From IMG/VR virus record IMGVR_UViG_3300036768_000407, positions 1 through 35,229 of that record: a stretch of 35,229 nt of DNA. The stretch is one strand, 5' to 3'. The notes under the pieces are model-generated. The model was given only the letters and a program-made list of their open reading frames with translations, made no database searches and was not told where the DNA came from. A program made the translations under genes and the position numbers. Below are positions 1 through 35,229 of this stretch, in pieces; position 1 is the first letter of the stretch, and every line of letters starts with the position of its first letter. The DNA is from a virus.

Positions 1-1204
1 AATAACGTGGCTCACCTGCCAAATAACCAACAGCAACTTGAGCATAAAGCTTAAGTTGTGTCCCATAAATGTTCAAATCAACACTCCCATCAGGGTATTG
101 AATGAGCACTTGGTCAGTGATATTCACTTTGCCGTTCCAATTCAGAGAGAAGAATTTCTGAGCTGAAATCTTTTGTTGAGCGAATTCACTGGGAGGCGGC
201 CCCACAGCAATTGACTTGGCCGCATCAGCACCTACAAGGAAAGCCACTTCATAGGGTGCGCTGCTTAGATTGTTGTAAGCGGGATTTGGCACACACTTCT
301 TGGTGGTTTCATTGTAGATTTGAGGCGCCACGGCGTTGCCTTGGGCATCAAATCTGAGAGGGAATGGGTCAAATTTGTAGGTGACCTTCCCAAACAGTGA
401 ACCCATGAAGCCGTCAAAGAGGAGATTAAGGTCAATGCTCTTCAGCAAATTGGTGTCAGGGTCATACAGAAACAAATCAAAAGCTTCTGTTGAGCCAACC
501 AACACATATTTGCCCTTAATCCCCTCATTCTCCTTTGGCATGTTATAAGTGCGCTCAAACGGAGGAGCACCCAAATCTTCTCTAAGAGCCAATTGTGCTT
601 TGAACACAGTTCTTAGATTCAGATTTGATTTCACGCTGTTTGTTTGAGCATTGAACCATGCCTTGGTTTTAGTTCCATCCGCTGAAAGTGTAGATTCCAA
701 AGGTTGATTTGGAGCATCCACAATCCCAGTTCCAGCGAGATACACATATGGGGCACGTGCCCAGAGATTTGTGCGAATGAAAAACTCATTGAAAACAGAA
801 ATCTGTCTCACCAAGTCATCATCCGCATACTTCACATGGTCTCGCCAGAAAGAGATGAAATAAGGCACAAAGTTGAATTGCATAGACTCAAATCTATGCA
901 ATTTGACCGTTGCCTCCTCAACACTCTCAGTGACGGAGTGAATGTTTTTGTTTGGGACTTGCGTGATATCACGCGGAAACACCAGAGGGTTGACCACTGG
1001 CGACGGCTGGGGAGTTACTCCCCTGAGGACTGGACCTTGGTTTGGCTGCCATTTAATTGAGCCAAACAACTGGTCATAGATTTTCCACCTAGGAAACTGA
1101 GCTACCTCGTTTTTGGCGAGGTAGAAAGGCAGCTTTTGGAAACGGTCAATGTCTTCGACCGCAGCATTGCCAAAGGCTGCCGGTAAATCCACTTGTGAGG
1201 GCAT
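1..1204 (-). CDS. Major capsid protein (C-terminus at or beyond window edge)
   Basis: I read an open frame of 401 codons from an ATG at 1204-1202 to the window edge with no stop; an in-frame TGA lies two codons upstream, so this start is forced. The protein begins MPSQVDLPAAFGNAAVEDID and ends GYLAGEPRY at the edge. I assign it as the shell-forming capsid protein mainly by position: it follows portal and a charged scaffold-like gene on the same strand, as in T7 (8-9-10), and its size suits the role. I cannot name a Pfam family with certainty. It has its own sigma54-like promoter (1328-1344) and a 113-nt leader with a long hairpin, fitting a highly expressed structural gene. If the window is circular, one Cys codon and TAA follow, giving 402 residues. 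Confidence 0.75.
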   Translation of the reverse strand, partial: MPSQVDLPAAFGNAAVEDIDRFQKLPFYLAKNEVAQFPRWKIYDQLFGSIKWQPNQGPVLRGVTPQPSPVVNPLVFPRDITQVPNKNIHSVTESVEEATVKLHRFESMQFNFVPYFISFWRDHVKYADDDLVRQISVFNEFFIRTNLWARAPYVYLAGTGIVDAPNQPLESTLSADGTKTKAWFNAQTNSVKSNLNLRTVFKAQLALREDLGAPPFERTYNMPKENEGIKGKYVLVGSTEAFDLFLYDPDTNLLKSIDLNLLFDGFMGSLFGKVTYKFDPFPLRFDAQGNAVAPQIYNETTKKCVPNPAYNNLSSAPYEVAFLVGADAAKSIAVGPPPSEFAQQKISAQKFFSLNWNGKVNITDQVLIQYPDGSVDLNIYGTQLKLYAQVAVGYLAGEPRY

Positions 1205-1235
1205 AAATCAAAATCAAATTGGTTTTGACTTATCT

Positions 1236-1269
1236 GCCAGAAGTCCCTAACAACAGATGTTAGGCTGGC
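1236..1269 (-). promoter_or_regulatory. Two-part stem-loop in capsid mRNA leader
   Basis: A GCCAG/CTGGC outer stem (1236-1240 with 1265-1269) and a perfect 7-bp inner stem CCTAACA/TGTTAGG (1246-1252 with 1258-1264) are separated by a 5-nt bulge. It lies in the untranslated leader of the capsid gene with no U-run after it, so an mRNA stabiliser or processing site is likelier than a terminator. Confidence 0.5.
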
Positions 1270-1272
1270 AGC

Positions 1273-1306
1273 CCATGCCCTTGGTAAGGAGCGGCCATGC
1301 CCTTGG
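1273..1306. repeat. 12-bp direct repeat in capsid leader
   Basis: CCATGCCCTTGG occurs at 1273-1284 and again at 1295-1306, a 22-bp period (two helical turns), followed by (T/C)TAAG or TAAG in each copy. It lies just downstream of the predicted start site of the capsid promoter. It could be a binding site for a regulator or a chance duplication. Confidence 0.4.
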
Positions 1307-1327
1307 CTAAGAGGCAATTCAGAAACA

Positions 1328-1344
1328 AGCATTTAGCATGCCAA
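1328..1344 (-). promoter_or_regulatory. Sigma54-type promoter for capsid gene
   Basis: On the minus strand the site reads TTGGCATGCTAAATGCT. GG (-24) and GC (-12) are separated by exactly 10 nt, as sigma54 holoenzyme requires. It differs from the textbook TTGGCACGnnnnTTGCT at two positions, and both differences recur in other sites of this window. It is between the scaffold stop and the capsid start; transcription would begin near 1317. Confidence 0.65.
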
Positions 1345-1347
1345 ATC

Positions 1348-2268
1348 TCAAAGAGTGTTAAAATCACTCAAATCTACCATATCAGAACCCTTCTGGGAGG
1401 CAGAAGAACCTGCTGGATTTTGTGATAAACCTTTGTTAGCTTCCAATTCTCTATATTTTGATGCTAGAATTTGAAGTGAGAGAAACAAATCTGTGGCAAC
1501 ATCTAAAAGTGGGTGGTGGGAAAAATGCTTAGGAAACAAAGTTTTAAAATCTTCAGAAACTTGTTTCAAAGTTACATCTCCAACACCTGGGACATTTATC
1601 TTTTCATTCAGCAATTCAGGATTTGCAACCCACTGAAAACGCTTTTTACGCTCATCTTGAATTTTCTGAATATCGGTTTTATAAGTGCTTTCAAAAGTAG
1701 ATTTAAAACCTTCAAGCTCTTTCCTAGCATTCTCAGCAGCATTTCTGGTAGCATTATAGGCTGTAGAAAGCTCCACCTCTGCATCTGGAGAGGGGTCAAG
1801 AGGTTCTGTGTAGACAAAAGTGCCATCAGGTTTGACTTCTCTGATTCCAATCCACTGCTTGCCGGCTTTGATTGCTTTTAGCTGCTCCTTGTAGTGGTTT
1901 GCTACGGCGTCCAAAACTGAAGTCTCAACAAATTTGCTTCTAAAATCTGGATGCAAAACATAGCCTTCTGGATGCTCGTAGAGTGTGTTTGCTTTCTCTA
2001 AATCTCTGAGCTTCCTCAATCTCGTGACCACATAATTGAAGGCATCATTGCTCATTTGCCTCAATAGTTTGGCCTCTTGCTCAGGAAAATCTGACAAATC
2101 CCTTGCTGGAGGCTTCTCTTGAGGCTTATCAGCAGGCTTGTCAGTAGGAGGCTTGTCAGCAGGAAGCTTGTCAGCAGGAGTCTCCTCAGCAGGAGACTTA
2201 TCAGCAGGTGGCTGCTGCGCTCCCACTGGCAAACTAGTCAGTTCTGTCAAAGAATCTGTTGTGGTCAT
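1348..2268 (-). CDS. Scaffold-like capsid assembly protein
   Basis: 306 residues, highly charged and mostly helical. The N-terminus (about residues 18-55) is a degenerate PADK/PTDK/PAEE repeat, rich in Pro, Asp and Lys and expected to be disordered; the repeated bases are visible at 2120-2210. The middle is lysine/glutamate-rich and the C-terminus is Ser/Gln-rich, ending DFNTL. No catalytic motif is seen. Position between portal and major capsid protein, the acidic/basic mixture and a flexible N-terminus all fit an internal scaffold that guides procapsid assembly and then leaves (T7 gp9 role). This is inferred from context, not homology. It overlaps the upstream 84-residue gene by 35 bp. A sigma54-type promoter for the next gene begins right after its stop. 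Confidence 0.7.
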   Translation of the reverse strand: MTTTDSLTELTSLPVGAQQPPADKSPAEETPADKLPADKPPTDKPADKPQEKPPARDLSDFPEQEAKLLRQMSNDAFNYVVTRLRKLRDLEKANTLYEHPEGYVLHPDFRSKFVETSVLDAVANHYKEQLKAIKAGKQWIGIREVKPDGTFVYTEPLDPSPDAEVELSTAYNATRNAAENARKELEGFKSTFESTYKTDIQKIQDERKKRFQWVANPELLNEKINVPGVGDVTLKQVSEDFKTLFPKHFSHHPLLDVATDLFLSLQILASKYRELEANKGLSQNPAGSSASQKGSDMVDLSDFNTL

Positions 2269-2488
2269 AAATCACTTCCTGAAGTTCCATCAAAAATCTA
2301 AGCTGAGCAGCATACACAACCAAGTGGTCATCTCTTAGAGTGGATGCTACGGCTTTAACCAGTTTTTCCTTTTCGTTTCCAAGAAGCTTTTGTAGCCTCT
2401 TTCCCATCGGAGTGTTCAGCCACTCTTGAAGCTGAATCTTTTTCTTTTCCTCCTCCGGTCTCAACAATTTTGACAGTTCCATCTTCAT
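2234..2488 (-). CDS. Small conserved-position head protein of unknown function
   Basis: 84 residues, Lys/Glu-rich, probably all helical (starts MKMELSKLLRPEEEKKK). No recognised domain or motif. It overlaps the portal stop by 4 bp and the next gene by 35 bp, so it is translationally embedded in the portal-scaffold pair and very likely real. The location suggests a minor head or assembly cofactor; that is inference only. Confidence 0.65.
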   Translation of the reverse strand: MKMELSKLLRPEEEKKKIQLQEWLNTPMGKRLQKLLGNEKEKLVKAVASTLRDDHLVVYAAQLRFLMELQEVIYDHNRFFDRTD

Positions 2489-4110
2489 TTGCTTTTAGCG
2501 TTTTCATCTTGCTTCAATATCTCCGTTGCTTGTTTCACCACTTCCACTGCCTTTGGGTCTTTTATTGCACCCTCATGAATTGCAGATGCCAAAATCTGCA
2601 ATAGGGCAGCAGAGAGTGCTTTGAATTTGTCACCGCCTTGTGACAAAAGTTTCAAATAGCTTTCAGCTTCATTCGGAAACATATTTTTGATTAAGTCCCG
2701 AATGAAAACATCTTTGGCCCCAGTAGAGCCAATCACAGGCAGCATTTGGGTCATCAAAGAAATCTTTTGCTGTCTCTCAACAAAGTCCACATCACCAGAA
2801 GGAATAATCACATAGTTGCCATAGGCATAAAGGCTTTTTAGCTCATCATCAACTTTGATTAGGCCGCCAAAAATTCTGCTTCTGATGATTTCAAAAGCTA
2901 CTGTGTAAAGCTCTGTTAGTGCGGCTGAAAACAAATTTAGTTGGGCCGCCGAAAGCATTTGGGCGCTCATCATTGAGGCTTGAATCTCCGTAGCGGTTTT
3001 TCTGCTATCTTTGCGATTTTGGGCAGCATAATTGACTTGAGAAATCTCCTGAACATTCATTGTCATTAGGGCTTGAATTGCTGAGAGCATTGTGGGGTCA
3101 GGTGGCTTGAGTTGGAATTGCACCACTGGCGCTGAGATGACATCTCCACTTTTCAAAGCTGTGTGTTGCAAACCAATTTCTTCACTTGTTGGGCCTAAAT
3201 CTGTGTTACGAGCAAAAAGCAAATAAGAGCCTCTCCTATGAGCAGTCACAAAGCTGGACATAAGAGAGGTCACAGCTTCTTGAGTGTCTTGGTCAAGATA
3301 GACTCTGCCACGGAGTTTTTGCAAAGTTGTGTTTTCTGTCAAAAGGTATGGGAAGATTACAAATGGATAGTCAACTTCTGGAATATTTTTGTTGTTGTAG
3401 CGGCCAATATAAAGTGGAGATGGCTCTTTTAGCCACTCATCACAATGTTCTACTGCTGACCAGCCAACATGCACAACTCCATCTTTGCGGAAAAAGACTT
3501 TCTCAACTTCTATGTAGGATTTATCTCTGGTTTCTCTGAAGCTTTCAACAATTTTGTCAATATATTCTTGATTGAAACCTAGAGAAACCAGTTTGCGGAG
3601 TTGGGATTTTGTGAAATAGAAAATTCTAATCAGAGTTTCGCAACTCTGAATATCCATTGTGTCTTTTGGGAAGCCAAAGCAGCCAAAATCTACATCTTGA
3701 AAGACAAGATTTCCTGGCTTGGTGATGTCTGGGACAATTTCACAAATGCCGAAGCCATTTTGTTGCATTCCATCAATGATTCTGTAGATTGGAAATTGCC
3801 AGCCACTATATCTGACTCTGTTTGTGAAATCTTTTTCAAGTCTTTCTGTGACAAAGTCTCTGCCAATTGGTTTGAAGATTGCGGCTCTTGTGGATTGGGA
3901 GAGATAAGCTATGTAGGCGGCTTGCTCTCTGCGGATGTTGGAATCAATAATGTGCTGAGGGACAAAAATCTCATCTTCAGAGAGTTTATTCTCTCTGCGT
4001 AGTGCCTCAGTGTCAATCTCAATATACCTGAGCTTTCTGTTTAGCTCAAGTCTAGTGCGTTGCTCTGAGGCGACAGTTCTTAGGTCTCGGATTTTATCCA
4101 AGAGTTCCAT
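2485..4110 (-). CDS. Portal (head-tail connector) protein
   Basis: 541 residues, the size of T7-type portals (T7 gp8 is 536). Portals form the dodecameric ring at one capsid vertex through which DNA is packaged and ejected. I assign it from length, position directly after TerL plus one small gene and before scaffold and capsid, and the overall look: helical N-terminal arm, a beta-rich wing near residues 100-250, and a long helical C-terminal section from about residue 340 (NVQEISQVNYAAQNRKDSRK then repeated helices) typical of podoviral connectors. It starts at ATG 4110, immediately adjacent to the stop of the preceding gene at 4111. No frameshift or truncation is seen. No single signature motif proves the family. 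Confidence 0.85.
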   Translation of the reverse strand: MELLDKIRDLRTVASEQRTRLELNRKLRYIEIDTEALRRENKLSEDEIFVPQHIIDSNIRREQAAYIAYLSQSTRAAIFKPIGRDFVTERLEKDFTNRVRYSGWQFPIYRIIDGMQQNGFGICEIVPDITKPGNLVFQDVDFGCFGFPKDTMDIQSCETLIRIFYFTKSQLRKLVSLGFNQEYIDKIVESFRETRDKSYIEVEKVFFRKDGVVHVGWSAVEHCDEWLKEPSPLYIGRYNNKNIPEVDYPFVIFPYLLTENTTLQKLRGRVYLDQDTQEAVTSLMSSFVTAHRRGSYLLFARNTDLGPTSEEIGLQHTALKSGDVISAPVVQFQLKPPDPTMLSAIQALMTMNVQEISQVNYAAQNRKDSRKTATEIQASMMSAQMLSAAQLNLFSAALTELYTVAFEIIRSRIFGGLIKVDDELKSLYAYGNYVIIPSGDVDFVERQQKISLMTQMLPVIGSTGAKDVFIRDLIKNMFPNEAESYLKLLSQGGDKFKALSAALLQILASAIHEGAIKDPKAVEVVKQATEILKQDENAKSK

Positions 4111-4356
4111 TTAAGGAAGCTCCTCATTCATGTCGAATTCAGTAGGGCCTTTTCCTTTTTGCTGAGCACCCTGCTGTTGCTGCTGAAGCTTTTCTTGAAG
4201 CTTAGTGATGATATAATCAATCTCAGCGGGGGAAGCTCCAGAAATCAGAGCATCCACCTGAGATTTAAATTCATCACCTACATTATCAGCAGCATTATTT
4301 GTAGCCATAGCTGCGCCAGCATTCATTTCTTTATCAGCGTTTCTATTAGGATTCAT
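4111..4356 (-). CDS. Small Gln-rich protein between TerL and portal
   Basis: 81 residues with low-complexity ends: an Asn/Ala-rich N-terminus and a QQQQQ tract near residue 59 followed by a basic stretch. A central helix (SPAEIDYIITKLQEKL) could form a coiled coil. It overlaps the TerL stop by 11 bp and abuts the portal start, so it is part of the packaging operon. I do not recognise it. It could be a small decoration, assembly or packaging accessory protein. Confidence 0.6.
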   Translation of the reverse strand: MNPNRNADKEMNAGAAMATNNAADNVGDEFKSQVDALISGASPAEIDYIITKLQEKLQQQQQGAQQKGKGPTEFDMNEELP

Positions 4357-5803
4357 TTCTCACCATTAGGTTGTATTGTTCTATTTCTGCTTTAAGCAAA
4401 GGATTTATCTTTGCTTTTTGTCCAGACCTTTGGACAAAATTCTTAATCAGAGGAGGCGGCTGAAGCGGAGGTGGCTTAGCAACAAAAGTTGTTTTGTAAT
4501 CTGTGAATGCCAGCACCACCGCATCTGCTCTGTCTGGAGAACCGACACCTCTGAATTTTGCTTTCCTCTTAGGTTCCAAAATATAAGAGCCATCTTGCCT
4601 CACCATATAGCGCCTAGAGGAAAGCTGAGAAATCAGCTTCTGGTCATTTGGCAAACAAATTTCACTCTCCTCAAGGAGTTTCGCGAATTTAAACCAAAGC
4701 TCAGTGCCCAAATTGGCATAAGCCTTTTTGTCTCTTGGTTTAGAACCACTATTCACAAAAAACACATTCTTCCAATTGTGGCGGCTTTTCAATTCCCACA
4801 AAATTGGGCCGCCTAGGCCGCTGCTATCAGCATAAATTGGGCCAGTCACCTCATTATCTTTCAGAAGCCTATTCAAAGTGTCCACTGTCTTTGAAGTGTC
4901 TTTAGCTCTCCAAGCAAAAATCTTAGTAATTTTATTCCCGTTTCTGATTGCCAACACGGTTTCATCTCCGTCAGCAGCTAAGTCAAGCCCAGCACAGTTT
5001 TCATCTCCAACTTTGTGAGGCACATTTAGGGCTTTTGAGATGTTGAGATATGGGATTACTGTGCTATCATCTTGGGCAGCAAACTCTGCCAAGAACATGG
5101 ATTTAAAGAGAGGAGAGTTTTCTCCATATTCTGCTTTGCAATTCTCTACATATTCTGCGGGAATATGCGGGCAATCTTTGTAAGTGGCAAGATAAACTTT
5201 GTAGTTTCCTGAAGTGAATCTCTTGTAGAAAGTGCCATCTGGGAGACCGGGGGTAGAGCAATCCACTCTTTTTGTGAAGCCAGTGCATCTGGCTAGTGCT
5301 TTGAAAATGTCTTCTGGAATGGATTTGGATTCTGAAGTGAAGATTGCTAAGTGGGAATTGTGGGTTTTGGGATGCCAACCTTCTGCTCTGCCACTCTCGT
5401 CTGTCACGAAAAGTTCTATCACTGAGCCAGTGACAATATTCTCATAGTGCCTGTAGTTGATTCTCCAGATTTCTGTGCCAAACCTTGAATTGATTTGCTC
5501 ACACAGACGTTTTATGTAGGAGTTTGTTTGCCTATCTAGCTGAGTGCCGGAGGCAGAAGTCACTACGCAGGTGGCATCTTTGAATCTGCTGCCTAGCCAC
5601 ACTGCACATGGCGCTATGATGAACTTGTCTTTGCCTGCACCATTACAGGTGCAAACCACGGCCTCAAAAGGTGTGGTGGTGGCAAAGTCTTGGTGGAATT
5701 TCACTTGCCAAGGGTATAGGTTGTAGCTCCCATTTAGAAGCTCATCATCCACATACAAAAGCATCTCTGTTGGGTCATCCCAAATATCTAGGACTTGGCC
5801 CAT
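4346..5803 (-). CDS. terL: Terminase large subunit (packaging ATPase-nuclease)
   Basis: 485 residues, normal for TerL. It pumps DNA through the portal using ATP and cuts the concatemer. The N-terminal ATPase shows a P-loop NGAGKD at about residues 51-56, and the Walker B region aligns as IFTSESKSIP near residue 155. The C-terminal RNase H-like nuclease shows GLDLAADGDE near residue 270, YADSSGLGG near 330 and the DRADA motif near 423. Two oddities: the P-loop Lys is followed by Asp rather than Thr/Ser, and the usual Walker B Asp-Glu reads Ser-Glu. The gene overlaps TerS by 16 bp and is read in the same operon, under the sigma54-type promoter at 6255-6271. Confidence 0.9.
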   Translation of the reverse strand: MGQVLDIWDDPTEMLLYVDDELLNGSYNLYPWQVKFHQDFATTTPFEAVVCTCNGAGKDKFIIAPCAVWLGSRFKDATCVVTSASGTQLDRQTNSYIKRLCEQINSRFGTEIWRINYRHYENIVTGSVIELFVTDESGRAEGWHPKTHNSHLAIFTSESKSIPEDIFKALARCTGFTKRVDCSTPGLPDGTFYKRFTSGNYKVYLATYKDCPHIPAEYVENCKAEYGENSPLFKSMFLAEFAAQDDSTVIPYLNISKALNVPHKVGDENCAGLDLAADGDETVLAIRNGNKITKIFAWRAKDTSKTVDTLNRLLKDNEVTGPIYADSSGLGGPILWELKSRHNWKNVFFVNSGSKPRDKKAYANLGTELWFKFAKLLEESEICLPNDQKLISQLSSRRYMVRQDGSYILEPKRKAKFRGVGSPDRADAVVLAFTDYKTTFVAKPPPLQPPPLIKNFVQRSGQKAKINPLLKAEIEQYNLMVRNES

Positions 5804-6159
5804 GCTTCAGCTAAAAGCTTCTCCTTCCTTTCTTTGACTTTGTCAACAATCAGGGAGAGCACACTCACATTTACTTGAGGCATTTTGTGGATTTGAGGCC
5901 GCTTTTGGCCTTGGAGAGTGTCCAAAATATAAGCTGCGGCCCTTTGCCTCACAGAGTCCTCCACTGAGTTTGTGGCAAGCTCCTGCATCACATCAATTGC
6001 CACATCCTCCAGTCCTCTGTCACGCATTTTCTTTTCCACAGAGGAGATTACCATCTCCACGGCCTCTGGCTCATAGCCTAGGGCTTCAGCAATTTGGTTG
6101 TTGCTGAGGCCTTGCTCATGGAGCTTAATCACTTGCAAGTTCTCCGGACTCATAAACAA
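5788..6159 (-). CDS. terS: Terminase small subunit
   Basis: 123 residues. TerS recognises the packaging site and presents DNA to TerL. The N-terminus contains a helix-turn-helix-like segment (about residues 8-35, IKLHEQGLSNNQIAEALGY), followed by helices that probably oligomerise, and a basic C-terminal tail rich in Lys/Arg/Glu. Size and order (directly upstream of TerL with a 16-bp overlap) support the call. Two close starts exist, ATG at 6159 and at 6153 (MSPEN); neither has a clear Shine-Dalgarno. A 39-codon frame (6122-6241) overlaps this start, so translation may be coupled to it. Confidence 0.8.
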   Translation of the reverse strand: MFMSPENLQVIKLHEQGLSNNQIAEALGYEPEAVEMVISSVEKKMRDRGLEDVAIDVMQELATNSVEDSVRQRAAAYILDTLQGQKRPQIHKMPQVNVSVLSLIVDKVKERKEKLLAEAWAKS

Positions 6160-6241
6160 TCTTCACAAGGTCGGAACTTAAAACCACCTCCAAAAGCTCT
6201 TGGGGCAGCTTTAAGATTTCCTCTAATGTTAACTTTTGCAT
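6122..6241 (-). CDS. Possible small leader ORF upstream of terS
   Basis: A 39-codon frame reads MQKLTLEEILKLPQELLEVV and continues to GELASD then TAA. The amphipathic, charged composition looks protein-like. Its ATG is only about 3 nt from the start site predicted from the sigma54-type promoter, so it would be nearly leaderless. It overlaps terS by 38 bp in another frame. It could be a coupling peptide, a frameshift-linked N-terminus of TerS, or chance. Confidence 0.35.
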
Positions 6242-6254
6242 GCTTCTGTGAGGA

Positions 6255-6271
6255 AGCAAATTTTGTGCCAA
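6255..6271 (-). promoter_or_regulatory. Sigma54-type promoter for the packaging/head operon
   Basis: The minus strand reads TTGGCACAAAATTTGCT, a full match to YTGGCACRnnnnTTGCW, with 10 nt between the -24 GG and the -12 GC. Transcription would start near 6244, ahead of terS, TerL, portal and the rest of the minus operon. It is the best sigma54 match in the window. Confidence 0.75.
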
Positions 6272-6362
6272 AACATCTTTAGCATTTGATTTTGGAATTT
6301 TATTTATGATAAAATTTGAAGTGACTGGCTTCGGAAAATTTGGCTTAAAAATTGCTCAAAGA

Positions 6363-7484
6363 ATGTTTATGACTTGTTTAGATTTGTTCTGTGGATGTGG
6401 TGGATTTAGCTTAGGAGTTGAGAAAGCTGGATTACAAGTTTTAGCTGCTATAGATAATGACCCAGCAGCTATAACAGTGTTCTTTCAGAATTTTCCAAAC
6501 ATTCCACATGTTCTAGAATGTGATTTAACAAAGTTTTCTCCAGAAAAATTACACTCAATAACCAAAACAAATTTTGATGTGATTATTGGTGGACCACCTT
6601 GTCAAGGTTTTTCTACAGCGAGAGCTGAAAATTTTGGCCCAGAAGATGACCCTAGGCGGCATCTTTACAAAGAATTCTTTGCTTATATTGATTATTTTAG
6701 ACCAAAAATTTTTGTGATGGAAAATGTCCAAGGGATTAAAAAGATTGCTAGAGGCAAAATTTATGCGCAGATTTTAGCTGAATGTTGTCAACTTGGATAT
6801 AAGGTATTTTGTGAGGATATTTGTGCTTGGCTTTATGGTGTGCCACAGAAGAGAGTGAGGCATTTTATTTTTGGACTTCTTCTTGAATTGCCTAATCCAT
6901 CTTTGGAAAGGTTTATGCTGCCGCAAATTACTCTTTGGGAAGCAATTGGTGATTTGCCACCTCTGGCTGCTGGCGAGAGCAAAAATGAATATGACCTAGA
7001 ATTACGTAGGCAGCACCTAGCTAGATATGGTGGCCGCTATATTGAGCAAGTGATTGAAGTTCACAAAACAAAGGAGTTGACAGCACATTATGCTAGGCCG
7101 CATCTTGAGAGGGATTTGAGAGATATGGCAAAAATGCTAGAGGGAGAAACAATTGAGGATGCTTTACGCCGTGGAGTGGAGTTTGAGTGGCCTTGTCCAA
7201 AAAAGGGTTTTAGGGATAGATATATTCGTCAACACAGGGATAAGCTTTGCTCAACTATTTTAGCAAATTTAGGTAAAAATTGGTTCAGGTTTATTCACCC
7301 TACACAAAATCGCTCCATCACTCCTAGGGAGGCCGCAAGAATTCAGAGCTTCCCTGATTGGTTCAAGCTTCCTGTCCAGCAATCTCATCAATTCCGCCTG
7401 ATTGGTAATGCTGTGCCGCCGCTGGTGGGGCAGGCTATTGGCAAAGCAATCAGGGAGATTCTTGAAGGCTGCCCACTGCATTAG
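6363..7484 (+). CDS. C5-cytosine DNA methyltransferase
   Basis: Transfers a methyl group from S-adenosylmethionine to C5 of cytosine. All diagnostic motifs are present: DLFCGCGGFSLG (I, cofactor binding), GGPPCQGFS with the catalytic Cys (IV), MENVQG (VI), PQKRVR (VIII region) and GNAVPPLVGQAIG (X); the variable region between VIII and X would be the target-recognition domain. About 373 residues from this start. An in-frame ATG at 6306 would add 19 residues, but motif I normally lies within a few residues of the N-terminus and a TATGATAAAAT-like -10 region overlaps 6305-6315, so I prefer 6363 (or 6369). No restriction endonuclease is adjacent, so it looks like an orphan phage enzyme, probably against host restriction. 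The target sequence is not known. Confidence 0.92.
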   Translation: MFMTCLDLFCGCGGFSLGVEKAGLQVLAAIDNDPAAITVFFQNFPNIPHVLECDLTKFSPEKLHSITKTNFDVIIGGPPCQGFSTARAENFGPEDDPRRHLYKEFFAYIDYFRPKIFVMENVQGIKKIARGKIYAQILAECCQLGYKVFCEDICAWLYGVPQKRVRHFIFGLLLELPNPSLERFMLPQITLWEAIGDLPPLAAGESKNEYDLELRRQHLARYGGRYIEQVIEVHKTKELTAHYARPHLERDLRDMAKMLEGETIEDALRRGVEFEWPCPKKGFRDRYIRQHRDKLCSTILANLGKNWFRFIHPTQNRSITPREAARIQSFPDWFKLPVQQSHQFRLIGNAVPPLVGQAIGKAIREILEGCPLH

Positions 7485-7747
<263 letters not shown>

Positions 7748-7750
7748 CTT

Positions 7751-7794
7751 GTCTAGGACGGCGTGTCTAGGCTAGCGTGTCCAGGATGTCCAGG
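7751..7794. repeat. Four GTCYAGG repeats
   Basis: GTCTAGG at 7751-7757 and 7765-7771, then GTCCAGG at 7779-7785 and 7788-7794, with CTAGC between some copies. The same heptamer occurs within the promoter spacer at 9345-9361 (as its complement) and in the early leader at 10862-10868. It may be an operator; it is also part of hairpin arms in this GC-rich region. Confidence 0.5.
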
Positions 7795-7823
7795 CTAGCG
7801 CGCAACTAGGATTGCCAGTGTTT

Positions 7824-7837
7824 CGCCCGATCGGGCG
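7824..7837. repeat. Perfect 14-bp GC-rich palindrome
   Basis: CGCCCGATCGGGCG is fully self-complementary. It lies just downstream (in minus orientation) of the terminator of the 178-residue gene. It could be a protein-binding site. Confidence 0.55.
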
Positions 7838-7850
7838 GAGCATCTGGGAC

Positions 7851-7882
7851 AAAAAAATCCCCGCAACAGTGTTGCGGGGATT
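7851..7882 (-). terminator. Rho-independent terminator of the GC-rich minus cluster
   Basis: Inverted repeat AATCCCCGCAACA / TGTTGCGGGGATT (13 bp, centred at 7869). On the minus strand the stem is followed by seven Ts (plus-strand A run 7851-7857). It lies 20 bp past the stop of the gene at 7902, as expected for its terminator. Confidence 0.9.
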
Positions 7883-7901
7883 GCGCGCTGGATTTTGTGG
7901 A

Positions 7902-8438
7902 TTAGGTGGTAACGGATTCAGCGGCGGCAATGGCTCTATCAGCCGCCGCAACAATCCCGTTATTGTCGAAAAGCTGGCAATACTTTTTCCGGAGCGTTGC
8001 CAGTTCACGGACTGGAAAAGGCAGCTTTTTGATAGCTGCCCAAATTTCGCCCCTATCTGGGGCGATTTCGTCGCTTGACAAGGCAGTGGTAAACCACTGC
8101 CATGCGTGCGATTCGCCAAACATAAGCGCGGCGTTGACCGCGCCCGCAAGGCGAGAAAATCGAACGGCCATTAGCCGTCCGATTCTGTAAGGCTCCGGCT
8201 CGAATGCGTCCAGAGCTGCCCGCTCCGCCACGACGTGCATCGTATCAGAAAGCGGGCCATACGCCCGCGTGTCCAGGGCAATCGCTGCCAGCTCGCGGTC
8301 AAAGTCTTTGCCGTCCGCTGCCCTAATTTCTAGGGCAAGCCTAACTACCGCCGCGGCTTTGCTCCATCGCGGCGGCAATGTCGGATTCTGGCGGCGTATT
8401 GCCGCCAGCAGAACAGGAACGCGCCAATCCAGGCTCAT
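7902..8438 (-). CDS. Unknown GC-rich early-type protein
   Basis: 178 residues, Ala- and Arg-rich (starts MSLDWRVPVLLAAIRRQ). No motif I recognise; no signal peptide or membrane segment. The coding strand is chosen because a strong terminator follows the stop and an AAAAGG-type ribosome-binding site lies about 13 nt before the ATG; the opposite-strand frames have neither. GC content is clearly higher than in the rest of the window, with many perfect inverted repeats within the gene (for example 8082-8101, 8348-8375). Last gene of the 9273-7902 cluster. Position behind a sigma70-type promoter suggests early expression, perhaps host takeover, but that is speculation. Confidence 0.65.
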   Translation of the reverse strand: MSLDWRVPVLLAAIRRQNPTLPPRWSKAAAVVRLALEIRAADGKDFDRELAAIALDTRAYGPLSDTMHVVAERAALDAFEPEPYRIGRLMAVRFSRLAGAVNAALMFGESHAWQWFTTALSSDEIAPDRGEIWAAIKKLPFPVRELATLRKKYCQLFDNNGIVAAADRAIAAAESVTT

Positions 8439-8506
8439 GTTGTCATGCGGCCTTTTCAGCCGTCTTGACTAGGTCTTTCGCGCCTAGCAGCGCCGCGTTT
8501 TGAGTT

Positions 8507-8539
8507 ATGGCCTTGCTGTTGCGGAAACAGCAAGGCCAT
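8507..8539 (-). repeat. 14-bp stem-loop between two GC-rich genes
   Basis: ATGGCCTTGCTGTT / AACAGCAAGGCCAT with a 5-nt loop (8521-8525). It lies between the stop of the 93-residue gene and the start of the 178-residue gene. No T-run follows on the minus strand, so it is more likely an intercistronic stabiliser or processing hairpin than a full terminator. Confidence 0.7.
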
Positions 8540-8549
8540 TGGTAACGTC

Positions 8550-8831
8550 TCAGTAGAACAAAATTTCCGGCAGTTCACCACCTATCATTCTGATATAGAT
8601 AGTAGGTTCTGTTTTTGCATACCAGAGAACAGAGAAAACGCCTTTCGGTATGTGTGGCTCAATAGCCTTTGCCAAGTCCATGACTTCAAACGGTGGGCAA
8701 GGTCGCTGCCACATCATTCGGGCATACCTTTGCCAACCCGTTGATTCTAGCCATGCGTCCAACTCCGGCGTGTCAACCGCGCGCGGCGGATACTCATTTG
8801 CCTTAACAAGTAGAAAAACGTGTGACTTCAT
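8550..8831 (-). CDS. Unknown 93-residue protein
   Basis: Starts MKSHVFLLVKANEYPPRAVD and ends PEILFY; mixed alpha/beta composition with several Trp and Tyr. No recognised motif. An AAAGG ribosome-binding site lies 7-8 nt before the ATG. Second gene of the GC-rich minus cluster; separated from its neighbours by hairpins (8507-8539 and 8852-8883). Function unknown. Confidence 0.65.
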   Translation of the reverse strand: MKSHVFLLVKANEYPPRAVDTPELDAWLESTGWQRYARMMWQRPCPPFEVMDLAKAIEPHIPKGVFSVLWYAKTEPTIYIRMIGGELPEILFY

Positions 8832-8851
8832 TTGATTGCCTTTCAGTTTGT

Positions 8852-8883
8852 GCCTTGCCCCAGGGCAAAACCTAGGGCAAGGC
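8852..8883 (-). repeat. 9-bp inverted repeat upstream of the 93-residue gene
   Basis: GCCTTGCCC (8852-8860) pairs with GGGCAAGGC (8875-8883), with a nested TTGCCC/GGGCAA option. It fills the short gap between the 125-residue and 93-residue genes. No T-run, so probably an mRNA processing or stability element. Confidence 0.5.
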
Positions 8884-8895
8884 GCGTTGACGTTG

Positions 8896-9273
8896 TCAAT
8901 CTTCTACGAGAGCAGCAATGCGCTCTAGGAACGCCTTGCGGAGCATCCGCTTTTCCTCTGGTGTTTTCGCTTCACGCAGAGCTTTTTTGAATTCTGCGTG
9001 AGCTTTGGACACTTCATCTTGCGGCTCACGCAAGACGAAACCACTCTGGACCAAGCGGTCCAGGCTTGCCTTGTCCGCCGTTTCCTTTTGAACAGCGGCA
9101 CATCGGGTGTCAATCCAATCCTGCAACCAGGATTGGACGGCATCGGTTGGAAACGCCGCCATGACATCGGCGGCGTCTGCCGTCCAAAACTTCCGCGACT
9201 TGCCAAGTCGCGGGCGCGTAGAAGCAAGCCGGATTCGCACCGGCTTGCCGTTCACGATTAGCGTTTCACTCAT
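8896..9273 (-). CDS. Unknown 125-residue protein, first gene of GC-rich cluster
   Basis: Starts MSETLIVNGKPVRIRLASTR; the C-terminal third is strongly charged and helical (EFKKALREAKTPEEKRMLRK), possibly nucleic-acid or protein binding. No recognised domain. The start is supported by AGGA upstream of the ATG and by a sigma70-type promoter ending near 9339. The gene contains several perfect stem-loops (9114-9137, 9153-9176, 9193-9213, 9224-9248). It is probably an early gene; function unknown. Confidence 0.65.
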   Translation of the reverse strand: MSETLIVNGKPVRIRLASTRPRLGKSRKFWTADAADVMAAFPTDAVQSWLQDWIDTRCAAVQKETADKASLDRLVQSGFVLREPQDEVSKAHAEFKKALREAKTPEEKRMLRKAFLERIAALVED

Positions 9274-9338
9274 GTTGCTTTCCTAGGTTCACGTTGGCGC
9301 CATTGCCAACGCGGCAATCTATCTTAGATTGCACCGCA

Positions 9339-9367
9339 AGCTTAGCATGTCCAGGATGCGCCGTCAA
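9339..9367 (-). promoter_or_regulatory. Sigma70-type promoter of the GC-rich minus cluster
   Basis: On the minus strand: TTGACG (9367-9362), a 17-bp spacer, then TAAGCT (9344-9339). The spacer contains CCTGGAC, the complement of the GTCCAGG heptamer repeated elsewhere, which could be an operator. Transcription would start near 9332, immediately entering the 9311-9337 hairpin. Confidence 0.7.
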
Positions 9368-9415
9368 TACTTTTTGTAACTTTTTTCCAGAAAAATCTTT
9401 CGCAATTTGACTTTT

Positions 9416-9432
9416 CTGGCATGGCTTATGCT
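9416..9432 (+). promoter_or_regulatory. Sigma54-type promoter ahead of a candidate small RNA
   Basis: CTGGCATGGCTTATGCT, with GG (9418) and GC (9430) separated by 10 nt. It deviates from textbook sigma54 at the same two positions as the capsid promoter. An 8-bp inverted repeat CCAGAAAA/TTTTCTGG (9387-9394, 9412-9419) overlaps the -24 element. Transcription would begin near 9443. Confidence 0.6.
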
Positions 9433-9442
9433 AAGAATCGTT

Positions 9443-9669
9443 CAATAAGTCATGTTAATGATGCCATAAAAAGATTTTGTCATGTCTGTTTCTGATTGCC
9501 AACATGATTTTCTGTTATGGAAACCTGGACAAAGCAAGCCATAAGAAAGCTTTATGCTGGCAATCAGCTTTGGTTATGTTGATTTTACAGCCTTTAGGGA
9601 TTGAAAAAGCCTGTTCGCTGATGAGTAGCAAAAATACAAATCAGAGATTGCTAAAATCTAGCAATTTTT
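9443..9669 (+). ncRNA. Candidate sigma54-driven small RNA (about 227 nt)
   Basis: Bounded by the sigma54-type promoter at 9416-9432 and an intrinsic terminator at 9647-9669. The interior carries short inverted repeats and no good ribosome-binding site. A 64-codon frame (9477-9671) exists whose stop is inside the terminator U-run; its composition is unconvincing and no Shine-Dalgarno precedes it, so I favour a non-coding transcript. Function unknown; a small peptide gene is the alternative. Confidence 0.4.
9647..9669 (+). terminator. Rho-independent terminator
   Basis: ATTGCTA / TAGCAAT perfect 7-bp stem with a 5-nt loop, followed by five Ts (9665-9669) on the plus strand. The stem is AT-rich, so moderate strength. 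Confidence 0.65.
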
Positions 9670-9690
9670 AACATTTGCCAGGGGATAGGG

Positions 9691-9832
9691 GATTAGGCCA
9701 CTGGCTGGTATAGGCCTTTGCCGCTTCGCTTTTGGCCTAGGAAAAGCCTTTGGCCGGTGGCTAGTGTTCTGGACTAGGCACTGGTCAAAAGTAGCCTATA
9801 AGCCAAGCCAAAGGCCAAAGCCAGCGACCGGT
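9691..9832. other. Folded GGCC-rich element next to the iterons
   Basis: No gene. Multiple inverted repeats nest here: TATAGGC (9709-9715) with GCCTATA (9794-9800), CTTTGGCC (9748-9755) with GGCCAAAG (9813-9820), and further TTTGGCC variants near 9730. The segment can form a branched structure. It borders the GTTTAY array and may be part of a replication origin. Confidence 0.5.
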
Positions 9833-10356
9833 TTATTTTGTTTACCGGCGGCCCCCCAAAATCAGGATTTAACATTTGTTTTTCCACTTTTTTCAGAGTT
9901 GTTTACTAGCATAAGAAAAAGAGTTTACTAGCAAGTGAAAATTCCAGTTTTAACATGTGAATTCTGCTGAAATTTAAAGTTCAGTAAACAAAATAAACAA
10001 AATAAACTGCCACTATGGCACAACCCATATGACATTTTGACACAGTGATGTAACTTTTGGACGGGTTTATTTCGTTTACTGAGTTTATTTAACATGCCCA
10101 AACCTTTCATTTCTAGCATTTTCACATCAGTTTTTCTCCCTTAATAATGGCACATATTTCCATTTTACCTATGCTTAACATAGCATTTTTGCACAAAATA
10201 TTTTGCTAAATGCCCAAAAAAGTTTACCAGAGTTTACTAGTAAACAGGATAAACATTTACTCTGTTTACCAGTAAATCCTAGTAAACTTTATTTATTTTG
10301 TTTATTTTTAGAGGGGGGTAAGGTTTATTTGAGTTTACAAATAAACGCCAATAAAC
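9831..10356. other. Candidate replication origin with GTTTAY iterons
   Basis: More than 20 copies of GTTTAC/GTTTAT (either strand) fall in about 525 bp. Examples are 9840, 9901, 9923, 9984, 10074, 10222, 10232, 10264, 10282 and 10333. They cluster in two groups (9831-10088 and 10222-10356). GTTTACTAGTAAAC at 10232-10245 is a perfect palindrome. The array is AT-rich (TTTATTTATTTTGTTTATTT near 10287-10307), noncoding, and lies between divergent early promoters. Dense iterons plus an AT-rich unwinding segment are the classical design of an origin; they could also be a regulator array. No initiator protein was identified. Confidence 0.55.
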
Positions 10357-10379
10357 TTTTTGGCCCAAAACTTGGATTC

Positions 10380-10620
10380 CCGCCACGCCAAAAATGGCAA
10401 AAACCAGCAAAAGCCACACACAAATCAGGAATAGCAGCAAAAAACAAAGCAAAACACAGAAAACAAAAACCAAGTGCATCATAAATCTCAAATAACACAA
10501 AAATTAGCTCAAAAAACTTAGCCACTAGCAACATGGATTAAAGCAAAAAACAGAGACAAAATGGCACAAATGTTAAAAATCCGCCACAAAAGCAACTTGC
10601 GGCCACCAAATCCACAAACC
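10380..10620. other. T-poor, A/C-rich spacer
   Basis: No gene I trust. The plus strand is rich in A and C with few T (about one in ten bases in 10381-10500), a marked strand skew beside the iteron array. Such single-stranded-prone sequence fits an origin flank or primer region. Confidence 0.45.
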
Positions 10621-10697
10621 CACAACAAAAGGAAAGCCAGCAGCTAAAACTAAAATGGCAATACTATTTCGCAATTAGCGATTTTACCGTATTAAGC

Positions 10698-10714
10698 TTG
10701 GCACACTTTATGCT
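10698..10714 (+). promoter_or_regulatory. Sigma54-type promoter upstream of the first plus operon
   Basis: TTGGCACACTTTATGCT: perfect -24 TTGGCACA, -12 ATGCT (one mismatch to TTGCT), exact 10-nt spacing. Transcription from near 10725 would run into the operon starting at 10937. Shares a TTCGCAATT(T/A) block upstream (10668) with the site at 9416 (9399). Confidence 0.65.
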
Positions 10715-10808
10715 GCCACTGCGGCATAAGACAAACTAATGGCGGCCATAAGTCATAAGGCTAGCTCATAGCGGGATATTAGCGCGACTAAAAACTTGCT
10801 TTCTAGGA

Positions 10809-10837
10809 TTGACAAGGCGGCGGCGCCATACTATCAT
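10809..10837 (+). promoter_or_regulatory. Strong sigma70-type early promoter
   Basis: TTGACA (10809-10814), 17-bp spacer, TATCAT (10832-10837): eleven of twelve consensus positions. Start near 10844. Together with the upstream sigma54-type site it gives the first plus operon two modes of expression. Confidence 0.8.
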
Positions 10838-10865
10838 GCCACCATGATTGCGGCGCAACACGTCC

Positions 10866-10895
10866 AGGCTTGCCAAGGCAAGACAAGCCTTTTTT
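10866..10895 (+). terminator. Leader attenuator with alternative hairpin
   Basis: AGGCTTG (10866-10872) pairs with CAAGCCT (10884-10890), followed by six Ts (10890-10895): an intrinsic terminator only about 20-50 nt after the early start site. Its loop contains part of a competing hairpin CTTGCC/GGCAAG (10869-10882), so the two folds are mutually exclusive. GTCCAGG (10862-10868) overlaps the 5' arm. Confidence 0.65.
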
Positions 10896-10936
10896 GTATT
10901 GCAACACGAAACAAAACAGAAACAGGAACAAACAAA

Positions 10937-11188
10937 ATGAAACCAACACAATACACAAAGACGGGATACTATATTTCCAAGGACAAAATCCAAAACAACA
11001 CGCTTTTGGATTTTGCTTCGGTTTTCACTAGTCTTCAGGCAGTTCTGAAGACTTTCAAAAAAGAGATTGAAAATGGACAGTTTCGGCTTTACAAAGTCGA
11101 ATTTGTCCCTAGTGATGAAGATTTGAGCCAAGAGCTTATCTTGGCGAAATCCGTTCATGTTGTCGAAGAAGTCAAACTCTCAAACTAA
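10937..11188 (+). CDS. Unknown 83-residue protein, first gene of plus operon
   Basis: Starts MKPTQYTKTGYYISKDKIQN. Small, mixed charge; no recognised domain. An upstream in-frame start at 10796 would place the N-terminus before the early promoter's start site and through the attenuator, so ATG 10937 is preferred. It is preceded by an A/C-rich, unstructured leader (10898-10936) rather than a Shine-Dalgarno, a feature shared with three other operon-leading genes here. Stop overlaps the ATG at 11188 (TAATG). Function unknown. Confidence 0.65.
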   Translation: MKPTQYTKTGYYISKDKIQNNTLLDFASVFTSLQAVLKTFKKEIENGQFRLYKVEFVPSDEDLSQELILAKSVHVVEEVKLSN

Positions 11189-11199
11189 TGGAGAAAAAC

Positions 11200-11535
11200 A
11201 TGATTACAGTGCAATTCCAAAATTACGAGTTCCAGCGGCTTGTCCTTGGGGATAAGCAATTTGTCACTATTTCGCCAGAATTGGCGGAACAATTGCAGAA
11301 CCAACCAATTAAAGGCTGGTTTGTTATTGAGAAAATCAGCAATACACAATATAGGCTCTGGAACTTCGCTGACTATCAGACAATGCATGAAAAGCAGCCA
11401 AATCCAGAATTGGAAAAGGCAAGAGCGGACTACAATCAGCGTCTGGAAAAATTCTACAAAATTCTAGAAAAGACGGGCAAGGCCAGAAACAAAGAATTTG
11501 TCAGAAGTTTGAAACAAGCCCTTGATATCCTTTAA
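11200..11535 (+). CDS. Unknown 111-residue protein
   Basis: Starts MITVQFQNYEFQRLVLGD; N-terminal half beta-rich, C-terminal half (from about residue 65) helical and charged with a possible coiled coil. ATG 11200 has GGAG 6-7 nt upstream; the alternative ATG at 11188 overlaps the previous stop (TAATG) and would add four residues. Second gene of the operon, 11 bp before the helicase. No recognised family. Confidence 0.7.
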   Translation: MITVQFQNYEFQRLVLGDKQFVTISPELAEQLQNQPIKGWFVIEKISNTQYRLWNFADYQTMHEKQPNPELEKARADYNQRLEKFYKILEKTGKARNKEFVRSLKQALDIL

Positions 11536-11546
11536 TTTATGCAACT

Positions 11547-12971
11547 ATGATAAAGCAAATCAATTTTCAAATCGAGGCGGCAAAAGAGATTGCCGCCAAA
11601 CTTAAGAAACACCGCGGTGTTTTGCTTCGCGGCTCTACTGGACTTGGCAAGATGTATATCACTTGCCAAGTCCTTAAAAATTTGGGGCAATCCAACATTC
11701 TTTGGATTTGCCCAAAGAATGTCAAAACCCAAACAGCACGTGTTTTGAAAGAGTTTGGGCTTTCAAAACACGTTTTCCTTTTCTCATATTCAGAGCTTCG
11801 TTCCACTGTTGGCCAACTTTATATTAACTGGCAAGCAGACGGAAACAAAGCGATTCCATCTTGGGATTCGGAATTTCTCCCAAGTTTGGTTGTGTTCGAC
11901 GAATGTCAAAAATTGAAAAATGAATCAAGTTTGGCACACCAAATTGCTTTGGCCTTGCCACAAAACGTTAAGGTTATTCTCACAACAGCAACGCCTTTTC
12001 AGAGACTTATTGATGCCAAATATTTTGTTGTCCTTACAGGTTTGGCATCCAGAACAGAAGCAACTGGCTATTTGAAATATTTCGGGTATGATGTCTTCGG
12101 ATATCATCCCACATATATCGAAAGACTTCGCAACCATTGTGAAGATGTGATTGTCGAGCTAAAGAACATTCGCTTTCCACATAAAGCAGAAACCGAATGT
12201 GTCACAATTCCGTTTGCTTCTGAGCAAGAACGTCTTCAATACGAAATGGCATTTAATGAATATGTCGAAACATGTAGAAGACTTGGTAAAAGCGCTTCGG
12301 CCTCTCATCTGACAGCTCTTTTGAAATTCCGCCAAAAGGCGGAAATTCTTCGTGCTCCGCATCTTGTCAAATTGGCTGTGGAGCATGTCAATAGTGGCAA
12401 ACAAGTTATTATCGGCTCCAATTTTTTGGATACCTTGCGGCAATGCTGGCGGCATCTTAAATTGTCCAATTTCGACATAAGTCAAATTGCATACATCACT
12501 GGCAATCAATCTTCAGAAGAACGTCAAAAGATGATTGATTCTTTCCAAAGTGGTCAAAAGCAAATTATGCTTTTAACCGTTACTGCTGCCGGTGTCGGAA
12601 TCTCTTTGCATCATGATAGGGAAAACTCAAAACCTCGTGTTGTAGTGTTGCCGCCAACCTGGAGTGCAATTGATTTGGTTCAAGTTTTGGGCCGCGCTCA
12701 CCGAATCACTTCAATTTCCGATACCAAACAAATCATTGTTTGGTATAAGGGAACAGTAGAGGAAAGGGTTGTAGAAGTTGTTCGCAAAAAGCTAACATGT
12801 CTCCAAAAAGCTGTTATTGCCCGTGAACAATTCTTCCATGTTTTGGATTCTTCAATTAAAGAAGAAGACATTCTTCAATTTGAATCTTCTGCACAATCTT
12901 CGAGTGAAGATGATGTAGAAGAATTCTATGATGGAGCGGGATTGGAAAATATCCCGTTTCAATATGAGTGA
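11547..12971 (+). CDS. SNF2/DEAD-like superfamily 2 helicase
   Basis: 474 residues with both RecA-like lobes. Lobe 1: GSTGLGKM P-loop (about residues 29-36), DECQ Walker B box (about 118-121) and TTATP motif III (about 150). Lobe 2: VIIGSN (about 290), TVTAAGVGIS motif V region (about 345) and QVLGRAHR motif VI (about 378-385). These are typical of phage SNF2-like helicases that remodel or unwind DNA in replication or repair. The Lys of the P-loop is followed by Met, not Ser/Thr, which is unusual and could lower Mg-ATP binding. The gene body contains remarkably many perfect stem-loops (11607-11622, 11641-11672, 11738-11773, 12721-12746). No Shine-Dalgarno; preceded by GCAACT. Confidence 0.85.
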   Translation: MIKQINFQIEAAKEIAAKLKKHRGVLLRGSTGLGKMYITCQVLKNLGQSNILWICPKNVKTQTARVLKEFGLSKHVFLFSYSELRSTVGQLYINWQADGNKAIPSWDSEFLPSLVVFDECQKLKNESSLAHQIALALPQNVKVILTTATPFQRLIDAKYFVVLTGLASRTEATGYLKYFGYDVFGYHPTYIERLRNHCEDVIVELKNIRFPHKAETECVTIPFASEQERLQYEMAFNEYVETCRRLGKSASASHLTALLKFRQKAEILRAPHLVKLAVEHVNSGKQVIIGSNFLDTLRQCWRHLKLSNFDISQIAYITGNQSSEERQKMIDSFQSGQKQIMLLTVTAAGVGISLHHDRENSKPRVVVLPPTWSAIDLVQVLGRAHRITSISDTKQIIVWYKGTVEERVVEVVRKKLTCLQKAVIAREQFFHVLDSSIKEEDILQFESSAQSSSEDDVEEFYDGAGLENIPFQYE

Positions 12972-12995
12972 AACCAAAAACCACAAAAACCAAAA

Positions 12996-13952
12996 ATGAG
13001 CACAACATTCGAAGCATTAGTTAAAGAAGTGACTGATGAGGTCAGCAAAAGGACTTGTGCTTTTGCTGAGGAAAAGATGAAGGAAGCTATAGAAGAGTTC
13101 AGACAAAAATTAGAAGAAAATGTAATCAAATATGTTCCGACGAAAATCAAATTCAAGGAGAATGGGGAAGTTGTCCACAAAAAGACAAAAGAATTACTAG
13201 ATGTTTTGAAGGTTGGCTGTTGGGCTGCAATTGTGGGGCCAACGGGAAGTGGAAAAACACTTGGTGCCCTAAAAGTGGCTGAACTATTGGGGATTAAGGC
13301 CTCAATTAAGCAAATGACGCGGATTATTGCGCCATATGAGCTTGTTGGCTACAATGACGCCAGCGGCAATTTTGTGAAAGGTGCATTCTCTGAAGCTCTT
13401 CTCTCTGAGCAAGACGAACTAATTGTGGTGGATGAGTTGGATAATGCGAACGAGAATGTGATTATGCTCCTGAAAGGAATTGCCGCAGGCATTATTCATA
13501 TGCCTTGCGGCACAGTGAAATTGAAAGGCCGCAAATTGGTTGTAGCTACGATGAACACATGGGGCAAAGGTGCATCTTCAGAATATGTCGGAAGATGCAG
13601 ACAAGATGAAGCTTTGCTAAACGAATTCTGTTTCATTGAGTGGGATTATGATGAATCATTTGAACTCCACCTCATGAAGCAGATTTCTCAAAAAACTGTC
13701 GAAGAATTAAAAGCCTTCCACAGGCTTTTTGTAGAGATGAGGAAAAAGGCCCAGCAAAATGAGGTTCAAGTCTCAATCTCTACCAGAAACATCTTAAATG
13801 TTTTGAAGCTTGTGGAATATTCAGGATGGACAGTCAAAAAAGCCCTGAAGGCAACTATCTTCAGGGATTTAGAGGATGATGAGATTTCAAAGATTGAAAT
13901 AAAACCGACTCAACTAAGAAACGAGACTCCAAAAAATGAATGCCCAATCTAA
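12996..13952 (+). CDS. MoxR/CobS-like AAA+ ATPase
   Basis: 318 residues. A charged helical N-terminus (1-60) precedes an AAA+ core: Walker A GPTGSGKT (about 81-88), IIAPYELVGYNDASGNFVKG typical of the AAA_5 (MoxR/CobS) class, Walker B LIVVDELD (about 141-148), sensor-1 VVATMNTWG (about 184). Members remodel partner proteins, often with a VWA or similar partner encoded next door; the following gene fills that place. Leader 12972-12995 is A/C-rich with no Shine-Dalgarno. Role in this phage unknown. Confidence 0.8.
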   Translation: MSTTFEALVKEVTDEVSKRTCAFAEEKMKEAIEEFRQKLEENVIKYVPTKIKFKENGEVVHKKTKELLDVLKVGCWAAIVGPTGSGKTLGALKVAELLGIKASIKQMTRIIAPYELVGYNDASGNFVKGAFSEALLSEQDELIVVDELDNANENVIMLLKGIAAGIIHMPCGTVKLKGRKLVVATMNTWGKGASSEYVGRCRQDEALLNEFCFIEWDYDESFELHLMKQISQKTVEELKAFHRLFVEMRKKAQQNEVQVSISTRNILNVLKLVEYSGWTVKKALKATIFRDLEDDEISKIEIKPTQLRNETPKNECPI

Positions 13953-14790
13953 ACACACATTCATCTATAGAAAAGTCATGTTTGACAAATTAGTCTATGT
14001 GGCAACACATGGAAAATCGCCACTTTCTGAAAACCAAAGGGCTTCAAGAAAAATTGGAGACACACACTTTTATGAGACCAAAACTTTTGATGAGGCTGTT
14101 TCACTTCTAAAAACAGGCTATAACATGGTTCCTCTGCCAAAAGAAATTTTGGCAGAAATCAGAACTCTAACAAAAAATCTCTTGCCGAGTTATGCTTATG
14201 AAAAACATTTCGTGAGAAAACTGGTTGGAGGCTTTATTGACATCTCCACAATAGACAAGACGCCTGAAAACTTCTTCGAGGAAGAAACAGAATCTTCACT
14301 AGATGGCAGTACTAAGTTCATAGAAGTAGTCTCTAGTATTGCATACAATGCATCTACAGAGCCAGAAACCTTTCATTATAGAGGGAGGCTTGTTTATGAA
14401 GTTGTCAAAACTTTAATCACATTAGGATTCAACGTGAAGCTTGTTGGTATTGGAGCAATAGAAAATAATGGCAACGTTTACCAATTGGACATTATCCTCA
14501 AAGACTACAATCAAGACCCAAGATGGAATAGAATTAAAATCGCGCTATGCTCAGCAATGTTTCTGAGAAGGTTTATCTTCGCTTATGAAGAATGTGAAAG
14601 CCTAAAAATTATAAACATGTTTGGATTCAAAGCCACCAACAATTATGGCCGTCACCACGAAATTGTGGAAATAAGCAAAGATGCGATTGTCTTTGACTTC
14701 CCAAGTGGAATTACCTCTAAAGAAGCGATTAATGAAATCGTAACAAACTCACTAACCAAATTCAGAGAAAAATGCAAGACAACACACTAA
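13936..14790 (+). CDS. Probable partner protein of the MoxR-like ATPase
   Basis: 284 residues. It overlaps the ATPase gene by 17 bp (alternative ATG at 13978). The pattern resembles phage proteins annotated DUF7192 that I have seen paired with CobS/MoxR ATPases: a 'trigger' N-terminal segment (TFDEAVSLLKTGY, about residue 55), a central FVRKLVGGFIDISTI, then YRGRLVYEVVKTLITLGFNV followed by a strand and KLVGIGA. This comparison is from memory and uncertain. A VWA-like fold is possible in the C-terminal half but no MIDAS motif is visible. A perfect 10-bp stem with a GAAA loop lies inside (14133-14156). Confidence 0.6.
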   Translation: MNAQSKHTFIYRKVMFDKLVYVATHGKSPLSENQRASRKIGDTHFYETKTFDEAVSLLKTGYNMVPLPKEILAEIRTLTKNLLPSYAYEKHFVRKLVGGFIDISTIDKTPENFFEEETESSLDGSTKFIEVVSSIAYNASTEPETFHYRGRLVYEVVKTLITLGFNVKLVGIGAIENNGNVYQLDIILKDYNQDPRWNRIKIALCSAMFLRRFIFAYEECESLKIINMFGFKATNNYGRHHEIVEISKDAIVFDFPSGITSKEAINEIVTNSLTKFREKCKTTH

Positions 14791-15116
14791 TCACGGCGGT
14801 CATGATTACAGAAGTTTTCTGTAATCAATTGTCAATTGACGTTCAATCCAAAGTCATGAATGAAGAGCATGACTATGGAAGTTTAACAACTTTAAAAAAT
14901 GTGTCAAAGCTTTTTGACATATTGCCAAAAGACTTGCCACAATATCTCGTAGATAACACACCCCAAGAAATTTTGGTGAGCTTGATGATTAGGGTTGAGC
15001 AACTAGACTTAGGCCCAAAACAGAAATTTTACTCCTTCATGCTCTCTTTACTATTGTCAATAGTAAAGGTGTTGTATGAGAGTGGAAAATTGAACGAAGC
15101 GTTAACAAGCAATTGA
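14772..15116 (+). CDS. Unknown 114-residue protein
   Basis: Mainly helical with a hydrophobic C-terminal helix (FYSFMLSLLLSIVKVLYESG). No recognised family. Overlaps the previous gene by 19 bp and is followed after 3 bp by the next, so it is translated within the operon without an evident Shine-Dalgarno. Carries three striking perfect hairpins: 14804-14826 (10 bp), 14902-14919 (7 bp) and 15046-15068 (11 bp). Confidence 0.65.
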   Translation: MQDNTLITAVMITEVFCNQLSIDVQSKVMNEEHDYGSLTTLKNVSKLFDILPKDLPQYLVDNTPQEILVSLMIRVEQLDLGPKQKFYSFMLSLLLSIVKVLYESGKLNEALTSN

Positions 15117-15119
15117 ACT

Positions 15120-15461
15120 ATGAAAACAGAGGATAAAATCAGAGTCAAAGAGACAATTGAGCAATTCTATAAAATAAATGGCGGCACAGGTTCAATCTGG
15201 GACTACATTAGTCTCATGAAAATCCCGCCACAACTCAATTCTCATGAAAAGCTCCATGAGCTTATTTTGAAAATAGGGCTTGACAACTCTGCAAAGCTTA
15301 TTGCAGAAAATGGAGAAATGTTTGAGAGGGTGGCCCTAGAAAGAACAGGGAAGAAATCCATTTTCGATTTGACTTTGGAAGAAAAAGTTGAACTTGTGTC
15401 AACCTACATTCTCTCAAACATCTACAACACCTATGTAAGAAAAACCTACAGCAACAATTGA
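15120..15461 (+). CDS. Unknown 113-residue protein
   Basis: Starts MKTEDKIRVKETIEQFYKI; acidic, helical; no recognised motif. It lies 3 bp after the previous stop and 3 bp before the sigma54-activator start, so it is presumably co-translated with the activator. Could be an activator partner or anti-activator, by position only. Confidence 0.65.
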   Translation: MKTEDKIRVKETIEQFYKINGGTGSIWDYISLMKIPPQLNSHEKLHELILKIGLDNSAKLIAENGEMFERVALERTGKKSIFDLTLEEKVELVSTYILSNIYNTYVRKTYSNN

Positions 15462-15464
15462 CCT

Positions 15465-16265
15465 ATGAAAAGCACATCAATTTTGCCAGTAAAGGAGCAA
15501 GCAAAGCTCCTATCCTCTTCTTATAGAGAAGAAGTAATTAAGCAAGGTCTAATTGACCTACAACTTGTGAACTTCTACTTAGCTGTAAAGTCTTTTGTCA
15601 CAAATGACTCAGAGACAGCAAAAGAGAAATTGAAGGCAATTAGGCTCTCAAAGCGAAATGAGCCAGTGCTGATACTTGGCGAAAGTGGCACCGGCAAAGA
15701 GCTAATTTCCAGAATTCTTCACGGCAGAAGGAAAGGCAGCTTTGTGGCGGTTAACACTACTGCACTTGTGGACACACTTTTGGAGAGCGAACTTTTTGGC
15801 CACAAAAGAGGCTCTTTTACAGGTGCTTACATAGACAAAAGAGGACTTATTGAGGAGGCAGAAAATGGAACTTTGTTCCTAGATGAGATAGGTGATTGCT
15901 CTCCACTTTTACAAGCAAAACTTTTGAGAGTGCTAGAAAATAAAGTCTTTAAACCTGTTGGCGCAACGAGGGATGAACTTGTGAATTGCAGATTTGTAGC
16001 TGCAACAAACAAAAATTTAAAAACCCTTACTGGGTTTAGGCTAGATTTGCTAGAGAGACTAAGCACATTTGTAATTAGGCTAAAACCAATTAGAGAAAGA
16101 CCTCAGGATATAGAACTCTTCTGCTCTCCACAAGTCACAAAAGTTGCACTCAGTGTGTGGGAAAAATACAAAGATAGGTTTTGTCCTGGAAATGTGCGAC
16201 AATTGAAAAACATTGAGCTGAGATTTCAAGTGTTGAAAGAAGTGAAAGAAGAGGATTTTTTGTGA
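15465..16265 (+). CDS. Sigma54-dependent transcriptional activator (AAA+ core only)
   Basis: 266 residues. Activators of this class hydrolyse ATP to open sigma54-RNA polymerase promoters. Motifs in order: Walker A GESGTGKE (about 72-79), ESELFGHKRGSFTGA with the sigma54-contact loop GSFTGA (116-121; GAFTGA in most homologues), Walker B FLDEIGD (about 138-144), sensor FVAATN, FRLDLLERL arginine-finger region, and CPGNVRQLKN lid. The core is thus complete. The roughly 60-residue N-terminus has no receiver or GAF domain, and the protein ends just after the lid, without the usual Fis-type helix-turn-helix. It may act from solution, as known DNA-binding-domain-free activators do, or through a partner. 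A near-consensus sigma54 promoter follows 49 bp after its stop. Confidence 0.9.
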   Translation: MKSTSILPVKEQAKLLSSSYREEVIKQGLIDLQLVNFYLAVKSFVTNDSETAKEKLKAIRLSKRNEPVLILGESGTGKELISRILHGRRKGSFVAVNTTALVDTLLESELFGHKRGSFTGAYIDKRGLIEEAENGTLFLDEIGDCSPLLQAKLLRVLENKVFKPVGATRDELVNCRFVAATNKNLKTLTGFRLDLLERLSTFVIRLKPIRERPQDIELFCSPQVTKVALSVWEKYKDRFCPGNVRQLKNIELRFQVLKEVKEEDFL

Positions 16266-16278
16266 TAGCATTTTATGT

Positions 16279-16302
16279 TGCTAGCTATCGTTAACGCTAG
16301 CA
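16279..16302. promoter_or_regulatory. Inverted repeat upstream of sigma54 promoter
   Basis: TGCTAGC (16279-16285) and GCTAGCA (16296-16302) flank a 10-bp centre containing GTTAAC. It sits just 5' of the sigma54-type site. It could be an activator-binding sequence or the 3' hairpin of the activator gene. Confidence 0.45.
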
Positions 16303-16313
16303 CATACCAAAGT

Positions 16314-16330
16314 TTGGCATGGCGGTTGCT
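16314..16330 (+). promoter_or_regulatory. Sigma54-type promoter of the replication operon
   Basis: TTGGCATGGCGGTTGCT: one mismatch (T for C) to TTGGCACGnnnnTTGCT, exact 10-nt GG-GC spacing. It lies in the 133-bp gap between the activator gene and the next operon. Start near 16341; a 9-bp stem-loop (16343-16364, GAGT loop, one G-U pair) forms at the very 5' end of the transcript. Confidence 0.75.
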
Positions 16331-16398
16331 TCTATTGTTAGATGCTGCCGCGAGTGCGGTAGCAAAGACAGCGCAAAAACAAAAGTCAGAAACAATAT

Positions 16399-16809
16399 AT
16401 GAAGACTGAAAAAGTTACGTTAACAAGGAGTAGGGCAGCTGGATTTTCCTTCTTTATCCCGCGGCCTGAAACAATCCAAGAGGCTGTTTCCTCTTGGGGA
16501 GAAGATAAAGTCCTTGACCTTATCCTCTCTTCGGTAGAGTCAAAAATTCGGTCCAAAGCCATGAATAGGCTTGGACTTTCAGAAGTCAAACCTCAAGATG
16601 TTGAGAGTCATCTTTCATCTATGAGGGCGAAAACAGGAGGAATCCTCTTTACTGAAAAGGAGGCCGAGAATTGGTCTCCTGAGGATAGAAGCCTGTCTCC
16701 TACTGGCTTGGTGAAAAAGATTAGCCAGTTGGTGAAAGAGGGTAAGAAGGAGGAGGCCCGAAGACTCGTGGAATTGCTCAACAGTCAGATTGAGCAAGTG
16801 GTGCAGTGA
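16399..16809 (+). CDS. Unknown 136-residue protein, first gene of the sigma54-led operon
   Basis: Starts MKTEKVTLTRSRAAGFSFFI; mixed N-terminal part, then helical charged C-terminus (KKEEARRLVELLNSQIEQVVQ). No recognised family. Preceded by an A/C-rich leader without Shine-Dalgarno and a 5' hairpin directly after the sigma54-type promoter, implying abundant expression in the middle phase. A single-strand binding, regulatory or structural role cannot be distinguished. Confidence 0.7.
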   Translation: MKTEKVTLTRSRAAGFSFFIPRPETIQEAVSSWGEDKVLDLILSSVESKIRSKAMNRLGLSEVKPQDVESHLSSMRAKTGGILFTEKEAENWSPEDRSLSPTGLVKKISQLVKEGKKEEARRLVELLNSQIEQVVQ

Positions 16810-16816
16810 ATTTGTG

Positions 16817-16841
16817 GGCCAGTGGCTAAAAACCACTGGCC
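16817..16841 (+). repeat. Intercistronic stem-loop
   Basis: GGCCAGTGG / CCACTGGCC, perfect 9-bp stem with a 7-nt A-rich loop between the 136- and 144-residue genes. No adjacent T-run (CTCTTT is 5 nt beyond), so a weak terminator or stabiliser. Confidence 0.6.
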
Positions 16842-16856
16842 AACACTCTTTACGCC

Positions 16857-17291
16857 ATGAAGGGAGAGAAGCTTTGGATTAAATTTGAACCTGTGATTAG
16901 AGGTGCTTTAGAGGGTAGGACATTAAAAATAAAGCCAACCCTCAACGGATATACATCAATAAACTCTTTGTATGTTTTGCTTCACAAAGCGATTCACTTT
17001 GCAACGATTAATGTTGACCCTCTAATCAGAAGCAGAGTGAGGGTCTCAAAAAGCAAGCTAGAAAATGCTGTGATTGTTTCTCCAAAAGCACTTTATGCTG
17101 TTTCAGAAGACACAGAAAACTCCTGGAAAGACAAACTTCTAGCTTGGCTAGAGAGTGCGAAAGAAGGAGATATTTATGAGCAGGAAATCCTCCTAACTGA
17201 GGAGGAAAAGAAATGGGTAGAAGAATTGTTGAAGCCAATAGAAGGTTGTCTATTTGAAATCAAAGATTCAAAATTGAGGATAATGAGATGA
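16857..17291 (+). CDS. Unknown 144-residue protein
   Basis: Starts MKGEKLWIKFEPVIRGALEG; basic N-terminal half, acidic C-terminal helix (TEEEKKWVEELLKPIEG). No recognised domain. It begins 15 bp after the intercistronic hairpin with a weak GCC context and AGGGAG inside the start region; stop overlaps the next ATG by 4 bp. Confidence 0.65.
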   Translation: MKGEKLWIKFEPVIRGALEGRTLKIKPTLNGYTSINSLYVLLHKAIHFATINVDPLIRSRVRVSKSKLENAVIVSPKALYAVSEDTENSWKDKLLAWLESAKEGDIYEQEILLTEEEKKWVEELLKPIEGCLFEIKDSKLRIMR

Positions 17292-17470
17292 ATGACATTC
17301 ACGAAAAACTAGAGTCTCTGACAAGAGAAGTCAAAATTATCTCTGAATATATGAAGAGAAATTTTGCTTCTCTAAATGCCAATCAGCTAGAAAAATATGG
17401 AATGCTTCTCACTTATCTCAGATATCTTGAGGAAAGCATAAATGATATAAGAAAGTCTCTTGATATATGA
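17288..17470 (+). CDS. Small coiled-coil protein (60 aa)
   Basis: MNDIHEKLESLTREVKIISE and onwards: heptad-like helical protein with no recognised family. GAGG lies about 8 nt before the ATG, and ATGA overlap links it to the previous gene. Its start MNDI is repeated by the next gene, suggesting an old duplication, although the rest differs. Confidence 0.6.
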   Translation: MNDIHEKLESLTREVKIISEYMKRNFASLNANQLEKYGMLLTYLRYLEESINDIRKSLDI

Positions 17471-17679
17471 ATGACATAGGAATTGACAACCTGCTTACAG
17501 AACTCTCCTCTTCTTTGAAGAGGCTGAGGAAGCTCCTGCCAAAAATCAATTTGAGACTTCGGCGTCTCTCAATTGCTGAAATTGAGAGTCTTCACGGGGT
17601 AATATTTGAGTCAAAAGCACTTGTTGCTGCGATTGACAAATTGGAGGAAGTTGCCTCCTACTATAGGAAAGGAGAATAA
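17467..17679 (+). CDS. Small helical basic protein (70 aa)
   Basis: MNDIGIDNLLTELSSSLKRL then a basic stretch (KINLRLRRL), all helical. Overlaps the previous gene by 4 bp (ATGA type). No recognised family; could bind nucleic acid or pair with its neighbour. Confidence 0.6.
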   Translation: MNDIGIDNLLTELSSSLKRLRKLLPKINLRLRRLSIAEIESLHGVIFESKALVAAIDKLEEVASYYRKGE

Positions 17680-17680
17680 C

Positions 17681-17821
17681 ATGCCTAAGGAATTAGAGCA
17701 AAAGTTGATGAGAGAAGGGAAAAAGAAAGGACTGAGAGGTGACAGACTAAATGCGTATGTCTATGGAACGCTCCGAAAACTCGGCTGGAGACCGTCTAGA
17801 AAACGTAATAAGGCTAATTGA
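17681..17821 (+). CDS. Small basic phage protein (46 aa)
   Basis: MPKELEQKLMREGKKKGLRG then NAYVYGTLRKLGWRPSR, a pattern I recognise as a widespread small basic phage protein of unknown function (conserved VYGTxRKxGWxPSR). The start is set by the clearest Shine-Dalgarno in the window, AAAGGAG seven nt upstream; the longer in-frame start at 17606 is rejected. One bp separates it from the next ORF. Confidence 0.75.
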   Translation: MPKELEQKLMREGKKKGLRGDRLNAYVYGTLRKLGWRPSRKRNKAN

Positions 17822-17822
17822 C

Positions 17823-17936
17823 ATGCCAGAGGAAGTTGCAAAACTTTCTGATGAAGAATTGAAAGAAAAGCTAAAAGCCTTCATCAAAAAGTCAGAATTG
17901 CAACAAGCCATTGAGGAATTAGGAATACCGATATGA
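17823..17936 (+). CDS. Very small acidic-basic protein (37 aa)
   Basis: MPEEVAKLSDEELKEKLKAF and onwards to GIPI: a single amphipathic helical hairpin. Starts one bp after the previous stop and overlaps the nuclease start (ATATGATG). Too short to assign; credible because it fills the gap exactly in the operon. Confidence 0.5.
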   Translation: MPEEVAKLSDEELKEKLKAFIKKSELQQAIEELGIPI

Positions 17937-18727
17937 TGTTGGATTACTCACTATACTCAGTTTCATTTTGCCCTAGGAGAGCAAAATACACTGTTGATGG
18001 TCTTGTGCCGATTCAGAAAGATACAAAAATTTACTTCGGTTCTGTTTTTCACAAAGCACTGAAGCACTACTATCTTGGCAACACAGATGAAGCAATGAAA
18101 GCGCTTTTAGAGTATGAGCCAGAAGAAGATTCAAAAACCCACTCAGTGGGAAATCTGATTTTGTCTTTCAATGCTTACATAAAGCAAGACACTTTAAAGC
18201 CGATTGAAGCTGGCGGCAAAAAACTTGTGGAAGTGAATTTTGCTTTGCCATTTGAGGGTGAAACTTTGCTTTGCGGAACAATTGACTTAGTGGCGGAGTA
18301 TATGGGAGAGAAAGTAGTTGTTGACCACAAAACAACTTCCTCAAGATATTTTGACACATATTTGCAGGGATTCAGACTTTCACCTCAGCTAATGACTTAT
18401 GTGATTGCTTATCAGCGGACTTTTGGTGAGAGGCTTGGAGCAGTGATTAATGGAATCTTTCTGAAAAGCAACGGAGTGGCTGATTTCCACAAATCAGAAA
18501 TCATTCATTTCACAGATGAACAACTGAACTTTCACCTAGAATCTATGAGGCAGCAAGCCAAGATGCTTTCAGGTGGTGACTTCCCACCAAACTACAATTT
18601 TTGCTCTGGCAAATATGGCCTTTGCCCATATTTCATTCTGTGTTCAAATCCACCAGAAAACAGAGAATTTTTGGAGAGAGCCTATTTCACAAGAAAAGAG
18701 TACAACCCTCTAACCAGAAAGGATTAG
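17933..18727 (+). CDS. Cas4/RecB-like PD-(D/E)XK nuclease
   Basis: 264 residues. Motifs: a Cys in SFCPRRA (about residue 13), GSVFHKALKHYY (about 38), catalytic GTIDLV followed by VVDHKTTS (Asp near 117 and 132, Lys 134) and QLMTYVIAYQ. At the C-terminus CSGKYGLCPYFILC gives three Cys that with the first can hold an Fe-S cluster, as in Cas4/AddB exonucleases. This is the usual phage recombination/repair exonuclease next to a Sak4-type ATPase, as here. Start ATG 17933 or 17936. Confidence 0.85.
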   Translation: MMLDYSLYSVSFCPRRAKYTVDGLVPIQKDTKIYFGSVFHKALKHYYLGNTDEAMKALLEYEPEEDSKTHSVGNLILSFNAYIKQDTLKPIEAGGKKLVEVNFALPFEGETLLCGTIDLVAEYMGEKVVVDHKTTSSRYFDTYLQGFRLSPQLMTYVIAYQRTFGERLGAVINGIFLKSNGVADFHKSEIIHFTDEQLNFHLESMRQQAKMLSGGDFPPNYNFCSGKYGLCPYFILCSNPPENREFLERAYFTRKEYNPLTRKD

Positions 18728-18730
18728 ATT

Positions 18731-19372
18731 ATGATGATTGCAATTGTAGGACCAAGTGGCAGTGGCAAATCCACCTCACTCAGGAATTTGCCGCCACAAG
18801 AAACAGTAATTCTTGATGGAGAAAGGAAAGGCTTTCCATTTAAGGGATACAAAAACTTCAAGATTTTGCCATTCGCTTCTGTCGCAGAATTTGACAAAAG
18901 GCTTGCTGAGGCAAAAGACTGCAAATACCTAGTAGTTGAGTCTTTCACAAAGTATTCTGAGTATGCTTTGAAGCTTTGCCAAACTTCTTTCTCTGGTTGG
19001 GATGTTTGGACAAATTACGCAAAAATCATAAGAGGGATGTTGGACAAACTCAAGGCCAGCGGCAAAATTGTGATTGTCACAGCTATTGACGAAATTATAA
19101 AAATCCCTCAACCAGATGGGTCTGAAGTTGCTAGAAGGGTAATTGGTGTGAGTGGCCAAGACCTGAAGAGAAGCGGGATTGAAGCTGAATTTTTGATTGT
19201 CCTTTTCACTGATGTCACAGTGCTGAATGGTAAGGTGGCCTACAGGTTTGAGACAAATAACTGCGGGGTAACAACAGCAAAATCACCTATGGGGATTTTT
19301 GAAGAAAGATTTGTTGACAACGACATGGCACAAGTAATCAAAAAGATTGAAGCTTATTATGAACATGCGTGA
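18731..19372 (+). CDS. Sak4-like RecA-fold ATPase
   Basis: 213 residues. P-loop GPSGSGKST (6-14) near the N-terminus, Walker B-like YLVVESFTKYSE (about residue 70), a second strand IVIVTAIDE (about 117), and a basic C-terminal half. The size and the neighbours (Cas4-like nuclease upstream, SSB-like protein downstream) match the phage single-strand annealing/recombination module described for Sak4. Starts 3 bp after the nuclease stop; ATG 18731 or 18734. Confidence 0.8.
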   Translation: MMIAIVGPSGSGKSTSLRNLPPQETVILDGERKGFPFKGYKNFKILPFASVAEFDKRLAEAKDCKYLVVESFTKYSEYALKLCQTSFSGWDVWTNYAKIIRGMLDKLKASGKIVIVTAIDEIIKIPQPDGSEVARRVIGVSGQDLKRSGIEAEFLIVLFTDVTVLNGKVAYRFETNNCGVTTAKSPMGIFEERFVDNDMAQVIKKIEAYYEHA

Positions 19373-19886
19373 ACTCATGGATTATAAGAAGCAGTTAGCT
19401 TCTGAAAGTCAGTTGCAGAACTACATTCAGATAGCCCACAGCTTTTTAAATAAAGCTGAGGAATATCATAAGCTCAAAAAACATGTAGAAGATGTGAGAA
19501 GCCTTTTGAATCAGCTCACAGAGCAAACTAAAGGTAAATTAACTGAGGAGCTGACAAAAAAGCTTGATGAGCTAATCAGGACAATCGAGAGACATCTTAA
19601 CATTGAACTATACGATTTCCAGATTAGCTGGTATCACAACTTTTTTGACAAATATTTCTTCAGTTATAAAACTTGGGACAAACAAACTAGAGAAGATTTC
19701 AAAAATCTCTATATGCAAGATTATGTGTGGATTGTGAGTGACATGGCACACTTACTACTCACGAAAGATGTTGAGCTGAGGAAAGCGATGCAAAGATTTC
19801 TGAGATTTGGTGGAATCAATAATGCAAAAAATCTTATTGCTGAAGTGAAGAAAGTCATGGAAACCTTAAAAAGTGAGGCGCTATGA
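19359..19886 (+). CDS. Unknown helical protein (about 176 aa)
   Basis: Long helical N-terminal half with coiled-coil character (EEYHKLKKHVEDVRSLLNQL), then an aromatic-rich region (FQISWYHNFFDKYFFSYKTW). No recognised family. The frame opens earlier with a TTG at 19347, but ATGs at 19359, 19365 and 19377 are likelier; I chose 19359, which overlaps the Sak4-like gene by 14 bp. Ends in ATGA overlap with the next gene. Confidence 0.65.
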   Translation: MNMRELMDYKKQLASESQLQNYIQIAHSFLNKAEEYHKLKKHVEDVRSLLNQLTEQTKGKLTEELTKKLDELIRTIERHLNIELYDFQISWYHNFFDKYFFSYKTWDKQTREDFKNLYMQDYVWIVSDMAHLLLTKDVELRKAMQRFLRFGGINNAKNLIAEVKKVMETLKSEAL

Positions 19887-20071
19887 ACGAATCAGAACAA
19901 AAATATTATAGGCTACGACTTCGGTATCTTACTGAAGAAATCCAGTCCTATCTCAAGGATGACCCAAAAGATTGGGAGCCTCGTGAGTGGATAGAGTTTA
20001 TTGATAGATTGGAGAGATACATAAAATTTGTTGAATACTTTTTGAGTGAGGTGCAAAATGAAATTAAGTGA
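19883..20071 (+). CDS. Small helical protein A (62 aa)
   Basis: MNESEQKYYRLRLRYLTEEI then EWIEFIDRLERYIKFVEYF: two helices with a conserved-looking WxxxxFxxxxxRYIxxxEYxL pattern that is also present in the next gene (YTRLDAVLLGIERYIEQTEWLL). GAGG lies 6 nt before the ATG. The pair looks like a tandem duplication. Function unknown. Confidence 0.65.
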   Translation: MNESEQKYYRLRLRYLTEEIQSYLKDDPKDWEPREWIEFIDRLERYIKFVEYFLSEVQNEIK

Positions 20072-20255
20072 ACTTCACTACCAAATCAACCTACTGAGTG
20101 ACTTGGGTGCAAAAATCAAAGAAACCATCTATGACGCAGAGGCAGAAGAGTGGGATTACACAAGGCTAGATGCTGTGCTTCTAGGTATTGAAAGATATAT
20201 CGAGCAGACCGAATGGTTACTGAAACAAATCAGGGAAGACTATGAGAATATGTAA
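20058..20255 (+). CDS. Small helical protein B (65 aa), paralogue of the previous gene
   Basis: MKLSELHYQINLLSDLGAKI then RLDAVLLGIERYIEQTEWLL. I take ATG 20058, preceded by GAGTGAGG, rather than the GTG at 20046. Overlaps the previous gene by 14 bp. The C-terminal helix pattern RYIxxxEW/YxL matches the preceding protein, which suggests duplication. Function unknown. Confidence 0.65.
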   Translation: MKLSELHYQINLLSDLGAKIKETIYDAEAEEWDYTRLDAVLLGIERYIEQTEWLLKQIREDYENM

Positions 20256-20499
20256 GTATGTTGAGGACACGGTCGAATTGTTTGACAAAACATATTTCGT
20301 GTCACTCACATTTTCTGTGATAACTAGCAAAAATAGGTCGGAGCACTTTGGCACACCGGCCACAGAATCTTACACAGAGGTCATAATTGATAATTTGGAT
20401 GTGAGGGATGAGTTTGGAAATATCGTTAAAGGAAAGTTGAGAGATAAGATTGAGGACATTATTGAGGAAAGGGTGGAGCAATATGCGAGCGAAATTTAA
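20242..20499 (+). CDS. Unknown 85-residue protein
   Basis: Starts MRICKYVEDTVELFDKTYFV; beta-rich first half, acidic helical end (KIEDIIEERVEQYASEI). Overlaps the previous gene by 14 bp. No recognised domain. Confidence 0.6.
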   Translation: MRICKYVEDTVELFDKTYFVSLTFSVITSKNRSEHFGTPATESYTEVIIDNLDVRDEFGNIVKGKLRDKIEDIIEERVEQYASEI

Positions 20500-20722
20500 A
20501 ACACTGGATTTGGTCACAAAAGGGATTTATGTGGCTTGGGATGATTTGGGAGTGCCGCTTTCAAATCTCAAAGGCAAAGATATTTTTGATGCCCTAAACA
20601 AGAAAATTAAGAAGCGGCAATTTGTAAAGCTTGATGACACTTTCAAGAAAGTGGGCAGAATCAGCACACTAGGCAATGTCCACCTTAAAAAGATTTTTAC
20701 GCCGAGTGGCGTAAAAAACTGA
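20483..20722 (+). CDS. Unknown basic protein (79 aa)
   Basis: MRAKFKTLDLVTKGIYVAWD then lysine-rich (KKIKKRQFVKLDDTFKK). I start it at ATG 20483, preceded by GGTGGAG, not at the earlier in-frame 20450. Overlaps the previous gene by 17 bp. A perfect 10-bp stem (20694-20717) spans its last codons. Could bind nucleic acid; unknown. Confidence 0.6.
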   Translation: MRAKFKTLDLVTKGIYVAWDDLGVPLSNLKGKDIFDALNKKIKKRQFVKLDDTFKKVGRISTLGNVHLKKIFTPSGVKN

Positions 20723-20751
20723 ACAAACCAAACAACAAACAAAACAAACCT

Positions 20752-21231
20752 ATGGAAATTGACCTGACAGTAGTATCTGACAACCAAGGAAGGCCGTATC
20801 TCAAAAGTGGTGTTTACACCATTCGTTGCATTGACGCCGAAAAAAAGGTGTCGAAACAAGGCAACGAAATGGTAGAGTTCACCTACGAAATTGTCTTCCC
20901 AGACTTTGTAGGTGAAGGGGAAAATAGGACGTATATCGGTGGGCTTCAGCTTACTGATTGGATTGTCCTTAGTGATAAGGGCAACTCCCTCAGAAAGCTG
21001 AAAGCTTTGCATCAAGCAATGGACTTGCCACTTCATTTTGATGACTCAGTTGTTCCTCAATATGAAGGAAAGGCAATCAAGGCAAGGCTGGTTACAGAAG
21101 GCTCTCCGGTGAGAGATGAGAACACCGGAGAGGTGATTCTGAAGCCGGACGGGACAGCTCTGACATCTTACAATTACAGAGTCAGAGAAATTATCGCTCC
21201 AGCGCCAGAACACACAATCCCAGTGGTTTAA
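20752..21231 (+). CDS. DUF669-type single-stranded DNA-binding protein
   Basis: 159 residues. A beta-rich OB-like core follows the pattern YLKSGVYTIRCIDAEKKVSK then GNEMVEFTYEIVFPD (about residues 18-52), seen in phage DUF669/SSB-like proteins located beside Sak4 and DNA polymerase genes, as here. The C-terminus is not the acidic tail of bacterial SSB. The leader (20723-20751) is almost purely A and C, with no Shine-Dalgarno; the gene is followed by an 11-bp GAAA-loop terminator, both consistent with high, independent dosage. Assignment rests on the pattern and context. Confidence 0.7.
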   Translation: MEIDLTVVSDNQGRPYLKSGVYTIRCIDAEKKVSKQGNEMVEFTYEIVFPDFVGEGENRTYIGGLQLTDWIVLSDKGNSLRKLKALHQAMDLPLHFDDSVVPQYEGKAIKARLVTEGSPVRDENTGEVILKPDGTALTSYNYRVREIIAPAPEHTIPVV

Positions 21232-21241
21232 CCACAAAAGT

Positions 21242-21276
21242 GCGTGGGGAGAGAAATCTCCCCACGCCCAATTTTT
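21242..21276 (+). terminator. Intrinsic terminator with GAAA loop after the SSB-like gene
   Basis: GCGTGGGGAGA / TCTCCCCACGC (11 bp, 21242-21267) closed by a GAAA tetraloop, then CCAA and five Ts (21272-21276). The gap before the T-run makes it partial, so it would reduce readthrough into the polymerase genes. Confidence 0.8.
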
Positions 21277-21444
21277 ATGAGCGAATTAGATGAGCAAATT
21301 ACACTTTGGCTGATTTGCAGGAACCAACTTTTAGGACTTCTCTCATCTCTTGACTTGAGCAAACTAACTCCAGATGAAATCAGGGAAGTCCGACATAAAA
21401 TGGAGGAATTGAACTTTGTTATACTTCGTATCCAAAAAAAGTAG
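21277..21444 (+). CDS. Small acidic helical protein (55 aa)
   Basis: MSELDEQITLWLICRNQLLG then TPDEIREVRHKMEELNFVIL. ATG 21277 directly follows the terminator's T-run; the earlier GTG at 21244 lies inside the hairpin and is rejected. The end overlaps the polymerase start by 29 bp and contains the polymerase's GGAGG site. Unknown. Confidence 0.6.
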   Translation: MSELDEQITLWLICRNQLLGLLSSLDLSKLTPDEIREVRHKMEELNFVILRIQKK

Positions 21445-23548
21445 ATTTGGCTTTTGTGGAGGTTATGCAGGTGAGTATTTCAGGAAACTCTGCCTAAGAA
21501 AGGGAATTACAGAAATAGAAGTAGTCACAGAGTTGCCGAAAGATGCAAAAGTGGCTGTGGGAAATGTTGGTGACATTTCTCTCAGAGGTTATCCTTTCAA
21601 AGATGATTTAGGCAGAATCCTGATTCCCACATTCTCTCCGCAAGACGTAGTAGATAGGAAGAATTACTTTGGAGACACCGAAGATGAGTTCAAATCTGGA
21701 AATGAGGTGACTCAAAGGAAGAATTGGAAATTTTGGTTTGAGCATGACCTAGCAAAAGCTTGGGAAATTTACAAAAACGGCCTCCAAGAAAAGAATCCAA
21801 CATTCCATATTTGTGACCCAGAAGCCACAAGTGTTTTGGCCGCAGCAAAAAACGGGGAAATCTTTCTGGATATTGAGACCACCAAAGAAATGAAGCTTAT
21901 CTGTATAGGCTTCGCACTAAATGAGAATGATGTTTATGTGGTAGAGCCTTCAGATGAGTTTATGGCCACTTTGAAGGAAGCTGTAAAGCACAACTTGGTG
22001 GTAATCCACAATGCAATGTTTGATGCTTTCATCTTGCGGCTTCATGGAATCAAAATCCCCAAAGTGTTTGACACAATGATTGCTCACCACAGAGTCTTTC
22101 CAGAAGTAGAGAAATCCCTCTCCCACTGCATCACACTCTACACTCATCTTCCATATCACAAATCTGAATATGCTTCTCAGCACAAAATAGAATTCTTCAC
22201 TTATAATGCAAAAGACGTTTTTGCTTTGACTCAGATAAAACCCAAAATCCTTGAAGCTGCCAAAAAGATTAAAGCTGAGGAGAGCATAGATATGGCCAAT
22301 AGGATGATTCAGCCATATCTAGAGATGTCTTTCAAAGGCATGAGAGTAGATTTCAATGCTGTGAAGGAGCTTTCCCAAAAGGCTGAATTCCACAACCAGC
22401 AAATAATGAGAATCATCAAAACACTTGCTGGCAAACTAAATCCATTATCCCCGAAGCAAGTGAAAGAATACTTGGTAGAGGTTCTTGGATTTAATGATGT
22501 CAGAAAGACGGGTGCAGCAGATATCCTTGCATTGCTTAGAAAGCACAGAGAGCCTATACTCTATGCCATTTTGAGGTATAGAGAGAATATGAAGGTGCTT
22601 TCCAAATTGAAGTTCGAGCCTTGGCTTGGAGATAGATTCACCTGTTCTTGGAAAATTGCTGGCACAACTACATTTAGACTTGGCAGCAGCAAATTGTTGG
22701 ATTTGTGGGGGGATAATGCTCAAAATTTTGACAAAGAACTCAGGAAAATAATCATCCCAGATGATGGCAAAGTCTTCATTCAGGCTGACCAGAGTGGTGC
22801 AGAGGCTTTGATTGTGGCTTATCTGTGCCCACATGGGCCTTACAGAAGGCTTTTCACAGAAAACATCAATCCACACGTGTTTCTGGCTTTGCACCTTTTC
22901 AAAGAGAAATTTGAAGAGGTCTTGGGATATAAGCTTGATGATGTCTTGGAACTTCTGAATAAGCATCCTAAGTGGGAAGAAGTTTCAAAAGTTGTAAAAG
23001 AAAGCGACTCTTGGCCAGTAAGGTATTACTTTGTTGCAAAGCAATGCAACCACTCACTAAACTACAATGCTAGCTACAAAGCTCTGGCAATTAACACCTT
23101 GCTTAAAAGTGGTGGCGCTGTGAGTCTCAGCTTCGCTGAGGCCGCAAAATTTGTGGAAAAGCGGAAAAAGCTTTTCCCAGAAATTCAACTATGGCACAAC
23201 GAGATTGAGAGAGTAGTGAGAAACTACGGCATTTTGAGAAATCTTTTTGGCCACCCAAGACTCTTTACTGGCTGGAATGACAATTTCAAAGAAGCCTACG
23301 CTTTCATACCACAATCCACAGTAGCACAAATCACTAATTATGCTGTAATTCAACTTTATGAGGCTGGAATCGAAGTGGTCAATAATTGCCATGACTCAAT
23401 TTTGATTCAAGTCTCACCAACAGAAGTTGAAGAAGCCAAAAAACTTTTGACAGATGCTCTCTGTAGAGAGCTTGTCTCGCCAAGAGGTGAGAAATTCAAA
23501 ATGAAGTGTGAGGTGAAAGTTTCAGATAAGTCTTGGTATGAAGCATGA
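21416..23548 (+). CDS. Family A DNA polymerase with 3'-5' exonuclease
   Basis: 710 residues. Replicative polymerase of Pol I type. Exonuclease: FLDIETT (Exo I, about 150), HNAMFD (Exo II, about 197) and YNAKD (Exo III, about 263). Polymerase: ADQSGAEA motif A (about 456), KQCNHSLNYNAS motif B (about 542), CHDSILI motif C (about 658). All catalytic acids are in place. The first 90 residues (GDISLRGYPFKDDLGRILIP) may be a reduced uracil-glycosylase-like domain seen in some phage polymerases; this is tentative. The start is a TTG with GGAGG 9 nt upstream (21402-21406); no ATG is available before the exonuclease motif. Stop overlaps the next ATG by 4 bp. Confidence 0.93.
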   Translation: MLYFVSKKSRFGFCGGYAGEYFRKLCLRKGITEIEVVTELPKDAKVAVGNVGDISLRGYPFKDDLGRILIPTFSPQDVVDRKNYFGDTEDEFKSGNEVTQRKNWKFWFEHDLAKAWEIYKNGLQEKNPTFHICDPEATSVLAAAKNGEIFLDIETTKEMKLICIGFALNENDVYVVEPSDEFMATLKEAVKHNLVVIHNAMFDAFILRLHGIKIPKVFDTMIAHHRVFPEVEKSLSHCITLYTHLPYHKSEYASQHKIEFFTYNAKDVFALTQIKPKILEAAKKIKAEESIDMANRMIQPYLEMSFKGMRVDFNAVKELSQKAEFHNQQIMRIIKTLAGKLNPLSPKQVKEYLVEVLGFNDVRKTGAADILALLRKHREPILYAILRYRENMKVLSKLKFEPWLGDRFTCSWKIAGTTTFRLGSSKLLDLWGDNAQNFDKELRKIIIPDDGKVFIQADQSGAEALIVAYLCPHGPYRRLFTENINPHVFLALHLFKEKFEEVLGYKLDDVLELLNKHPKWEEVSKVVKESDSWPVRYYFVAKQCNHSLNYNASYKALAINTLLKSGGAVSLSFAEAAKFVEKRKKLFPEIQLWHNEIERVVRNYGILRNLFGHPRLFTGWNDNFKEAYAFIPQSTVAQITNYAVIQLYEAGIEVVNNCHDSILIQVSPTEVEEAKKLLTDALCRELVSPRGEKFKMKCEVKVSDKSWYEA

Positions 23549-24765
23549 CAAATCTAGAACGCTGGCTTCTGTATATGAGGGACATAGAGTCTCCTCTAGA
23601 ATACATAAAATGGGGATTCTATTCAATGATTGCTTCGGCATTACAGAGGAGAGTTTGGCTTTATCCAGCGGATGACGGCTCACCATGTGGATTCTCACTA
23701 TTTCCAAACATCTTTGTGCTTTTGATTGGCCCTCCTGCAACGGGAAAGGGCAGAGTAATCAAGCAAGTCTCTTCAATTCTCTCTCACACCAAGCTTTGCA
23801 AAGTCACAGACTCCGGCAAGCTCAAGCCGCTGATTCAGCAGTCACCTGATAAAGTGACTTGTGAGAGGCTTATTAGGAGCATCTCAGAAGGCACAACAAC
23901 TTGTGAATATTTGGTGGGAGAGGAAAAGAAAGTTTCTGCTTTCTCATCATGCTTCTTTCTAATTGAAGAATTGGAAGTCCTATTCAATTCAAATGCTTCA
24001 GATATGGTAAGTGTTCTCAATCAGTGTTATGATGCTGGAAATCTCTCTTATGAGACAGTTTCTCAGGGATGCTACAACATAAGAAACATTTGTGTGAGTA
24101 TGCTTGCTGGCACAACACCAGAAAGCCTGAAGAATTTGATGTCTGACAAGATTGTAAAGACGGGATTTACAAGCAGAGTCATTCCTATCTACAAAGCTAA
24201 ACAAAGATTTTATAGAGTGTTTCCAGGAATTTCTAAAGAACAGATGGAGGCTGCTGATGCACTAGCTGAGCACTTAAAAGTTCTTGCCACAAAAGTTTCT
24301 GGACCAGTGAAATTCTCGAATGAAGCGGAGGAATATTTCAAAAGCATCTATGAAAGTGGGAAGATGCCTAGAATTGTGGCAAATCCAAAAACAGATTATT
24401 ACTATGCTAGGAAAAGAGTTCACTGGCTGAAGCTGGCAATGATTCTGCATTTCGCAGATGACACCTCAAATGAGATTGGGCTACAGGAAACTAAGAAAGC
24501 CCTAGAAGAATTGAATGAAATTGAGAAGGAAATGGGAAATGCCGTGGCTCCTCCCAAGAATCCACTTCACGATGCTACAATGGATATTCTGGAATTTGTT
24601 TCAAAAGAAAGAGGAGAAGTGAAATTGAAGACTTTGTGGTTTAAATTCTCAGAATTCTTGCGGCGTGAAGAATTTGATGAGTGCCTCCGCACTCTGGTTT
24701 CTACCGATAGAATTTCAGTTGAGGCTGGCGTGGTTCGATTAAAGAGCGCCTCACCTTATAAATGA
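23545..24765 (+). CDS. DUF3987-type primase/helicase-like ATPase
   Basis: 406 residues. P-loop IGPPATGKG (about residue 62-70) after LFPNIFVLL, a Walker B-like FFLIEELEVLF (about 140), and TSRVIPIY (about 215): the layout of phage DUF3987 replicative helicase/primase-associated ATPases, with a winged-helix-like C-terminus (about 345-400). Position right behind the polymerase supports a replication role. Overlaps the polymerase by 4 bp and the convergent 1968-residue gene by 65 bp. Confidence 0.7.
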   Translation: MTNLERWLLYMRDIESPLEYIKWGFYSMIASALQRRVWLYPADDGSPCGFSLFPNIFVLLIGPPATGKGRVIKQVSSILSHTKLCKVTDSGKLKPLIQQSPDKVTCERLIRSISEGTTTCEYLVGEEKKVSAFSSCFFLIEELEVLFNSNASDMVSVLNQCYDAGNLSYETVSQGCYNIRNICVSMLAGTTPESLKNLMSDKIVKTGFTSRVIPIYKAKQRFYRVFPGISKEQMEAADALAEHLKVLATKVSGPVKFSNEAEEYFKSIYESGKMPRIVANPKTDYYYARKRVHWLKLAMILHFADDTSNEIGLQETKKALEELNEIEKEMGNAVAPPKNPLHDATMDILEFVSKERGEVKLKTLWFKFSEFLRREEFDECLRTLVSTDRISVEAGVVRLKSASPYK

Positions 24766-27700
24766 AGGACTTCTCAAGGAAATCTTCCCACCTCTTTTGG
24801 GCTTCTTCTTCTCCAAAATTCCTCACCAAATAATCATAATACATTTTGCCCTCTATGAAGTTTCCTGGAAAAGTCTTATAAGCCAGTCTCACCTCAGTGC
24901 TAGAAGTTGGAATAGGGCCTTTACCTTCCTTGATAAATTTCTTAGCTTCCAAATTGATGTAGGGATTCACTTCAATATCAGAGATTGGAGACTTCCGCTC
25001 TCTGAAAAACTTAAATGTAGCTAAGTCACGATATTTCTCCCTAAGCTTGGCTTCTTCTTCATTAATGAAGTGGGCATCAATGTATCTCCAGGTTTGAGAG
25101 GCTTCTTTTGCCATATTTCCTAGCATAGTGGCAATCACTGTGTAGGGGTCTTCACCAGTGTTGATAGCCTCAATCGCATCTGAGATATTTCCAGCAATTG
25201 TCTCAGTGAGCACTGTCCACAGTGGAAAGCTCAGTGGCATATTCACTTTCAGGGTTTTGCCTTGAGCAGTGACAGAAACAAGCTTTGCAATGTCAAAGAT
25301 AATCCCGCTATAAGAGGCCAATTGCAAAAGTGAGATTGTTTTTGCCACATGGTCTTGCAAATTTCCTTCATTCATCACTTCTTTGATTGTTGGCTCGTTT
25401 GGTCTCCTATTCATTAGGAGTTCGTTGAGTTCTGAAATGCCGTAGCCAACACCAAGAGAAGCTAATGTGTATTTGAGAAGTGGAAAGACATTTCCATCTT
25501 TCACCAGCGGCTCTACAATATCCCTTGTGACTGTGTTTGCTTTCTCAATTGAGAATCTAGAGAGTGCAGCAAATGGAGCAAGGCCGCCTTTCAAAGCCCA
25601 AGCTGGCAATCCCTCCGGCCCATAAGTGCCTCTCACAGCATCTACAAATCTTTTTGCCATTCTCTGAATGTCATCTTCTGTGACTTTACGCTCAAGCAAA
25701 GATTGCCAGCCCCCTTCCACTGTGTCACCAAATCTCTGAATAAACCAAAGTCCAGTTTTGTCTCCTTGCAAAGCTTCAGCAATCCTTACAGGAGCTAAGA
25801 GTTCTCCAATTGTGTAGATGTAGTGACCTTCAAAAGCATCTGAGAAATCTCTGCCTTGCAAAAATCTAGCAAGTCTAGTGAAGGTGTCGAAGATTTTGAT
25901 AATTTGGTCAGGATTGTCAGGCACAAATCCAGCCACGTCAAAATCCTTAAAATGCTGTCTCACAGCATTTGAAGTGAAAGCCCTGACTCTGGTTTCATTT
26001 AGCTTTGCAAAAGCCTCAAAAAACAGTTTAAATTCATCTGATTTCAGATATGGTGTTACAAAAGCTGGAATGTTTGCGATATTTCTGCCTGCTGTGCCAA
26101 CACCCATCACAAGGTTTGCGGCGGCCCTAGCAGCAGCCATTGTCCTTCTGTCAAAAGTTTCTTCAACCAAATTGAAGAATTCTAGGCCTTGCCTTACTTG
26201 GTCAGTGCCGCCAATATAGTCTTTTGTGAGTTTTGGCTTGTTGCCATATTGGTCAGGAATGCCAATGGCATTTCTCACTTGCTCATCATTTTGGAGATAT
26301 TTGAAATATGCCAAATCCTTTCCTGCCCTTCTAGCATATCTATGTGCAGCTCTGAAAAACTCTTTGTCAACAAGTTCCCAAGGCAACCCTGCACCCTCGG
26401 CTTTTCTAAGTGCTGCAAATTCCACTGGTGTAATTCCACCTGAAAGTGCAAGTTTTTTGGCCGCAAGTAAATCTTCAGCTTCCTCTTTTGAGAATCCCTT
26501 CTTAATTAGATGATTGATATAGAGATTGTCGAAAACTTTGGCAAGTTCACTTGTGGGTTCCTTTGTCCACACATTAGCCACTTCAGGGTCAATCATGTTG
26601 AACATATAGCCATCTGGCCTGATGCCAGCTTGCCTGAAATGGCTTCCCTCTTTAACCTTTAGACCATATTTGATTTGCTCAAGCCGCGGCCACCTAAGAA
26701 TATTTACAACCTCATCAGCAAATCTTTGCTCTTCTGGACTTAGCTGGATTGCAGACTTACCTACGTCATCAATCTCATACAAATACTTATAAACTTTTGT
26801 AATTTGGTCATTTGTGAGACCTTCTCCAGCAGCCACAATAGAATTTGCTATCTTACCTTCTACAAAATCTGCAAAAGCATAAGCTGAGCGGAACGCTGAG
26901 CCAACATAGAAATTTAGCTTCTCTATTCTGTCAACGATTGAGCCGAAGATTGGGAGGACGATTCTACTATTTGTGGAGACTGTGGGTCTAATTGGCGAGC
27001 TAGTTTGTTCACTTCCTCCACCGGCACGTTGAAATGCTGTAGAGTATTTTTGACTGCCTCCACTTCCTCCAGCTTGCTGGCCTTTGCTAGCAAGTGCGGA
27101 GCTAATGCTAGCACGTAACTCTTTATATCTCTCATCTTTCAGAATGTTTGGAATCCCCTTAGCTAACTCATCTACATCTTTCAAGGAAAGATAAGACATG
27201 CTTGGTAGAGGGGTGTTACCAAGCTTAGGCAAAAACCTATAGAGAACACCACCAATGTCCTTATCAAGAAAGATTTGGCTGTTGTTGATTCTAGTTGCCC
27301 AAATTCTGTCTGATTTTGACAAATCTCTTAAAAGAATTGCTGATTTGATAGCTTCAGTGTTATATTGCCACTCTTTATCTATAGGAAATTTTGCAAGCTC
27401 ATCAACAAAGTTTTCTGAAATTTTCTTGATTCCACCCGATTCAACAAAGTTCTGGAAAACTTTGTAGGAGTAAAAATGAACTCTTGTCAAAACAGACGCA
27501 ATTCCACTTTCTCCGGCAACAAAGTTGTGAACGAATTCATGCAGAATCGTTGCAAAAGCATCTGAAGCAAAAGACATAACTTTCGGAGAGATGTCTGGAA
27601 AAAGGCTCTCATAAATGGGCAAAACTTCAGCTTTAGCGTGCACAAATGGCACAATGAAAACACCTGAAAGTGAGTGACGGACACCTACAGCTTCAGTAGA

Positions 27701-30607
27701 AACCATAATGCCAGCATATGGTCTAATCACATCTTGGATGAAGCTCCCACCTAAAGTTTGCTTTATTGTTTCTAAAAGTGCCTTGTCAGAAGCCAAAATA
27801 TTGTAAAAATTTCTGAATGTTTCATCAAGATTTTTCAGTTCTTGATAATGGTTTTTAACAAAACCAATCAAAGCTGCTTTGGTTTCATCTTTAATGCCCT
27901 CTTGAACAGCAATCAATAAGTCATTTACCTTGAGGTAGTCACTTACAAATGAATCTTCTCTATGTCTGCTTATATCACTCAAAATTGAAGAAATAAGTTC
28001 TTCAACATGAGGCTTCAGGTTTTTTCTGTTTAGCTCAGTTGGGTATCTTTTGTCTGTCGGAAGAACTTTGGGGATTATGTTTATTCTAGCTAAAATATCA
28101 TCAAAACTGAAAATTGTTCTACCAGTGAAAAGTCCTTTAATTGCAACTGGATGGTTTCCTCGTCTAAGAGAGCTACTTCCAGTCTCAAGGTAAATGTCAA
28201 AATCTGGGGAGCTGTGAATCAAAAAGCTATCAGGAAAGTTTTTTGCTAGCAAATATTTCTCATTGTAGAGCGAATATTCATGTATTTTTATAAGCTTTTG
28301 CAGGTCATCAAATGATGACACAGAAACAAAATCTTCATGAAGCTTTTTGCCAGAATATGTTCCATAAAAATCAACGGTAGTAGGAGTGTTCTTGAAACCA
28401 GAAAATGTCGCTACATCTCTAAAATCAATTAAATCCTTCTTTTCTTCAGTTGAGCTTGTTAAGTCAACAACAGCCATTGTGCCATTAGGCTCATCTGTCT
28501 TTTCAATCTTAATCTTAATTCCTGCTAAATCATAATCTCCAGGCTTAGCAGCAACAATGTCAGAAACATCAATCTTGTCAGCATTTTCTATATAGTTCAA
28601 ATATGATGGCTCATCAATGATTACAGTTGTCCTCACCCCATCTTTGACAGTGACATATTTAGTGCTTTTTGTGTCAAGCATTATAGAGAGTTTCGCATAT
28701 CCAAATCCGCCAATTTTCTTTGCATCTCCTTCTTTACCTGAGCTTGCTAGTGGCAAAAGTTTCTCCACAACATCTCTTGGGGACATTCCAGTGCCATCAT
28801 CTTTCATAATAAAGAAGTTTTTGTCACTATCTTGAATAGCAACAATGTTTCTGCCTCCATTATCAATCGCATTTTGGAAAAGCTCTTTATCAAGCTCCCC
28901 AACTGAGTGTTTAGCGCCAATAATCAGTCTTTCTTTGTTAATTGGAGCAACTGTTATGGCATTATTTCTAGCTGCCATGTTTGCAACTTCTTTTGCTCCT
29001 GGAGATGCAGCAAAAGTAGCAGCAAACTTCTTAGCAACTTCAATGTTGACTGTGTTCAGAATGCTGACAGAAGGAGAAACATTATTTTTGGCTAAAGCCA
29101 CTAAATTCATGGCCAAAGCTTCTGGGTCTTTAGAACCAAACTTAGTGGCCACAGCGGCTTTAATGAAATCAAATTTGTCTCCTAGGGTTTCTTTTCCTAG
29201 TTTCTCCAGCCACAATTTTCCAGCTTCTGTAGCAATTATTTCTGGCCTAACTTTCTCAATTCTCTCAGCAAGACTCCTCAGATAGGGGCTTTGAGAAAAC
29301 TTCATTTTGCTGATTGTTGTGTGAGCAAGTTCATGAAACACAGTGTCTGGAAGTTTTTCAGCAGTAGAAGAAAGAATTACAAGATTTGAAATTGCATCTT
29401 CTTTTGAAAAATCAGTCACAGCAGCGCCAGTGGCTTCTTCACCAGTAGGTGTTTTGATGCTTTTGGCAACACCAATTTTCTCAATTCCCAATTTTGAGGC
29501 CGCCGTCGCTTCCTCAGGAGTCAAAGAAACCAACCTTGTATAGTGAGGTTTCAGCTTATCAATGTAAAGATATTTGTTAAGCTCATTCAGCTTATCAGTG
29601 TCTCCAACCTTTTCAGCTTGCAGAGCACTTTCCATGATTTCTCTATAGGTTGGATTCTCAGAAGAAAGCCCAAGACTCTTATAATTCTCAACAGGAACTG
29701 CTGTGCGCTTTTCAAAAACTGACTCAACATATGGAACACCAGAAAGCTCTGCCAAATCTGTCCGCATCTTTTCAATTGGCGGAAGCTTCTTTTCATCTGG
29801 GAAGACCTTCTTCCAAGCACTCTTTACAGCATCATCTGATGCTCTGAACCATTTATAGCCTTCGGCTAGTGGCTCAACACCTGGAATGTCTGAAGGAATC
29901 TCATAAGTGATGCCAGCGGCCCTATTAAGAGGCATGACTTTAGGAACATCAGGAATTTTACCAAGTTTTCTACCTAGAGATGATGGAGATGAAAATGCAA
30001 GTCCTGGCAAAGCATATCCAAGCAAAATATCTTCTGCTGAAGGAGCCTTCCCCTGTAAAAGGTCAATACCTGTGCCTATAGCTGCTTGGCCAAGAGAAGA
30101 CATAGCAGCATTTGCCAATGCTTGCCTATATGGAATTGTCGTAATTACACCTTTTGTGGCAAGCTCACCAAGACCTTTGGCAGCATAAAGCGGAACTCTG
30201 ATGCTTGGCTTAAATCCTGAGGCCGCAGCAGCTTCAGAAAGCTCCAAAGCTTTTGTGGAGATTGGATAAAGCTCCTTAGCGATTTCAGCAGTTGTAGAAA
30301 GCTTTTTGTAGTCTTCTTCTCCTTGAACAGCTTTTTGGGCTTTGCCGCCTAGATAAGAACCAGCACCACCTAGACCAAATCCTAAAATAAGCGCTGGTAT
30401 TGTGCCAATACCAGTTGCCGCAGCCAAAGCCCCAGCACCAAGAACACCAAGACCACCACCAAGAGCAGAGCCAATATTTTGTTCGCCAACATAGCCAAGA
30501 GCTTCACCCCTACTCATGTCAACATCAATAATGTCTCCTTCATTGAGGCCATAAATCCCTTGGTCCTCAAGCCTCTTTTTAAGACTTTGTGATACAACAA
30601 CTCTCAT
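24701..30607 (-). CDS. Giant multi-domain internal/ejection protein
   Basis: 1968 residues, the last gene of the tail module (position of T7 gp16, the ejected internal protein). Regions seen: a Gly/Ala-rich hydrophobic hairpin near 48-95 (possible membrane insertion); HELAH (about 424), a zincin-like motif; a GHKL (HSP90/histidine-kinase fold) ATPase with ELFQNAIDN (about 576), DDGTGMS (about 603) and GGFGYAK (about 632); a second HEFVH motif (about 1023); then roughly 900 residues of helical segments with further hydrophobic stretches near the C-terminus. This mix fits the polyvalent ejected proteins described in phages, which combine peptidase, ATPase and other activities to act in the host cell. 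Tail-to-tail overlap of 65 bp with the plus operon. No tape-measure or transglycosylase motif seen. Confidence 0.8.
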   Translation of the reverse strand: MRVVVSQSLKKRLEDQGIYGLNEGDIIDVDMSRGEALGYVGEQNIGSALGGGLGVLGAGALAAATGIGTIPALILGFGLGGAGSYLGGKAQKAVQGEEDYKKLSTTAEIAKELYPISTKALELSEAAAASGFKPSIRVPLYAAKGLGELATKGVITTIPYRQALANAAMSSLGQAAIGTGIDLLQGKAPSAEDILLGYALPGLAFSSPSSLGRKLGKIPDVPKVMPLNRAAGITYEIPSDIPGVEPLAEGYKWFRASDDAVKSAWKKVFPDEKKLPPIEKMRTDLAELSGVPYVESVFEKRTAVPVENYKSLGLSSENPTYREIMESALQAEKVGDTDKLNELNKYLYIDKLKPHYTRLVSLTPEEATAASKLGIEKIGVAKSIKTPTGEEATGAAVTDFSKEDAISNLVILSSTAEKLPDTVFHELAHTTISKMKFSQSPYLRSLAERIEKVRPEIIATEAGKLWLEKLGKETLGDKFDFIKAAVATKFGSKDPEALAMNLVALAKNNVSPSVSILNTVNIEVAKKFAATFAASPGAKEVANMAARNNAITVAPINKERLIIGAKHSVGELDKELFQNAIDNGGRNIVAIQDSDKNFFIMKDDGTGMSPRDVVEKLLPLASSGKEGDAKKIGGFGYAKLSIMLDTKSTKYVTVKDGVRTTVIIDEPSYLNYIENADKIDVSDIVAAKPGDYDLAGIKIKIEKTDEPNGTMAVVDLTSSTEEKKDLIDFRDVATFSGFKNTPTTVDFYGTYSGKKLHEDFVSVSSFDDLQKLIKIHEYSLYNEKYLLAKNFPDSFLIHSSPDFDIYLETGSSSLRRGNHPVAIKGLFTGRTIFSFDDILARINIIPKVLPTDKRYPTELNRKNLKPHVEELISSILSDISRHREDSFVSDYLKVNDLLIAVQEGIKDETKAALIGFVKNHYQELKNLDETFRNFYNILASDKALLETIKQTLGGSFIQDVIRPYAGIMVSTEAVGVRHSLSGVFIVPFVHAKAEVLPIYESLFPDISPKVMSFASDAFATILHEFVHNFVAGESGIASVLTRVHFYSYKVFQNFVESGGIKKISENFVDELAKFPIDKEWQYNTEAIKSAILLRDLSKSDRIWATRINNSQIFLDKDIGGVLYRFLPKLGNTPLPSMSYLSLKDVDELAKGIPNILKDERYKELRASISSALASKGQQAGGSGGSQKYSTAFQRAGGGSEQTSSPIRPTVSTNSRIVLPIFGSIVDRIEKLNFYVGSAFRSAYAFADFVEGKIANSIVAAGEGLTNDQITKVYKYLYEIDDVGKSAIQLSPEEQRFADEVVNILRWPRLEQIKYGLKVKEGSHFRQAGIRPDGYMFNMIDPEVANVWTKEPTSELAKVFDNLYINHLIKKGFSKEEAEDLLAAKKLALSGGITPVEFAALRKAEGAGLPWELVDKEFFRAAHRYARRAGKDLAYFKYLQNDEQVRNAIGIPDQYGNKPKLTKDYIGGTDQVRQGLEFFNLVEETFDRRTMAAARAAANLVMGVGTAGRNIANIPAFVTPYLKSDEFKLFFEAFAKLNETRVRAFTSNAVRQHFKDFDVAGFVPDNPDQIIKIFDTFTRLARFLQGRDFSDAFEGHYIYTIGELLAPVRIAEALQGDKTGLWFIQRFGDTVEGGWQSLLERKVTEDDIQRMAKRFVDAVRGTYGPEGLPAWALKGGLAPFAALSRFSIEKANTVTRDIVEPLVKDGNVFPLLKYTLASLGVGYGISELNELLMNRRPNEPTIKEVMNEGNLQDHVAKTISLLQLASYSGIIFDIAKLVSVTAQGKTLKVNMPLSFPLWTVLTETIAGNISDAIEAINTGEDPYTVIATMLGNMAKEASQTWRYIDAHFINEEEAKLREKYRDLATFKFFRERKSPISDIEVNPYINLEAKKFIKEGKGPIPTSSTEVRLAYKTFPGNFIEGKMYYDYLVRNFGEEEAQKRWEDFLEKSFIYKVRRSLIEPRQPQLKFYR

Positions 30608-30608
30608 A

Positions 30609-31910
30609 TTAAGGATGATTATATCTTCGCCAAGGATTAGAATCTTGCCAGAAATTTGTCTGGCCAGAAATAGCGTTATTTATTCTCCTTCTAGTCTCAT
30701 CATCAATGGACGTTGTTCCAACAAAAGGCACAACCCCACCAGCATTAACTACAGTAAATTCGCCAGTAAGTGGATTATATCTAACAACCTTTTGAGGGCC
30801 TGCTGGAGAATTTGTAGTAAGCAGAGAGCTGCTTGTAGCAAGTGGGATGTTGTTATAGTTTTTGAAAACATTTTGCAGGTATGGATTGCTCATCACTCTG
30901 AGGTTTCCACTGCTATCTGGGGCTACAAGCAATTGACCAGACAAGATTCTATTGAGGTCAGACCCAATAGCTGTCTGATTCATCAAAAGAGCACTATAGA
31001 TATCTTTTGGCAGTGAGAGCAAATCAATGAGTCTTTGGCCTTCTTGAGCTTTGTTAGCATTCCACAAAGCTATTCTAGTTTGGGCTTCTTGAAGCTTTTG
31101 CAAATCAGGAAGCAAGCCATATTCAAAATTTGTTTTAGATTTCTCAATTTTTGATTGTGTGAGGGCTGCATCAATCTCGTTTCGCGCAGTATCAACAAGC
31201 TCTTTCACTTTCTCATATTTACCTTCACTCAAGGCTTGCTGAATCTTTGAATTCAAAAGAGCAATTTTGATTTGCGCATCTCTGGTTTCTGCAATATTTC
31301 CAATATTTTGCAAATCTACATAGGCCTTTTGCAAATCTACCAATGAATTAACCAAAGCGATTTTGTTTTGATTTTGTGCAGTTTGCTTTATGTCATCAAG
31401 CATCATGAGCACATTCTTTGTAAGCTCATCATCAATTTTAGTTTTGCCCCATTCAGTTTCTGTTCTTTGGCCAGCAGCTTCTGCTTGCTTTCTCATGTAG
31501 CTATCTGGCCCAAAAAGCGCAATATGGCCAATTTTTGCCAGAGCATCATCATTTAAGCCTTTTTCGTTTAAAATGTTGAGAATTTTGACAGCTTGAAAAA
31601 CGCCGCTTCTAGAAATTCTGTCCCCAAAAGCACCTTTCAGGATATCAAAAGCTTTCTCTGCAACATCAGCTTGATTTTTCTCATTCCTAATTTTCTCAAG
31701 AACTCTCTCCCTTTCTTCTGCAAATGGCCTCAAAAACCACTCTCTATTGATAGCCTCAATTCTCTCAGCTTGTTCAGGAGCAATTAACCTCTGAATAAAT
31801 GAAGGCTTCTCTAGCGGCTCCCCTTCACCTTTCTCAGCAAACTCTTTGCTGATTTTGTAAGGCTCTTTAATCAGAAGAGATTTGAGCAAATTTAGAGCAA
31901 GGAACGACAT
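30609..31910 (-). CDS. Internal virion protein (gp15-position)
   Basis: 433 residues, predominantly helical and charged (KIALLNSKIQQALSEGKYEK and similar), with a Pro/Thr-rich C-terminal 90 residues. No enzyme motif. Ends 2 bp before the start of the giant protein gene and starts within the end of the previous gene, so one operon. The order nozzle, small, CFI-box, helical, giant matches T7 gp12 to gp16, hence internal core/ejection protein by position. Confidence 0.7.
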   Translation of the reverse strand: MSFLALNLLKSLLIKEPYKISKEFAEKGEGEPLEKPSFIQRLIAPEQAERIEAINREWFLRPFAEERERVLEKIRNEKNQADVAEKAFDILKGAFGDRISRSGVFQAVKILNILNEKGLNDDALAKIGHIALFGPDSYMRKQAEAAGQRTETEWGKTKIDDELTKNVLMMLDDIKQTAQNQNKIALVNSLVDLQKAYVDLQNIGNIAETRDAQIKIALLNSKIQQALSEGKYEKVKELVDTARNEIDAALTQSKIEKSKTNFEYGLLPDLQKLQEAQTRIALWNANKAQEGQRLIDLLSLPKDIYSALLMNQTAIGSDLNRILSGQLLVAPDSSGNLRVMSNPYLQNVFKNYNNIPLATSSSLLTTNSPAGPQKVVRYNPLTGEFTVVNAGGVVPFVGTTSIDDETRRRINNAISGQTNFWQDSNPWRRYNHP

Positions 31911-32926
31911 ATCACATGAATAACCATTTTCACATATCTCTCAAAAGCTTGCAAATATCTGCCAGCTTTTATATCCTCTACACAAGGCTTAATGAAGACC
32001 CAATATAGAAGCTCCCTATCATAGATTTTCACATAAGGAGCAATACTATAGTAGAGTCTTACCATTTCCTCACCGAATGGCTGGGAGAGAAGCCAGCCAT
32101 CCCTAAATCTCTTAATAATTCTCAATTCCTCACCATTTCCAGCCACTGCTGTAGTGATAAAGCAAAGCTTCACCTCTGTGCTTCCACTGCTGCTCCTGTT
32201 TGCACCACCAAGTGCGGTGATGTTTCTCATCAGATTTTCTGCCATATTTGCAGGAATTTGTGTCACCTCGTATCTAGGAGATGGATTAAAGAATTGAGAG
32301 GCAAAGTTTCTTGACACATTTCCAAACTCTGGGGCAAGCTTGATTGGTGCACTCACATCAGAAGCCCTAAGAGAGTTTAGAACATTTGTGGCAGTATTCA
32401 GAGCTTCATTCAAAACAGATTGTCCTTGGCGGCCATATTGACCAAAGTTCAAAGCATTTGTGATTATGCTTGATGGATTGACATTTCCAATGTCACCTCT
32501 AGCTTGGGCAAGCTGATTTGCATATCTTTCTGCCGCCACATTTTCTGGCCTCACACTAAGCAGGTTTGTGAGAGAATCCAAAATCGGCACTTTAGCAGCA
32601 TAAACTTCAGGATTAATGAGCCTATCTAGAAGCTGAATTCCTAGTGCTGTTGGAGCAGTTGCCGCAAGTTGTTGGGCAGCTTGTTGAGCAGCCAAAGTGT
32701 TTCCTGTCTGGATTGCTGCTGGCCCAAACCTCTGGAGATTTGAAAGTGTTGAGGCAAGCTCCTGAGGAGTGATTGATTTAGCTGCACCAAAAACCTCTTG
32801 TGCCACTGGAGCAAACTGCTCAGTAGTGATTGCCATATACCCTGGCAAAGCTTTGGCATACAAATCCAAAGCCTGCTTAGGAGTTAATTGTGGTTTTGAG
32901 CTTGAGCTGCTACCTCCACCGCCCAT
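31892..32926 (-). CDS. Virion protein with C-terminal CFI-box (gp14-position)
   Basis: 344 residues. N-terminus GGGGSSSSSKPQ, then an Ala/Gln-rich helical region (about 75-100, AAQQAAQQLAATAPT) usual in gp14-like ejection proteins. The C-terminal 90 residues carry CFITTAV (about 255), LRIIKRFRDGWLLSQPFG and VRLYYSIAP, the CFI-box pattern found at the ends of many bacterial and phage proteins. Role of that domain unclear. Overlaps its neighbours by 19 and 43 bp. Early-acting membrane channel component by analogy with T7 gp14; this is inferred. Confidence 0.75.
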   Translation of the reverse strand: MGGGGSSSSSKPQLTPKQALDLYAKALPGYMAITTEQFAPVAQEVFGAAKSITPQELASTLSNLQRFGPAAIQTGNTLAAQQAAQQLAATAPTALGIQLLDRLINPEVYAAKVPILDSLTNLLSVRPENVAAERYANQLAQARGDIGNVNPSSIITNALNFGQYGRQGQSVLNEALNTATNVLNSLRASDVSAPIKLAPEFGNVSRNFASQFFNPSPRYEVTQIPANMAENLMRNITALGGANRSSSGSTEVKLCFITTAVAGNGEELRIIKRFRDGWLLSQPFGEEMVRLYYSIAPYVKIYDRELLYWVFIKPCVEDIKAGRYLQAFERYVKMVIHVICRSLL

Positions 32927-33219
32927 AATTTTCCTCTCCTATTTCCTTCAATCTTATGGCCACAAAATCTTGCTTTTGCAAATTTAAAAAATTTCTTCAT
33001 TGCACTTAAGCTTGTGGCCAAACAATCTTCAACAAATATAACGTTATCGTTAAGCTTTGAAGCAACAACTATGCCATCAATATCACCACTCTTATTTGTA
33101 GAATAGAACACATAATCTGAGTGTGATAATCTGTAAAGGATTGTATTGATGTCTTCTTGAAAAACATGCTCATTCCTATTGTCTAAAATGAATTTAAGCA
33201 AGTCACCGTAGGTTTTCAC
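32884..33219 (-). CDS. Small GNAT-like virion/assembly protein (gp13-position)
   Basis: 111 residues (starts MKTYGDLLKFILDNRNEHV). The strand-turn-helix pattern YVFYSTNKSGDIDGIVVASK then VIFVEDCLATSLSAMKKFFK and GHKIEGNRRGK recalls shortened acetyltransferase-like proteins encoded next to podoviral nozzle genes. No active-site evidence. By order it corresponds to T7 gene 13. Overlaps both neighbours; a weak sigma54-like site lies inside it at 33061-33077. Confidence 0.6.
   Translation of the reverse strand: MKTYGDLLKFILDNRNEHVFQEDINTILYRLSHSDYVFYSTNKSGDIDGIVVASKLNDNVIFVEDCLATSLSAMKKFFKFAKARFCGHKIEGNRRGKLWAVEVAAQAQNHN
33061..33077 (-). promoter_or_regulatory. Weak sigma54-like site inside the gp13-position gene
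   Basis: Minus strand ATGGCATAGTTGTTGCT: TGGCATA and TTGCT with the correct 10-nt spacing, but A at the first position. It is intragenic, 120-130 bp before the next gene's start. It may be chance. Confidence 0.25.
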
Positions 33220-34678
33220 TGTTCAAGAAAGGTGATGCTGGAGTGGTTTCTTCCACCTCGGCAGAAAGCTGAATCAAATCCCCACCGCTCCACTCAATTG
33301 TGAACCCTGTCACATGTTTCAACTCGTTGAAAAGCCTCACAACAACTTCTTTGCCTCTGCTTGAAACATCATCAACCTTAACTTCGGCAAAATCAGAAAA
33401 CAAGATTTTCACAGAATTGGCTCTAGATTCACCAGCATAGCCTCTAGTAATTACTTTCGCTTTTAATTTGTCTCCTGAATATAATTCATAGACATTGCTA
33501 TCATCTATTCCGAAAAGCCGAGTCACATCTGTGTCAATTTTCGCAAATTGCTTGATTGCTAGGCCATCGTCAATGCTGCAAAAGCAATTCAGCAGTGTGT
33601 CATAAACAACAAACTTTCTTCCATAAATCGTCTCAACAGAGAAAATTGCAAAATTGTTGAACACAGTTGCGCAGACATTTTTTGGCTGCAAAATTCCCTC
33701 GAAGATTCTAGAGATTTTTGCAGAAAAAACAGAGTTTCTGCCTTCATTTTGAGTTTGCATCACAGAATTGAAACTCCTGATTCCTTCATTCTCAATAAAC
33801 ACTGTATCTCCCAAAATGTCAACCACACTGAAGTTGTTGACGACAGAAGATTTGAAAAGGAATTTTCTGATAAAGCTAGGCTCACCAAAAATTGTTTGAG
33901 CTGTTGGGCTTCTGTCAATATCTACCAAAAAACAAGAATCCGCTGCGGCCACAAAAAGTGAGCCATTTGGCAAAACTTTCATTGCTTTAATTGGGCTGCC
34001 ACCAACTCCAAAAGAGGTATATCCAGCATCACCAATCTTATCTCCATTTTGGTCAACAGCTACAACAAAATCCAATGGCCTACCAGTCACAGAGCGAAAA
34101 ATCTGGTCTCCATCAGACACCAGCAACATGCCATTCCAAAACTCCATGATTGTCCCAATAGGGACATATTCTCTGAAGCTTTGAGACCACTCACTAAATT
34201 TCCTGATTACAAAAACATTTCTAGCTGTATCAACAAAATATGGCTGATTAACGCCATCTTGAATCACAGCTCCTGGGACATTTCCAAAAGCTTGGCCAGA
34301 AAAAGACACACCATCAAGCACACTACCTTTTGAATATCTAGCATAATTTGTGGTGGATATTGGGACAAGCATCATATACACATAGTCAACATCTTTACTC
34401 AAATTGACGCCATTTACAAGATTCCATGTATCAAAATTTATGTGCTTGTAATACATCTTGCCGTCACAGAAAAGAATCAAAAAATCACCGAAAGGATAAA
34501 GTCCTTGCTTTTTCCCAGATGGAGCATAGATTTGTTTGTGGCCTTTGATAGGTGAAAGAGAGTCATACCTATTCCTGAGATTGAATCCAATCTTGTATTC
34601 ATTCTCAGCCAGCTTAGTGTCAAACATCAGGCTGTTGATGCCGCCACTAAATGACTGTTGGGCCATGATGCGCTTCAT
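33203..34678 (-). CDS. Tail nozzle / DNA-stabilisation protein (gp12-like)
   Basis: 491 residues. Begins MKRIMAQQSFSGGINSLMFD (alternative start MAQQ at 34666) and continues with repeated beta strands of propeller type (LYPFGDFLILFCDGKMYYK near 65-83; SLFVAAADSCFLVDID near 245). This 'SGGIN...' start followed by GLYPFGDFLIL is typical of podoviral nozzle or P22 gp10-like stabilisation proteins that extend the tail below the adaptor. Overlaps adaptor and gp13-position genes by 32 and 17 bp. Location right after the adaptor strengthens the call. Confidence 0.75.
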   Translation of the reverse strand: MKRIMAQQSFSGGINSLMFDTKLAENEYKIGFNLRNRYDSLSPIKGHKQIYAPSGKKQGLYPFGDFLILFCDGKMYYKHINFDTWNLVNGVNLSKDVDYVYMMLVPISTTNYARYSKGSVLDGVSFSGQAFGNVPGAVIQDGVNQPYFVDTARNVFVIRKFSEWSQSFREYVPIGTIMEFWNGMLLVSDGDQIFRSVTGRPLDFVVAVDQNGDKIGDAGYTSFGVGGSPIKAMKVLPNGSLFVAAADSCFLVDIDRSPTAQTIFGEPSFIRKFLFKSSVVNNFSVVDILGDTVFIENEGIRSFNSVMQTQNEGRNSVFSAKISRIFEGILQPKNVCATVFNNFAIFSVETIYGRKFVVYDTLLNCFCSIDDGLAIKQFAKIDTDVTRLFGIDDSNVYELYSGDKLKAKVITRGYAGESRANSVKILFSDFAEVKVDDVSSRGKEVVVRLFNELKHVTGFTIEWSGGDLIQLSAEVEETTPASPFLNSENLR

Positions 34679-35229
34679 ATCTATTTTTCACAAGGAAATA
34701 GTCATGAGGATGCGGCTCAAATCTAACGCTAATTCTTCTGCCTCTTGAGGCATCAAAAAGTTTTCTGGTGATGCTTCTGGTGATTTTTTGGTCATAAGCT
34801 ACAGCACCCTGCAAATCACCTTGCTCTTCTTTGAAAAGCTGCATCATCTTATTGACAATCACATCATCATGGTTTGGTGCTGGAAACTCATCTGTGTCAT
34901 TGCTGAGATACGGCAAGGCTTTTTTGAAAAGAACATCCATCACAAAAGGCACTGAGAGTGCTGGAAATTTGCTCACATCTACCAATTTGAATGCCGCAAC
35001 CAAATTATAGTTTGGAATTCTACTTATTAAGTTGTCATCTGTGTCATAGATTAGTGTGTCAGCTTTCGTCACCCTGTCTTTTGATATGTTGAAAATATCG
35101 TTAAAGCTGGTTTTGGTTTCTCCGCTGCCAGCAATAATTTCAGTGACTCTAGAGGAGGTGTCTGTTGAGCCAACAATTGTTGTGTGAGAGTCTTTGTCAG
35201 CTTCAATTCTAAGCGGCCCTTGATTTAGC
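34647..35229 (-). CDS. Head-tail adaptor (gp11-position), 5' end at window edge
   Basis: Open to the window edge; at least 193 residues. The first ATG-like start inside the window (GTG 35072) is probably not the true start because the frame remains open upstream, reading NQGPLRIEADKD. If 35229 is joined to 1, the frame starts at TTG (positions 2, 1, 35229) with AGGTGA 9 nt upstream and gives 194 residues, close to T7 gp11 (196). The part FPALSVPFVMDVLFKKALPY then IVNKMMQLFKEEQGDLQGA is the helical bundle pattern of phage tail adaptor proteins. Overlaps the nozzle gene by 32 bp. Confidence 0.65.
   Translation of the reverse strand, partial: LNQGPLRIEADKDSHTTIVGSTDTSSRVTEIIAGSGETKTSFNDIFNISKDRVTKADTLIYDTDDNLISRIPNYNLVAAFKLVDVSKFPALSVPFVMDVLFKKALPYLSNDTDEFPAPNHDDVIVNKMMQLFKEEQGDLQGAVAYDQKITRSITRKLFDASRGRRISVRFEPHPHDYFLVKNRYEAHHGPTVI

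Follow-up and report, generated by a model that had tools for sequence, protein, structure and literature searches.

The window, by which we mean the whole 35,229-nucleotide stretch of viral DNA analysed, carries packaging and capsid genes on the minus strand and a gene for a sigma54 activator on the plus strand, together with sites resembling sigma54 promoters. The features are as follows; for all promoters, transcription is inferred.

1–1204, minus: major capsid protein gene, 3' end cut at the window edge (cluster 3, 21 records)
1271–1308, minus: two small hairpins with AAGGGCAT loops in the capsid mRNA leader, conserved in the capsid leaders of relatives
1328–1344, minus: putative capsid-gene sigma54 promoter, TTGGCATGCTAAATGCT, 2 mismatches; same place in 21/21 full-length capsid genes and 73/81 capsid loci
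1348–2268, minus: scaffold-like gene, inferred from its position between portal and capsid; orthologues in 21 records
2485–4110, minus: portal/connector gene, inferred from a weak phrog_332 match and position; orthologues in 21 records
4346–5803, minus: terminase large subunit gene, terL (phrog_2, E 8e-25)
5788–6159, minus: probable small terminase gene, encoding a small HTH protein, immediately upstream of terL (HTH matches PF00196 and PF13384)
6255–6271, minus: putative packaging-operon sigma54 promoter, exact consensus; comparable position in 11/17 relatives
9416–9432, plus: weaker sigma54-like site in a long intergenic region upstream of the early operon, CTGGCATGGCTTATGCT, 2 mismatches; function inferred
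10698–10714, plus: sigma54-like site before the early operon, TTGGCACACTTTATGCT, 1 mismatch; function inferred
10809–10837, plus: sigma70-like putative early promoter, TTGACA-17-TATCAT, 11/12 match, for the activator-containing operon
15465–16265, plus: sigma54 activator gene, AAA+ domain only, GSFTGA loop (PF00158, E 5e-49)
16314–16330, plus: putative sigma54 promoter immediately following the activator gene, TTGGCATGGCGGTTGCT, 1 mismatch; 19/21 records have a site in the 1 kb that follows the activator
16399–16809, plus: first gene after the 16314 promoter, no function assigned, leading into replication/recombination genes

The capsid gene was assigned from gene order and from a structure model predicted for a homologue (pLDDT 79), which matches the capsid of phage N4 and others of the HK97 fold (E 4.5e-11), the best matches being of the N4 type. 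Against N4, cyanophage and HK97 capsids the match probability was 1.00 with modest TM scores of 0.3–0.5 (top matches 0.44–0.53), and the HK97-fold criterion for a tailed-phage major capsid protein is thus met through the homologue model. The product of 5788–6159, which has orthologues in 17 records, is likely to be TerS, as inferred from its position. No family matched the scaffold-like gene. Elsewhere in the window, the minus-strand gene 24701–30607 encodes a virion-like protein of 1968 amino acids, part of which matches the HSP90/gyrase-type ATPase family (PF13589, E 1e-6). The 7500–9500 region reaches a GC content of 0.60 (0.41 overall), with a GT microsatellite near 7690–7746 and three ORFs on the minus strand that have no relatives in the lineage, and may be a recent insertion or an assembly chimera. 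The AT-rich intergenic DNA at 9880–10350 contains many GTTTAC/TTTATT-type repeats and is a possible replication origin.

Sigma54-type sites in the window

A sequence-only reading had proposed that the minus-strand site at 6255–6271 matches the sigma54 consensus fully and with exact spacing. This held, as TTGGCACAAAATTTGCT shows zero mismatches to the consensus YTGGCACRNNNNTTGCW. It is the single occurrence of the exact consensus in the window, where a mean of 0.02 is expected per shuffle (300 dinucleotide-preserving shuffles of the window). The GG at -25/-24 and the GC at -13/-12, at fixed spacing, predict an RNA start at 6244, the same position as had been proposed for the terS transcript, and 85–91 bp before the possible start codons of the terS-like gene. 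The site had been placed 96–112 bp before terS; the 96-bp distance to the TTG (6159) held, and the ATG (6153) is 102 bp away. The site lies in intergenic DNA that separates the packaging genes from a divergently oriented cytosine methylase gene (6306–7484, plus strand). The statement that nothing else of promoter quality is nearby held for sigma70-like matches, of which the minus strand has none from 5700 to 6500. Among relatives, 11 of the 17 records carrying the terS-like gene have a site (at most two mismatches) within 900 bp upstream, while the remaining six have no sigma54 site within that distance.

Two minor features were observed close to this site. A weaker sigma54-like string, TTGGCTTAAAAATTGCT, lies at 6340–6356 on the plus strand (2 mismatches), just before likely internal starts of the methylase gene. 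An ORF of 38–39 codons (6125–6241, minus) has its ATG 3 nt past the predicted start of the RNA and overlaps the 5' end of the terS-like gene; it could encode a leader peptide translated without a leader.

Four further sites of the same type, absent from the sequence-only reading, lie before other phage genes. The relaxed pattern YTGGCAYRNNNNWTGCW gives 5 matches in the window, whereas 300 shuffles average 0.11 and never exceed 2, and all five fall between likely genes. As the pattern was loosened after the sites had been seen, this comparison alone is optimistic, and the real test is provided by the relatives. The capsid site at 1328 lies past the scaffold-like gene and before the start of the capsid gene (1204), with a predicted RNA start near 1317, and the site at 16314 begins 49 bp past the activator gene. 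The site at 10698–10714 could be a feedback promoter on the early operon, a suggestion made from sequence alone. The sigma70-like match at 10809–10837 is the only one of 11/12 in the window, with 0.013 expected within 9274–11188.

The activator and its conservation with the sites

The protein encoded by 15465–16265 meets the sequence criteria for a bacterial enhancer-binding protein (bEBP), namely a PF00158 match, Walker A and B, a GAFTGA-type loop, an arginine finger and sensor II, its motifs being GESGTGKE, GSFTGA, GTLFLDE, FRLDLLERL (arginine finger) and GNVRQLKN. Its relatives in the PDB are NifA, NtrC, FleQ and PspF. A C-terminal enhancer-binding HTH, which groups 1–4 have and group 5 lacks, is the one criterion not met: the protein stops after the sensor II helix and has neither an HTH nor a receiver domain, and its mode of action would therefore resemble that of group 5 activators or FleT rather than that of NtrC. 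Tree reconstruction separates the phage activators, as one group, from the sampled bacterial activators (support 95/96). A single-sequence AlphaFold prediction of the activator reached a pLDDT of only 41. No RpoN match was found in the window, and the phage would therefore have to use the sigma54 of its host.

Relatives were collected in IMG/VR with alignment queries, since single-sequence queries with TerL, the activator and the DNA polymerase gave no matches. The activator alignment recovered 80 loci (1.07 Mb), in which the site pattern occurs 58 times at the sigma54 spacing and 0–5 times at each other spacing from 0 to 9. In the 44 whole records, a slightly looser pattern has 100 matches and the reversed pattern 3. 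Forty of these records carry matches; of the four that do not, one is a fragment of 28 kb, and the other three have longer activators (410–542 amino acids) that appear to carry a C-terminal HTH region. The pattern is also absent from four loci of TerL-related phages that the activator search did not recover. Twenty records were examined in full and their genes clustered with those of the window, with which they share genes for TerL, portal, scaffold-like protein, capsid, tail, DNA polymerase and activator. With at most two mismatches allowed, a site lies 87–195 bp upstream of the capsid gene in 21/21 full-length cases and upstream of 8/8 members of the 16399–16809 family, against a background of 108 of 1398 for all genes. 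In 19 of the 21 records, the 1 kb downstream of the activator gene contains a sigma54 site. No excess of a shared upstream enhancer motif was detected, although this test is weak.

A second set of relatives was selected by capsid homology alone, and comprises 79 viral loci and two MAG contigs. A sigma54 site lies within 300 bp upstream of the capsid gene in 73 of these 81 loci, and in 53 of the 59 that had not been selected via the activator. A sigma54 activator is encoded in 36 of 41 capsid-selected records, the five without one all being fragments shorter than 34 kb; the two MAG records contain host genes as well. In 48 non-redundant capsid promoters, TGGCA (-26 to -22) and GCT (-13 to -11) are invariant, partly owing to the two-mismatch limit; the flanks carry almost no information, so that the motif has been kept and the surrounding DNA has not. 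These observations show, at the level of sequence, that the activator, the promoter sites and their linkage are conserved across an uncultured phage lineage. Eight capsid loci, forming one subclade (L178, L179, L181, L184, L189, L200, L204 and L228), have no sigma54 site within 900 bp of the capsid gene; records of this subgroup (e.g. L184, L204) do have a site after the activator. The two MAG contigs (Deltaproteobacteria and Methanoregulaceae) might be misbinned phage contigs; they are not decisive for the host. No capsid or portal relatives were found among 50,697 GenBank phage records.

Four members of the lineage (G075, G076, G082 and G083) encode a sigma54 (RpoN) of about 430 amino acids. 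The rpoN genes of this branch (L218, L219, L226 and L227) include L273:3387-4676 and L263:15469-16764. Sigma54_DBD and the RpoN box ARRTIAKYR are found in 4/4 proteins, and the two that were scanned contain PF00309, PF04963 and PF04552 (AID, core-binding and DNA-binding domains). The capsid promoter in this branch is CTGGCATATCGTTAGCA, and the promoter-like sites before the capsid gene and upstream of rpoN have AGC, not TGC, in the -12 element. The AGC search was seeded with the capsid site, so that an altered -12 preference is only a lead. No RpoN match was found in the other 45 virus records tested, which would likewise have to rely on host sigma54.

A proposed sigma54 programme and its rivals

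We consider it very likely that 6255–6271 is a working promoter within a virus-run sigma54 programme, with transcription and rpoN dependence being inferred from sequence. In the model that we propose, host sigma70 RNA polymerase would read the early operon from 10809–10837 and the activator would be made. Lacking a DNA-binding domain, it would act from solution as a hexamer, its GSFTGA loop contacting host sigma54, and would spend ATP on opening the closed complexes poised at 16314, 6255, 1328 and probably 10698. The replication, packaging and capsid promoters would then be switched on, late genes remaining off until enough activator has accumulated. How an activator without an HTH would be specific for phage promoters is unexplained, and a partner protein that recruits it is conceivable. 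The sequence-only reading had proposed that the late packaging/head operon is sigma54-dependent and that late expression depends on a phage activator. Both proposals are supported by the activator gene, and the first also by the conserved sites, whose conservation is higher still before the capsid gene (21/21) than before the packaging genes (11/17). The regulon appears wider than the late operon, the promoter after the activator gene leading into replication genes.

The first rival explanation is that these are real sigma54 promoters driven by a host activator, which would couple phage development to a host state such as nitrogen or envelope stress, and that the phage AAA+ protein does something else. 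In its favour, host activators would be available wherever sigma54 is, and the phage protein has no DNA-binding domain with which to find its promoters. Against it, activator and promoters occur together in 36/41 capsid-selected records, with absence only in short fragments, a promoter directly follows the activator gene in most records, and no shared upstream motif for host-activator binding was found, in what was a weak test. We regard this rival as very improbable. The second is that the 6255 match arose by chance and that transcription of the packaging genes starts at another promoter. Strings resembling sigma54 sites can occur at random, and in 6/17 relatives the 900 bp before the terS-like gene contain no site; however, the 0.02 exact matches expected per window, the divergent intergenic position, the lack of a nearby sigma70-like match on that strand and the comparable site in 11/17 relatives leave this explanation with little support. 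The third, that the motif is a binding site of another phage protein (e.g. for packaging or replication) resembling a sigma54 promoter, would suit the placement before capsid and packaging genes as a structural or regulatory DNA element but can be practically ruled out, as both the spacing and the invariant bases fit sigma54, the sites are oriented towards genes from the distance of a leader, and the same phages encode the activator and, in one branch, sigma54 as well.

Returning to the sigma54 programme, a bolder reading, which we find probable, is that a tailed-phage lineage has placed its middle and late programme on sigma54 through its own enhancer-independent AAA+ activator, with one branch encoding its own RpoN, perhaps with an altered -12 preference. 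The parts are of known kinds. FlgR, CtcC (group 5) and FleT are, like the phage protein, AAA+ sigma54 activators with a GAFTGA-type loop and no HTH, and according to a review FleT is the only one known to lack both regulatory and DNA-binding domains (PMC7175178); these are bacterial regulators, whereas the activator described here is phage-encoded and lies beside phage sigma54 promoters. In Chlamydia, the late genes of the developmental cycle have been linked to sigma54 and to CtcB-CtcC, an activator system without a DNA-binding domain (PMC7482065), but that cycle is bacterial and not viral, and the activator has an N-terminal regulatory domain. The truncated DctD250 works from solution on many sigma54 promoters without enhancer binding (PMC3844500); it is a laboratory truncation, whereas the phage activator is naturally minimal. 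Phage sigma70-family factors, Mu C, P2 Ogr and lambda Q switch host RNA polymerase to late genes. They resemble the proposed programme in that an early-made phage protein leads to late genes, but they act on the sigma70-type holoenzyme or on elongation, whereas here a sigma54 holoenzyme and ATP-driven opening would be used. To our knowledge, phage late timing relies on sigma70-family factors, sigma70-redirecting activators, antiterminators or the phage's own polymerase. Neither a phage-encoded sigma54 activator nor sigma54-dependent phage late genes were found in the open literature searched (subscription journals and bioRxiv were mostly not covered), and no earlier report of a virus-encoded sigma54 was found there. 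The use of these parts as a virus developmental programme appears new.

If this is true, expression under the programme would be gated by ATP and tightly shut off in the absence of activator, a mode of phage RNA polymerase control beside sigma70 redirection, antitermination and own polymerases. Most of these phages would also be restricted to rpoN-carrying hosts, a testable prediction of host range for a lineage without a cultured member. The lineage offers many natural AAA+-only activators and their promoters for the study of enhancer-independent sigma54 activation, and one branch also offers virus-encoded sigma54 factors.

GenBank phage matches to the activator and RpoN were not counted, as by appearance they are mostly bacterial contigs deposited as phage; many "phage" records with glnL-glnG or rpoN genes likewise appear to be bacterial contigs. 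The human-faecal phage MT121960 (L005:22349-23263) encodes a 304-amino-acid sigma54-activator-like protein among replication genes; it was rejected as a further sigma54-programme phage, having no consensus sigma54 sites and a very long branch.

Hairpins in the capsid mRNA leader

The hairpins between the capsid promoter and the capsid start may constitute a new RNA element controlling capsid translation. Rfam gave no match for the window or for seven capsid loci. Stems of at least 3 bp are present in 111 of 111 leader copies from the 81 capsid loci, and the six loop copies elsewhere on the same strand have stems of 0–1 bp; the window's second copy has a 2-bp stem. Across the capsid leaders of L151-L231 the AAGGGCAT loop is invariant, there are usually two hairpins per leader, and the sequence of the stems varies while their pairing is kept.
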